DNA of 64,000 bases, from the NCBI RefSeq assembly GCF_029633865.1, contig NC_079212.1, positions 80,382,672 through 80,446,671 on the forward strand, in the 5' to 3' direction. Numbering within the stretch: the first letter of the stretch is position 1; each line of letters opens with the position of its first letter. The DNA comes from Lampris incognitus (lineage: Eukaryota; Chordata; Actinopteri; Lampriformes; Lampridae). The position numbers were made by a program, and so were the translations under genes. Shown one piece after another: positions 1 through 64,000 of the stretch. Below the pieces are notes generated by a model that was not told the DNA's origin, made no database searches, and saw only the letters and a list, made by a program, of their open reading frames with translations.

Positions 1-131
1 CAGGTTTAATCGTGGCTCGGTAGGCAGACGTAATAACCATACATGGTAGTGGTGTAACCATAATAAAAGTCCGGGTAGTACATAACACCTAGTGTAGTTC
101 CAGTGGATATACATGGCGTTATATCAGTACA
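1..131 (-). repeat. Gypsy 3' LTR, truncated by window start
   Basis: This 131-bp stretch matches 4699-4829 with three mismatches. On the minus strand it begins with TGTACTGATA. The remaining roughly 180 bp of the LTR and the left target-site duplication lie outside the window. Confidence 0.92.
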
Positions 132-140
132 TCCCCCCTG
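132..140 (-). other. Polypurine tract
   Basis: On the minus strand this reads CAGGGGGGA directly before the LTR start TG. That is the expected place and composition of the plus-strand-synthesis primer of an LTR retroelement. Confidence 0.75.
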
Positions 141-281
141 TTTAGTTTTCAATTTTTTCATTACACAGAGGTTGCCTTCTCTTTTCTTTTTTTCTTTTTT
201 TTTTTAGACGACACACTCAGAATTGTCCATCTCAAAAAACAATAAACATATTCAGAGCCCTCCTTTTGTGTGTGATTGTCT

Positions 282-3200
282 CTACTCATAGTCCTTGTAG
301 TGAGCTGGTTTGGAAACAGCTCTTCCATATCTTGTGCGTACTGTCTTGTGTGTTTCACAGGTTTGGCTGGAAGAAGTTCCAGCTGCATGAGTGTCCCGTT
401 GAGGTTCTGTGAAGCGGGTTCTTGCGCTCCTCAGTGCATGGGGGTGGTGAATTTCCCGCAGGTGGCTCCTGCCACGTCTGAGTTTGTTCCCATTTGATGT
501 TTGCACAATGTAGCTCCTTGGCTCATCGCACTTTTGTACGACGGTGGCTGGATACCAAGTCCCTTTTTCCTTGTTTAGGACAGATACGTGCTGTCCGGGA
601 CTGAGTGGAGGTAGTTCTCTGCCGCTGCTGCGGTCATGATGTTCCTTCATGTTTGCTGTTCTCTGCTCCAGGTGGAGTCGGTTTTCCTCCTTGCCTGGGT
701 CCCCTCGACTCGGCAGCAGGGTGGTGACTGGCCTTCCGAAGATCAGTTCTGCTGGTGATGGTAGTTTACTGTCGATGGGTGTTGCTCTGACCTGTAGTAA
801 GGCCCCTTTTATGTTACCTCCTTGTCTCATGGTTTTCTTCACAATGGATTTGATGTGTCGCACATGCCTCTCAATGAATCCATTGCTTTTTGGATAGTGG
901 GGTGAGCTTGTCACGTGCCTGATTCCCCAGTCAGCCGTGAATTTCTGGAACGCGTGCCCTGTGTACTGGGGTCCATTATCTGTAAGTATCTCATCAGGCC
1001 TTCCAAAAAGAGACATGTACATTTCCATTTTTTGTGCAACTGCCCGGCTGGACACAGGCATGGGCATTTCATCCACTAGAGGGAACTTAGAATATCTGTC
1101 CACAATCAGTAAATACTGATGTCCATCGATCTCGAATAGATCAGAAGCTAGGGATTGCCATGGTTTTGACAGTGTGTTGTGTGGGTTGAGAGGTTGCTTT
1201 GGATTTGCATCCTGATGTTCCACGTATACGCTACATGACCTGCAGACTCTTTCGATGTCATCGTTCATTCTGATCCAGTAGACACTTTCTCTCGCCAGTC
1301 GCCGTGTCTTTTCGATGCCCTGGTGTCCTACATGCAGCTGTTCGAGTATAAAATCAGTCATGGAGTCTGGGATGAGCACCTGTCTGCCTTTGAATATGAC
1401 TCCTGCTTCAACTGCGAGCTCATCTCTGAATGACCAGTACTCACGTAGTTGTCTTGGTAGAGCTTTGATGTTGTCTGGCCATCCCTGGTGGATCAGCTCT
1501 TTCAGTGCATTGAGTCTGGGGTCGCTGGTGGTTTCCGTGTGGAGTGCGTCCTGTTTCTCGGGAGAGAAGTTTATCATTGCAACAGTGAGCATCTCTGGAT
1601 CCTCGACTTCTGCCTCTATTCCGTCAATGCGCTCGTCCAGCTCGATGTTTCTGTTGTTCTCAGGGTTGGGTAGTCGGCTGAGTGTGTCTGCCAGGACCAT
1701 CTGGTTTCCTGGTCGATACGTGACCTCGTAGTTGTATCCTTGTGTTTTTATCAGCATTCGCTGAAGCCGTGGCGGGGCGGCATGCAGTGGCTTTGTGCAT
1801 ATGGTAACGAGGGGTTTGTGGTCTGTAACTACAATGAATGACTTCCCATACAGGTAGGTATGGTATCGCTGCATTCCATAGACTATGGCCAGCATTTCTC
1901 GCTCTATGTTGCTGTACCTGGATTGGCAGTCGTCCAGTGTCTTTGAGCCAAAAGCTATGGGTCTTTTGTTGTGCACTAATGCCACGCCCAGTCCTTTCTC
2001 TGATGCATCGACCTCAAGTGTCAGAGGTGTGCTTGGATCATAGTACTTCAGGCAGTCATGTTCGTTGATAACTGATTTCAGGTCCTCAAAGCTCTTTTGG
2101 TGGTCAGTGTCCCATGTCCAAGGCACGTCACTTTTCAGCAGCACCCTCAGTGTGTGTGCTTTGTCTGTGAACTTTGGGATGTAGGGTGACAGGTAGGTCA
2201 GCATCCCCAAGAATCTGCTCAGTTCATCTTTGTTCTGGGGTGTCGGCATTTTCTGGATGTCCCTGATTTTGGCTGGGTCAGGTTTGATACCTTTGTCTGT
2301 GTACAGGTTGTCAAAGAATGAGATGCTTGTCTGTTTGATTGTGCACTTGTCACTGTTGAACACAATACCTGTCTTGGCTGCTCTCTCCATCAGGTTGGTC
2401 AGGTTCCTGTCATGCTCCTCTTCGCTTGCTCCGTAGACTGCGATATCATTGGCTATGCTGACGACACCGTCGAGCCCCTCCAGGATTTGGTCCATCTTTG
2501 CCTGGAAGAGATCTTGAGAGACACTGAGACCAAATGGCAAACGTTTCCAGCAGTATCTACCAAATGGAGTTCGGAATGTGGTTAGCAGTTGTGACTCTTC
2601 CTCTAGGTGTATTGACCAATATCCAGCTTTTGTGTCAAGTTTGCTGAATATTTTTGCATTTGCAAACTTCGGGTTCAGTTCCTCCCCAGTAGGAATCTTG
2701 TGTGGGCATCTCCTAAGGCTGGCATTAAGCTTTTGGGGGTCTAAGCATATGCGAAGGGAACCGTCTTTCTTTGTGCTGTATGCCAGACTCGAGCACCAGT
2801 CTGTGTGCTGTTCTACTTTTCTTAACACATCTTGTTCGACTAGGTTATTCAGTTCATCTTTCAGTTTGTCTTTGATGTGAATGCTGCACTTACGTGGTGG
2901 GTCTATGAATGGTTCAGCATCCTTTTTCAGGAAGAGCTTGGCCTTTCCACTGAAGTTGCCAATTTTGTCAAACTGGTCTGGGTATGCTCTCTTTAGGTCT
3001 GCACTGTTAGATATGGTCATTTTGAGTTTTGTCTGTCTTGTGTTGACTTTTTTCTGGTTTGCATGTCCTTTCTCGGTCACTGCATCTACATTGACAGTCA
3101 CTAGGTTTAACAGTTCACATGTTGGCAGCCCAACTATGGCTGGCCCTGGTACGTCTACAACATAGAACTTTGCATTGATCCATTTGGATTCTTTGTACTG

Positions 3201-3821
3201 GCATGGAATGTCAATGGTGCCTAGGCAGGGGATGGCGTGACCACTGTATGCAGATAGCCTCCTGTTGGTTTTTTTCAGTCGTTTCTGGGTGCATGCATTT
3301 TCACCGTACATCTGCTTGAAGGTACACAATGGGAGTGTGTTGCCTGACGCACCTGTGTCTATCTTCAGACGTAGTGTGTATCCACGACCAGGTAGGGCAG
3401 GTGGTGTCACCTTCAGGACTGTGTACTCCTCCTCTCTGGCCGGCTTGCTGTCTATGCTATGCATGCACTTTTCACTGATAGTTATGGAGTGGAACTGTTT
3501 CTGGTAAGTACTTTCGTTCTCACTGTCTGTTTCACTGCTACTCTCTACAGCATGTATGCGAGTCCTGCTCTGTTGCTTTTTGTCTATATAGGTTTTGCGC
3601 TTGTGCTGTTTGTCTTGTGGTGTGTGGGACTTACTTCCCCCGCTCCTGCTCTGGCTGGAGTGTTCCTGGCACTCTCGTTTAGCCTTCCTGCAACACCGCT
3701 CCCAGTGAAGTACCACCACACGCATTGCATTCATCATCATATGCAGGACATCGACGTGGTTTGTGGCTTCTCCCACAGTTACGACATATGCGGTCCCTGT
3801 CCACAGCGTGGATTCTCTCAT
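282..3821 (-). CDS. Gypsy Pol polyprotein (protease-RT-RNase H-integrase)
   Basis: An open frame of 1,179 codons. An aspartic protease (IDTGASGN) lies at about residue 153. RT follows at about 320-500, RNase H at about 560-700 (EVDASEKG) and integrase at about 860-1080. Integrase has an HH-CC zinc region (HVGH, CRSC) and the D-D-E core seen in SDLFEID, TDNGPQY and NGFIERH. The RT catalytic box reads IANDIAVYG, where Gypsy elements have two adjacent aspartates (xADDxxxYG). The first is asparagine here, which should abolish polymerisation. The first roughly 35 residues are probably not native: the frame is entered from gag, and HWERCC near the start is the second half of gag's second zinc knuckle. 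Confidence 0.92.
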   Translation of the reverse strand: MRESTLWTGTAYVVTVGEATNHVDVLHMMMNAMRVVVLHWERCCRKAKRECQEHSSQSRSGGSKSHTPQDKQHKRKTYIDKKQQSRTRIHAVESSSETDSENESTYQKQFHSITISEKCMHSIDSKPAREEEYTVLKVTPPALPGRGYTLRLKIDTGASGNTLPLCTFKQMYGENACTQKRLKKTNRRLSAYSGHAIPCLGTIDIPCQYKESKWINAKFYVVDVPGPAIVGLPTCELLNLVTVNVDAVTEKGHANQKKVNTRQTKLKMTISNSADLKRAYPDQFDKIGNFSGKAKLFLKKDAEPFIDPPRKCSIHIKDKLKDELNNLVEQDVLRKVEQHTDWCSSLAYSTKKDGSLRICLDPQKLNASLRRCPHKIPTGEELNPKFANAKIFSKLDTKAGYWSIHLEEESQLLTTFRTPFGRYCWKRLPFGLSVSQDLFQAKMDQILEGLDGVVSIANDIAVYGASEEEHDRNLTNLMERAAKTGIVFNSDKCTIKQTSISFFDNLYTDKGIKPDPAKIRDIQKMPTPQNKDELSRFLGMLTYLSPYIPKFTDKAHTLRVLLKSDVPWTWDTDHQKSFEDLKSVINEHDCLKYYDPSTPLTLEVDASEKGLGVALVHNKRPIAFGSKTLDDCQSRYSNIEREMLAIVYGMQRYHTYLYGKSFIVVTDHKPLVTICTKPLHAAPPRLQRMLIKTQGYNYEVTYRPGNQMVLADTLSRLPNPENNRNIELDERIDGIEAEVEDPEMLTVAMINFSPEKQDALHTETTSDPRLNALKELIHQGWPDNIKALPRQLREYWSFRDELAVEAGVIFKGRQVLIPDSMTDFILEQLHVGHQGIEKTRRLARESVYWIRMNDDIERVCRSCSVYVEHQDANPKQPLNPHNTLSKPWQSLASDLFEIDGHQYLLIVDRYSKFPLVDEMPMPVSSRAVAQKMEMYMSLFGRPDEILTDNGPQYTGHAFQKFTADWGIRHVTSSPHYPKSNGFIERHVRHIKSIVKKTMRQGGNIKGALLQVRATPIDSKLPSPAELIFGRPVTTLLPSRGDPGKEENRLHLEQRTANMKEHHDRSSGRELPPLSPGQHVSVLNKEKGTWYPATVVQKCDEPRSYIVQTSNGNKLRRGRSHLREIHHPHALRSARTRFTEPQRDTHAAGTSSSQTCETHKTVRTRYGRAVSKPAHYKDYE

Positions 3822-4296
3822 TGTGTGACAGGCTAAGTTTGTCTAACTGTTCATTGCCTGCTGTCAGGGCTTCATATTTTCGTCCCTCGGCCAGAACCTC
3901 TGCTAAGGAATATCCTTTTGGTTTGCTGTATAGATCATTCCTCAGGGCATCATGGGGAGTGCTCGCAATAATAAGCTCAATCATACGCTCGTTAAGCTCT
4001 TCGTCTGAAAACTGACATTTCCGTGCTAGTGTTCTGGCTCTGGTCACAAAATCATCAATATTCTCATCTGGTTTCTGTCTGTGTTGCATCAGTTGCAGTC
4101 TATGGATTCTGAAATTTACGTTCAACTTTAGCTGTTTTTCAAAGAAGTCCCATAGTTTGGCAGGCTTTTTCTTTTCATCATCGGTGAGACCAATGGCGTT
4201 CAGTCTTTTTAATCCTTCATCTCCGATTCCACGACATATTTTCCTAGCTTGTTTAGCTGCGCCATTTATTTCTTCATCTTCTAAATACAGAGTCAT
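3679..4296 (-). CDS. Gypsy Gag (capsid and first zinc knuckle)
   Basis: A 205-codon frame beginning with MTLYLEDEEI just after the leader. The middle is a Gypsy capsid-like helical region, with FVTRARTLARKC as its recognisable retrotransposon Gag stretch. The C-terminus has one complete CCHC knuckle (CRNCGRSHKPRRC) and the first two cysteines of a second (CNAC). The reading then leaves the knuckle and stops. The remaining His and Cys residues are found in the overlapping pol frame, so gag and pol are joined either by programmed frameshifting or by a decayed frame near 3700-3720. Confidence 0.85.
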   Translation of the reverse strand: MTLYLEDEEINGAAKQARKICRGIGDEGLKRLNAIGLTDDEKKKPAKLWDFFEKQLKLNVNFRIHRLQLMQHRQKPDENIDDFVTRARTLARKCQFSDEELNERMIELIIASTPHDALRNDLYSKPKGYSLAEVLAEGRKYEALTAGNEQLDKLSLSHNERIHAVDRDRICRNCGRSHKPRRCPAYDDECNACGGTSLGAVLQEG

Positions 4297-4505
4297 TTTC
4301 TATTTATACAGTGAAATTGCCTCACCCAGGTCCGGGTCTGACCAATTCATCGTCGGTAGATGCGATGCCATGACGTCTCCTGTTACTAGCTAGCTAGTTA
4401 GCTTTGCGGCTAGCTAAGCTCCGGCGCACTCTTGCTTGAATGATGACAGAAATTATCCACGGACAATTTTATCAGTCTATCTTCATTCTTCATAGAGAGT
4501 ACTTT

Positions 4506-4518
4506 ACCGCTGCCACCA
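4506..4518 (-). other. Primer-binding site, tRNA-Leu type
   Basis: The plus strand here is ACCGCTGCCACCA, which is the 3' end (with CCA) of vertebrate tRNA-Leu(AAG/UAG) as I recall it. On the minus strand it is therefore a primer-binding site. It starts exactly where the LTR ends, fixing the inner LTR edge at 4519. Confidence 0.75.
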
Positions 4519-4829
4519 TGAAGTAATACTTGGGGTGTAGAGCCGAAGTAACGGAGAAGACCGTAGGTTCACACTTTAGCCGTGTAGGCAACTTTCTTTA
4601 ATCCACGGTAAATCAGCGAGACAAACAAAACCCACAGCTCGACTGAGCGGAGGGGTAGTATTGGTCGAGGATCAATGACCACATCGGGTTATAGAACTCA
4701 GGTTTAATCGTGGCTCAGTAGGCAGACGTAATAACCATACATGGTAGTGGTGTAACCATAATAACAGTCCGGGTAGTACATAACACCTAGTGTAGTTCCA
4801 GTGGATATACATGGCGTTATATCACTACA
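4519..4829 (-). repeat. Gypsy 5' LTR, 311 bp
   Basis: On the minus strand the LTR runs TGTAGTGATA to ATTACTTCA, with TG and CA termini. The boundaries come from the primer-binding site on one side and the end of similarity with 1-131 on the other. The flank beyond 4829 begins GTACC; the matching left duplication is outside the window. Confidence 0.88.
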
Positions 4830-6184
<1,355 letters not shown>

Positions 6185-7379
6185 CATATATATATATATT
6201 TGGTGGAGAAACCGAGCGTATACACAAGAGAAGTTGCGGGCATACAAGTCACTGGATGCTTACAACTATGTTGTCTGTGGTCACGTACAAAATGTAAAAT
6301 ACCGTGATGTAGACTCTGAGTTTTGTGTCCTGAAATCCCAAGTCTTGCCAAGTCAAAGACAAGGACACAAGACAGCTATGTAGGAGGCATGGGTCATCAT
6401 AAACAAACCCGAGAACTACATCCTCACAGCCAGGTGTAGCGGCATGGCAGGGTGAGTATTTGTTGTCCTGTTGCTTTTCTAGTTGGCTCAGGGTTCATGA
6501 TGCCGGCCTAGTTGTTGTGCAAACATGAAATCTGCTTCTGTTTTACTGTCATTTTCTCCCCTCGTCACATCAAAATGTGCCTTTCCCTGCAACTCAGTCC
6601 TGATAAACGGGGCATGAAATTCACATTATCATGACCTACACACAGTGTCTTGTTGATTCAGAGTTCCAGCTGTGGATGTTATTCATCTGCAGTGGAAACA
6701 TGCGACATTATATAGTAGAATTTACAGTCTTCTCAGCCACAGCCTAATTTTGACTGAGATTAAGTGTTAATTGCAAGCCCTGGTCATCAAATTAAAACAT
6801 ATATTGGATAAGTCAATATGTTGTATTCTGTCTTTTTCACATTTCAGACTTGGGTCATGCTGCAGCCATGCAGCAGCAATGTTATTTAAAGTGGAGCTCT
6901 GTGTTAGGATGGGGAGGACGGAGAAGGCAGCAGTTACCGCTGAAGCATGTGTGTGGAAAGACCTAAGCAGGAAAGATGTTAAGCCAGCTCCACTTGGGGA
7001 AATCAGCTTCCATAAACCAAAGAGGCTAGGCAGGCAGCTCCCAAAACTTCTAGGAGGAACAGTGTCAAACCAGGAGGCATGTGATAGTTGACAGAAGCTA
7101 GAGAAGTTTCCTTCTGTCATTGTGCATTTCATTCATTTTCAAAAGTTCTCCTGCATCTTGTAACACCATAAACTACCCTGAAAACCGAGCTTTTTTATAA
7201 TACAGAGATGAAAATCATAAAGACATCTAGACACTGGGTCATTTCAGTGTATTTGTTTGACCTTTGCCTTCAGATTATTTATTCTGGAAATCAGATTGTC
7301 TAGTTTCTATAGCGACAGGCATGGGCGCAAGTCCATGAATACTGGGATGGCATCCAGCGCTTTACCTGTGCCCCCGTCC
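6185..7379. other. No recognisable gene or element
   Basis: Ordinary AT/GC-mixed sequence. The longest open frames (about 100-120 codons near 6767-7132) overlap on both strands and show no recognisable motif. I saw no RNA gene or clear repeat apart from the short CA/TA tract at its left edge. Confidence 0.5.
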
Positions 7380-7557
7380 ATAGGGTTAGTGGTTGTGTCA
7401 GGAAGGGCATCCAACGTAAAATTTTGCCAAATCAATATGCAGATTGACAAGACCATACCGGATCGAACAATGGTCATTGGTACTGTGCCCTCACAGGGTC
7501 CTGATGGAAACTGTAAAATCTGCTGTGGCGACCCCTGAAAAACAGTGAAAAAGCTGA
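7380..7557 (+). mobile_element. Short internally deleted RTE-type element
   Basis: The left part (GTTGTGTCAGGAAGGGCATC, then ACCATACCGGATCG) matches the 5' end of the RTE LINE at 27650-27730. The right part (CTGCTGTGGCGACCCCTGAA) matches the RTE 3' end at 30650-30680 and 62880-62900. Nearly the whole coding part is missing between them. This is the structure of a non-autonomous, RTE-mobilised short element. Confidence 0.7.
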
Positions 7558-7718
7558 AAGAAGGAGATTGTCTAGTTTCTATTGTGTACTGTTTCTGTTT
7601 TAATGCTCTGCTTCATGACTTCAGTAAAAATTCAATCAAGATTCACAAAATCTTGAAAAAAAAGATTATTCAGCATAATAATTGTCTTCTTGTTGCCCCG
7701 TCATCATTTCCATTGCCA

Positions 7719-7764
7719 GACCCAGTAATCAGTCAGATTACTGGGTCAGTCAGATTACTGGGTC
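7719..7764. repeat. Hairpin plus tandem copy of one arm
   Basis: GACCCAGTAATC is followed by AGTCA and then its exact reverse complement GATTACTGGGTC, which is then repeated once more after another AGTCA. The unit sits at the point where the transposase frame to its right ends. Confidence 0.85.
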
Positions 7765-8290
7765 AGGCAATGAAAACCTCTGTGCAATCTATTACATACC
7801 GGCATCTTTTAAAGTTTCGCTTGAAGATTTTAGGCAGGTTCTTTAGTATAGCTCCCTTACTTGGCCATTTAATGAGTGGCTTGAGGACTATGGCCATAGC
7901 AGGTATCCAGCTCCGACAAATATTTGATGAGGTGGTTTTTGATACATTAAATCTATAGGCTAAATCAGTATTAGTTAGGCCCAGCCTTAATTTCATTAGC
8001 ACAACCATTAGATGATCGTGTAGAGAGAGGGTTTGGCTAATTCTTTCTACATTGTCACTGTTATTTTTGCACATAGCCAGTCAAAGAGAATGGAGGTAAG
8101 TCCTGTGAAAAAAATCAGCTGTCCCATGTTGAACTTAATAGTGGCACAGGAAAACGTAGAGTTCTGCAGCTCCTCTTTAAGCTTCTCATTTTCAGCCCGT
8201 AGCTTTTCACACTCCTGCTGCAGGTTGACATAGTCCTTCTGAAGCTGAGGGTACCTCAGGTTCAGATCATCCTATTCTGTCCTTGGGACT
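7763..8290 (-). pseudogene. Decayed DNA-transposon transposase (HTH_Tnp_4/DDE_4 type)
   Basis: The minus strand encodes LSLHDHLMVVLMKLRLGLT, a helix-turn-helix (DLAYRFNVSKTTSSNICRSW), then CRYVIDCTEVFI. That last motif contains the first catalytic aspartate of the DDE_Tnp_4 superfamily (IDCTE in intact relatives). Upstream, in another frame, is a coiled-coil-like leucine/glutamate-rich stretch (LQQECEKLRAENEKLKEEL), typical of the linker after a THAP domain. The sequence stops at the hairpin at 7764, so the second and third catalytic residues are missing. Together with the THAP exons at 10530-10990 this is probably the 3' part of one dead minus-strand transposase gene of PIF/Harbinger- or IS4EU-like type. 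Confidence 0.7.
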
Positions 8291-8559
8291 GGGACGTCCT
8301 CTTCAGATTTAACAGAAAAGCCAACAACAGGATATGCCGCCACAAGCTCACAGCAAAAACATCTCCTGACCAGGACAGTGATCCATGCTGCTGACTTGTC
8401 CTGGATTTTCAGAAGGAGCAGGCTGATTGGGTGGAGTGTAAACCCTTTCATCTCGTCTCCTCTTCCTATGGTACCTTAACATAAAACAGCAATACTGATC
8501 AGAGGCCATATTACAGGACATTCCTAACTTGCAGATCCTATCTTAACTGTTGGGTTGCG

Positions 8560-9279
8560 ATTAGAGAGGTTATGATTTGTGTAGCGGGTACAAATACTGA
8601 CTGCACCTTTAAGACCCATGAACGCGCACGAAGAAACGAAAGGCGCGAGAGAAGGAGAGCACGAGCAGCGTGGACGGAGCGCTCATGGCGGATGAGCTCT
8701 ACTGCTGTGCAAAACGGATTAATGTTAAAACCTTATCAAGGGGTCATAGGCGGGGACACTTTGGATACCAGTAACGTGATGACGTAGGTGGTTTCGTTTT
8801 CTTTGCTAGTGCGAGCGCGAGCGCGAGTATTGCATTGAAATACTGTGAACTTTTGCTGTTAGCTGGAGCTGCGTGGCGCCGCACGGATAGGCTGGACACG
8901 GAGGAAGACGCTGCATGAGCATCCAAGTGTTGGTCTAGTGGTGCATAGATGTCGTCTAGGTCGCTAAAAGTGATACGTGAACTTTTGGAGAGTTTTGTTT
9001 TGGAAGAGCAAGCCTGCACGTCGTCAATATCGAAGGGTGCAAGGGGCTAGTTAAACACGTGACGGACTCCCCTCCCCCCACTCCGTGTGTGACTCGCGAG
9101 GGAGGACGCTGTCCCGCGTTGCTACGGTAGGAGGCCAGCAAGCAGAAGACAAGCCTGCGTGTTCTGTGCGCTATACAAGAAGGCTGGTGAGGAGTTTGCC
9201 CTGCCAGCCATCACACATCTCTGACGTGTGTCTCTGCTGTTGTCTGGGTAACCTCTGCTCCACACGTTAACACTGATAT

Positions 9280-9323
<44 letters not shown>

Positions 9324-9640
9324 TGGAAGGGACGTTGCACCGCTGTGCATCCCGTGCATACACCCACACACCCGCACACATCAGCGGCCAGTGAAGTGAG
9401 GTGAAGTGAACGGGACTGTACAGAAACGGCGCTGGTACACACGCACACGCCAAACACACACGCCACACTATTAAGGGAGCAACGCGGTCATCCAGACTGG
9501 TACAGCAGACGTGTTCGGCCATTGCTGAATGATGGTTTAATCAGACAGAAGGGTTTTCCTTACCTGTTACTGCGGAAGCCACATGCTTTTAGCGTGACGT
9601 CACCCTTCATGGAAACCGTGATTTTGAGTGACGTGTCATT
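8560..9640. other. CpG-rich stretch without identifiable gene
   Basis: Relatively rich in CG dinucleotides (for example CGCGCACG near 8620 and GCGAGCGCGAGCGCG near 8815). Open frames of 60-115 codons exist on both strands with biased composition but no family motif. It could be an old promoter-like region or element end; I cannot decide. Confidence 0.35.
9281..9319. repeat. (CA)n microsatellite
   Basis: About 19 uninterrupted CA units; the flank to about 9470 is loosely CA-rich. Confidence 0.95.
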
Positions 9641-10529
9641 TGAATGTTAAATGCCCGTCTAGAGGTCATCTGTATTCTAAAGGAGGTTTCCTCTGGCCTG
9701 TTTAAAAGGAGCCATTTCAGTTGTCATGACAGGGCTACATTATGGGATGTTTGTCTCTCACGTTTAAATGTGAATGTTAAAGGGAAAGGGTGTGGCTCAT
9801 TAATGGCCAATGGTGAAGGTACTGTAGGGATTTCATTCATGGGTTTGCGTATAGTGGCCAAGTGTTTAAATGAAGTCCTACTGTTACCAAGTTTTATTTT
9901 AGTAATGTTCCTAAACGCCCTGTGTTTATTAGAAAGTAAACATCAGAGAGAAAGGCTGCAATTTACCAGTGTATTGGGACACTTACTTCTGGGGGTAGGG
10001 TGCTTCACCTGTCTAGCTAGGTCTTTGTAAAGTAGGGGGTGGTATCAGGTCAGTTCGGTACTTACCTTGCACACACTGTGCACACTTCAGTCGGCCCCTT
10101 AGGACCCTACAAGTACCCTGGAGCCTACTTTACACCGTCTAAGAAGCTACCCTTGGTCCAGGCTGCTACACAGCGCACCACTTGTTCACTCACCTGAATA
10201 TGGAAGCCATAAGCATTGGGTGTGGAGGACCTAGAGCCTGTCCCACTCAGTCCTCCCCACATTAAGCACTTTGTTACCCCAACAAGGCGGCGGCCATAAT
10301 TCCCACCGTCACATTTGCTTAATACCAACTGGAGAAAAACCCTATCTCAGACATCCCTATCTTCCCTTTAACCGTAAGACGGCACATATTTGTAATACAG
10401 CCCCGTTTTCTCAGAGCCAGCAGCTGCGAGCTCCAGAGTGCTCTGAATAGCATGACATGAAAGAGGGGAAAAGTCCTTCTAAAACCATGAGGAAGGGTTG
10501 GGCCCAATTATTCTGACCTTTCCACCTTT
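9640..10529. other. No recognisable feature
   Basis: Mixed-composition sequence with short open frames on both strands and no recognisable motif. If the THAP exons at 10530-10990 and the transposase at 7763-8290 belonged to one gene, this would be part of the intron between them. Confidence 0.4.
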
Positions 10530-10990
10530 GCCTCGGGGTTCGGACTTTGTTTTGTGACTTAAACACAGAGGGCACAAAACCAGGATTCTGTGAGTCCAGT
10601 GACGCCTGACCTGTCACTAGCCAGACACACCACATTAGCCAGATAATAGCGGCTCTAACGCTGCGTATCGGTTACTGGAGATACTAGTCTGCATCTAAAC
10701 CAGGCATGCTGGTGACACCACAGAGCAGGTAGATAACTTACCTGAGAGAACAAGGACGCTGCACACGCCAGCATCTGGATCGGGTCCTCAGACCGGTTCT
10801 CATCAATACGTTTGATGGCTTGCAGCCACAGGGAGGCGCCTCCGGTGGCTCTGAAATGGCCGCCGTGATCCCGTCGGGATTGGGTAAAGCTTCAGTCCGC
10901 TGTTGGTAGAGTAGCGACTCGTACAGCCAAACACACAACACCCGCACATTGTGATGCTGCTTATACTTCTGCATAAACTCTGTCATCTCC
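10530..10990 (-). pseudogene. Two-exon THAP-domain relic
   Basis: On the minus strand, about 10741-10940 encodes CCVFGCTSRYSTNSGLKLYP, the start of a THAP zinc finger. A frameshift leads to LWLQAIKRIDENRSEDP and VCSVLVLSG, the place of the second zinc pair (C-x2-H in intact THAP domains; the histidine is lost here). A splice donor (G|GTAAGT) follows. A matching acceptor near 10617 leads to SQNPGFVPSVFKSQNK, the usual post-THAP linker. The phases agree. It is broken by at least one frameshift and stops. The Academ-like transposon at 10994 inserted immediately upstream of it. Confidence 0.65.
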
Positions 10991-10993
10991 TCT
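10991..10993 (+). repeat. Target-site duplication TCT (left)
   Basis: TCT immediately precedes the inverted repeat; the same three bases follow the right end at 17782-17784. Confidence 0.6.
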
Positions 10994-11573
10994 TAGTCCA
11001 TGGGCCAGAGCCCAAAATTTCCTATTTTGGTACACTCAAGGTGGCAAAACTTACTTATAATTTTTGAAAGGATCCATGTCTGTAGATGATATTTTGGTAT
11101 GATAACCATTCCTGAGTGGCAGCTGTATCACAGTTATCAGCTTATGAAGTTAACCACCCACTAAACTAAATTGCATTTTAGACGCTGGTGCATATCCTGG
11201 TTTAGCCTCATGGTCAGGACATTTTTCAATGTTATATAATATTGTCTTTGGTATCATTTTAAAGGGGACCTTCTTAGCTTTCATTCAAGCCCTGTTGTGG
11301 ATATTTCTCACAAATATAGAGGTCACTTGAGCTCTTCAACCCGTCAATAACACACATCTTTCTGCAATGTTCGCCTAAACTATATACTTTCTTTTAGCCC
11401 TGTGGCATCTAGGAATATCAGGGACACAAAACACAAAAACTGGAATACTCACAGGACTGTAAAGATTCAGGAAATGTATAATATACCCATACTATTTCAT
11501 TGTGTGAGGTGATTGTGAACCTTAAATTAGAAGGGCATTATTACTAAGAAACTAACTAGACCAAAGCCAGTTA
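10994..11573 (+). repeat. Left terminal inverted repeat
   Basis: About 580 bp matching, as reverse complement, 17231-17781. Examples are CATATCCTGGTTTAGCCTCA near 11192 and GGGGACCTTCTTAGCTTTCA near 11265. The left arm has about 25 extra bases near 11530-11555 that the right arm lacks. The repeat ends at ACTAGACCAAAGCCAGTTAG. Confidence 0.93.
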
Positions 11574-11720
11574 GTCCATGGGTCAGACCAGATATCGATA
11601 TCACCCAAGGTGACACAACTTCACTGGTGCCATTTTATTTGGTACACTAACAGAAGTAAAATAATACATGATAACCTTTCCAAATGAGCAGCTATTTCAT
11701 TTTTCTTTCAGGAAACCTGT
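11571..11720 (+). repeat. Diverged second copy of the transposon terminus
   Basis: Right after the inverted repeat comes TTAGTCCATGGGTCAGACC, nearly the element's own outer end. Weaker parallels to the outer terminus follow in the same order: TTTGGTACACT, then GATAACCTTTCC, then GAGCAGCT. I saw no matching copy at the inner edge of the right arm. Confidence 0.6.
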
Positions 11721-12251
11721 TTCTGTGCCTCTCATGATTGTGTATTTGCCCAGATTTTTACAAATATAGCATTTCAACACCCCTGGTACTGATTAGCCTA
11801 GCTTAAACTCTGGGACAGTTCTTAGTTGGCCAACAACCAAGGATAACCAGTACTGTGTACTTCCATTCATTGTGCTAAGCTAGGCTAACGTGCAGCCAGA
11901 TAGCTTTCTACTAAACACATATAGAGGAAACTGGTATCTATCTTCTTGTCTCACTCTGGAGAAGATTGTAAGCTAATTTCCCATAATGGTAGCATGTTCT
12001 TTTAATGTATATGTTAATGTGATTAGTTAAAGTGGCTACGAGGAACTTTCATCTTGTGTTGATTTTAGCGGCCTCATGTGGACAAAATACAGCTGTTGCA
12101 TAGCAACTAGGTAATGTATCTATTTGTGGCTATGTAAGATAAATAATGGTAATATGACGCTGGTGAAGCAAAGTAAACTTTGTTTTAGTAGTGTTCATAC
12201 ACCTAAGTTACATATATTTGTTTGTATGTGGCAGGTGAAAACTGACTGAAT

Positions 12252-15200
12252 ATGGCCACTGGTGAACAAGCAAGTTTTTACCCAATACCAAAGCGCCCAC
12301 GGGTGGAGTGCATTATCCACTGTTCTGATGATACAGATAAGCTGGTTTCACTACAAAGTGTCGACTCATGGAGAACTCTGCTCAGGGCAGCTCAGATACG
12401 AAATCATGCACCAGTTTTGAAACTGGCAAAAGACATTCCTGAGGGACAGATTCCAGCAATCTACTACCACAGAAAGTGTCGCAGTATCTTCACTATGAAG
12501 CAAATTCTTGATGGCCTCCTTGCAAAAGAAAAGAAAAGTTGTGTCTCTGCTGAAGAGAAACAATCTAAGAGAGTAGCTCGACATGCTCCAAGTACATCTA
12601 GGACTTATGATGCAGAGTGCATATTTTGTCAGAAAAACAGCAAATATTCCAAGAGACAGAATACGAGAGAAGTACTGGTGCAGTGTCGAGAACTGCGAGC
12701 TGATGCAAAGATCAGGAGTGCAGCCACAAAGAAAAGGGACAGCAGAATCCTTGCCATTGTGAGTAGAGACCTTGTAGCAGCTGAAGGGCAATACCACAGG
12801 TCATGCTATAGACTTTACACCAAAGAAGAGGTTTCCAAAGGAGAGGTTGCCAGCAATGAAGATGATGATGCTGCAGCCCAGTATGAAGCTGCTGTGAATA
12901 AGGCATACAATGAGCTGTTCCTCTTCATCAGGATGGAGCTTTTTGGCAATCCTCAAGTGATGACAATGACTGATCTCTCTTCTAGACTGGTAGCTTCAAT
13001 GAACTCCCAAGGCATTGCCCAAGTCAAGGAATCAACCAGGAAGCATATAAGGCGAAACCTGGAGAGTGAGTTTGCTGGAGCCTTGCAGATATTCACTGAT
13101 AAGAAAGGAAAATTCCTCCTCTATCCCGATAACTTGTCCATGAGGTAACTTGCCAAAGAAAATCAGTCTCTCAAAAGGGAGCTGCAGACCCTGAAAAGTG
13201 TCAGTGCACAAGATGTTATAGCCAAAGCAGCCATCAAATTGAGAGCAGACATTAAAAGTCAAGATGTTCCTCAAACCTGGCCGCCTGAAGTCAAACCAGA
13301 AGCAGAATGTCCTACCATTCCAGAGTCGCTCATTATCTTCCTGTACTCTCTACTCACAGGCTCAAATGATCCTGATCATGCATCCCAGAGAGTGCAGTGC
13401 CTTCTGCAGTCATTTGGCCATGACATAGTATATGCAGTGACATGTGGAAATACCAAGCCTTCCAAGCACATTGTTCTGCCATTCAGTGTCAAATCGTTGA
13501 CAGGAAATGTAGAGTTGATAAACATCCTCAACCGACTTGGTCACAGTGTGTCCTATTCACAGATGGAAGATATCAACACTGCCCTGTGTCTCCAGAAACT
13601 CTCATCATCAGGGAGTGGCATTGCCCTTCCAGCTAACATCCATCCTGGCATATTCACAACTTTAGCCTGGGACAATATCGACCGTCTTGAAGAAACTGTC
13701 AGTGGTGAGGGAACATCTCACAGAGTCAATGGGATTGCTGTGCAAGCAAAGCCAGTCAACCCACTTCCTGTCCAACCCATGCCCACTGTTCCCAAAACAA
13801 AGAAGAGAAGCATTGATGGACCCCCACCAATGTTACCAACTTACAATGCTGGACAACGGGTAGGGCCACCACAAAGCAAAAAGTCAGATGCTGATACTGC
13901 AGCCAATACTAAGCTTGCCAGAGAGAAAAACCTTCTTTGGGTCCTAGCATGCATGTCACAACAAGAAGAACAGTCAGTCAGCAGCTGGACAGGCTTCAAC
14001 ATCCTGACTCGAGGAGAGATGACGGTCATCCCCGACAATATAGGCTATCTGCCTACCATCAATGCTCCAGCGACACAAATGTCTACTGTCAACGAGGTGC
14101 TTAACCAGTCACTGAGCATCATGCAGTGCTTAGGCCTGAGGAAGATTGTCTGTGTCTTTGACCAAGCCCTGTATGCGAAGGCTGTCGAGATCACATGGAA
14201 ACACCATGACAAGTTCCATGATATCATCGTTAGGCTTGGGGTATTCCACACCATCTGCACACTGCTGGCAATAATAGGAAAGCGTTTCCAAGATGCTGGA
14301 CTCAAAGACCTCTGCATTGAGTCTGGCATGATTGCAGAAGGCTCAATTGCTGGTGTTATGGATGGCCGCAAGTACAACAAGGCAGTGCGACTACACAAGC
14401 TCCTGTATGAGGCTCTCATGCGACTGACCTTGAATGGTTTCCTGTCCTGGTTGGAAGAAACTCACAGGAATGACATGGTTCACCTGAATGAGACACTGAA
14501 GACCATTGACAGCCTTGGGAAAGAAGTCTCACAACATGCTTTGAAGGAGGTCCTCGAGAACAGCTCTTGTACACGCATCATGGATCTATTTGAAGTCTAC
14601 CGTGAGTTCCTTAGAGGTGGAAACGGCAGCCTCTCGAACTTCTGGATGTCCTATTTGGACATGGTTGAAATCTTGTTGGGGCTCATCCGAGCATCCAGAG
14701 AGGGAGACTGGATGCTACACTTGGCTAGCATTCGAGCAATGATCCCATGGTGCTTTGCTTATGACAGGATGAATTATGCACGCTACCTCCCCTACTACTA
14801 CGCCCAGATGTCTGAGCTGCCCATCACACACCCAGCTGTGTACACAGAATTCATGGAAGGAGGCTTCTCAGTCCAACTGGGCTCCACCAATCCCTTTGGC
14901 CGAATCCCTGTTGACCAAGCTATAGAAGAAACGGTGAACAAAGACACCCAAACAGCTGGAGGGACAAAGGGATTCAGCTTGAAGCCAGGAGCTGTGACCA
15001 AATATTATCTCACAGCTGAGTATAGAAGCATGTACCTCAGACAGCTGAGAGACCTGACAGGTCAAGGCAGGTGCAAATGGTCTCATCCAGATCTACAGAG
15101 TCCAAGGATCAAGAGAGATGAAGCAGATGTCCAGTCTCTCATGGACCTTATGGAGAATAACTGGCTCAATCCTATGTCCCCTGATGAGATTGATTTGGTT

Positions 15201-15713
15201 AGCCTCTCCACTGGCAACATGGCTCCACCTGATGTGACCATAGATCTCTTGAGAGCTCTTGAGAAAGGAGAAGAGGCCTACCAAGCATTCCAGCAAACAA
15301 GGTTAGATGCAGACCCACCACCTGTGAAATTCCACGACAAGATGACCAAGCAAAGTCTGAAAACATTCTCCAATGTCAGCACAAAACAAGCTCATGGAAA
15401 GAAAGCACAGGATGTGGTTCTGAAGGCAGATAGAAACCTTTTCAGTCACATGATCCTGGTGGCTGAAAGCAGGAAGGTGAATCTGAAGGATGTCCTTGCA
15501 TACCCATTGGGCCCACTACCATGGGCACTGGCAAATGCTGATGGGTCCTTACGAAAAACAAACAAGGCTGCACTTGCCAGAGAGCTTGAAAAGAATGTAT
15601 CTCCTGCAGAAGACATCCCAATCCCATCTACTTCCATCATTGATGGGATGAGCCTGGTCCAAAAAATGAATGGCAACAACAAAACCTTTGCACAGGTGGC
15701 AGAGTCAGCCTGA
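12252..15713 (+). CDS. Academ-like transposon protein, N-terminal and middle part
   Basis: One frame runs from ATG 12252 to 15713, broken only by TAA at 13146-13148; the sense frame resumes at once with coiled-coil-like LAKENQSLKRELQ. N-terminal residues form two zinc-finger-like units, C-x3-C...H-x3-C (CIIHC to YHRKC, about 17-77) and C-x2-C...H-x3-C (CIFCQ to YHRSC, about 120-185). The large middle has conserved-looking blocks such as AWDNIDRLEET and SGEGTSHRVNGIAVQ (about residues 475-500). These recur, as I recall, in many uncharacterised fish and invertebrate proteins. The stop could be mistaken for a splice donor (AG|GTAACT), but the sequence after it remains protein-like, so a nonsense mutation is more likely. 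The frame is lost at 15711-15713, where a one-base shift leads into the C-terminal part. Confidence 0.85.
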
Positions 15714-16927
15714 TCCAGGTCCTCCATGAGGGAGCACAGAGTGGGAGGATTGATGTTGTTTTTGATGTCTATCACCAGACTTCGATCAAAGATGCTGAAC
15801 GACTGAACCGGGGTGGAGACATCACTCTCCAGTACAAGAATCTTGCAGGGGGACACCACGTCCAGCAGTGGAGAAAATTTCTGTGCAGTTCCTCCAACAA
15901 GACCAGTCTCATCAAGTTTCTGGTGGAAGAGTGGAAACTCCCACGATACAGAGCTATGCTGCATGGCAAGGTGTTGTACATGACCTGTGAGGAAACCTGC
16001 TACAAGTTGACAGAAGATGGGTGTGAGGAAGCAGCAGAACTGCACTCCACACATGAAGAAGCTGACACCCGTCTGCTCCTGCATGCATTGCATGCAGCAA
16101 ATGCGGGCTCAAAGTCAGTTATCATCACAGCTGAGGACACTGATGTCATGGTGCTTTGTCTTGGCTTCCAGAAGGACATCACCTGTCCCATCTACCAGAA
16201 GTGTGGGACTCAGAACCGCACACGGTTTGTCGACATCACCAAACTGGCAAGTTCACTTGGAGACAGCATCTGTGACAGCCAAATTGGCTTACATGCCTTC
16301 ACAGGCTGCGACACTGTCAGTGCATTCGCTGGTCGAGGGAAGCTGAATGCCCTGAAGATAGTGAGAAAGCACACTTCCTGCCAAGAGACTTTTAGTCAGC
16401 TGGGACAGACATGGAATGTGAGTGATGAGCTGTTCCAGAAAATTGAGCAGTTCACCTGTCGGATGTATGTTGCTAATAGCAGCACTGCTGAGGTGAACAA
16501 ACTGCCTTACCAGCTCTTCTGCACCAAAAGGGGAGAGGTTGAGTCCAGCCAGCTGCCACCATGTAGAGACTGTCTCTTTATGCATGTTCAACGAGCCAAC
16601 TATCAGGCAGCAATATGGAAGTGCTGTCTGCAGGCTAACCCTGTGGTGCCAAGCCCTACTGAGTATGGATGGACAGACGATGAAGGCAAGCTGGCCATTT
16701 ACTGGATGCGCTCCCCACCTGCACCAGATGTGGTCTTGAAAATGCTAACATGCAAGTGTGTGCATTCATGCAAAATGCCAAGCTGCATGTGCCTGTCAAA
16801 TGGACTTCCATGCACAGACATGTGCAGGTTACAGACCTGCAGTATCCAAAAACAGCAGGATGGTCCAGAACTGGACTTTGAACTTGGGGAGTCAGATGAT
16901 GAGGGAAACGAGCAGTTTGATGAATGA
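15710..16927 (+). CDS. Academ-like transposon protein, C-terminal nuclease-like and Cys8 part
   Basis: A continuous frame from CTG at 15710 (one base back from the upstream frame's stop) to TGA at 16927. Acidic motifs are spaced as in PIN/FEN/XPG-type nucleases: HEEADTRLLLH near 16049, AEDTDVMVL near 16130 and AFTGCDTVSAF near 16295. The C-terminus carries an eight-cysteine motif at about 16750-16845, CKCVHSCKMPSCMC then GLPCTDMCRLQTC. An acidic tail (ELGESDDEGNEQFDE) ends the protein. It is the direct continuation of the upstream coding region; one frameshift separates them. The nuclease assignment is inferred from motif pattern only, and the catalytic transposase domain cannot be pinpointed by eye. 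Confidence 0.82.
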   Translation: MIQVLHEGAQSGRIDVVFDVYHQTSIKDAERLNRGGDITLQYKNLAGGHHVQQWRKFLCSSSNKTSLIKFLVEEWKLPRYRAMLHGKVLYMTCEETCYKLTEDGCEEAAELHSTHEEADTRLLLHALHAANAGSKSVIITAEDTDVMVLCLGFQKDITCPIYQKCGTQNRTRFVDITKLASSLGDSICDSQIGLHAFTGCDTVSAFAGRGKLNALKIVRKHTSCQETFSQLGQTWNVSDELFQKIEQFTCRMYVANSSTAEVNKLPYQLFCTKRGEVESSQLPPCRDCLFMHVQRANYQAAIWKCCLQANPVVPSPTEYGWTDDEGKLAIYWMRSPPAPDVVLKMLTCKCVHSCKMPSCMCLSNGLPCTDMCRLQTCSIQKQQDGPELDFELGESDDEGNEQFDE

Positions 16928-17230
16928 CAGTGTGATGATTCTGATGGTATTACTGTGGTAGTAGTCTATTGATGCACAGGATGTTGATTCTGGACTTGGT
17001 TACCCAGAGCTTGATAACAATAATGTAACCATATTCACATATACCCATTACCCTACCCATTACCATTACATATACCCACTAATGATATGGGATTACATGT
17101 ATCATTGACTAAGTATATGTAAATGTCAATGTTGTTTAAAATATTAAAATAGTTCATTACCTCACTATGGTATTCCTTTTATCATGTATTTTGATTGTGT
17201 ATTTAAACAAATGTATAGAGACCAGTTTGT

Positions 17231-17781
17231 GACCTAACTGGCTTTGGTCTAGTTCTCATTTAAGGTTCACAATCACCTCACACAATGAAATAGTATGGGT
17301 ATATTATACATTTCCTGAATCTTTACAGTCCTGTGAGTATTCCAGTTTTTGTGTTTTGTGTCCCTGATATTCCTAGATGCCACAGGGCTAAAAGAAAGTA
17401 TATAGTTTAGGCGAACATTGCAGAAAGATGTGTGTTATTGACGGGTTGAAGAGCTCAAGTGACCTCTATATTTGTGAGAAATATCCACAACAGGGCTTGA
17501 ATGAAAGCTAAGAAGGTCCCCTTTAAAATGATACCAAAGACAATATTATAGAACATTGAAAAATGTCCTGACCATGAGGCTAAACCAGGATATGCACCAG
17601 CGTCTAAAATGCAATTTAGTTTAGCGGGTGGTTAACTTCATAAGCTGATAACTGTGATACAGCTGCCACTCAGGAATGGTTATCATACCAAAATATCATC
17701 TACAGACATGGATCCTTTCAAAAATTATAAGTAAGTTTTGCCACCTTGAGTGTACCGAAATATCGTCTGGCCCATGGACTA
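17231..17781 (-). repeat. Right terminal inverted repeat
   Basis: Reverse-complement copy of the left repeat, ending CTGGCCCATGGACTA. Differences from the left arm are scattered substitutions and the roughly 25-bp indel near the inner edge. Confidence 0.93.
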
Positions 17782-17784
17782 TCT
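17782..17784 (+). repeat. Target-site duplication TCT (right)
   Basis: Matches 10991-10993. Confidence 0.6.
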
Positions 17785-18134
17785 TCCTCATCTGAATCCC
17801 TGAATGAACGGGAGACTTGGGGGTAGCGTTTCACTTCCGTTGCCTAATTGCGCGCGCATACTTTTGATGACGTAGGCTGTAAAAGGTTGTATAGTGTAGC
17901 ATAATATCGTATAGTGCAGTGTAGTATAGTATACTCAAGCGCAGTACTTGACTAAATGTACATAGTTAGTTGTGAGATTTGAGGTTTTGTGCCAAAACAA
18001 CAACAACATATTAAGCAGTGAATTAATTGAAGTACAGTACAATTTTCGTTTCAGTAAATTTATTTGTAAAACCATCACAATAAAACCATATTTTTCATGT
18101 CTTTTCATGTCATTACTTTACTGACATTCCACAG
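17785..18134. other. No recognisable feature
   Basis: The continuation of the pre-insertion sequence left of 10994. It contains a TAGTGTAG/TATAGT-rich patch at about 17890-17935 but nothing else identifiable. Confidence 0.4.
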
Positions 18135-18417
18135 AATTGCTGCTGCATGACTACAAGAGTGTCCTGGCCCTGCGCTACATGAGCAACCCGCTGTCTGTAT
18201 GTCACCTGTCACTGATGCTGCACCCAGGCCTCGTGATGAGGTACATGCAGGCTCTGACTCGGCTCTGTGTCTGCTTTTAGGTGGACAAGCTCATTTCAAC
18301 ATCCTTAAATAACAGCCGACTGACTTTATTGATGTGTCGATATTGGTTCGCCCCCAAGCTTTTTAAATTGCTCTTCGCCTCGCCATCACAGGCAACAGAC
18401 TCAAAACAAAATAGCTA
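18135..18417 (+). other. Exon-like segment, unidentified
   Basis: A good acceptor (CATTCCACAG) precedes an open frame encoding LLLHDYKSVLALRYMSNPLS. Read straight on, it stops at 18278. A donor-like CT|GTATGT at about 18196 and an acceptor CTGCTTTTAG ending at 18280 would instead splice in phase to VDKLISTSLNNSR and an open frame to about 18417. I do not recognise the protein. It may be a relic of a host gene or an element exon. Confidence 0.3.
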
Positions 18418-18627
18418 AAAATGCTTCTGTACGTGATATGAGGCTACTTCGTCACGTCATCTTCCCAACCATCTATTACAAACAGCAAAGGTGTTCTTAT
18501 TTCACCCTTTTTGAGCTCTGTGACGTTGTGTTCCCACATCATTAGCTCATTTGGCTGGCTAGATCTTCATGAGTGAATGAGACTCCGTATAAATCGCTCT
18601 AAGAAAGACGGTTAGCGTACCGTTACC

Positions 18628-19422
18628 ATGGAAAACGCCGGTTCCGGTTCAGTGACAGGACGTGCTGGAAGTCGTGCCCATAACTCATGCAAGGTATCAC
18701 GGGGGCTAGGAATAAGGTGGCTACAACAGGACGCTGCTATACAACAGGATGCTGCTGTACAACAGGATGCTGCTATACAACAGGATGCTGCTACACAACA
18801 GGATGCTACTATACAACAGGATGCTGCTGTACAACAGGGTGCTGCTGTACAACAGGATGCTGCTATACAACAGGATGCTGCTATACAACAGGATGCTGCT
18901 GTACAACAGGATGCTGCTATACAACAGGATGCTGCTGTACAACAGGATGCTGCTATACAACAGGGTGCTGCTGTACAACAGGATGCTGCTATACAACAGG
19001 ATGCTGCTGTACAACAGGATGCTGCTGTACTACAGGATGCTGCTGTACTACAGGATGCTGCTATACAACAGGATGCTGCTATACAACAGGATGCTGCTGT
19101 ACAACAGGATGCTGCTGTACAACAGGATGCTGCTATACAACAGGGTGCTGCTATACAACAGGATGCTGCTATACAACAGGGTGCTGCTATACAACAGGAT
19201 GCTGCTATACAACAGGGTGCTGCTATACAACAGGATGCTGCTGTACAACAGGATGCTGCTGTACTACAGGATGCTGCTATACAACAGGATGCTGCTATAC
19301 AACAGGGTGCTGCTATACAACAGGATGCTGCTGTACAACAGGGAGCTGCTATACAACAGGGTGCTGCTGTACAACAGGATGCTGCTGTACAACAGGATGC
19401 TGCTATACAACAGGGTGGTTAA
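18628..19422 (+). CDS. Open frame made mostly of a six-residue repeat
   Basis: ATG at 18628 opens a 264-codon frame. About 32 non-repeat residues (MENAGSGSVTGRAGSR...) precede about 39 copies of QQDAA(I/V). All other forward frames are open too (CCYTTG and LLYNRM repeats), as expected from a stop-free unit whose length is a multiple of three. So openness is weak evidence for translation. No signal peptide or known domain is seen. Confidence 0.2.
   Translation: MENAGSGSVTGRAGSRAHNSCKVSRGLGIRWLQQDAAIQQDAAVQQDAAIQQDAATQQDATIQQDAAVQQGAAVQQDAAIQQDAAIQQDAAVQQDAAIQQDAAVQQDAAIQQGAAVQQDAAIQQDAAVQQDAAVLQDAAVLQDAAIQQDAAIQQDAAVQQDAAVQQDAAIQQGAAIQQDAAIQQGAAIQQDAAIQQGAAIQQDAAVQQDAAVLQDAAIQQDAAIQQGAAIQQDAAVQQGAAIQQGAAVQQDAAVQQDAAIQQGG
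18721..19421 (+). repeat. 18-bp minisatellite, about 39 copies
   Basis: The unit is CAGGATGCTGCTATACAA. The copies vary mainly at three sites: ATA/GTA, GAT/GGT and CAA/CTA. No unit-length changes are seen, so the array keeps the 18-bp register throughout. Confidence 0.97.
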
Positions 19423-19429
19423 ACACAGA

Positions 19430-19754
19430 CAACACGTTCATTGTGAGAATACACTTCCTCAGGTAAAATGACTAAATAAAGTGGCTGCAGGCGTTCTGGT
19501 ATCAGAACAGCTGTTCTACACACACATAACAACCAACCAACCACCAAATGGCAAAATAGGCAACAAGAACTTGGAGAAAGTTGCAGTCCAGCCAGGAGCA
19601 GTATGATGCACACACTATGAATATTACAATACAAGATAAACCGAGAACGAGTGGGTGATGGACAATTCATAATGAAGTCATGAAACTGGTGATTATTATA
19701 CACATTTCCTTTAACGTCATGCCATAATACAACATAATAACCGGGCGGGTCCAT
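19430..19754 (-). other. Probable 3' untranslated part of the R4/Dong LINE
   Basis: Non-coding sequence between the minisatellite and the LINE stop codon. On the minus strand it lies directly downstream of the LINE's last coding region. A GTTGGTTGGTTG-like patch near 19530 is the only repeat. Confidence 0.45.
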
Positions 19755-19787
19755 TCCTTGGGCCTAGGGTTAGAATGAGGTAGAGGT

Positions 19788-20687
19788 CTATTTGATGGGT
19801 GGTGCCTTTCTTAGGATATGAGATGTTCCAAGTAGTGCCATCTTCTGTACTTCTTGTGTTCTGATGGTACCCAGGATCCGTTGGGTGTATTTCTCCGTCC
19901 CGTTTTTTTTTTTTTTTACAAGTCCCAGGGCTCCTATCACTACTGGTGTTGATGTGGTTTTCATTCCCCACATTCGTTCAATCTCTATTTCAAGGTCTTT
20001 ATATTGCAACAGTTTTCCAGTTACTTTTACTGAGGTGCTCCTTTCAGTCGGGGTGGACATGGCGATGAGTAGACGGCTTTTTTCTTTCTTGTTCTTGATG
20101 ATGATGTCTGGTCTGTTGGCCTTCATCTCACCATCTGTCTGTACTGGCATGTCCCATAGGATTGTGATGTGGTCTTTCTGTGTTGCTGTTTGGGGCTCGT
20201 GCTCGTACCGTTTGTCTTTTGTGTTGGTGTTGAATTCGTTGCAGATGTTCCAGTGCAGGTATGTGGTGGCCTTGTTGTGTCTTTGTAGGTATTCAGTTCT
20301 GGCCAGCTCAGGGCACCCTGCCACCATATGCTCAATGGTTTCCTGGAATTGACCACATATCCTGCACGCTGGGTCTGTGCCATCTTGGAGGGTTCTGCTC
20401 CGGTGGTAACTGGTCTTGATGGCCTGGTCTTGGGCAGCGAGGATAAAGCCTTCTGTTTGGGATGTCAGCCCAGCTGTTTTGACCCATTGGTTGGTCAGAT
20501 GTTGGTCTCCATCTTTCTCACCTACTCTTTTTGGGTATTGTCCGTGCATTTGTTCCCCTTCCCATTTTTGTTTCATTTGTTCTTGGGCGTGACGCTTTGC
20601 TTTTTGTTTGACTTTTCGGGCGTGGATGGTTGGAGCTTCATTTTCAGGTTGTGGTGTTTCAGGGAGGTGGAGCTCTCTTCTGAACAT
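19788..20687 (-). pseudogene. R4-type LINE C-terminal domain: zinc motif and endonuclease
   Basis: A 299-codon frame. CRICGQFQETIEHMVAGC gives a C-x2-C...H-x4-C motif after the RT. RPDIIIKNKKEKSRLLIA then matches the PD-(D/E)xK arrangement of the restriction-like endonuclease that cuts the target in R2/R4 LINEs. The ending (VVIGALGLVKKK) is also typical of this clade from memory. It is the 3' part of a longer ORF whose RT portion is frameshifted upstream (20769-21735). Confidence 0.75.
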
Positions 20688-20768
20688 TGGGCTTGGTTAA
20701 CCACGGAGTACTTTTTGTTTTGTTTGTCATGCTCTCTAGCAATCAGGAGAAGGGGGTCATGTCTGGTG

Positions 20769-21735
20769 TTAAGGTAAGTATCTAGGCCTCGTGTTGCTGT
20801 TTTGTAGGCAGTTTCCAGCTGGATTAGACCCGCCACCCTCGTTTCTGGGGAGGTACAATCTATCCACATCTGATCTGGGGTGGTGCATCCTCTCTAAGGT
20901 GAGTATTTTTCTTGTTTTTCTATCCAGTTTCCTGATCTCTTCTAGTTTCCAGTCAACGATGTTGGAGCTGTAAGTTACGACGGGTGTAGCCAGGGTGTTC
21001 ATGGCTTCCATTTGGTTGGAGGCATTGAGTTGGGATTTTGTTACCATTCGTATTCTTCGGTATTACTCCTTTCTGATCTTTTCTTTCATTTTGGCATGTT
21101 GTATCCCGTCCCCTTCATTCACTCCCAGGTATTTGTATGGTGCCTTTTTGTTCTAGGTCTTGGATGGTGGCGTCTAGGTCAGTGTGGATGTTTTTGGTGG
21201 TGGTGTATTTTCCTTTTTTGAATGTAGCTTTGGCACATTTGTCTAGTCCGAACTGCATTTTGATGTCGTCACCAAAGCCTTTTCTGATGGTCAAAAGGCC
21301 AGTTTGTTCTTGGTCATTCTTGGCAAAGGTTTTCAGATCATGCATGTAGACGAAATGGTTAATAGTGCGTGAACCTGTAGTATAACCATAGCTGGTGTTG
21401 TTCAGGAGGGAGGATAGTGGAGTAAGAGCTATGCAGAAGAGGAGAGGAGAAAGAGTCACCTTGAAATATGCTGCTATTGATGTTGATCTGCCTTGAATGT
21501 GGCGTCCCGTCTGGGTATTTTAGAACAAGGGTGGTTTTCCACTGGTCCATATTTGCTGTTAGGAACTGGATAAGGATTGGTGATATTTTGTAGATGTCAA
21601 GACATTTTAGTACCCAGTCATGGGGTACAGAGTCGAACGCCCTCTTATAGTCTATCCAGCCTGTTGTCAGATTTTACTTCCTTAATGAAGGCCTTGTTTA
21701 TTAAAAGCTGGTCTTTGCAGCCATAGCTCCCTTTT
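20769..21735 (-). pseudogene. R4-type LINE reverse transcriptase, frameshifted
   Basis: Pieces in several frames. Around 21360-21550 lies the palm region (FQGDSFSSPLL, then LSPLLFCIALTPLSSLL). At about 21340 is YMHDLKTFAK, the active site with its first aspartate replaced by histidine. Around 20880-21040 are thumb-like sequences (TPVVTYSSNIVDWKLEEI, LDRKTRKILTL). Sequence upstream of 21735 is replaced by low-complexity DNA. Confidence 0.7.
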
Positions 21736-21759
21736 CGACACCCTTTTTGTTCTATGGAA

Positions 21760-22000
21760 GTAGGTTGTTATTATTATGGTTATTATTAGTTATTATTATT
21801 TATATTTATCATGTTTATGATTATTTATCATTGTTTTTATTATATTATGTTTATTGTGTTTCATTATTATTGTTATGGTTATTATTATTTATGTTTATTA
21901 TTTGCCATTATGTTTTTATTATGTTATGTTTATTGTTTATCATTTTTGTTATGGTTATTATGTTTATTATTATTATTACTATTATTTTTATTATTCTGAA
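21760..22000. repeat. TTA/TTAT-rich low-complexity tract
   Basis: Imperfect TATTATTATG-type repeats; open frames here are compositional artefacts. Confidence 0.9.
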
Positions 22001-22083
22001 TGCTCTTCCAGTTAGATCAGGGTTACACACACGATTTATAAACACACCATTTTTTTGAGAGGAAGAATTACATCAGAAACACA

Positions 22084-22530
22084 TCACACACACACACTCA
22101 AACTAACAAAGACACACACATAAACCTGCACACACAACCCATTTAAAACCTCACAGAGACAAGCACACACATATGCACACAAACACATACACACATACTT
22201 ATGCACACACACACACACACAAGCACTTATGCACACAAACACACAGAAACACACACACATACCAAAGCACTTATGCACACACAACGCACTGACACACGCT
22301 CTCATGCACACACATTCATACACCAACACACACACACACAGGCTATACACACATTCATACACTATGACACACATACACACACACAGGTTACACACACATT
22401 TATACACCAAGACACATACACACACACAGGCTATACACACATTCATACACCAAGACACACATACACATACTCATAGACCAAGACACACACACGGGCTGCA
22501 CACACATGCACATACATGTTCACACAGAAA
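22084..22530. repeat. CA-rich degenerate satellite
   Basis: Irregular CA repeat containing a higher-order unit of roughly 50 bp (GGCTATACACACATTCATAC with a variable CA filler) seen about four times between 22320 and 22500. Confidence 0.85.
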
Positions 22531-22576
22531 AGGACTATGTGCATGTGTGTGCAAGTCTAGCTGAGACGTATGCACT

Positions 22577-22661
22577 ATGAGAACTATGGCCTACACGGCC
22601 TCTCAGCAGGCAGTGTAGGCCATAGTTCTCATCATGGCCTACACTGCCTGCTGAGAGGCGG
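22577..22661. repeat. Compound palindrome
   Basis: GAGAACTATGGCCTACAC recurs inverted as GTGTAGGCCATAGTTCTC. An overlapping larger arm, CCTCTCAGCAGGCAGTGTAG with ggccat, is mirrored by atggcc and CTACACTGCCTGCTGAGAGG. It sits at the head of a truncated SINE tail. Confidence 0.9.
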
Positions 22662-22772
22662 TGCCTGTCCAGGGTATCTCCCCGCCTGCCGCCCAATGAC
22701 TGCCGGGACAGGCTCCAGCACCCCTGCGACCCTGAGAGCAGGACAGGGGTGTGGATAATGGATGAATGAATG
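22662..22772 (+). mobile_element. SINE 3' fragment
   Basis: The right end matches the 3' part of the SINE at 47031-47564 (CTCCCCGCCTGCCGCCCA, GGCTCCAGCACCCC) and finishes in GGATGAATGAATGA. The tRNA-like head is missing. Confidence 0.8.
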
Positions 22773-22822
22773 AAATAAAAGTTTCTGAGCACAACCACAA
22801 AGGCCTGGTGTCCAGAAGTTGT

Positions 22823-22828
<6 letters not shown>

Positions 22829-22875
<47 letters not shown>
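22829..22875. repeat. (GA)n microsatellite
   Basis: About 23 uninterrupted GA units. Confidence 0.97.
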
Positions 22876-22879
<4 letters not shown>

Positions 22880-23002
22880 GTGAAACCAGTTTATAAGCGC
22901 AATCAGTGCAATTAAAAATATAACTGCTGCTACTTTATAAGCATAAATTCAACCCTATTTGAGATGAACATCATAATTATTATTGTATTTAGCATTATTA
23001 TT

Positions 23003-23180
23003 TGCGGCTCGGTGGCATAGTGCTTGCACTGCTGCCTTGCAGCAAGAAGGTCCTGGGCTCAGTGCCTGCCTGTGGCGGTGTTGGCACTAGGGCAGTCGCA
23101 TGGTCTCCCCAGACCTGTTGGTGTGTACTCTGCATGGTCTCCTGGTGCTCACATGGGTTTCCTCCAACATCAAAAAGAAT
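23003..23180 (+). mobile_element. SINE 5' fragment
   Basis: Starts GCGGCTCGGTGGCATAGTGC, like the tRNA-derived head at 47031. It continues AGCAAGAAGGTCCTGGGCTC and degenerates near CACATGGGTTTCCTCC; the 3' half is missing. Confidence 0.75.
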
Positions 23181-23599
23181 AAAAAGGTCTCAATAAAAGC
23201 ATGCAGAACGCTCTCCTGTCCTGTCCCTGACCACGGCATGGACATCCACCTGGAGCTGGGTCCTGGGCGCTGGAGGACAGGGCTGTCCACTGCTGCCCCT
23301 GATGGAAGGACAGCAGGATGGGAAAAATGCAGAAGGAACAGTTCTTCAGCCATCACTCAATGTATGCGTGTGTGTGTGTGTGTGGCCTGTGTCTGTGTGT
23401 GTAAGACAAAGTCTGTCTTCTTTTTCTCTTCTTCTCAAAGTAATTATCAACACAGGCTGTGCAGCTGTAATAATTTAAAATCACAATTTAAAATATGTAT
23501 TTGGTTGACACACTTATTAATTTGAAATCACAAACCTAATTTATCAAAAATGGCAAAAATTGAGAATAACAAAAAACAAATGGATGAAATACCCATTGT

Positions 23600-26312
23600 G
23601 GTTTTGACCCAATGCTCCTGATGGTATCCTCCATGCCTGATCAAACCTACGGGTGAGTAGGCCTGATGTCCAAGATAAGCTTTCTGTAGAACTGTATCTA
23701 AACTTACTCAAAGGCAGCCATCTATTAGCTGCAAAAGAAGCGTATCTCTCTCACTTAATCAATATTAATAAACATAACCCCAGATTTCTCTTTGACACTG
23801 TATCTAAACTTACTAAAAAGCAGACGTCTATTAGCTGCTCACCATTCACGGCCCATGGGTGTCTAGACTTTTTTCTGCGATAAGGTTGATGAGAGCTTAA
23901 ACAAAATTAGCTCTTCAACTCCATCTACTCCTGCAGATCCTGTCTTACTAAATTCATATCTACACATTGAGTCACTGACAGTCCCTGTTATTACAGCTTT
24001 TGGGGCTATCTCACTTGATACTTTCACTAAGCTTGTGTGAGCTGCTAAACCAACTGCTTGCCTACTTTACCCCTTACCAGCAAAACTTTTTAAAGACCTC
24101 TGCCCTTTCGTGAGACCTACAATGCTAGACATCGTAATTTCTCTCTTACTACTGGCATTGTTCCCAGCAGTTTTAAGACAGCTGTGGTTAAACCTCTACT
24201 TAAAAAAACACACCTTGATCCAGGGTCTCTTAATAACTATCGGCCAGTCTCTAATCTTCCATTCTTCTCTAAAGTACTAGAGAGAGTTATGTATCAACAA
24301 CTTTCGACCCATATAAAAGAAAACCATCTATATGAACCTTTTCAGTCGACTTTCAGGCCCTGTCACTCCACTGAAACTGCTCTGACCAGAGTGGTAAATG
24401 ATCTTCTACTAGCTATCGACTCTGATTCCACTTCTGTGCTTCTACTACTGGACCTCAGTGCAGCCTTTGACACCATTGATCACTGTATACTTTTAGATAG
24501 ATTAAAGTATAATTTTGGTGTCTGGCTTAGCTCTCTCTTGGCTTAAGTCCTACTTATCTGGAGGAAGATATGTCTGCTATGATAATATTACATCAAAATT
24601 CTCTGATGTTAAATATGGCATACCTCAGGGCTCAGTTTTTGGCCTGCTACTTTTCTCTCTTTATATTTCATCTCTTGTCCAACTTATCCATTGCTATGCG
24701 GATGACACTCAGCTGTATGTGCCTATAAGGGCTGATGATCATACTCAAATGACTAACTTAGAGGCCTGTTTGGCTGCTGTGAAAAATTGAATGTTACTAA
24801 ATTTCCTGCTTTTAAAATTCAGATAAAACCGAGATGCTGGTCATTGGCCCTGCTAGACACAGAAACCAATTTGATCAAGTAAGAATAGCAATCGACAACT
24901 CTGTGGTTTCACAAAGTGTGGCAGCCAAAAGTCTTGGTGTTACGTTTGATCCCAGCCTTTCCTTTGATAAGCACATTAAAGAAATCACCAAGACTGCCTG
25001 TTTTCACTTATGTAACATAGCTAAGATTCGGTCTTTCCCTTCCATGGCTGATGGAGACTCTAATACATGCATTTGTTTCATCCAGACTTGATTACTGTGT
25101 TTTCAGGTCTGCCACATGCTAGTACTAAAAGTCTTCAGATGGTTCAGAATGCTGCTGCTAGAATCCTAACTAAATCTAGAAAATTTTACCACTTTACACC
25201 AATTCTTGCCTCCCTTCACTGGCTTCCTATCCATGTTAGATCAGAATACAAGGGGCTTCTGCTGACTTATAAAATCCTAAATGGGCTTGCCCCATCCTAC
25301 CTGTCTGATCTCCTTAAACCTTACATGCCATCTCGAGCACTTCGTTCTCAAAATACAGGGCTCCTGTGTGTACCCAAAGTTAAAAAGAAGTCAGCTGGTG
25401 GCAGCAGGGCCTTTTCCTATCGGGCTCCATTCTTGTGGAATAACCTGACTGCTGCCATCAGACAGCCAGAGTCTATTGAGTCCTTTAAATCCAAACTTAA
25501 TAAAACTCACCTTTTTGCCTTAACCTACAATTAGTTGCCTTTACGTTGAGTGCTTCACAACCCGTACTGCATGGTGGGTTGGTTTCTGTCTCAATGACTT
25601 TACCAACCACTGTTCTGCTGACAAGATTATAGAATATAGATTGACTATTGCAAACTGTTGTCTTCTCTCATGTCTTTTGTCTCTCTCTCTCTCTAAATGA
25701 TGTCTTCTTCTGTGTGTGTGAATGGTGTGATGGGAGTCTCACTTGTGTGCACGTGCAGTCGGTCCTCCTCCCAGGTCTCCATGGTGATGGTGGTCACCAC
25801 CTGGACACTGCTTGGCATCCCTCTCGTCACATTTTTTTATATATCTTATAAATCCATAAAAATTTTTTATCCTGTTTCAATGGTATACCTTTCTCTCACT
25901 CAATCGTGTGACTGTTTTTTTTTTTTGTCAACATGGTGATGGTGGTCGCATGGCTCGGGTCCTGGGCTGTTCCGGTGGCGTCTTGACACTGCTTGGCATC
26001 CTCATTATATCCTTCATATAGTTTATAATTCTATTATAATTCTGTTCATATCAATTCTTTCAACATTGTATTCTGTAAATTGTGTAAACACAACATCATT
26101 GCATGTTGTCCGTCTTGGGAGAGAGATCCCTCCTCTGTTGCTCTCCCTGAGGTTTCTTCCTATGTTTTCTCCCTGTTAAAGGTTTTTTAGGGAGTTGTTC
26201 CTTATCTGATGTGAGGGTCTAAAGACAGGAAGTTGTGTTGTTGTAAAGCCCACTGAGGCAAATTTGTAATTTTTGATTTTGGGCTATACAAATAAAACTG
26301 ACTTGACTTAAA
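23600..26312 (+). mobile_element. L2-type LINE, 5'-truncated
   Basis: Contains the RT domain and C-terminal region of an L2-clade LINE in several frames. A long 3' UTR ends in GGGCTATACAAATAAAACTG then ACTTGACTT, the usual L2 terminus in fish. The endonuclease domain is absent. The 3' UTR holds two diverged copies of a CATGGTGATGGTGGTC...CTTGGCATCC block (about 25780 and 25930). Confidence 0.85.
23653..25534 (+). pseudogene. L2 LINE reverse transcriptase, multiply frameshifted
   Basis: Pieces in order: [12 protein letters not shown] and [11 protein letters not shown] (24184-24546), [14 protein letters not shown], then GIPQGSVFGLLLFSLY and the intact catalytic CYADDTQLYV (24515-24790). The thumb follows in 24834-25091 (SLGVTFDPSLSFDKHI). 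The C-terminal block with NAAARILTKSRKFYHFTP, LHWLPI and LTYKILNGLAPSYL is at 25067-25534. The L2 assignment comes from this C-terminal block. At least three frameshifts make it non-functional. Confidence 0.85.
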
Positions 26313-26525
26313 GTCTGAGCTCAAATCTGTGTTTTGGGATACCCATACCCCAGGAAAACATATCAGTAACCACCCAGCCAATTCTGTATGATTAAACATG
26401 TTGCGAAGTATATAAAACAAAGCTTCAAAAATGTGTAAAAATCTGCAGCGTCCACTGGTTTCAGACTCTGGGGGCGTGGCACCGAAAGGAAGACGGCGAC
26501 GTCACCAAGGAAGCCAGCCAGCCAA
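26313..26525. other. No recognisable feature
   Basis: Short unique-looking stretch between the L2 tail and a tiny RTE insertion. Confidence 0.4.
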
Positions 26526-26540
26526 ACAATCAAGAAAGGA

Positions 26541-26599
26541 CTACTACTACTACTACTTTCAGCTGCTCCCGTTAGGGGTCACCACAGCGGATCATCCAT
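26541..26599 (-). mobile_element. 59-bp RTE 3'-end insertion
   Basis: On the minus strand it reads GATGATCCGCTGTGGTGACC to a CTGAAAGTAGTAGTAG tail, the end of the RTE LINE. It is flanked by ACAATCAAGAAAGGA at 26526-26540 and 26600-26614. This is an extremely 5'-truncated retrotransposition product. Confidence 0.9.
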
Positions 26600-26614
26600 A
26601 CAATCAAGAAAGGA

Positions 26615-27579
26615 AAACGGGAGAAATACCCAAAAACGGTCTAACTCCACAAATCAGTTCTATACATGGTTCAACACATTTTAACATGTCAACAGCAATA
26701 CATCTCCCACATTTATAAAGTATTTTGAAGCAAATCTGTCAATTTGGTTACCCTGCTCTTTACATAGAAATGGAAGTAATAATGGCAAATCTGCAACGTA
26801 GAAGGGCTTTGTGATGCACAGCTACAAGTTACTGTCACACATTAAGATCTGAGGACTTATATGTAATGGTTCCACTATACCCAACTAAAATGAGTTTGTT
26901 TTTAATCTCATAAAAACAGCATGAGTTTAAACAATAAACTAACATTTATTAAGCTTTAACAAAATAAATTATCTATTTTGCAACATTAAATTAGGTTATT
27001 ATGTAGTCAAGATACAGGCAGGTAGAATTGATGCACATTAAGAGACCTGTCATAGAATTAGACAAGAAAGCTCATAGAATTTCATATTTTCACCAAGAGT
27101 CTCATTATAATTAATCAGAAAATGTTCAAAATAAAAACAGACAATGAAAGTAGAGGTTTGTGTACTTTGAACCTAATGTAGCTGAGGACATGTAAAAAAA
27201 AATAAAGGACTACGAGATGAAATAAAAACGCCAATGAAGAGGAAAAAAATGCCTTTAAAATGGTCCCTTATTACTCATTTTAACAGAAATTAATATCCTA
27301 CCCAAAATAATTAATATCTTATCCTATTCTTAATAATATCATACAAAGGTCTTTTGTATTCATTTACAATGTCACGAGACATCTGCAGAGGAGTTGTTCA
27401 CAGCGATGTGAGCATTTTTAGAAAAATGCTGTGGCGAATTTTTCAAAACTTCCAATTTTGTTATAATTGAGATTAAAGTTTACTAAAGATGTTTTGAATG
27501 CATTTTTCGATGGTTTTGTTTGATCAATATGGGTCTCTAAATCCTTAATAAAGGAAATAATAACATAGGAAATACTAAC
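26615..27579. other. AT-rich, no recognisable gene or element
   Basis: About one kilobase of AT-rich sequence with short interrupted frames on both strands; no motif, RNA gene or clear repeat was seen. Confidence 0.5.
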
Positions 27580-27869
27580 CCAGCCACTGAGGATGCACGA
27601 GCCAGTGCATTCTTAGTGTCAGTCCAGAGCCTGGATAAATGGGGAGGGTTGTGTCAGGAAGGGCAACCGGCATAAAACTTTTGCCAAAATCAAATATGTG
27701 AATCATAAATCATATTTCCATACCAGATCAGTCAAGGCCTGGTTTACCAACGACAACCACCGGTACTGTTGGCCAGCAGGGTGCCAGTGGAAACTATGCT
27801 ACCTTTGGACGAAGGAGAAGGAAAGGGGGAAGGCATGTCCAGAGGCAGCAGGACAAGAGGAAGGGTGGG

Positions 27870-28762
27870 AGTGTGGAGGTGAGAGTTGGAACTTTGAATG
27901 TTGGCACTATGACTGGTAAAGGGAGAGAGCTGGCTGACATGATGGAAAGAAGAAAGGTAGGCATACTGTGTGTGCAAGAGACCAGGTGGAAGGGGAGTAA
28001 GGCCAGGAGCATCGGAGGTGGGTTCAATCTCTTCTACCATGGTGCGAATGGGAGGAGAAATGGGGTAGGGGTAATTCTGAAGGAAGAGTATGTCAAGAGC
28101 ATGCTGGAGGTGAAGAGAGTGTAAGACAGAGTGATGAGTATGAAGCTGGAAATCGAAGGTGTATTGATGAATGTTATCAGTACATATGCCCCATAAGTTG
28201 GGTGTGAAATGGAAGAGAAAGAAGAATACTGGAGTGAGTTGGATGAAGTGGTGGAGAGGGTACCCAAGGGGGAGAGAGTGGTGATTGGAACAGACTTCAA
28301 TGGACATGTTGGTGAAGGGAACAGAGGTGATGAGGTGAGGGCAGGTATGGCGCCAAGGAGAGAAATGTGGAAGGACAGATGTTGGTGGATTTTGTGAAAA
28401 AGATGGAAATGGCTGTGGTGAATACATATTTCAAGAACAGGGAGGAAATCAGGGTGACGTACAAGAGTGGAGGAAAGTGCACACAGGTGGACTATATCTT
28501 GTGTAGAAGGCGCGATCTGAAAGGGATTGGAGACTGCAAGGTGGTGACAGGGGAGAACGTAGCTAGGCAGCATCGGATGGTGGTCTGTAGGATGACTTTG
28601 GAGACCAAGAAGAGGAAGCGAGTGAAGGCAGAGCAAAGCATCAAATGGTGGAAGTTGAAGAAGGAAGACTTTTGTGTGGAGTTCAGGGAGGAGTTAAGAC
28701 AGGCACTGGGTGGTTGTGAAGAGTTGCCGGATGGCTGGGCAACTCTCTTACTGCACAAATAG
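27870..28762 (+). pseudogene. RTE endonuclease (APE-like), broken
   Basis: VRVGTLNVGTMTGKGREL and ILCVQETRWKGSKA are the first motifs of the apurinic-like endonuclease that nicks target DNA. GERVVIGTDFNGHVGEG and VDYILCRRRDL follow in other frames. The C-terminal part, REELRQALGGCEEL, ends at a stop. The reading frame is interrupted at least twice. Confidence 0.85.
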
Positions 28763-29262
28763 TGAAGGAGACAGCCAGGAAGGTACTTGGTGTGTCATCA
28801 GGACAGAAGAAAGAAGACAAGGAGACTTGGTGGTGGAATGAGGAAGTTAAGTAGTGTATACAGAGGAAGAGGTTGGCAATAAATAAGTGGGATAGTCAGA
28901 GAGATGCAGAAAGTAGACAGGAGTACAAGGAGATGCAGTGTAAAGTGATGAGAGAAGTGGCAAAGGCAACGGAAAAGGCGTATGGTGAGTTGTATGAGAG
29001 GTTAGACACTAACGAAGGAGAAAAGGACTTGTACCGATTGGCTAGATAGAGGGACCGAGCTGGGAAGGATATGCAGGAGGTTAGGGCGATCAAGGAAAGA
29101 GATGGAAATGTGATGACAAGTGAGGAGAGTGTGTTGAGAAGGTGGAAGGAGTACTTTGAGGGGCTGATGAATGAAAAAAATGAGAGAGAGAAGGTTGGAT
29201 GATGCAGGGATAGTGAATCAGGAAATGCGGTGGATTAGCAAGGAGGAAATTAGGGCAGCTAT

Positions 29263-30670
29263 ATGAAGAGGATGAAGGGTGGAAAGGCAGTTGGTCCTGG
29301 TGACATACCTGTGGAGGCATGGAGATGTTTAGGAGAGATGGCAGTGGGGTTTTTAACTAGATTGTTTAACACAATCTTAGAAAGTAAGAGGATGCCTGAG
29401 GAGCGGAGAAGAAGCATACTGGTACCGATTTTCAAGAACAAGGGAGATGTGCAGAACTGTAGCAACTACAGAGGTATAAAGTTGATCAGCCACAGCATGA
29501 AGATATGGGAAAGAGTAATCGAAGCTAGGTTAAGAGGAGAGGTGATGATCAGCGAGCAGCAGTATGGTTTCATGCCACGAAAGAGCACCACCGATGTGAT
29601 GTTTGCTTTGAGAATGTTGATGGAGAACTATAGAGAAGGCCAGAAGGAGTTGCATTGTGTCTTTGTAGATTTAGAGAAAGCATACGACAGGGTGCCGAGA
29701 GAGGAGGTGTGGTATTGTATGAGGAAGTCAGGAGTTGCAGAGAAGTATGTAGGAGTGCTGCAGGATATGTATGAGGGAAGTGTGACAATGGTGAAGTGTG
29801 TGGTAGGAATGACAGATGGGTTCAAGGTAGAGGTGGGATTACATCAAGGATCGGCTCTGAGCCCTTTCTTGTTTGCAATGGTGATGGACAGGTTGACGGA
29901 CGAGATCAGGCAGGAGTCTCCGTGGACTATAATGTTTGCAGATGACATTGTGACCTGTAGTGAGAGTAGGGTGCAGGTTGAGGAGAGCCTGGAGAGGTGG
30001 AGGTATGCAAGTCAGTAGGAGCAAGACGGAATACCTATGCGTGAATGAGAGGGAGGACAATGGAATGGTGAGGAAGCAAGGAGTAGAGGTGACGAAGGCA
30101 TATGTCTTTAAATACTTGAGGTCAACTGTCCAAAGTAACAGGGACTGCAGAAGAGAGGTGAAGAAGAGAGTGCAGGCAGGGTGGAGTGGGTGGAGAAGAG
30201 TGTCAGGAGTGATGTGTGACAGAAGGGTACCAGCAAGAGTTAAAGGGAAGGTTTACAAGATGGTTGTGAGATCAGCTATGTTGTATGGTCTGGAGACAGT
30301 GGCACTGACGAAAAGACAAAAGGCAGAGCTGGAGGTGGCAGAGATGAAGATGCTAAGATTTTCATTGGGAGTGATGAAGAAGGACAGGATTAGGAACGAG
30401 TATATTAGAGGGACAGCTCAGGTTGGACGGTTTGGAGACAAAGCAAGAGAGACAAGATTGAGATGGTTTGGACATGTGTGGAGGAGAGGTGCTGGGTATA
30501 TTGGGAGAAGGATGCTGAATATGGAGCTGCCAGGGAAGAGGAGAAGAGGAAGGCCAAAGAGGAGGTTTATGGATGTGCTGAGGGAGGACATGCAGGTGGC
30601 TGGTGTGACAGAGGAAGATGCAGAGGACAGGAAGAGATGGAAATGGATGATCCACTGTGGTGCCCCCTAA
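29263..30670 (+). pseudogene. RTE reverse transcriptase and C-terminal domain, broken
   Basis: 29263-30018 holds the RT: KAVGPGDIPVEAWRCLGE, NYRGIKLISHSMKIWERV, EQQYGFMPRKSTTD, FVDLEKAYDRVPREEVWY, GLHQGSALSPFLFAMVMD and the intact catalytic MFADDIVTCSE. A frameshift near 30000 leads to 29960-30670 with SRSKTEYLCVNERE, LRWFGHVWRR and KRRRGRPKRRFMDV, the typical RTE C-terminus. This is the best-preserved LINE RT in the window. Confidence 0.88.
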
Positions 30671-30711
30671 TGGGAGCAACCAAAGGTAGTAGTAGTAGTA
30701 GTAGATGTTAG

Positions 30712-32079
30712 AATAAATACTGTAACATAACAAAAAACAGAAGCAATGTTTCAAATTATTATTGCTCATGGTATCATAGAAAGTTCAGCAAGAGAGATAA
30801 TAATATGTATAGGCTCACAACCTCTGATTTCACATCTTATATACAGCCCAAAATCACTATTAAAATCTGATGTCTACTTACAGCTGATTTACAAAACATC
30901 AACATGTAGTCAGCATGTCTACATGTTGACAAAGCCTCTGTAAGTAAACATGTTGTATTCATACCAGGGATATCGCGGAGTTTCCACTTGTTCTAAACAA
31001 ATTAAATTCATCATCCATCACAGTCTAATTTTAAACTATTTTGTCTTCAAAAATACTTTTATTTTGAATACTTTTGTCTCACATGGTCCAGTTGTGTGCT
31101 GGTTTGCAAAGGTACGTATTCTTCAGTTTGTGGAGGGAAAGTTAGATTTATGGGCTGCATCATTCTCCGGGGTGGTGGATTGCATAATCTGTGATTACAG
31201 TTTGAGAAAGTAAAAAAAAAAATCAGTTATCTACGTATGCTAATAGATGGTGCACCCTGCTGGGCACAGCTCATTTTCTCGAGACTTAAGCTGGCAAATC
31301 ACACCCTTGATTTTCACAACATATACATGGCAGGAAGTTATAAAATATTTTTATATTTTTTTTTAATGGCGTTTTGTCTTTTACAACACACATTACTACA
31401 GTAAGTTTTTTTCTGAACTGTCCATTCCCCTCAAATCTGTTAGGCCACACAGTACGTTAGAAAATGGATCGGTTAAAAATGGATGTTTCAAAAAAGTACA
31501 CCAAGAAATTGAAAATGTGGTTCTGGCCTGGTTGTGTATGCAAACATCACACAGCGTTATAGAATAATTCCACGACTCTAACAATGAAGGGCATTGCTTC
31601 AAATTTACATTTAATAAGACACCTTGACTACGGGGATCCATAGGCTTCTCTTCTCATGGTCTCAGCTGCAAAAAGTAAAATTCAGGTAACTAAAATATGG
31701 ATTCAGCTACTGACGACAGTCTTTACCAATCGGCTCATTGTGTCAGTTTTGTAAATTGGTAAAACCTGCTCAGTTACAGCTTGTGTGATAGTTCTCCATT
31801 ACCCCTGAGGAATCTTCATTCGCCTCTGTGGTCAGGGTCTTCTTTGGTGACGTCAGGGCTGGTAGTGCTGTTGGCTGATATCAGGTCCCTCCTTTCCTCT
31901 TTACACTCGTAATCTAAGAAACGTTGACCAAATAAGTCAATGTCTTAATATGATCCAACAAAGAAACCAAGATCATATATAGTCCAATAAAAGTTTCCTC
32001 AAAGATTCCAGGTGAAAAGAAAACCTTGTAGAAGAATCACTATGAGTCAAAGGAAAAATCTGAATGTTTGACCCTAGAG
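30712..32079. other. No recognisable gene or element
   Basis: AT-rich sequence. Small open frames (for example 31396-31641 on the minus strand) show no motif; no RNA gene was seen. Confidence 0.45.
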
Positions 32080-32575
32080 TGGGGGGTCCAGGGGCTCTGT
32101 TATGCTGTGGGGCATTTCCTGGAATGGTTTGTGTCCAGGGTCACTGCAAATCAATACAAAGTCATTGTGAGTGATCACCTTTATGATGAGACATGTCTAT
32201 CCTGATGGGAGAGCTCTCCTCCAGGATGATGATGCCCCCACTCACAGGGCACGAGGGGTCACTGGATGGTTTGATGAGGATGAACATTATGTAAATCATA
32301 TGCTATGGCCTTCACAGTCACATTTCACCCAGTTGAACACCAATGGACCGATGTGTTAGACAGTGCTCTCCACCACCATCAACAAAGCACCAAATGAGGG
32401 AATATCTTCTGTAAGAATGGCGTTCATCCCTCCAGTAGAGTTCATCCCTCCAGTAGAGTTCATCCCTCCAGTAGAGCTCAGAGACTTGTAGCATCAAGGA
32501 GCATTGAAGCTGTTCTGGAGGCTCGTGGTGGCCCAACACCTTACTAAGACACTTATTGTTGTTGGAAAAAACCAA
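32080..32575 (+). pseudogene. Tc1/mariner-like transposase relic
   Basis: Decayed C-terminal half of a transposase in several frames. DDAPTHRARGVTGWFDEDE matches the block with the second catalytic aspartate, and MLWPSQS the following [10 protein letters not shown] block. The end reads, with frameshifts, like the terminal LEARGGPTPY region. The third catalytic residue is not seen and no inverted repeats were found. Confidence 0.65.
32424..32479. repeat. 18-bp tandem triplication
   Basis: TTCATCCCTCCAGTAGAG occurs three times head to tail inside the transposase relic. Confidence 0.95.
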
Positions 32576-32724
32576 TATGAAGGGTCTTAGTAAGTTCATA
32601 TTTGTCATGCTACAGTATATATTCTATCACATATGGACAAGTGGACCCAAACCTTGCCAGGAAAATGTACCCCACCACATAACAGAGCCACCGGACCCCC
32701 TCACTGTAGAGGTCAAGCATTCAG

Positions 32725-32725
32725 G

Positions 32726-32779
<54 letters not shown>

Positions 32780-32806
32780 ATACATATACATACATACATA
32801 CATACA
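32725..32806. repeat. (GT)n then (CATA)n microsatellite
   Basis: About 53 bp of GT followed by about 28 bp of imperfect CATA. Confidence 0.95.
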
Positions 32807-32819
32807 TCATATGATTGAC

Positions 32820-34180
32820 ATCAGCAAAGGGACTGAACATGATAAAGATCCTTGAATAATGACAAATAATACAACAGCTGCAGGATGGGTGTTGTCTGTC
32901 AGTGTCACCAGACGTCTGACAGGACACTGGAGTCCATGGTCTTTTATGAGGACATTGAGTCATGACAGGAATTGGCTTTTCGGTGATATAGTAAAGTATA
33001 ATGACTGGGAATATGACCAGCCTCGTTGTTGGTGATACGGTAGTGGTGAACCCTTGGTGAAAAAGTCATCCAAGACAATGTATCTGATGTTTGTAGCTAT
33101 TTATGAATGTATTCGCACACTTCACTGTAAGAGCATTTGTAGCCTTTTAATGAACCCGTTATCAATGTTCAATTAATTGACATCTTCACAACCCTAGTAA
33201 CTAATTTCATCAATACACTTATGCTGTAAATAATTTAATTACTGTGTTAATTTGAAAGATTCTGTGTATTCCTAAAATACACAAATGTTAAATGTAAAAC
33301 CAAAACCAGCCTGTCGAACTAAACTATGGTAACACAACAGAGAATGAACACACGTCTGCAGTCCTGCAACATCTAAACTAGGAATTAGCTTGCGCTTGTT
33401 TTAAAATGGATTTAAATGTTCACTTCTTTAATATTTCAAGAACAAATGATGAAACTGGCGACAGAGGTAAGTTATTACTCAAAGCAGCAGTTGAAAGGAT
33501 ACAAAACATAAAATTCAATTATACGTAGCGAGAGAAAAAGTAAACTAGGGTGAGTGAGGAGCAGCACAAAGTGACTGATGTCAGAGATGAAGCATGTCAT
33601 TTGTTATTTCCCACTCTTCTGCCGGAGGAGCGATGCAGAAAACAACACTGCCATTTCCCTGCCCACGGCTTTTATTTTTGTACGCTGTCGCTTGGTGAGT
33701 CAGTGCAACGCCCCTCCAATTACCTCCCACTCTTCACCCCCACCCCCCCACCCACCGCCCTGCAGGCTGACGTCACCGCTGCTGCAGGGGGCGGAGCTGT
33801 GTCGCCTCCGGAGGACTTGCTCTGGTGCCACCCACCCCCTCAAGCCTTTGTTGGCCTCTTTTCTCCCTCTTCCCTCTCTTTACCTTTCTTCCATTGCCAC
33901 AGTCCAGCGGCGGCGCGGGCTTTCTCACAGTTGCATAATTGCACAGTTGCCAATTATTAAATGGCAACAAATTAGATTATTCAAAAGTATTATCGATCAA
34001 TTCTAAATCTACCGTGTGAATTATGTCCTTTCGTTTAACAAAGTAAGCCAGTGTAGGCCCCGTGTAGAGCTAATATTAATCACATTTAATTAAATCATGA
34101 TGGTGAAACGTGACTTTGGAAAAAACCTCAGGTATTTTGAGTCTAATAATATTGTAACGTGCACGGATAAATAGACTCGC
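32820..34180. other. No identifiable gene
   Basis: Mostly AT-rich. Within 33600-33950 a GC- and C-rich stretch contains TGAGTCA (about 33697) and TGACGTCA (33768-33775), which match AP-1 and CRE consensus sites. The open frames there are proline/serine-rich on both strands and show no family motif. A promoter is possible but unproven. Confidence 0.35.
33768..33775. promoter_or_regulatory. CRE-like palindrome TGACGTCA
   Basis: Exact 8-bp cAMP-response-element consensus inside a GC-rich stretch with an AP-1-like TGAGTCA about 70 bp upstream. No transcription start or gene could be tied to it. Confidence 0.3.
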
Positions 34181-34194
34181 TAGCCCTTGGCTAA

Positions 34195-34340
34195 CGGGTC
34201 GGAGCCTTTAGTCGACCGCTTAGCGTAGTGGTCCGTGGTGCGGGGGACCCGGATTCGCGTCCCGGCTGCGGCGATTCCCGGCTGCCCCCTGAATTCGCTA
34301 CAATATTTTTTCTGCTTCCGGTTTGGGAAGATGGCTGCGG
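34195..34340 (+). mobile_element. tRNA-derived SINE head
   Basis: TTAGCGTAGTGGTCCGTGG resembles a pol III A box and GGATTCGCGTCCCGG a B box, with normal tRNA-like spacing. The body degenerates where the next SINE begins. Confidence 0.6.
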
Positions 34341-34347
34341 GAATCCT

Positions 34348-34650
34348 TTTTTTTTTTTTTATTTCCCCCCTTTTCTCCCCAATTGTATCTGGCCAATTAC
34401 GCCGCTCTTTTTGAGCCGTCCCGGTCGCTGCTCCACCCCCTCTGCCGATCCAGCGGGCGCCCCGACCGACCAGAGGAGGCGCTAGTGCAGCAACCAGGAC
34501 AAATGCCCACATCCGACTTCACATGAGCAGACATGGCCAACTGTGTCTGTAGGGATGCCCCACCGAGCCGGAGGTAACACAGGGATTCGACCCGGCGATC
34601 TCGTATTGGTAGGCAATGGAATAGACCACTATGCTACCCGGACGCCCTGG
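34348..34650 (-). mobile_element. tRNA-derived SINE, second family
   Basis: On the minus strand it begins GGGCGTCCGGGTAGCATAGT (A box) with GGGTCGAATCCCTG (B box). The body contains CGCCTCCTCTGGTCGGTCGG, and the end is AATTGGGGAGAAAAGGGG with an A-rich tail. Its layout resembles that of the SINE at 40348. Confidence 0.75.
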
Positions 34651-34654
34651 CGGC

Positions 34655-35440
34655 GCGAATTCACATTTGCGGCGGCCTCACCCAGTACCGTCCATGCAGT
34701 GTCTTTGTCCACATCTAAGTTTTGTCTTCATTTGATGGCTGAGAGAGCTGGCGCTGGATCAGCAGGCTAAGCTAACTGCTAGCCCATGTAGACCGGCAGT
34801 TCAGATGACACTGAGAGCGGTCTGGCGGCGGCCTCACCTGGCGCTGACTGTGCTGTTTTTGATGTCGTCGTGAGGAGGGTCGAGGGTGTCTGGCTGAGAG
34901 AGCTGGCGCTGGATCAGCAGGCTAAGCTAACTGCTAGCCCATGTAGACCGGCAGTTCAGATGACACTGAGAGCGGTCTGGCGGCGGCTTCACCTGGCGTT
35001 GACTGTGCTGTTTTTGATGTCGTCGTGAGGAGGGTCGAGGGTGTCTGGCTGAGAGAGCTGGCGCTGGATCGGCTGGGAGAGTTTGGTCTGCTTCGTCCGG
35101 TGGGCCTGGGGACCACGACCCTTGCCTAGAGCTTCGCCCGAGGAGGAAACGCCAAGGGCGGTCTGACGGGACGCGGAAAAGTGGGGTGGGCTAAACGAAC
35201 CGCTAGATCATGCAGACCGGCGGTTCCGACAGTCATCCTGGCTGGCGTTCATTCCCTCGGACGGTGTTTGTTTTGTTTAGTTTGGATATATGTGTTAGTT
35301 TGGGTATGTGTGTTCTTGTAGTTTTTGGCTGTGTTTTTGTCTTTGTGTTGTGCTGCTGTGGGCTGGGGGAAACGGCATTTCCTTTCATTTCATGTAGCAA
35401 GTGCATGAAGTGAAATGACAAAGTGTTCCTGATTCCTGAT
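34655..35440 (+). mobile_element. Probable internally deleted LINE (5' monomers joined to 3' tail)
   Basis: The 155-bp units look like LINE promoter monomers. They are followed by a TTTAGTTTGG/TGTGTTAG-rich stretch and an end TGAAATGACAAAGTGTTCCTG reminiscent of fish LINE 3' ends. No coding region lies between. Confidence 0.4.
34738..35070 (+). repeat. 155-bp tandem repeat, just over two copies
   Basis: GCTGAGAGAGCTGGCGCTGG recurs at 34738, 34893 and 35048, exactly 155 bp apart. The first two copies are nearly identical throughout (TAACTGCTAGCCCATGTAGA and so on). Confidence 0.95.
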
Positions 35441-36076
35441 AAGTCTGGAAAACCATAACGAAGTGTTCTTACGGAATGTGACCACAATTCTGGAAAATTT
35501 CAGCCAGTTTAACCAGCCGCAGTTAGTTACTTAATTAGCAATTTACTGAGGTAGTCTTGTCTTTGGGGGAAAAAAATCCCTTGAAATACTTGACTACCTG
35601 TTACACTCATCATCATCATCAGGTCGAGTGTCCTCTGATGACCTGCCAGACTATTCTAAATAAAGAATGTATTATTATTGATGTCATAAGTTATAGTCTC
35701 TTTCCTGTCTTGGAAAACTGCATAAATGAGTAAAATAGTAAATATTAAATAATAAAGTAAAATAGAAAATTATATCAATCTAATTGTCAGTAGGTGTGTT
35801 GTCTAAAAATGTTCTGTGACAATTAAGTGCTGTTGGTCATGTCCAAAGTCCGATCCCTTCCCTCTGAGGGGGTCTGCCAATCATCACACAGAGAGGCCGG
35901 GTGTTCAGGCAGGACAACAACACATTTATAAAGACTGCTATCCATTGCAAAAGCACTCATCATACTCTCATGGACTCCCATTGAAGCCTGGTTTCCAGGC
36001 GGGACCTAAGATGACATTTCAAACACCTGTAGTCCAAAAAGAAATCTTTGCTCCAGTTTATCTGATTTTGCCATAG
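35441..36076. other. No recognisable feature
   Basis: AT-rich sequence. It may contain introns of the candidate exon pair that follows. Confidence 0.4.
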
Positions 36077-36170
36077 GAACCCATCTACACCTGGCTTCAA
36101 TAGAGGTCCATGAGCTGTACTTCCACGGACAGATTAATGTAGACGACCCTGTCTACCGAAAGCCCATCAG
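36077..36170 (+). CDS. Candidate penultimate exon of an unidentified gene
   Basis: The acceptor GATTTTGCCATAG precedes, and the donor ATCAG|GTCAGT ends, a 94-bp open exon. It encodes ASIEVHELYFHGQINVDDPV, a protein-like, non-repetitive sequence. Phase in is two bases, phase out is two bases. It lies on the plus strand, convergent to nab2. In mammals the convergent nab2 neighbour is stat6, but I cannot match this peptide to it. Confidence 0.3.
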
Positions 36171-36553
36171 GTCAGTGCTATGGTGCAGTGAGATTGCATA
36201 GATATCTTATCCTTTCTACTCACCAAAATATTTAATTGCACCATAAGTAAAAAGTGATACAGACCCATTGTTAAACATTTCATTGGCACATTTTTAACAA
36301 ACATTAGGGGAAGACCTGCTTCCTATGTAGTCTTAAATCAACCACCTCTACCACAGCTTACAACTACCAAGTTGCTGATTTCATTTACCTTTTATTGTGA
36401 ATTCCAAAAAGTTAATTAAAAAAAGACCATAAAAACAGAACTGAGATGGAGTACTTAAGATTCTCGTATGTAACAGTCTCATACGTTTGTCTTTTGTTCC
36501 TCCCTCCACCGCCTCCTGTTTCCTCATGTAACTTTGTCCTCTCTAATTTGCAG

Positions 36554-36686
36554 TCTAGAGAAGTTCAGCTGTGGATGGTGGGTGGCGTCACCTTGGAGAG
36601 ACTGTGACTCACTAGGTTTCAAACTGCAGATCCATAAAACATTCATTGTTAAGAGGGGTTGGGGAATCTATGTCTGGCTTTTTTGA
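36554..36686 (+). CDS. Candidate last exon of the same unidentified gene
   Basis: After the acceptor TCTAATTTGCAG, the phase left by the 36077-36170 exon gives a 44-codon open frame (LEKFSCGWWVASPWRD near its start) ending at TGA 36684-36686. The open, phase-consistent join is the only support. No family is recognised. Confidence 0.27.
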
Positions 36687-36868
36687 CTCAACACTACATT
36701 AGCATCTGTTTCTCCTTTTTTTCCATTTTAAAGCTAACCAAAATAGAAACATGCGCATCGTTAACAGGACTTTGGTTAGTCCCTCGCAGGCTTCAATATT
36801 CTCATCTCTCTCTATTATAAGGAGGATAGCATGTAAGAATATTGTTAAACCATTGATTGAAAAGTCAC

Positions 36869-37048
36869 CTGTGGAACGAATCCCTTCTGACCCAAGGTTG
36901 CTCTTGCCAACTCGATCATGTGACACCATCCTAGCCAATCGCAGCCCTTCATCCATGAGTGTTTGCTGTATGAGATGGCGTGTCCAGTTGGCAGGGTTAC
37001 AAGTGTCGATGGGGGGGCGAGGGGATGAAGATTGATTGCACTTTGAGC
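36869..37048 (-). CDS. nab2: nab2 exon 6 (conserved C-terminal block)
   Basis: Acceptor GACGTAG and donor CCACAG|GTGACT. It encodes [20 protein letters not shown] followed by [20 protein letters not shown] and ends in phase 1. The downstream, final coding exon should start with two bases and end the protein within about 40-60 codons; none was convincing between 36000 and 36868. Confidence 0.9.
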
Positions 37049-40000
37049 CTACGTCTAATAGGATAGATAGAATTGGCTGTAAATGCTAGCTTCAAACACT
37101 AAGTGTCATGACAGAAACATTCTTTGCCATGGAAAGTCAATGGTTTGGACATTTAACATTTATAGAAACATGACTGTCTGAGAATGGAAGATGATCGTTA
37201 GCATGGGGACAGAGCTCAGAGTTAGAAAAAGACACAGTCACATTTTACTTGAATTACTACTAATGGCCGATTTTGATGTTAATATAGAAAAAATTCAAAA
37301 ATATTCTTGGCAAAGGCATTTTTTGAGTCTTTACCTTGTGATAAACTTTCCAGGCTCTCTGAGGATAGGCTGTCATCGTCTGTCCTCTGAGTAACGCCCT
37401 CTAACTCCTCCACTCCGAGACTTGAAGATGTTCTCTCTGACTCCTCCACTCCGAGACATGAAGATGTTCTCTCTGACTCCTCCACTCTGAGACGTGAAGA
37501 TGTTCTCTCTGCCACAGCTACCTACAAATATCACAGCAGCACACTGTGGATATTTTGCTAGCGGACTATTTCAAACTATTAGCGAAAATATGCTACCATA
37601 ACAAATGACTACCACTCTGATTCTGCCAGGAACACCACCAAGGATTTTGGGGACCATGAAAAGATATTGCATTGATATATAAAAAAAATGTAAACTTAGC
37701 TCTAATATTTTTATGCCTCCAGTCTATCAGGGGTCTGAACTTGGAATCATCCTTACTCCTACCCCTCCCCCAAATAAAGACCTAAATCTATATAATTTTC
37801 TGTGGCTGTAGCAGGATCCTGTGGTGCTATATGTATCACAATCATGTTAGTTACATATATTTATTAGGAATCAGGTTTACTTGGCCTGTAGTAGTAATGT
37901 TGCTTTCAAATAACTGACCTCATGTTTCACCCTCTTTTGGGACAGTAAGTGGCTGTCATCTGCACCACCCGTCCTGTATAAAGAAAATAATGAATGAACG
38001 AATAATTTTGGTCATACATTTGAGTCCATATGTGACAGACAGAAGAAAAAAACCTCATCGTACATACTTACATCAGTCCATTTCACACAACAAAACTAAA
38101 TCAATCAATGACTGAAAAAGGAATAGGCTGAAGCCCAAGGCTTATTGTTGCCTATCCTCTACAGTCCCTAAATTAACCTAGAATATCAGAATTACAAAAG
38201 GAAGAAAAAATTATACTAAGTTGTAATCCTTAATTATTTTACATTTTAAAGATTTTCTGAAACTTAACAGTGAGCTACACAATTTCAACTCATCATTAAG
38301 ACCACTCCATAGCTTGACTCCCAAAATTGAAACACATCTGTAGTTTACACTGGTTCTCACTTTACATGTTTCAAAATACACAACCCTCTTAAATTATAGT
38401 TTCCTTCTCTTAATTTAAAATATTGTTGGATACATACAGGAAGGCTTTTACTTCTTGCTCACCAAAAGTATTTCCAATGTTTTTAAATACACAATATCTA
38501 AGCATATAAAGGTGCAGGACCATATAAATAATAGATTAGTAGCTTCACAGTAACACGCTTTATTATTTTAATCGCCATTTCCCCTTGTTTTGTAAAGAAT
38601 AGCAATAGATTTGGATAATTTCCATTTAATATATTCTATATGTGGCTTCCAACAGTTTATGATCTATTATCAATCCCAAGAATGTTGTTCCAAATACTCT
38701 TTCAATTTCAACTCCAATTAACTTCAGTTTTATTTCACAATTAACCATAAAACTACCGAACACCAAACATTGTTTTATTTTCATTTAATGATAACTTATT
38801 AAAAGCAAACCATTTTTTAACATTCTCAATTCCCTTTCTACTGATTTCAACAATTCTTTCATATCCTCCCCAGAACAAATTAAATTTGTATCATCAACAA
38901 ACGTAACAAATTTCAACATATTAGATACCATACAATAATATTTAAATAAATTATAAACAACTTGGGTCCCAATACTGAACCTTGTGGAACACCACAAGTT
39001 ACTCTTCTTAGATGTGATTCAGTGTTTTCAATTTTCACATATTGAAACCTATTATTTAAATAACTCCTTAACCAGCGTCGGGTGACACCTGTTATACCAT
39101 AGCGTTCCAATTTCTGCAAGAGTAAGGAATGATCAATTGTGTCAAATGCTTTACGTAAATCAGTAAAAACACCTACAGTGTTTTGTTTCTTATCTACTGC
39201 TGTTGCTATATTTTCTACAAAATCCATCACTGCTAAAGATGTTGATCAATTGCTCCTAAACCCATATTGATGATCCCTCAACAACTCATATTTGTCAATA
39301 ACGTCATCATGTCTGTTTACAAATAATTTTTAAAGTATATTAGAAAATTGAGGTAGCAAAGACACAGGTCTATAATTTGATACAATATGTTTGTCACCAT
39401 TTCTATAGATTGAAGCCACCTTAGTAATTTTCATTTTATCAGGAAAAATACCTGCTAGAAAAGATTTATTACATATACAGTGCATCCGGAAAGTATTCAC
39501 ACCCCTTCACTTTCCCCACATTTTGTTATGTTACAGCCTTATTCCAAAATGGATTAAATTCCTTTTTTTCTCATCAATCTACACACAATACTCCATAATG
39601 ACAAAGTGAAAAAGGTTTTGTAGAAATTTTTGCAAAATTATTAAAAATAAAAAACTGAAATATTGCATGTACATAAGTATTCACACCCTTTACTCAGTAC
39701 TTGGTTGAGGCACCCTTGGCAGCGATTACAGCCTCAAGTCTTCTTGGGTATGAAGCTACAAGCTTGGCACACCTATATTTGGGGTATTTCTCCCATTCTT
39801 CTCTGCAGATCCTCTCGAGCTCTGTAAGGTTAGATGGGGAGCGTCGCTGCACAGCTGTTTTCAGGTCTTTCCAGAGATGTTTAATCGGGTTCAAGTCTGG
39901 GCTCTGGCTGGGCCACTCAAGGACATTCACACACTTGTCCCGAAGCCACTCCTTCGTTGTCTTGGCTGTGTGCTTAGGGTCGTTGTCGTGTTGAAAGGTT

Positions 40001-43000
40001 AACCTTCACCCCAGTCTGAGGTCCTGAGCACTCTGGAGCAGGTTTTCATCAAGGATCTCTGTTCTGTACTTTGCTCCATTCATCTTTCCCTCGAGCCTGA
40101 CTAGTCTCCCAGTTCCTGCCGCTGAAAAACATCCCCACAGCATGATGCTGCCACCACCATGCTTCACTGTAGGGATGGTATTAGCAAGATGATGAGAGGT
40201 GCCTGGTTTCCTCCAGACGTGACGTTTGACATTCAGGCCAAAGAGTTCAATCTTGGTTTCATCAGACCAGAGAATCTTGTTTCTCATGGTCTGAGAGTCC
40301 TTTAGGTGCTTTCTGGCAAACTCCGAGCGGGCTGTCATATGCCTTTTTTTTAAAATTTATTTCTGATTTTTCCCTTTTTTCTCCCAATTTAGTGGCCAAT
40401 CGATCCCTATTTTAATTCAAACACCCACCCTCGTACTGCATGTGTTCGCCAACTGCATCTCTCCGGCCGGCAGTCTCGAAGGAGACCGCCTCCCCACTTT
40501 CGTGACAAGGCGACTCCAGGCCAAACCACTGTTTTTTCCGACACACACAGAGACGCATTCACGTGACGAACACAAGCCGACTCCGCCCCCCCTCCCGAAG
40601 ACAGCGTTGCCAATGACTGCTGCTTCATCGAGTCCGGTCATAGTCGGATCTGACGAGACCGGGGCGCGAACCCCAGTCCCCAGTGGGCAACTGCATCGAC
40701 ACAAAGCCGATGCTTAGACCGCTACACCACCGCGGACTCTGTCATGTGCCTTTTACTGAGCAGAGGCTTCCGTCTGGTCACTCTACCATAAAGGCCTGAT
40801 TGGTGGAGTGCTGCAGAGATGGTTGTCCTTCTGGAAGGTTCTCCCATATCCACAGAGGAACGCTGGAGCTCTGTCAGAGTGACCATCGGGTTCTTGGTCA
40901 CCTCCCTGACCAAGGCCCTTCTCCCCTGATTGCTCAGTTTGGCAGGGCGGCCAGCTCTAGGAAGAGTCCTGGTGGATCCAAACTTCTTCCATTTACGAAT
41001 GATGGAGACCACTGTGCTCTTCGGGACCTTCAAAGCTGTAGAAATTTTTTTGTACCCTTCCCCAGAGCTGTGCCTCGATACAATCCTGTCTCGGCGGTCC
41101 ACAGACAATTCCTTCGACTTCATGGCTTGGTTTCTGCTCTGACATGCACTGTCAACAGTGGGACCTTATATAGACAGATGTGTGCCTTTCCAAATCATGT
41201 CCAATCAAGTTGAATTTACTACAGGTGGACTCCAATCAAGATGTAGAAACATCTCAAGGATGATCAGTGGAAACAGGATGAACCTGAGCTCAATTTTGAG
41301 TGTCATAGCAAAGGGTATGAATACTTATGTACATGCAATATTTCAGTTTTTTATTTTTAATAAATTTGCAAAAATTTCTACAAAACCTTTTTCACTTTTT
41401 CATCATGGGTATTGTGGGTAGATTGATGAGAAAAAAAGGAATTTAATCCATTTTGGAATAAGGCTGTAACATAACAACATGTGGGGAAAGTGAAGGGGTG
41501 TGAATACTTTCCGGATGCACTGTATAAGTAAACTGTTTGAGGACAGTCAATTACCTCTTTTATTAGTGACATATCAATTGGATAACCATCAGTGAATTTT
41601 TTATTCTTAAACTTTCTAACCACTTCTACCACATCACTCTCACAGACTCCACCCAGGAACATTGAATTACTATTGTCAAATACAAAATCAAAATTACTGT
41701 CTTCATCTGTAGGAGGGTTTAATTTCCTGTGCCAAATTTGGGCCTATGTTAACAAAAAAACAAAAAAATCATTAAACTCATTTACAATTTCCCCTATATT
41801 TTCAACAATTGAATTATCATTTTTTTACAAATAATAATAATCAAGGGAGTCATGTTCACATCATTTTAATCATGAAAATTTATTTTGCCTACGTCTCTAA
41901 ATAATTTTTTTAAACTCCACCTGAGCAATAAAACATATTTTCTTTGCAGTATTAGAATGTCTGTGAATGTTCTCATTCATCCAGGTCATGGTTATCCAAA
42001 GGAGTTGAATCAAGTGCAACTGGACTTGGTATATATCCGTAAAGACGTTTCACCTCTCATCCAAGAGGCTTCCTCAGTTCGTGCCTTTCTGACTACACGA
42101 AGCTAGTCTAGTCTAGTCTAAGAGGCTTCCTCAGTTCGTGCCTTATACTCTGAACTAGAAGAACCCCGCTACAATGTAGCGGTTTGGTTATCCACCCGTC
42201 TAAATCTCCCTCCTCTTCATCCTGCCAGCTAACCGCCTTCCCCCTGCCCCTAACCCCCCCCCCACTCCAACTTCCTCCCCCCAAATGCTCAGAATCATCT
42301 GAAATGCTGAGAAAAGTGGTTTTTAGCCATTTTTAGAAAATTCATATTTTGCATAATTATTATAATTATTTTAATTTTCTGCTATTTTTCTGGTCCTTTC
42401 TGGAACAATACCTACCACCTCCAAAAAAAATTAGGCTCATAAGTGCATTTTTGCAAAAATGCATATTTTGCATAATGCCAAAACATTTCTAAGTCCCAGA
42501 AATTTTTTGTATATAGGTGAAAAAAATCAATCAAAGATGCTCAGAATCATCTGAAATGCCGAGAAAAGTGGTTTTTAGCCATCTTTAGGAAAATGCATAT
42601 TTTGCATATTTATGCATAATTTTAATGCTCTGCTATTTTTTATAGGTGCCCCTGATCATCCCCAATAACCTCCAAAAAGAATCAAGACCCGAAGTGCTTT
42701 AGTTTGGCCGTTTATAGACTCTCACACAGACACACATTGTGAAAATACAGGAGTAGATATTGAGATATATTGAGAGCATTTGAACTCTGTATGGTACTGA
42801 TTTGCAATTTAGTGAAATTTTCATAGCTGGGTATTTTTTAAAGCTTTTTGAGAAAACGCCTTAAAACCTACTTCAAAACTTTGAAATATATAAAAACAGT
42901 AGTCAAAAAAGCTCTATCAACTAGAAAAAAAATAGTAAAAAATCTTGACATTTACATATAATTTTAATTTTGCTTAGGTTAAATTATAGGTTGACATTCT

Positions 43001-44809
43001 TTTTTTATCTATGCTTTTGATTTTGTAGTAGAGTTTATGCAATTTGAACATTTTTCAGCTTTTTGTTCAATAAAGCATTTTATCCTAAATAAATTCCTGC
43101 ATTTACTTTTCTTTTTTTTTTTTACTGTACAAAGAGTTGTTTGTGTACATTAGTAAAACAGACTTGTGAAGTTTGGAGCATGCCCACAACTCTCCTGGGT
43201 TTACTGATGTGACTAAGTGGGGCAAACATGACTGAACAAATGGGGTTTCTGACAAAAAAGATAAATGTATAGCATGTCAGTCACAAGACATGTTCTTGTC
43301 AAATGTTGAGTGTCTTTTCAGGATTGTTCAAGTCATATACATGTTGGAGAGGCTCCAAAGCTTTTGTTTCCCTGGAAACTGTCTCCTATTTTTAATATTT
43401 TCAAGGAAGTCAAGAAAAACATCAATTTAATCATGGACCAGTTCTTAACTAAATCAACCGACCCCAGCGATAGAGAGCATGTGGAGGTGTGCTGGTAATG
43501 GTCAAATTTGGGAAAATCACTCTCCCCATGTTTTGGTATTCTTACCTAGCATGTTTTAGTGTGGAGGTGTAAGCACACTTTCTTGCCACTTGCCGAGCCA
43601 AAGAAAAAAGCTCTACACGTCTCAGCAGAAGGGCATTGTCGCGTATACAGAACTGGGCAGCAGCTTCATTGATGATCAGCTGAGGGGAAGAGGTAGAAGA
43701 GAATAAAAGGAGACAATAAAAAAATGTCATGTATATTCTACCAAAAACGTAAAAGCGCTATTGGAATTATTGCAAAGCTCCACCCTAGTTTATAATATTA
43801 ACGTTCCCTTTTTCAATATACCATTGCCGTAAAGATGTGTTATTTAGTGAATAGCTTGGCTGTTGTTTTTCATCAGTCTGACTGATGATGCCTTTACCTC
43901 ATGGTGTGTGAGCTGCTTGCCTTCTCTCCGCTTGGAATCAAAGCGCCCATAAATGAGGCTGTACTTTCGGATTTCCTCTTCCTTGGTGGTGTCCTCAGAG
44001 CCCATTTTAAAGATATGACCAACCGCCTTTGCCATCTTTTTGTTAATCCTCAGCAGAGTCTTCACCTCTCCAGGATCTGACCGGGGAAGCGTCCTAAACA
44101 GCCTCGCCACACTTTCCCCTACCGCACGTGCTGTCTCCCTATCCAGTTGCCCTCCCGGCCAGGCTGAGTGTGCCACTGGATTAAAAGATGTGGAAGAGCT
44201 TGGAGGTGTGGAAGGACCCAGTGAACATGTTGAAACCTGAGGCAGGTTTGACGGCTCCTCCTCCATGCCAGACACTGAGGCCAAAGTGCAGTTTCCATCC
44301 GGCTCAGGGCTTAGCCAGTGGGGATCCATGGGTGATAGTTTCTCCCTGTAGAGTGTGTCTGGGGGCTGTGGGGAAGCTTGGGAGCATGGGCTCCTTGGAC
44401 TTCCACTGTGCAAAGGGGTGAGACATGCCCTGTCCTCTCTTTCACATGGAGACCCAGGCTGGCCGTTGCTCACAGATTTCCTGGGCCCTCCTGCTGATCC
44501 ACTTGTACCTGTGCCATCAAATTTAAACAGGGGTATGCCTCCAAGAGGCATATTAGAGACAGGTTGATTAAAAAGTGCTGGGTTGGCTGCCCAATCACGG
44601 AGGGCCTTTTGCAGCCTACGCACATGCAGTGGCTTAGTGGCCATGCCAACTAGTGCCATGATCTCGAGGAATTCTTCTTCAGCTGCTTCACAGAGCTGCT
44701 GTACATCATCACCACCCTGCTGGATGAAGGTGTCGTAATAGGCCAGTAAATTAGCCCTCTGCAGCACACGATAAAGCTGCAACTCCCCAAGTGTGCGGGG
44801 CAAAGACAT
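36869..44809 (-). CDS. nab2: NGFI-A-binding protein 2 (EGR1-binding corepressor), five coding exons
   Basis: Nuclear corepressor that binds the R1 domain of EGR-family zinc-finger activators. The coding exons read on the minus strand as 43898-44809, 43546-43679, 37919-37973, 37335-37521 and 36869-37048. All have GT/AG borders and agreeing phases, giving 489 codons so far. NCD1 ([18 protein letters not shown] to [14 protein letters not shown]) is at about residues 3-75. NCD2 ([13 protein letters not shown] to LARQVA) is at about 240-335. The C-terminal block [18 protein letters not shown] followed by VSHDRVG favours NAB2 over NAB1. Human NAB2 has about 525 residues; the last exon, with the usual sumoylated lysine motif, was not found. 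Intron 3 (37974-43545) carries nested transposons. Confidence 0.93.
37335..37521 (-). CDS. nab2: nab2 exon 5 (serine-rich, internally repeated)
   Basis: Begins after ATATTTGTAG and ends CACAAG|GTAAAG. The C-terminal half, [15 protein letters not shown], aligns with EDSASLSGESLDG-type sequence of mammalian NAB2. The N-terminal half is three copies of SERTSS-L-VEE from a 36-bp tandem repeat, not known to me from other NAB2 proteins. Confidence 0.82.
37391..37507 (-). repeat. 36-bp tandem repeat inside the nab2 coding exon
   Basis: Three copies of a 36-bp unit (plus strand CTCCTCCACTCCGAGACATG and so on) with few differences. The unit length keeps the reading frame and adds twelve residues per copy. 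Confidence 0.93.
37919..37973 (-). CDS. nab2: nab2 exon 4 (short, KRVKHE)
   Basis: A 55-bp exon between TTTATACAG and GAG|GTCAG. It encodes about 18 residues ending [10 protein letters not shown], the position of the KK/KR-x-K-x-E stretch in NAB1 and NAB2. Its length (one more than a multiple of three) is exactly what the flanking exon phases require. The 5.6-kb intron upstream is filled by a LINE, a Tc1 element and a SINE. Confidence 0.75.
38785..39475 (-). pseudogene. LINE reverse transcriptase palm region, decayed
   Basis: Pieces: [13 protein letters not shown], then [51 protein letters not shown] and the catalytic region as [12 protein letters not shown]. Stops and frameshifts separate them. 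The order and motifs are those of CR1/L2/Jockey-group LINEs. Confidence 0.8.
39478..39700 (-). repeat. Tc1 left inverted repeat
   Basis: About 215 bp inverted copy of the right end, with outer CAGTGCATCC and inner TATTCACACCCTTTACTC. Confidence 0.9.
39694..40347 (-). pseudogene. Tc1 transposase, catalytic DD34E half
   Basis: Resumes with [12 protein letters not shown]. The first aspartate is in [13 protein letters not shown], the second in [10 protein letters not shown] (about 39970) and the glutamate region in [15 protein letters not shown] (KH where most relatives have EN or EH, so the final acidic residue may be lost). A single in-frame TGA at 40006-40008 interrupts it. The end AAKGASTKY is the normal C-terminus. 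Confidence 0.9.
40348..40738 (-). mobile_element. tRNA-derived SINE inside the Tc1 transposase
   Basis: Flanked by CTGTCATATGCCTTTT (40332-40347) and CTGTCATGTGCCTTTT (40739-40754). On the minus strand the head reads GTGGTGTAGCGGTCTAAGC (A box) and GGGGTTCGCGCCCCGG (B box). The 3' end is A-rich. Confidence 0.92.
40722..41123 (-). pseudogene. Tc1 transposase, N-terminal DNA-binding half
   Basis: Starts [15 protein letters not shown]. It carries two helix-turn-helix units ([18 protein letters not shown] and [16 protein letters not shown]) with a GRPAKLS linker typical of Tc1 paired-like domains. The frame runs to LLSKRHMT and then enters the SINE insertion. Confidence 0.92.
41300..41522 (+). 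repeat. Tc1 right inverted repeat
   Basis: Mirror of the left end, running GGGTATGAATACTTATG to CCGGATGCACTG. Confidence 0.9.
41944..42130. mobile_element. Repeat-element end with duplicated block
   Basis: GAATGTTCTCATTCATCCAG to AGAGGCTTCCTCAGTTCGTG looks like the end of a dispersed fish repeat. The last 20-bp block recurs at 42122-42142 after a short (TAGTC)n. Confidence 0.45.
42286..42790. repeat. 252-bp direct duplication, AT-rich
   Basis: TGCTCAGAATCATCTGAAATGC recurs at 42286 and 42538, followed in both copies by GAGAAAAGTGGTTTTTAGCC and CATATTTTGCATA. There is no coding sequence. It lies in nab2 intron 3. Confidence 0.85.
42791..43545. other. nab2 intron 3, no further feature
   Basis: AT-rich. 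A 62-codon plus-strand frame (43310-43498) has no recognised motif. Confidence 0.5.
43546..43679 (-). CDS. nab2: nab2 exon 3 (rest of NCD2)
   Basis: Preceded by TACCTCTTCCCCTCAG and followed by CTAG|GTAAGA. It encodes [19 protein letters not shown] and [11 protein letters not shown], a block almost unchanged across vertebrate NAB proteins and required for repression. Ends with two bases of a split codon. Confidence 0.94.
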
Positions 44810-44826
44810 GGCACAGGACTTGAGAG
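43898..44826 (-). CDS. nab2: nab2 exon 2 (start codon, NCD1, linker, start of NCD2)
   Basis: The acceptor CTTCTCTCCCAG places the exon start at 44826; ATG is at 44807-44809 and the donor GAG|GTAAAG ends the exon at 43898. It encodes 304 codons. NCD1 mediates binding to EGR proteins and self-association; the serine/proline-rich linker (about 95-215) is the least conserved part. The exon ends in phase 0 inside NCD2 after QLTHHE. Confidence 0.94.
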
Positions 44827-45049
44827 CTGGGAGAGAAGACAGTGCAAAAATTAACTTGATAGTGAGGCACGGTTAAATTCATACTTAAATTTTGAATGAT
44901 TATGCACAGAGACTGGCAAGTAATTTCCCCCTTCTTTGGAGCCACGTGTCCTGAGTCAGCTCTCTTTTCTGTTTTTCCCTTCCTTTGTCTATCTTGTGAA
45001 TTTTAATGTTCAAAAAAGATTAAAAATAGGTGGCTGGACTTCAAGAAAG

Positions 45050-45243
45050 AAAATCGGAATCAGCATCAGCTTTATTCCCCCAGTACAATAAATCTGATTC
45101 GGATTCAAACTCGGGAGCTTCTGAGAAAAGCAGAAGATTACGCGTGCGTACGTGCGTGCGTGCGTGTGTGTGTGTGTGTGTGTGAATTAATTAACTGTAA
45201 AGCGCTTTGAGTTGCAGCTAGAAAGCACTGTATAAAATGCAAC

Positions 45244-45296
<53 letters not shown>
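45050..45296. mobile_element. LINE tails and microsatellites
   Basis: GAATCAGCATCAGCTTTATT near 45057 is a typical fish LINE end in reverse. TGTAAAGCGCTTTGAGTTGC to TATAAAATGCAACTTGATT near 45195-45250 is another LINE 3' tail ending in about twelve GATT units (45247-45295). A GTGC/GT tract lies at 45145-45184. Confidence 0.6.
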
Positions 45297-45297
<1 letters not shown>

Positions 45298-45589
45298 CCC
45301 TACCAAATCTTAAAATGTAAGCTCAACTATGTCTTCAACACTTGTGCTGCTTATAATTTAGACAAAACTATTTTGACTTAAACAGACAAGTGGAATTGAA
45401 ATTGGATGTGTTGTTATTGACTTTGCCCTCCAAAATACAGCTATTATACCAGGTACTGTTTCTAAAACCTTCAATTCTTCTTCAAAAAATAATGGCTGTC
45501 AGTTAAATTCATCCAAGTTTATAAAGACAGGATTCTTTCCTTCTTTACAATGATTGTTTGATTAGATATACAGGCTGAACATGAGCGTT

Positions 45590-46168
45590 GATATGTAGAG
45601 ATTATCTGGTAAATATGGAGGTTATCAGGTAAACATGGAGATTATCAGGTAAATAGCTATAGAGACTATCTGGTAAATATGGAGGTTATCAGGTAAACAT
45701 GGAGATTATCAGGTAAATAGCTATAGAGACTATCAGGTAAATATGGAGATTATCAGGTATATAGCTATAGCGACTATCAGGTAAATATGGAGACTATCAG
45801 GTAAATATAGAGATTATCAGGTAAATATTGAGATTATCAGGTAAACATGGAGATTATCAGGTAAATAGCTATAGAGACTATCAGGTAAATATGGAGATTA
45901 TCAGGTAAATAGCTATAGCGACTATCAGGTAAATATGGAGACTATCAGGTGAATATGGAGATTATCAGGTAAATATTGAGATTATCAGGTAAACATGCGG
46001 ATTATCAGGTATAGATGTTATCAGGTAAATATGGAGATTATCAGATAAATATGGAGATTATCAGGTAAATAACTATAGAGACTATCAGGTAAATATGGAG
46101 ATCATCTGGTAAATATAGAGATTATCAGGTAAAATCAGAATACTTTATTAAATGTGAGATTATCAGGT
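45590..46168. repeat. 20-bp minisatellite in nab2 intron 1
   Basis: About 27 copies of GGTAAATATGGAGATTATCA. A 24-bp variant, GGTAAATAGCTATAGAGACT plus atca, is interspersed at intervals, giving a higher-order pattern. Confidence 0.95.
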
Positions 46169-46192
46169 AAATAGAGAGCACAGAGCACTTAC

Positions 46193-46480
46193 CTTTATCA
46201 AGTCAGACGGAGGATGGTCAGTGTACGGAAGAGTGCTTTACCAGCTGCAGTGGTTCGTAATCCGAGTGTGCAAACGATGAGCATGAACACCCCACGGTGT
46301 GCCGTGCCTGTTCTTCCAGAATGAAGCTAATTCTGCTGTAAACCCGAAGCACTGACTGGTCGGTTTTAGTTGAGACCCGATGTTGTGGCTGGAACCGTAT
46401 AACTAAGCCAGCCATTGAAACGCATCGATTAAAAAGACATCATTGTGTAATTTTGTTTCTTATGTTTACACCTTTCTCCG
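46193..46480 (-). other. nab2: Possible non-coding first exon of nab2
   Basis: A strong donor, GATAAAG|GTAAGTGC, on the minus strand lies 1.4 kb upstream of the coding exon. Vertebrate nab2 has a 5' exon before the NCD1 exon. The transcription start is not visible; 46480 is only a guess. Confidence 0.35.
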
Positions 46481-46654
46481 ATTCCTTTCATGGTAAGATC
46501 AGCGCAGTTTGAGCCCTATGTGCATTACAGATCGTCTCCGAATCCTGCTGGGCGCACCGTGCTGCTGGCCGGCTGCCTTTCTGCTGCTTGTGTGGTTGCG
46601 GAATGACGGGGGCGGGTTGCTGCACGCCATCTGACCGAAACGGAGACTTCCTCT

Positions 46655-46796
46655 CTTCTTCTTCTTCTTCTTCTCCTTCTCCTTCTTCTTCTTCTTCTTC
46701 TTCTTCTTCTTCTTCTTCTTCTTCTTCTTCTTCTTCTTCTTCTTCTTCTTCTTCTTCTTCTCCTTCTTCTTCTTCTTCTTCTTCTTCTTCTTCTCT
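46655..46796. repeat. (CTT)n microsatellite
   Basis: About 47 triplets with a few CTC variants. It yields poly-Ser and poly-Arg frames that are artefacts. Confidence 0.97.
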
Positions 46797-47030
46797 CGGT
46801 AAGTGACTTCCTGTCCCGGTCCAGAGGCAACCGTCAGTCTGAAGTTGTAGATGGCGGGGAGTTGAAGACCGAAATTAACTCTTCTTCTTTAATGTTGTCA
46901 CGATTCATTGTTCAGAGTCTTTAGCTTGCGAATTAGTCTCTCGAGGCTTTATAAAACATAAGTATGACTTGCGTCTGTTTAATGTTAAACATGTTTCTGA
47001 GTGTTTTCAACATGATATATGGTCATTGCG

Positions 47031-47564
47031 GCGGCACGGAGGCGCAGTGGTTAGCTCGGTCGCTTCACAGCAAGAAGGTCCTGGGTTCGAGCCCCGGGGT
47101 AGTCCAACCTTGGTGGGTCGTCCCGGATCGTCCTCTGTGTGAAGTTTGCATGTTCTCCCCGTGTCTGCGTTGGTTTCCTCCGGGGGCTCCGGTTTCCTTC
47201 CAAAGACATGTAGGTCAGGTGGAGCACCCGTACTACATTGTCCCTATATATGAATGTGTGTGTGTGTGTTTGCGTGCGTGCGTGCGTGTGTGTGCAGTTT
47301 GCATGTTCTCCCCGTGTCTGCGTGGGTTTCCTCTGGGGGCTCCAGTTTCCTCCCACAGTCCAAAGACATGTAGGTCAGGTGGATCGGCCGTACTAAATTG
47401 TGTGTGGGCGTGGGCGTGGGCGGGCCCTGTGTGATGGTCCGGCGGTCTGTCCAGGGTGTCTCCCCGCCTGCCGCCCAGTGACTGCTGGGATAGGCTCCAG
47501 CATCCCCGCGAGCCTGACAGCAGGGTAAGCGGGTCGGATAATGGCTGGATGGATGGCTGGATGC
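47031..47564 (+). mobile_element. tRNA-derived SINE, full length with internal duplication
   Basis: Flanked by GGTCATTGCG at 47021-47030 and 47565-47574. The head GGCGCAGTGGTTAGCTCGG (A box) and GGTTCGAGCCCCG (B box) is tRNA-like. The body block TGCATGTTCTCCCCGTGTCT is present twice (47148, 47300), making the copy longer than usual. The tail is GGATAATGGCTGGATGGATG. Confidence 0.93.
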
Positions 47565-47574
47565 GGTCATTGCG

Positions 47575-47818
47575 TTATGGACATTGTGATGAGCCACACC
47601 CAACTTTACATTCTTGGCTCACAGCCTTTGAAGTGATTGTCGGATGCAGTTGGTTCCAAGGGGGTTGCACTCGTGCTGTATAGCGGATATTTATAGTCTT
47701 TAGCACATAGGAGGCATCTGTATGTGTGCCAAAGGCGCACTGGGCAAAGGGTGTTGGAGTTATGGCCCTTAAAAAGTTGTTTGTTTGTTTTTGTAGCGCT
47801 CCCAAGTGGCCAATTGAG
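47575..47818. other. Short unique spacer between two SINEs
   Basis: No recognisable element or gene. Confidence 0.4.
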
Positions 47819-47830
47819 ACCATAATTCAT

Positions 47831-48188
47831 CCATCCATCCATCCATTTTCCAAACCGCTTATCCTGCTCGCGGGGATGCTGGAGCCTATCCCAGCAGTCA
47901 TTGGGTGGCAGGCGGGGAGACACCCTGGACAGGCCACCAGACTATCACTCAGGGCCGAGGCACACACACGCACACACACGGACGGACAATGTAGTACGGC
48001 CGATTCACCTGACCTACATGTCTTTGGACTGTGGGAGGAAACGGGAGCCCCCGGAGGAAACCCACACAGACACGAGAAGAACATGCAAACTCCACACAGA
48101 GGACGATCCGGGACGACCCCCAAGGTTGGACTACCCCGGGGCTCGAACCCAGGACCTTTTTACTGTGAGGCGCCACCGTGCTGCCCTT
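47831..48188 (-). mobile_element. Same SINE family, opposite orientation
   Basis: Flanked by ACCATAATTCAT at 47819-47830 and 48189-48200. On the minus strand it runs from GCAGCACGGTGGCGCC to a CATCC-type tail at 47831. Confidence 0.93.
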
Positions 48189-48249
48189 ACCATAATTCAT
48201 GAGGTACTTAATTCATTTATTTATGAGTGTGATCATTTTCAGGTCTGTG

Positions 48250-48562
48250 ATTTATCTTCTTTTTCTTCTGCTGCTGCTGCTGCCTGTGGTACTCACACAG
48301 CGGTTCATCCTGGGGGCCCTCTTTCTGATGTACTCATGGATGTTCCTTGTTTCATCCTGGATAGTGGCCCTGACACTCAGTAACTCTTGGCTCCCATCTT
48401 TTCGCTTATCGTACAGTCTAAGGCTGCTGGACTTTGGACGGAACTCTCAATGCATTGTGAGGAGTTTCCATGTCCTGATATCTGTGACCTTCATCTTCTC
48501 CTTTGGCCAGCTCATTATTCCAGCTGGGTATGTGATGACTGGTAGGGCATAAGTGTTGATGG
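48250..48562 (-). pseudogene. RT fragment of an R4-like LINE
   Basis: The minus strand, with one frameshift, reads PVITYPAGIMSWPKEKMK, then TWKLLTMHWEFRPKSSSL and NIHEYIRKRAP. This corresponds to the TPVVTYSSNIVDW region of the LINE at 20769-21047 but is a different family. The plus-strand hydrophobic frame over the same bases is its shadow. The Gypsy LTR at 48567 cuts it off. Confidence 0.65.
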
Positions 48563-48566
48563 CTTG

Positions 48567-48762
48567 TGTGATGTTCAGACTTTAATAGAGAATACCTCTT
48601 TAAGAGACGCAAGGGGTTATGGGGCGAGTACGGAAGTAGGAAGGAGAACAAGCATGTATGCCGGACACACAGCATGGATGTATGAACGACAGAACGAGAG
48701 TGATAAAATAAAGCCCCAGTTATTCGCTCACACAGTCGTCCCGTGTGTGTGTGGACATTACA
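48567..48762 (+). repeat. 5' LTR of the older Gypsy element
   Basis: About 196 bp from TGTGATGTTCAGAC to GTGGACATTACA, with AATAAA at about 48706. The left border is uncertain because no second LTR is present. Confidence 0.6.
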
Positions 48763-48947
48763 ATGGCGACGAGGGTTTTGTGGATTAAAAGGAGCTACCT
48801 TGCCACGGACCGAAAGGATTGTTGAGTAGCCTAATAGTGATCAGTGATAGCTGCTAACTAATGTTTAGCATCCCGGCGTGTAAACGGATTAGCTCGCAGC
48901 TCAGATCAGAACGTAGCCTACACCCACCGCATCTAACCATCGCCAGC

Positions 48948-49033
48948 ATGCTCTCTGCCACAGCTGATTCATTCTCTGTTTTTGACCGTCACGGTGGAGC
49001 ACCTGGATCATTAGGATCAAGATGGGAAAGATG
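48948..49033 (+). pseudogene. Older Gypsy gag, first part
   Basis: ATG at 48948 opens MLSATADSFSVFDRHGG and the conserved tryptophan-rich start of Gypsy Gag (GSRWERWM). The frame runs into the GATGG duplication and is broken by the inserted element. The second part starts at 54643. Confidence 0.82.
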
Positions 49034-49038
49034 GATGG
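49034..49038 (+). repeat. Target-site duplication GATGG (left)
   Basis: Identical to 54638-54642, directly outside the LTR termini of the inserted element. Confidence 0.95.
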
Positions 49039-49667
49039 TGTTGTGCTTCGGAAAGGAACCGGTGCAGGGGTCCGGCAGGGTCAAGCCCGTAGGCACGTTT
49101 ATTTCTATTCAGGGAAGGGAAATGCGGGATGTGTATGGTGCAACTAGAGTCCTGGATGTGGGCTGTGTAAAATACTATGTGTTTGTGTGCAGGGCGAGTG
49201 TGGTGCGTGTGTGCAGGAATGTAAATGACTGGAGGGTGTTTGTGCGTGTTGGCGAAGCGCAAGTCCAGGAGTAGGGGTTCTGCGGGAGGCAGTGTGGGCG
49301 CAGAAGGGAGGGGTCCGAGGAACACAAGGGACGCGAGGAAGACGGAGCCCGAGAAGCACCGGCACCGGGGGTTCTGGGAGGACGGGGGAGAGAGACACAG
49401 GATTAGACTCAGGAATCACAACATAGGAATCGCAGGAGAAAACACAGCCAAAGAGTCTAGCGATCTACTGGGTAACTACCGTACTAGATGGCACAATCTG
49501 GCAACGATTGCACGTCAGCGTCCTCTCTTATAGCTGGCTGCAGATTGGCTTCAGGTGCGCTGATCTCCGATGAGCCTCTGGTGCGTGGCTGCGCTCTCAA
49601 CGAGCGCGCTGATTGAACCCTGCCGGTAGACTCAGGCGGAGGCGCGCCTTGCGTCTGGACCACAACA
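49039..49667 (-). repeat. Sushi-like 3' LTR
   Basis: Runs TGTTGTGCTTCGG to CTGGACCACAACA. A purine tract (GGAGGGGGG on the minus strand) adjoins it at about 49671-49682. Confidence 0.95.
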
Positions 49668-49720
49668 GTAACCCCCCTCCTACGGGAGCCACCGGGCGAC
49701 CGTCCAGGGGCGTCAGGGTG

Positions 49721-50290
49721 TTACAAGTAGAAGTCCGACAGGAGGGCGGGGTCGGCGATGTAAGACCGGGGCACCCAGCCCTGGTCTTCCGGACCGTAGC
49801 CCTCCCAGTCCACCAGGTACTGGAAGCCCCTCCCACGGCGGCGGACACGCGACAGCTTCCTAACCGGCCAGACCGGGTCGCCGTCCTGGAGTACACGGGG
49901 AGGAGGCGGGGCTGCGACAGGTGGGGAGAGGGCACTGACAGACACAGGCTTCAGCTTGGAAACATGAAACACGGGATGTACCCGAAGAGAAGGAGGGAGA
50001 GACAAACGCAAAGCAGTGGGGTTGACGATCCTCTCCACAGTGTAGGGTCCCACGTAGCGAGCGGCGAGCTTGCGAGAGGTCGTCGGGATGGGGAGGTCAT
50101 TGGCCATTAGCCAGACACGCTGACCAGGCTGGTAGACCGGGGCTGGGACGCGACGGCGGTTAGAGGAGCGTTGGGACCGGTCGTTGGCTCGCAGCAGGGC
50201 GGCAGGAGCAGACCTGCACTTGCGGCGACATCGGTGGAGACGATCCCTGGCTGACGAGACCGCCACCTCAGTCTCTTGCTGGGGAAACAC
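49721..50290 (-). pseudogene. Sushi-like integrase C-terminus and chromodomain
   Basis: [17 protein letters not shown] and [15 protein letters not shown] form the GPY/F module. [13 protein letters not shown] links to a chromodomain, [20 protein letters not shown] then [12 protein letters not shown], which in chromoviruses guides integration to marked chromatin. The frame ends ALLSDFYL, close to the purine tract. Confidence 0.92.
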
Positions 50291-50876
50291 GGGGGGGCTG
50301 GTAGCCCAGTGAACATTCGAAAGGAGACATTCCAGTGGCAGAGCTAGTCATGGTGTTGTGAGCATACTCCACCCAGGCCAGGTGCTTGCTCCAGGTCGAG
50401 GGGCTGCTGGTGCTCACACATCTCAGGGCAGACTCCAGGCCCTGGTTGGTGCGCTCCGCCTGTCCGTTAGTCTGAGGGTGGTAACCAGAAGAGAGACTGA
50501 CCGTGGCCCCAATCCCCCTACAGAAGGCCTGCCACACCTGGGAAGAGAACTGGGGACCACGGTCAGAAACAATGTCCGGGGGAATGCCATGGAGACGGAC
50601 CACGTGGACAACTAGGAGTTCGGCGGTCTCGGCGGAGGACGGGAGCTTAGGGAGCACCCCAAAATGGGCCTGCTTGGAAAAATGGTCGACAATGGTGAGT
50701 ATGACTGTGTTACCCTGAGACACCGGGAGTCCAGTCACGAAGTCCAGGGAGATGTGTGACCAGGGGCGACTGGGGACCGGGAGGGGATGCAGGAGACCAG
50801 CAGGGGGGCAATGGGAGGTCTTAATCCGGGCGCAGGTGATACACGCCGCCACAAACTCCCGAACGTCAGCCTCCAT
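50268..50876 (-). pseudogene. Sushi-like integrase catalytic core
   Basis: The CC half of the zinc region (CITCARIK) is followed by the D-D-E core: [19 protein letters not shown] and [11 protein letters not shown]. All three catalytic residues are present. The HH part and the RT side are in another frame (50877-51030), so Pol is interrupted here, and again near 50280 before the C-terminal module. Confidence 0.92.
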
Positions 50877-51025
50877 GGTAGGCCACCAGAAGCGCCGCCG
50901 GAGGAAGGGCAGTGTCCTGGAGGCGCCAGGGTGGCAGGTGAAGCGGCTGGAGTGGCCCCACTCGAGCGGACTGGGGCAGGCACAAACAGACGGTTAGGGG
51001 GAACGTTACCAGGGCTGGGGTGAGT

Positions 51026-52402
51026 TCACTGGGCGGTCCTGACCAGAGAGTCGATGGCCCAGGTGATGACACCCACAACACGGATCGGAGGCAAGATGGT
51101 GTCCAGAGCACCCTCCTGGGTGCCATCCTTCGTAGACGCCCCCGGGGGGAGCTGAGAGAGTGCGTCTGCTCTGGAATTCTGTGAGCCTGGACGATAGCAC
51201 AGCATAAAATTGAATCGGCTGAAGAATTGCGCCCAACGGGCCTGGCAGTACACCAGATTCCGGTGGTCTGACCACACCAGGAAGGGATGCTCCGCCCCCT
51301 CAAGCCAGTGTCTCCATTCTGCCTGGGCGGCGTGGACGGCCAGCAGCTCCCGGTCGCCGACGTCATAGTTGCGCTCAGCTGGTGTGAGGCGCCGGGAGAA
51401 AAAGGCGCAGGGGTGCAGACGGTGATCCTCTCCTGAGCGTTGTGAGAGGACCGCCCCCAACCCAGAGTCAGAGGCGTCCACCTCCACCACGAACTGGCGG
51501 GTAGGATCCGGGTGAGCAAGCACCGGGGCCTCGGAGAACCTCCTCTTGAGGTCTGTAAAGGCGTTCTGATCCTCCGGGGTCCAGTCAAACTGGCGGAGGG
51601 TGGAGGTGAGGGCTGAGAGGGGCGCGGCGATGCGGCTGTAGTCCTTGATGAACTTCCTGTAGAAACCCGCAAAACCCAGGAAGCGTTGCAGCTCTGTCCG
51701 GTTCTGGGGTCTGGGCCACTCCAACACTGCCTCGACCTTCTTAGGGTCGGTCCGAATGCGCCCCGCCTCCACAATGTGGCCAAGGAACTCCAGTGAGGGG
51801 GCGTGAAAGGCGCACTTCTCCGCCTTGACAAACAGGCGGTTCTCCAGAAGGCGCTGCAACACCAAGCGAACGAGTTGGATGTGTTCGTTGAGAGAGTGGG
51901 AAAAAACTAGAATGTCGTCCAAATAAACCACAACAAAAACACTGATCATGTCCCGGAGCACGTCATTAACAAGGGTCTGGAAAACTGCAGGGGCGTTTGT
52001 GAGGCCGAAAGGCATAACTAAGTACTCGAAATGTCCCAGTGGCGTATTGAAAGCAGCCTTCCATTCGTCTCCTTCTCTGATGCGGACGAGATGGTAAGCA
52101 CTGCGTAAATCAAGCTTGGTAAAAATGGTGGCAGCAGAGAGGGGTTCAAACGTGGAGCTCATGAAGGGGTAATGGATAGCGATTTTTAACTGTGATGTCA
52201 TTAAGTTGCCTGTAATCAATACAGGGGCGGAGCGTGCCATCCTTCTTACCAACAAAGAAGAATCCGGCCGCCATGGGGGAGTCGGAGGGGCGAATGATCC
52301 CGGAGGCGAGTGAGTCGGTGATGTACTCCTGCATGGCCTTCTCAGGAAGAGTGGTATTATACAGTTATACGGGTGGAGTGCGGACACCAGGGAGGAGCTC
52401 AA
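51026..52402 (-). pseudogene. Sushi-like reverse transcriptase and RNase H
   Basis: A 458-codon frame, lacking some fingers sequence because of a frameshift near 52150. The RT palm has [32 protein letters not shown] and the intact catalytic [11 protein letters not shown]. RNase H follows from [17 protein letters not shown] to LVWSDHRNL, with ADALSQLP ending the connection. The active-site residues look complete; the copy is disabled by frame breaks. Confidence 0.93.
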
Positions 52403-52997
52403 TAGCGCAGTCGTAGGGGCGGTGTGGAGAGCGCCTCGGTCTTGCTGAAGGCAGCTGCAAGGTCATGATAATCCTCGGGCACGTTGGAGAGGTCTGGAGG
52501 AGGAGGCTCTGCCTTAGGAGCCCCAGGAGGATAGGAGGCGGAGCGGAGACAGTTCGCGTGGCACGCAACACTCCACCCGATGATCCGAGCGGAGGACCAG
52601 GCGATGTTGGGGTCATGCCTCTGCAACCAAGGCCTCCCAAGAACCAGTGGTGAGGAGGGAGTAGTGAACACAAGGAGGCGGATTATCTCGACATGGTTGC
52701 CTGAGACAGTTAGCTTGAGAGGCTCAGTGGTGTAGGTGATGAGACAGAGAGCGCGTCCATCCAGCGAGCGGGTCTCAATAGGGGTCTCCAGCGGGGTGAG
52801 ACTGATGCCAGCCAGAGTCGATAAAGGCGCTGATAGGCAGAGACTGCTGACCCCAGGCAAGAGACGCAGGGAATAAAGGAGATGGGGAAGGCTTGTTCTG
52901 GGGCAGAGTCATGCAGCTTACTAGTAGCCCCTCCCCTAGTAAGCTCGGCTTTTTGGGCGTGTGGTACAGTCCCAAATGAAGTGTCCGGCCTGCCCAC
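52399..52997 (-). pseudogene. Sushi-like protease region
   Basis: PISAFIDSG is the protease active-site region (D-S-G). A frame break follows, then EIIRLLVFTTPSSPLVLGRP with LGRPWL, the usual end of the Gypsy protease fold. Stops and shifts lie between the parts. Confidence 0.75.
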
Positions 52998-52999
52998 AA

Positions 53000-53991
53000 T
53001 ACAAACAGAGCCGGCCTCGCATGCGCTGTTCGCGCTCAGCCCCGGTAAGGCGTGACCGAGCCACCTCCATGGGCTCCACCCCAGGCTCAGGTGGTCGTGG
53101 CGAGGGAGTGGGCGGAGCTGCTGGTGCTGGCTGGGGACCCCGGGGGGGGCGAGGTGACTGGGGGGTACCCCGGGGAGAGGTGAGGGACTGGCGCTGAGCT
53201 CGAGCGCGTTCGTTTCGCCTTCATTGGTCCATCTTCAGAGCCAGGTCGATTAACTCATTGCAGGTCGCCGGCCAGTCTCTAAAAAGTCCATCCTTGACCT
53301 CCTAGCTTAAGCCTCGCCTATAAGCACTCAGCAGGGCCTCTTCATTCCAACGGCATTCTGCGGCCAGGAATCGGAAATCGACGGTGTATTCGGCCACCGA
53401 ATGAGAGCCCTGTTTGATGGTGTGGAGACGGGCGGTGGCGTCACAGCCACCAATGGGGTGATCGAACACACTATTGAATTCCCTGAAAAAGGCTGCATAA
53501 TCAGAAGACATGGCGGGTTTCTGGTCTAGGGCAGCCGTGGACCATCTGAGAGCCTTACCCATAAGCAGGGACATGATAAAGGCGACCTTAGCGCCGTCTG
53601 AGGTGTAACGGCTGGGCTGGTGGTGGAATACCAGCTCGCACTGGACTAAGAAACCACGGCAGAGCTCGAACTCGCCCTCATAGGACTTCGGGGGGGTTAG
53701 CTTGGGCTCTCTATGAGCGGGCCCGAGAACCGGAGCTGGGGCCAGAACTGGTCCTGGGGCAGGTTGGTCCGCTTGAGGTGTGGGTTGCGGTGGGCTTACC
53801 GTCACGTCCAGGCGATCCAGCCAAGCGAGGACTTGAGCGAAGGCGGCGGTGAGACCGTTCTCCAGCGTCGTCATCCGTGTGTCCTGTTGTTGGACTGCTG
53901 CGTTGAGTGTTACGATGAGCGGAGGATCGCCAGATCCACTGGGAGTAGCCGCCGGAGTTGCTGCTGGAGTTCCTGCTGGACCCGGTTCCAT
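53000..53991 (-). pseudogene. Sushi-like Gag
   Basis: ATG at 53991 starts MEPGPAGTPAATPA. The capsid has FLVQCELVFHHQPSRY and AYRRGLS, where a TAA (53302-53304) interrupts; the sense frame continues with EVKDGLFRDWPATCNEL. A single CCHC knuckle, [14 protein letters not shown], lies at about 52975. The arrangement resembles mammalian PEG10/RTL1 Gag, which descend from this group. Confidence 0.9.
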
Positions 53992-54007
53992 CGTGGCCAG
54001 ATTGTAC

Positions 54008-54637
54008 TGTTGTGCGTCGGAAAGGAACCAGTGCAGGGGTCCGGCAGGGTCAAGCCCGTAGGCACGTTTATTTCTATTCAGGGAAGGGAAATGCGGGATG
54101 TGTATGGTGCAACTAGAGCCTTGGATGTGGGCTGTGTAAAAGACTATGTGTTTGTGTGCAGGGCGAGTGTGGTGCGTATGTGCAGGAATGTAAATGACTG
54201 GAGGGTGTTTGTGCGTGTGCGTGCTGGTGAAGCGCAAGTCCAGGAGTAGGGGTTCTGCAGGAGGCAGCGTGGGAGCACAAGGGAGGGGTCCAAGGAACAC
54301 AAGGGACGCGAGGAAGACGGAGCCCGAGAAGCACCGGGGGTTCTGGGGGGACGGGGGAGAGAGACACGGAATTAGACTCAGGAATCACAACGCAGGAATT
54401 GCAGGAGAAAAACACAGCCAAAGTGTCTAGCGATCTACTGGGTAACTACCGTACTAGATGGCACAATCTGGCACCGATTGCACGTCAGCATCTTCTCTTA
54501 TAGCGGGCTGCAGATTGGCTTCAGGTGCGCTGATCTCCGATGAGCCTCTTGTGCGTGGCTGCGCTCTCAACGAGCGCGCTGATTGAACCCTGCCGGTAGA
54601 CTCAGGCGGAGGCGCGCCTTGCGTCTGGACCACAACA
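54008..54637 (-). repeat. Sushi-like 5' LTR
   Basis: Runs TGTTGTGCGTCGG to CTGGACCACAACA, matching the other LTR. The gag ATG follows after only about 16 bases, an unusually short leader. Confidence 0.95.
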
Positions 54638-54642
54638 GATGG
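54638..54642 (+). repeat. Target-site duplication GATGG (right)
   Basis: Matches 49034-49038. Confidence 0.95.
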
Positions 54643-55425
54643 CTCGTTTTGAAAATTTCCTGATGGACATCAAGGAGGACGCTGGAAAACGTGCCATGTT
54701 ACTTCACTATGCTGGGGAACAGGTATACGACAATTTTAACACACTTCCTGATAGAGGAGAGGAAAAGGATTTTAATAAGGCCAAACAGGCTCTTGCTCTT
54801 TATTTCTCACCAAAGAAAAATATGGACTTCGAAGTTTACAAATTCAGACAATCTACCCAATCCGAAAATGAAACAGTTGGGGAATATTACGTTCGCCTAT
54901 GCACACTGGCTGCATCCTGTGAGTTCCCTGCTGCTGATGCAGAAATCAGCCGGCACATCGTACAAAGCTGCAGATCTCACCGATCCCACAATGACACTGA
55001 CAAAACTCCTTGAAATAGCCAGGTGGAATGAAACATCTGAACACCAAGCACTTGAAATGGAAAAACAAATCGACACTAGTTTAGATGGTATTTTAGCATT
55101 GCGCCATCCAGAGCGGAAGAGCCAGCAGCGAGCACGGAAACCGGCATCAACAGCCCGAAATGCACGCGCACGCGAGTGTTTCAGTTGTGGTGGACCAATC
55201 CCTCACCAAGGCGAGTGCCCAGCATATGGACATGCATGTCGCAACTGTGGTAAAAGAAATCACTTTTCAAACGTGTGCCGGTCACAACCGAGACAAAATG
55301 TGAACTCTCTCTTGTCGGATGGCCCCTCAAACTCTGCCTACTCACCTCATCCCAGTGAAGACGGGGCAGGCTCCTCCTCCGTGTACCTCTTCACACTGGG
55401 GGACTCAGCCGTCTCAGCGTCAAAA
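54643..55425 (+). pseudogene. Older Gypsy gag, second part with two zinc knuckles
   Basis: Continues the frame left at 49038: FENFLMDIKED, MLLHYAGEQVYDNFNTL, ALYFSPKKN. At about 54975 a one-base shift leads to DLTDPTMTLTKLLEIARW. Two cysteine-rich knuckles follow: CFSCGGPIPHQGEC (atypical spacing) and CRNCGKRNHFSNVC (standard CX2CX4HX4C). The reading ends at the border with the BEL element. Confidence 0.85.
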
Positions 55426-56460
55426 GGTCAGCCAGGCTCTGCACTTGCTTCCACTCTACTTTAAAGAGATCTGCTTCCTCAAAGTTGCCTGGAGGAGGAG
55501 GTGTAAAACCTGTTTTGAGGGTCAGGAGCATTGCTGGGGTGAGGATGAGAGGTGATTCTGGATCCGATGACACTGTGATGAGAGGTCTTGCGTTCATGAC
55601 CGCCGCCACCTCAGCCACAGAAAAAATCCCAACTAACACAGGAAGTTATCATAAAACTCGTGTTATGAGAACTTCATGTGTCACTCGGGATTTTTTCTGT
55701 TCAAGCAGCATGTAGTCCAGAATACGACGGGCAATGCCGATCATGCGTTCCAACGCGCCACCCATGTGAGATGCGTGGGAGGATTAAACACCCAGATGCA
55801 ACTCTGTGTGCTCAGGTACTTCTCAACATTATTGAAGCTCTGACTTGTCTTGTCCATGTCCAGCTGTCAGAAGGCGCCGACAAAGTTCGTGCCACAGTCA
55901 GATCGTATCTGTTTTGCAGGGCCCCTGACTGCGAAGAACTTTCTTAAGGCGTTGATGAAGCTGCTGGCGCTCATTGCCTCGATCACTTCGATATGCACTG
56001 CCCTTGAACACATGCACGAAAACATCATGGCCCATCGTTTAGAGTTGGAGTGTCCTCCTCTTGTGCGACGTGAGACGATATCCCACGGCCCAAAGACGTT
56101 GACACCTACGTAGGTGAAGGGAGGCGCCACTTGCAGTCGTTTAGCTGGTAAATATGCCATTTGCTGATATTCGGTCTTTCCCCGTAACTTCCTACAGATG
56201 ACACACTTGAAAAGCAGTCTGCTGATACAGCGTTTTGCCCCTACCAGCCAGAATCCAGCGGCTTGAACAGCACCTTCAGTGAGGTGTCTTCCCTGATGTT
56301 TCATGGCTTCGTGATGGTGACACACCAGCAGCGCTGGGCCAGATGATGCCGGCCAGGGATGATTATGGGGTGAGTCTCGTCCGTGCTCAGACTTGACTGT
56401 CCTGTGCGACCTCCTACTCTCAGAAGTCCACCACAGTCTACCGCAGGGCACAACTTCCAC
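55425..56460 (-). pseudogene. BEL/Pao integrase, broken
   Basis: Zinc region HHHEAMKHQGRHLTEGAVQ with CVICRKLRGKT. The core has VGVNVFGPWDI (first aspartate replaced by asparagine), SRAVHIEVIE and RSDCGTNFVGA. After a frame break come EVAAVMNARPLITVSSDPES and KVEWKQVQSLAD, the typical BEL C-terminal block, where similarity ends at the junction. Confidence 0.82.
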
Positions 56461-56879
56461 AAGCTGCTAGAGGATGGGATGTTGAGCCCTGAAGACATGC
56501 ACTTGAGCTCTTCTGCATAGCAGTCGTTCTGGATACTCTTCACTATGCACACTTTGGCCTTCGTCAGCTCTTCCTCTGTAGGACAATCAGACGTGCCACC
56601 CCTGACACTTGTCTTGGACGGAGCAGGAGAAAGACCGAGCTACGTGAATCAGGTGCGCCACTGCTGTGATGAGGGTGCTGAACTCGGAGAAGCGTTCAAA
56701 GCATTGAGGGTGTACCACATTCCTGGTAACATGTGTGAGACCTGTCGTCACTTGGGGACGTACCTCAGAGTCGGAAGCAGGGTCGATGAGTATGTAAGTC
56801 TCTTGAGGTTCAAATGGGTGCAAGGATGCATTCTGTAGAAAGGCTGGTCCTGTAAACCATATTGTGCTGCTTAGGAGGC

Positions 56880-57940
56880 AGTCTTGAGCTAATGTCAGCT
56901 GGGTTCAGGTCGGTATGGACGTACTTCTACGGGCCAGAACATGGTGATTGATGGATACGCTGTACCCTATTATGCATAGAACCTCCTTGACCGGTTGTGG
57001 ATGTATCCTAGAACGACTTTGCTGTTCGTGTAGCATGTGATGTTGTCGAATGTCATGTCCATCTCTGTGACTATCATCTCAGCAATCTCCACTGCGAGTA
57101 CGGCCGCGCACAGTTCCAGTCTTGGGATTGTTAGGTCAGGCTTGGGAGTCAGCTTCGTCTTTCCAAAGACAGGGTTAGGGTTAGGGTCTTCATCGTGGTT
57201 CGTCACCTTAATTTAGGCTACAGCTGCGATCGCTTTCACTGATGCATCTGCGAAGACATAGACTTTTCTTCTTTGCGCGCCTGTGGTTGAGAAGGATGTG
57301 TAAGGGCATGGTACCTGGACTTCCTGTAAGTCGTGGAGTGACTCTCTCCATCTGGTCCACTGAGTCTTCATGTCTTTGGGGAGTGGTGAGTCCCAATTCT
57401 CTGCTTGTGTTGTGAGCTTTCTGAATATCAGCCTTCCTTGAGCACAGATTGGTGCAAGGAATACTAGGACGTCGTAAAGGCTATTTACTGTGGACAACAC
57501 CCCTCTGCGAGTAAAGGGCTTCTGGCTGTCTGCAATCTGGAACATTATGGTGTCTGTGCGCATATTCCAGGCCAATCCAAGACTACATTGGACGGGCAGG
57601 TCATCAACGAAGAGGTCCCAAGTCTTCGACATCCTTGCTGCGGTCCTCGGGTGGGAAGGCACCAATGACGGCAGGTTGATTTGATGCAATTTCGTGTAGC
57701 CTGAGGTCGGAAGCTGCAAGCATCTTCTGTGCTCTCCCGAGAACACTGATGGCCTCTTCCTCAGTGTCGTCATCCACGTAGAACTCGTGGTCGATGAGTT
57801 CTTTTGCATCACTGCCGTAGTCTGCCTCTGCTTCTTTAGCTGCTCTTCGTAAACCGTGTATAGCCACAGCAGGGGAGGGACTGTTGCCAAAGAGGTGGAC
57901 CCGCATCCTGAAGTCCACGAAGTCAGAGGTAAGGTCATTT
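56880..57940 (-). pseudogene. BEL/Pao RNase H and connection, broken
   Basis: SLGLAWNMRTDTIMFQI, then GVLSTVNSLYDVLVFLAP, the usual Pao block, and KVYVFADASVKAIAAVA with the first RNase H aspartate. After a frame break come TIPRLELCAAVLAVEIAEM and CYTNSKVVLGYIHNRSRRF with the later acidic positions (TNS where most have TDS). Confidence 0.8.
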
Positions 57941-58374
57941 TTCCTAAACCATAGGAAGCGGAGCAAGTCCCTGTGGTCTTCCTTCACCACGAAGCAGTGG
58001 AACATGTGTTCAATGTCAGCGGTGATGGCCACCCGATCCCTCCTGAACCTCATGTGTTAACCTAGCAGGCTGTTGTTAAGGTTAGGGCCTATGATCAGGA
58101 CATGGTTGAGTGACACTCCTTCACATGGCGCGCTGGAGTCGAAGACCACACGGATCTTGCTTGGCTTTTTGGATGGTACACGCCGAACAGGGGCAGGTAC
58201 CAGTACTCTTGTCCGTGTTGCAGAGGCAGTGCAACCTCTGCATGTTCTCTGCTGAACATGTTCTCCGTGAACTCCAGGAAGTGGGTCTTCATCTGTGGTT
58301 GTTTCTCCAGTGTGCGAAACTGTGGGAAACTGACGTGATGTCCGCGCTTGTATCTTGACCCAAAGGATATCCAC
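57604..58374 (-). pseudogene. BEL/Pao reverse transcriptase, broken
   Basis: RVVFDSSAPCEGVSLNHVL and NLNNSLLG (58057-58374), then RDRVAITADIEHMFHCFVV with the first catalytic aspartate, FGNSPSPAVAIHGLRRAA and the catalytic EFYVDDDTEEEA (57604-58053). A stop separates the two pieces. The FYVDD motif is the Pao form of YxDD and is intact. Confidence 0.88.
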
Positions 58375-58664
58375 TTCTCTTGTATGTTGTGTGGGAGTTT
58401 CTCAACAATTGGATTAACTCCTCTAGAGGTGTCCGGCAGGCCTGGGAGGTAGCCATCTTGCTTAGCGGCTTCCACCTCTGACAGCAGGTCTAGATCCAGG
58501 AGTCTCTGTGGATCTTTCATTGTGACTTTGTGGAAGCTTTCCAGCTTGCTAAAGAGAGCCTGTTTGACGGCCTCGAGTGAGGCAAATGTTTCATCGAGCC
58601 ACTCCCATGCCATCGCCAGTCCAGTGGGTGGATCTCTGATGTTGACTGCTCTAATTCTTCTCAC
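58095..58664 (-). pseudogene. BEL/Pao gag-RT fusion by internal deletion
   Basis: The frame starts in Gag (IRAVNIRDPPTGLAMAWEWL, SYKRG-type end of the Gag domain) and at about 58325 passes without a stop into RT (LEKQPQMKTHFLEF, EYWYLPLFGVYHPK). In intact relatives a zinc finger and the aspartic protease lie between. The roughly kilobase-sized missing part was probably removed by an in-frame deletion. Confidence 0.7.
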
Positions 58665-59509
58665 CTGTTCTGTTGAATCATTTCCTAACTACTCACTTAG
58701 CAGGTGAAGTTATTCTCCATCAGTCAGGTTAGCGCTTTGGAACGAGGTTTTCCAGGCCCAGTAGTTCATTGGCTGGTCATCATATGTGGTGAGCCCTGAG
58801 GTCACCAGGCTGCTGTGGGCAAGGTATGTGGTGAGATCGTTGGTGATTTGAGAGTGGCCATATCTAGGTTCATGGGGTGTCCCGTGTACAGACCGATGAA
58901 CAGGAAACGGTGACTGCTGATTGGTGCTCTGATCGCTAGGTTCATAGTGCGCCCTGTGTACAGACCGTTGAAAAGGAAATGGTGACTGTGTCCCACTATG
59001 CCGAGGAGTCTGAGTCATGTAATGAGGCGTAGTGTAGGCAGAAGCGGCAGCTTGTGTTTGGTAGATATTGTGTGGGTGAGATACTGTTGGCTTAACTTTA
59101 TCTCTCTTCATTTTAGTTGGCAGTTCATATGCACACATACTGGATTGCTCTGACACGTAGGCAGCAGTACACTGGTATTGTCTGTTTTGCAGGGCTAGAC
59201 TGGAGGCTTCGCTGCGGACTTCCATATCTGACTCTAATAAACCAGCCTGCAATGTGTTTGCCTCTGCTAGGGCAGCATCCATTTCCTTTTCATCTTTAAT
59301 GCGTCAAGAGTGGCTTGAATATGTGCCTGCTCAACCTTCAGTTCAATTTCCCTTTTTGAATGTGCTACTCTAGCCTATGCTGCTTCGGCTTATGCTTTTG
59401 CTATGGCAACTGCTAATTAAGCTTTTGCGCTACTTGATGAACGAGATGACCGTGAGCTCGTAGAGTGCTCATCTTCATTTCTTTTATTTGTGTTGTTAGG
59501 TCCTTCCAT
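58665..59509 (-). pseudogene. BEL/Pao gag N-terminal part, broken
   Basis: ATG at 59509 (MEGPNNTNKRNEDEHSTSSR). A helical alanine/arginine-type stretch with three stops and ELKVEQAHIQATLDALKMKR follow. Then comes MDAALAEANTLQAGL and a proline/serine/histidine-rich linker with two diverged copies of an SPFP-RSVH block. The end QPMNYWAWKTSFQSA starts the conserved Pao Gag domain. Confidence 0.75.
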
Positions 59510-59532
59510 TATGCCTTAATGTTTTGATACCA

Positions 59533-59989
59533 GAATAGTTAAGCTGGCATGAATGCTGTCTGGGAGTCTGGGTGTTAGCCACTTAGCTCTTGGATGTGTA
59601 GCTCTGCTGGAAGGCTGTCCTCCTCTCCACTGCTAGCTGTGTTGCCGTCTTTTCACCGTGTAGGTCTTGCTAGCTATTTGGTGCTAGCTACATCCCACCC
59701 GATAAACACTTCCAAAAAAAAGATGACACACGGAGATTCTCTTCCATCAACTTTAGTTGGAAACTTGTGAAACTGTAACACAATCCAGACACTGTATCAG
59801 AAATGCATGCAGCATTACAGCTAGCAACAGAAATGCGACATCACGGCTAACATAAGAATATAGAGCTAACGGAGCTAGTCTGGTCTAACTTAGCTACATG
59901 ACGTCACACTGGAGTAGGTAGCCTCGCGTGCGTCAATTTAAACAATAACCAACCATGGCTATATACTATCACAAGAGGGCGCTATGACA
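59533..59989 (-). repeat. BEL/Pao 5' LTR (borders approximate)
   Basis: The region between the primer site and the Gypsy protease. On the minus strand it begins TGTCATAGCGCC or TGTGATAGTATA (alternative starts at 59989 and 59973). No second LTR is present to fix the ends. Confidence 0.5.
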
Positions 59990-60457
59990 TGCGATAAACA
60001 TACAGCTAAACTCATGAGGCAGAACAGCGCACTCGCCTGGAAATTTGCCTATGCCTTGAAATACATCTGCGTACTCCTCCAGTATGCTCTGTGAGCCAAT
60101 GTGTGTTCCCTCATTTTCCTCATTCACAGCCATCACTATTTTGACTAAGTTTAGATCACGACATGATCTCATTGCTAGGACCGGCGGGGCATTGGTGTCG
60201 ACAATGTAGAAATCTAGCAACGTTAAGCTGTCCTTGTATCGATATTTTAACTGGCATGTGCCTGTCACGCTCAGTGCTCTTCCCCCGTATTCAGTGAGCT
60301 TATGTGCTGCTGGTTTCAGTGCAATGTTCTTGAACAGTGTGTGAAATAGGTTTGCTGGAATGGTGTTGGCCTGTGCCCCAGTGTCCAATTTGAATTTTTG
60401 TGGAGGTGAGCCAATTCCTACCTCTACATAAGCCTGCCCATTGCTTTTGCCATTGTT
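59990..60457 (-). pseudogene. Gypsy protease, truncated
   Basis: In frame with the gag upstream of it, separated by one TAG at 60458-60460. FKLDTGAQANTIPANLF carries the catalytic D-T-G. YRYKDSLTLLDFYIVDTNAP and GIGKFPGE follow; the latter normally leads to RT, which is missing here. Confidence 0.82.
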
Positions 60458-61291
60458 CTATATTGTGATGCTGTCTAGTTCTGTCTGCTCTTCGTCGGTG
60501 TTCTCTCTGACAGTGTGCACTGTACTGCGGTAAGGTTTTGTCTGTGGTGGGAATTCTGATTTGCATGCTTTTGCAAAATGATTGAATTTTTGGCATGTAA
60601 TGCATTGTTTCCCCTTGGCTGGGCATACAACTTTGGCACTATGTTGCCCTTCACAGTGGCTACATGCTCTGTTTGCTGTGATGCTTTCTCTTTGCTTTGT
60701 AGCTTTTTGTGCTGTTTCTAGTCTGTATGATTTCCTGCTTACAGTATGCACAGTGTCGTGGCCGCTCTGGTCTTTGCTATGGCCCATAGTCTTTAGCTGT
60801 TGCTGTGCTAGCTCATGTGAACATGCAATGTCTATGGCCCTTTCCAGCGTGAGCTCTGCACCCTGGCTGAGTAGTTGTTCTCGCACACGGGGTGAGTTCG
60901 TGGCGAACACAATGCGGTCCCGGACCGTTTCCTCGCTGTTCGGGTAGCCGCAGTCTTTTCCCAACAGTTTTAGTTCTGTTACAACTTGCTCGAACGATTC
61001 GCGCTCACCCTGCATTTTTTTTTCATGAAATTTATACCTGGCATAAATGGGGTTAGCCTTTGGTGTGATATACTCTGTGTACTTATCGTAACACGGGTTA
61101 AGCTTCCTGGCTTCTTCTCCCGTGAGCATCCAGGTGTTGTGCACACCACGTCCGTTTTCCCCGATCCATAACAGGAGGTAACTGCACTGCTCCTCCTCGT
61201 CCTTATCACGCAGGGGGCCTGTGAACAGCAACTCGGTGTGCTGCCGGAATCGTCTCCATGCTTCGGGTAAATTCGCCGAATCCCAGTCCAT
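60458..61291 (-). CDS. Gypsy Gag, intact 277-codon frame
   Basis: Starts MDWDSANLPEAWRRFRQH and includes the capsid-like region (YARYKFHEKKMQGERESFEQ). Two zinc knuckles follow: CSHCEGQHSAKVVC and CITCQKFNHFAKAC. It ends at TAG after DEEQTELDSITI. The stop separates Gag from the in-frame protease and could be either a readthrough site or a mutation. No frameshift is seen in the whole frame. Confidence 0.88.
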   Translation of the reverse strand: MDWDSANLPEAWRRFRQHTELLFTGPLRDKDEEEQCSYLLLWIGENGRGVHNTWMLTGEEARKLNPCYDKYTEYITPKANPIYARYKFHEKKMQGERESFEQVVTELKLLGKDCGYPNSEETVRDRIVFATNSPRVREQLLSQGAELTLERAIDIACSHELAQQQLKTMGHSKDQSGHDTVHTVSRKSYRLETAQKATKQRESITANRACSHCEGQHSAKVVCPAKGKQCITCQKFNHFAKACKSEFPPQTKPYRSTVHTVRENTDEEQTELDSITI

Positions 61292-61350
61292 CCGTGGAGC
61301 TGGAACGCCACAAGAGTCAGTTTTCTCGGCGACGTGTGGGTAGTCAAACC

Positions 61351-61365
61351 TCTACTCTGACACCA
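61351..61365 (-). other. Primer-binding site
   Basis: On the minus strand TGGTGTCAGAGTAGA begins right at the LTR end. TGGTGTCAG complements the 3' CTGACACCA end of tRNA-Leu(CAG) as recalled; the match beyond nine bases is poor. Confidence 0.6.
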
Positions 61366-61562
61366 TGTAGTATTTGCCCTGTGGCACAATTATAAACTTA
61401 AAATAATAAATGCATTTTCCGGCTCAGCGCTGTGTTAATTCATTCCACCATCTTGGATCACATACAAGAGTGCTCCAATATCGCGGGACTTGCCGAAGTC
61501 ACTATTCTATGGCAAGCTGTAAGGTACAGAGGTCATGCTGAATAGCACATCAGAATGTTACA
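61366..61562 (-). repeat. Third Gypsy 5' LTR, 197 bp
   Basis: On the minus strand it runs TGTAACATTCTGATG to GGGCAAATACTACA, with TG/CA ends. The outer border is inferred from the TG end only. Confidence 0.7.
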
Positions 61563-62442
61563 ATGGTCAGTATCTCAAGGCGCAGCCAAGGTGAGGTGTG
61601 TGTCCGTTTTGGGAACCTCAGAATTGCATCTCTGCTCTTCGTAGATGATGTGGTTTTGTTGGCTTCATCAGAACGCGACCTCCAGCGCGCACTGGGGCAG
61701 TTTGCAGCTGAGTGTGAAATGGCCGGGATGAGAGTCAGCACCTCCAAGTCTGAGGCCGTGGTTCTCTACTGGAAAATGGTGGATTGCTCCCTCTGGGTTG
61801 GGGATGACTTGTTGCCTCAAGCGAAGGAGTTCAAGTATCTCAGGGGTCTTTTTCACGAGTGAGGGTAGGACGGAGTTGGAGATGGACAGGCGGATTGGTG
61901 CAGCATCAGTAGTAATGCGGATGGTGTACTGGACCATTGTGGTGAAAACGGAGCTGAGCCGGGAGGCAAAGCTCTCAATTTACCGGTCAATCTTCATTCC
62001 AACCCTCACCTATGGTCATGAGCTTTGGGCAGTGACCGAAAGAGTGAGATCGTGGATACAAGCGGCTGAAATAAGTTTCCTACGTAGGGTGTCTGGGCTC
62101 AGCCTTAGAGACAGGGTGAGGAGCTTGGACATCCGGAGGGAGCTTGGAGTAGAGCCACTGGTCCTTCACGTCGAAAGGAGCCAGTTGAGGTGGTTCGGGC
62201 ATCTGATTAGGATTCCTCCTGGGCGCCTTCCTTTGGGGGTTTACCGGGCATGGCCAACTGGGAGGAGACCCCGGAGTAGACCCATAACTCGCTGGAGGGA
62301 CTATATGTCCAATCTGGCCTGGGAACGCCTTGGGATTCCTCAGGAGGAGCTGGAGGGACGTCTGGAGTGCCATACTTAGCTTGCTGCCACTGCAACTCTA
62401 CCCCAGAGAAGAGATTGAAGATGAATGGATGAATGAATGAAT
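61563..62442 (+). mobile_element. LINE 3' fragment with C-terminal RT region
   Basis: Two frames, joined by a shift near 61840, encode the catalytic SLLFVDDVVLLAS, then DRRIGAASVVMRMVYWT, LSIYRSIFIPTLTYGHEL, LRWFGHLIRIPPGRLP and RRPRSRPITRWRDYM. The 3' end is a short UTR and a (GAAT)n tail. This family is common in teleosts; I think it is RTE-X-like but the clade is uncertain. Confidence 0.8.
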
Positions 62443-62572
62443 GACCCACACTTGTTCAGTCCGAATGACATCTCGATGTCGTCGCTGTAGATCCTTTTGA
62501 GGTGGATCGGTGAGTCGATGTCTCACTCATTCCTAACATATAGCTTTTTGTCATCTATACTTAGCACAAACA

Positions 62573-63257
62573 GTAAGGAAATTTGTGTTTGGTAGATTAT
62601 TTCTTTGTCGTTGAAGGCACCCAGGAGGCATCCTAATCAGATGCTCGAACCACCTCAACTGGCTCCCTTCGACGCGAAGGAGCAGCGGCTCTACTCCAAT
62701 CTCCCTCCAGATGTCCAAGCTCCTCACCCTATCTCTAAGGATGTTGAATATGGAGCTGCAAGGAAAGAGGAAAAGAGGAAGGCCAAAGAGGAGGTTTATG
62801 GCTGTGGTGAGGGAGGACATGCAGGTGGCTGGTGTGACAGAGGAAGACGCAGAAGACAGGAAGAAATGGAAACGGATGATCCGCTGTGGCGACCCCTAAC
62901 GGGAGCAGCCGAAAGTAGTAGTAGTAGTAGATTATTCCTTTGTTGTAACAATGCTTCTTGGCAATAAATCTTATAGCGTTGGAAAGCCTGTTTATTTCCC
63001 TTTTAAATGGTGCCACATGTGTAAGGAACATGCATTTGTGGGATGAGCAGCAGAGCTGAGTATGTGGGTTGCGCCCATGAAAAATTTGCCAAATCTTCTC
63101 TGCAAATGCCAAACAGCTTATTTTGCTGTTGCTATTGACTCTTGTTTTGAGCTTCTGGTATCCCAGGTGCTGACAATCCGGTGCCTGATATAAGATTTAT
63201 TGCCAAGAAGCATTGTTACAACAAAGACATAATCTACCAAACACACATTTCCTTACT
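62573..63257. mobile_element. Inverted-repeat (foldback/MITE-like) element, interrupted
   Basis: The outer arm GTAAGGAAATTTGTGTTTGG (62573) continues, after an insertion, as TGTTGTAACAATGCTTCTTG to AATCTTATA (about 62941-62975). The complete reverse complement is at 63189-63257. The centre (62976-63188) is non-coding. Confidence 0.82.
62612..62928. mobile_element. Chimeric LINE insertion: antisense RT piece plus RTE 3' end
   Basis: Flanked by near-identical AGATTATTTCTTTGTCGT (62594-62611) and AGATTATTCCTTTGTTGT (62929-62946). The left part (to about 62734) is the reverse complement of the LINE C-terminal region seen at 62100-62215. The right part is the RTE 3' end with its (AGT)n tail. Both moved as one unit, as expected from template switching or twin priming. 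Confidence 0.8.
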
Positions 63258-63344
63258 TTTTGATGGTTACCTGTTTGATTGTATTTGAGTTGGCCTCTAG
63301 TGTTGTTTTCCACTGCCGTATTGAATTCATGTGTGTGTGTTGGC

Positions 63345-63480
63345 ATTGTGGTGGCCTGGCAGCCTGTCCAGGTTGTCTCCCCGCCTGCCGCCCAATGACT
63401 GTTTGGATAGGCTCCAGCAGCTCCGCGAACCTGAGAGCAGGATAAGCGGTTCAGATAATGGATGGATGGATAGATGGAAG
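63345..63480 (+). mobile_element. SINE 3' fragment
   Basis: CTCCCCGCCTGCCGCCCAAT to GGATAAGCGG and a GGATGGATGG tail, the same family as at 47031. Confidence 0.85.
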
Positions 63481-63489
63481 GAAGGATGG

Positions 63490-63553
<64 letters not shown>
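63490..63553. repeat. (TG)n microsatellite
   Basis: About 32 TG units following the SINE tail. Confidence 0.97.
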
Positions 63554-63556
<3 letters not shown>

Positions 63557-63561
63557 ATATA

Positions 63562-64000
63562 CAGTGGGGAAAATAAATATTTGACCCCTTGCTGATTTTG
63601 TAGGTTTGCCCACTTACAAAGAATGCAACAGTCTATAATTTTAATCATATGTACATTTTAACAGTGAGAGACGGAATCCCAAGGAAAATTCCAGAAAATC
63701 ACATCATATGAATTTATAAAAATTAATAACCACCTGATTTAGAAAAATAAGTATCTGATCCCCCACCAAACAGCAAGTATTCTGGCTCCCACAAACCAGT
63801 TAGTTTTTCTTTAAGATGCACCCCCAATCCCAACTAATTACCCACATAAAATAAACCTGCATCACCTTGTTACCTGTATAAAAGACACCTGTCCACACCC
63901 AATCAATCAGATTTCAACATCTCCACCATGGGCAAGACCAAAGAGCTGGCACATATACAGGCCTGTCTGAAGTTCGCCAATGAACACTTGGATGACTCAG
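63562..64000 (+). mobile_element. Tc1-like transposon, left end, internally deleted
   Basis: TA then CAGTGGGGAAAATAAATATT is a classic Tc1-like terminus. The transposase ATG is at 63928, but MGKTKEL is followed directly by HIQACLKFANEHLDD, which normally lies over a hundred residues later. The DNA-binding domain is therefore deleted. The element runs off the window. Confidence 0.85.

Follow-up and report, generated by a model that had tools for sequence, protein, structure and literature searches.

Academ is a superfamily of DNA transposons whose chemistry has, to our knowledge, never been tested. Proteins of its AcademX branch carry an XPG nuclease and a motif of eight cysteines (Cys8). As summarised in PMC10045372, AcademX elements (Repbase; Kojima 2020) make target-site duplications of 3-4 bp and encode a nuclease, whereas AcademH elements make duplications of 9-10 bp and encode a helicase, and duplication length is accordingly tied there to nuclease or helicase. 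Curated Academ elements of bivalves are reported with a mean length of 5,565 bp (PMC10294476), and a share of 0.01-0.02% is given for Academ in the genomes of zebrafish, medaka and stickleback (PMC4746887). No title among the matches listed in the open-licence literature pointed to an assay in which the transposase of an Academ element was examined; what came closest is a single new Academ-1 insertion described from mutation-accumulation lines of Daphnia (PMC8594854).

Here, we analysed a stretch of 64,000 nucleotides (the window) from the opah Lampris incognitus (NCBI RefSeq assembly GCF_029633865.1, contig NC_079212.1, positions 80,382,672 to 80,446,671 of the forward strand). We are confident that the transposon found in it is an autonomous cut-and-paste element of the AcademX type, which has risen to a copy number of about 1,200 in the opah over, roughly, the past few million years. 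From the elements described as AcademX it differs in this very high and recent copy number and in a stacked left end.

The arms and flanks of the element delimit a copy of 6,788 bp (10994..17781, + strand). A left-arm probe returned 72 candidates, 40 of which were scored as arms, and the 20 left-end regions fetched from the genome comprise 17 full-length copies (6,768-6,792 bp), one copy with an internal deletion but both ends, and two that are partial within the stretch fetched. The element reads TAGTCC...GGACTA at its termini, and TCT abuts both of them from outside (10991..10993 and 17782..17784). Its inverted arms (10994-11532 against 17253-17781) agree in 524 of 539 columns (97%); ten of the 15 mismatches are gap columns near the tips, and the gap-free arm core of 510 bp is 99% complementary. 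A second, inner piece of 21 bp (11554-11574 and 17234-17254) matches at 100%, the outer left arm extending over 10994..11574 (+), near-identical to its partner, and the right arm, placed by the arm alignment and the aligned copies, over 17234..17781 (-). A block at the tip and an insert of 23 bp distinguish the left arm in 18 of 18 aligned copies. A preliminary description made from the letters alone was thus right about the inverted repeats of about 550 bp, which are 97-99% alike, and about the TCT on both sides, directly outside the ends, but its label 'giant' overstates the size in view of the bivalve average.

If the flanks of the window copy are joined with one TCT, 126 candidate places are found in the genome, and all 40 that were scored match with 91-95% identity across the junction; the three matches that were read run ungapped through it. 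The element therefore sits in a copy of a dispersed repeat, the other copies of which serve as empty sites with a single TCT, as the preliminary description had anticipated. This repeat covers window positions 10738-10992 and 17782-18000, is empty at this point in all 40 scored of the 126 candidates, and holds an open frame of 104 codons on the minus strand of the joined flanks. Instead of a different duplication or different ends, which would have spoken against the proposed element, other copies gave the same picture: an exact 3-bp duplication, with varying triplets, flanks the element at 36 of 41 distinct sites. These are 18 two-ended copies (16 with the duplication), the window copy (with it), 12 further distinct sites (11) and ten copies from a list of exact tips (8). 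The 12 remained of 17 tried, after four without one end in the fetched stretch and one duplicate site (n45) had been dropped. Two of the five misses belong to a pair of copies in opposite orientation about 22 kb apart, L070 (C1:21891308-21898136) and L071 (C1:21920659-21927487), which have six private changes in common and lack duplications. Undoing an inversion between them restores TAT/TAT and CATC/CATC, and both misses become duplications of 3 and 4 bp, suggesting a chromosomal inversion through recombination between the copies.

The exact terminal 16-mer occurs 1,323 times in forward and 1,318 times in reverse orientation in the host genome, while its reversed control occurs 0 and 0 times, which shows that the ends are not a product of chance. 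Exact tips number 1,180 of the left and 1,150 of the right type genome-wide, hence our estimate of about 1,200 copies, and the further genomic copies expected in the preliminary description are indeed there. One hundred listed tips of a single contig (C1, 13.6-41.1 Mb) gave 44 pairs and 12 unpaired tips; in 35 of the 44 pairs the tips lie at full-length distance (6.7-6.85 kb). Copies differ from each other by 0.74% on average (18 copies). A further ten, which differ by 0.71%, were picked successively from the tip list; they had to have exact tips, and four pairs were passed over, two of them already in the set, one there in part and one with its tips 18 kb apart. A coding probe scored four copies only, common words being skipped; the copies found with the left-arm probe are, by the same token, selected partly by rare words of that probe.

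The 18 copies hold 403 private and 19 shared substitution variants. The private changes in coding sequence (69 silent, 203 replacement, 9 stop) fit the absence of selection (chi-square, p = 0.62). Private change amounts to 0.33% per copy, from which, at assumed substitution rates of 1-5e-9 per year, the burst would date to roughly 0.7-3.3 million years ago. A purely star-like burst, as the first 18 copies had implied, was dropped after the ten further copies revealed neighbours with private changes in common; local spread or conversion must therefore have taken place as well. Among the copies L072-L075 (C1:23.80-24.68 Mb), five such variants are confined to L072 and L073 and one is common to the whole group, which may reflect short-range jumping or conversion among neighbours. 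One other copy (L012) is split: about 1.2 kb of foreign DNA, with 6 bp of the element repeated on either side, is probably a younger insertion.

The coding region of the window copy comprises about 1,555 codons and is interrupted by one stop and one frameshift, which agrees with the region of about 1,550 codons with two lesions read from the letters before. Three stop-to-stop pieces of 300, 854 and 427 codons result, the first two in the same frame with the stop between them and the third in a different frame. Piece 1 (12252..13145, +), aligned with full-length relatives, forms the N-terminal part of the transposase; it ends at the in-frame stop codon (13146..13148, +), which the other copies tested do not share: an open frame crosses the site in 27 of 27 of them. 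Piece 2 (13149..15710, +) is the transposase core, as read from its structure model, a fold comparison and 299 relatives (scored among the 7,992 candidates with the most words in common), and piece 3 (15719..16924, +), with 518 relatives and the model of relative P0001, supplies the rest of an XPG/FEN1-type nuclease and the C terminus. The frame changes within 15644..15718 (+), where frames overlap in the window copy. Seventeen full-length copies of the left-arm probe set and ten copies of the tip list were tested for open frames, the internally deleted copy (L011) being excluded; an unbroken frame of 1,555-1,568 codons is present in 6 of the 17 and in 0 of the 10, that is in 6 of 27 overall. 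With its stop and its frameshift the window copy is dead, and some sister copies with an open frame still look able to make the protein. Together with a distance of about 0.7% between copies, this bears out the recent mobility in the opah lineage that had been proposed.

From N to C terminus, the protein consists of two zinc-finger-like units, a middle domain, a nuclease of the XPG/FEN1/EXO1 type and the Cys8 motif. The first zinc-finger-like unit (12309..12497, +) is resembled by the second (12618..12824, +), which has conserved Cys, Cys, His and Cys; hhalign gave 91% for the pair, the units having been chosen by pattern. For the middle domain, the model of piece 2 predicts an RNase H-like fold with a helical insertion; in structure it is matched best, at a weak fold score, by DDE transposases and integrases. 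The core found no match in Pfam and none in Foldseek at E <= 0.001. Candidate catalytic residues are D175 (13671..13673, at a strand end in the model), D338 (14160..14162, after a strand) and E593 (14925..14927, placed from the ranges in Hermes and integrases) of piece 2, all on the + strand; the three are invariant in an alignment of 53 rows (A3), and their role is a predicted one. Weak Pfam matches to DUF6589 were seen in 2 of 56 members in one scan and in 2 of 14 in another, and no mention of this family was found in the open-licence literature searched. Searches with the element protein gave no matches in PHROGs, and sequence searches of the PDB gave no meaningful match.

Relatives keep the acids of the nuclease in the order IIDGM, VVFDVY, EEAD, EDTD, GCD; located in the window are the first acidic residue (15642..15644, in IIDGM, identified from the alignment of relatives), which we take to be the counterpart of FEN1 D34, EEAD (16055..16066), EDTD (16133..16144) and GCD (16304..16312, ahead of a conserved GRGK segment), all on the + strand. 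By sequence, the active-site acids of XPG/FEN1/EXO1 nucleases thus appear complete, and the structure model of relative P0001 matches EXO1/FEN1/XPG, in keeping with the nuclease family first suspected. Compared to the 5' nucleases EXO1, FEN1 and XPG (and Xrn1/Rat1), the opah nuclease is fused to a transposase; identity in the fold-match rows compared is about 9-15%. The C-terminal Cys8 motif (16751..16840, +) is of the Tesmin/TSO1 CXC type in appearance; each of its eight cysteine columns is invariant or at least 90% conserved (56 rows), and a scan of 56 members gave weak matches to Pfam TCR in 17. The zinc-finger-like units, the motifs HEEADTR, EDTDV and TGCD and the eight cysteines noticed beforehand are therefore all present and conserved in relatives.

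With its 3-bp duplications, a nuclease in place of a helicase and the Cys8 motif, the opah element resembles AcademX, whose transposases are of the DDD/E class, to which the candidate core may belong. The Academ identity first proposed is supported as far as these traits and its size show, Academ proteins being known here by description. AcademH, of the same superfamily, was ruled out by the duplication length (3 bp against 9-10 bp) and by a Pfam scan of the three coding pieces, in which no helicase was matched. The predicted RNase H-like core is akin to those of the hAT transposase Hermes and of retroviral integrases, with a helical insertion as in Hermes; the 3-bp duplication, the fused nuclease and the weak fold score set the element apart. 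Target duplications of hAT elements measure 8 bp, which rules out membership in that group. The core without a match in Pfam, or in Foldseek at the threshold used, and the comparison with AcademX by description would also suit a separate, unnamed superfamily that has only the 3-bp duplication and the XPG-type nuclease in common with AcademX. We consider this very improbable, since the Cys8 motif agrees with the superfamily as well, as do duplication length and nuclease with the AcademX account (PMC10045372) and the size with the curated Academ elements (PMC10294476).

How might such a protein move its element? The ends, the 3-bp duplications, the empty sites, the number of tips, the near-identity of the copies compared and the single long protein make up the observed part of our explanation. 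The zinc-finger-like units at the N terminus and the Cys8 motif at the C terminus would bind the arms, and the RNase H-like DDE core with candidates D175, D338 and E593 would cut the ends and join them across a 3-bp stagger. A trimming role, on the non-transferred strand or on a 5' flap, might fall to the fused XPG/FEN1-type nuclease. The part that a FEN1-like nuclease plays within a transposase can be tested directly in this young family of a vertebrate, given its roughly 1,200 copies, its defined ends, the known empty sites and several open frames.

A probable trace of an earlier end lies just inward of the left arm. The terminal motif recurs in the same orientation at 11572, the inner edge of the arm, with 82% identity to the outer end over 50 bp, and opens an older, diverged left end inside the element (11572..12238, +), strong at 11572-11621 and weaker and gappy further inward. 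This stretch aligns with the right arm colinearly, with many gaps (718 columns, 346 of 458 ungapped ones identical), at a score of 113, compared to a mean of 58.6 and a maximum of 90 for 300 shuffles and a maximum of 71 for 72 other window stretches. The junction between outer and inner left end is found 1,236 times genome-wide and must thus be older than the burst. The simplest reading takes the inner stretch for the original left end, and the outer arm for an inverted right-arm copy acquired later. One copy, L076 (C1:64691500-64694400), carries four left ends in tandem, in units of exactly 616 bp, every one of which starts with the terminal base; units one and two do not differ, the one that follows shows five differences, and the junction occurs three times, in that array only. 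The diverged inner end and this array suggest that cut ends were joined to element-internal DNA.

We tentatively propose that the Academ transposase can join cut ends singly into the DNA of a sister element, although we hold this for somewhat doubtful. An ancestral cut left end would have joined the DNA beside the inner edge of a right arm, so that the old left end became capped by an inverted right-arm copy, yielding 550-bp arms in one step, and the remnant of that end would persist inside the elements of the whole family; the four-end copy would be a second, independent case, and the long arms would afterwards be kept alike by conversion. Exchange between arms is indeed seen: of the alleles found exactly twice among 30 copies, 3 of 8 lie in both arms of one copy (1/59 expected for each, p = 0.0003), and one right arm has a left-type tip. 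The overall concordance of left and right arms was not significant (439 of 5,000 permutations reached the observed value), and the case for conversion therefore rests on the three private doubletons and the left-tipped right arm. The same exchange also speaks for a repair process, in which the left side received its copy of the right arm by template switching or gap repair and the array is an ordinary tandem duplication. To this reading, which we give about an even chance, the family-wide junction adds an overlap of three bases (TAG), possibly a microhomology, and the L076 junction its confinement to a single array; both junctions, however, start exactly at the terminal base of the left end, and the unit is 616 bp instead of the 578-bp spacing expected from crossing-over between two tip copies. 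If the joining of single cut ends is true, long-armed transposons in general may originate by end stacking; stacked ends offer a simple path to long inverted repeats.

A protein search with piece 3, of whose 518 relatives 120 were listed, returned mostly unnamed sequences and one named lamprey protein, LOC144944341 of Lampetra fluviatilis (P0002). Among those listed it is the nearest named relative with 86% identity over 315 residues, spans only 74% of piece 3 and has several conserved residues altered. Named elements of other fishes are less similar (Eleginops 66%, Chaenocephalus 59%, Aldrovandia 55%), and a quick tree built from 49 proteins places the window protein with that of L. fluviatilis and with P0042 (SH-aLRT 100), apart from them. 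No relatives were confirmed in viral contigs or in prokaryote genomes. Horizontal transfer is a plausible cause of the likeness to lamprey: as the copies are 0.7% apart and bear no mark of selection once inserted, it appears likelier than descent over some 500 million years. Lamprey-teleost transfers have been reported for Tc1 elements (PMC3516227), and the lamprey relative could be a further example. Vertical descent within vertebrates, with slow change or thin sampling behind the lamprey match, is conceivable, and we rate it at roughly one chance in three; most relatives are unnamed, a single named lamprey protein stands among the 120 listed, and P0042, which shares the group, is of unnamed source. 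Descent would nevertheless have to accommodate a lamprey identity above that of the named fish elements, in a host whose conserved NAB2 is only 70-87% identical to that of named other fishes (120 rows listed), and copies that give no indication of selection following their insertion.

The NAB2 (NGFI-A-binding protein 2) comparison was made with a coding exon of the same window (43844-44872, -), which is 100% identical to L. incognitus NAB2 over 95% of the query. Coding remains of retroelements were recognised with Pfam in six frames at 282-4299 (-), 51026-54384 (-), 57213-57983 (-) and 29254-30018 (+); two have matches to reverse transcriptase/RNase H and gag, the first also to integrase, and the others are a Pao-type peptidase piece and another reverse transcriptase. 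Tandem repeats comprise an 18-bp array of 38.5 copies at 18722-19414, with several frames open on both strands, a 155-bp repeat at 34736-35070 (2.2 copies, 98%) and a complex array with units of about 20 bp at 45596-46173.
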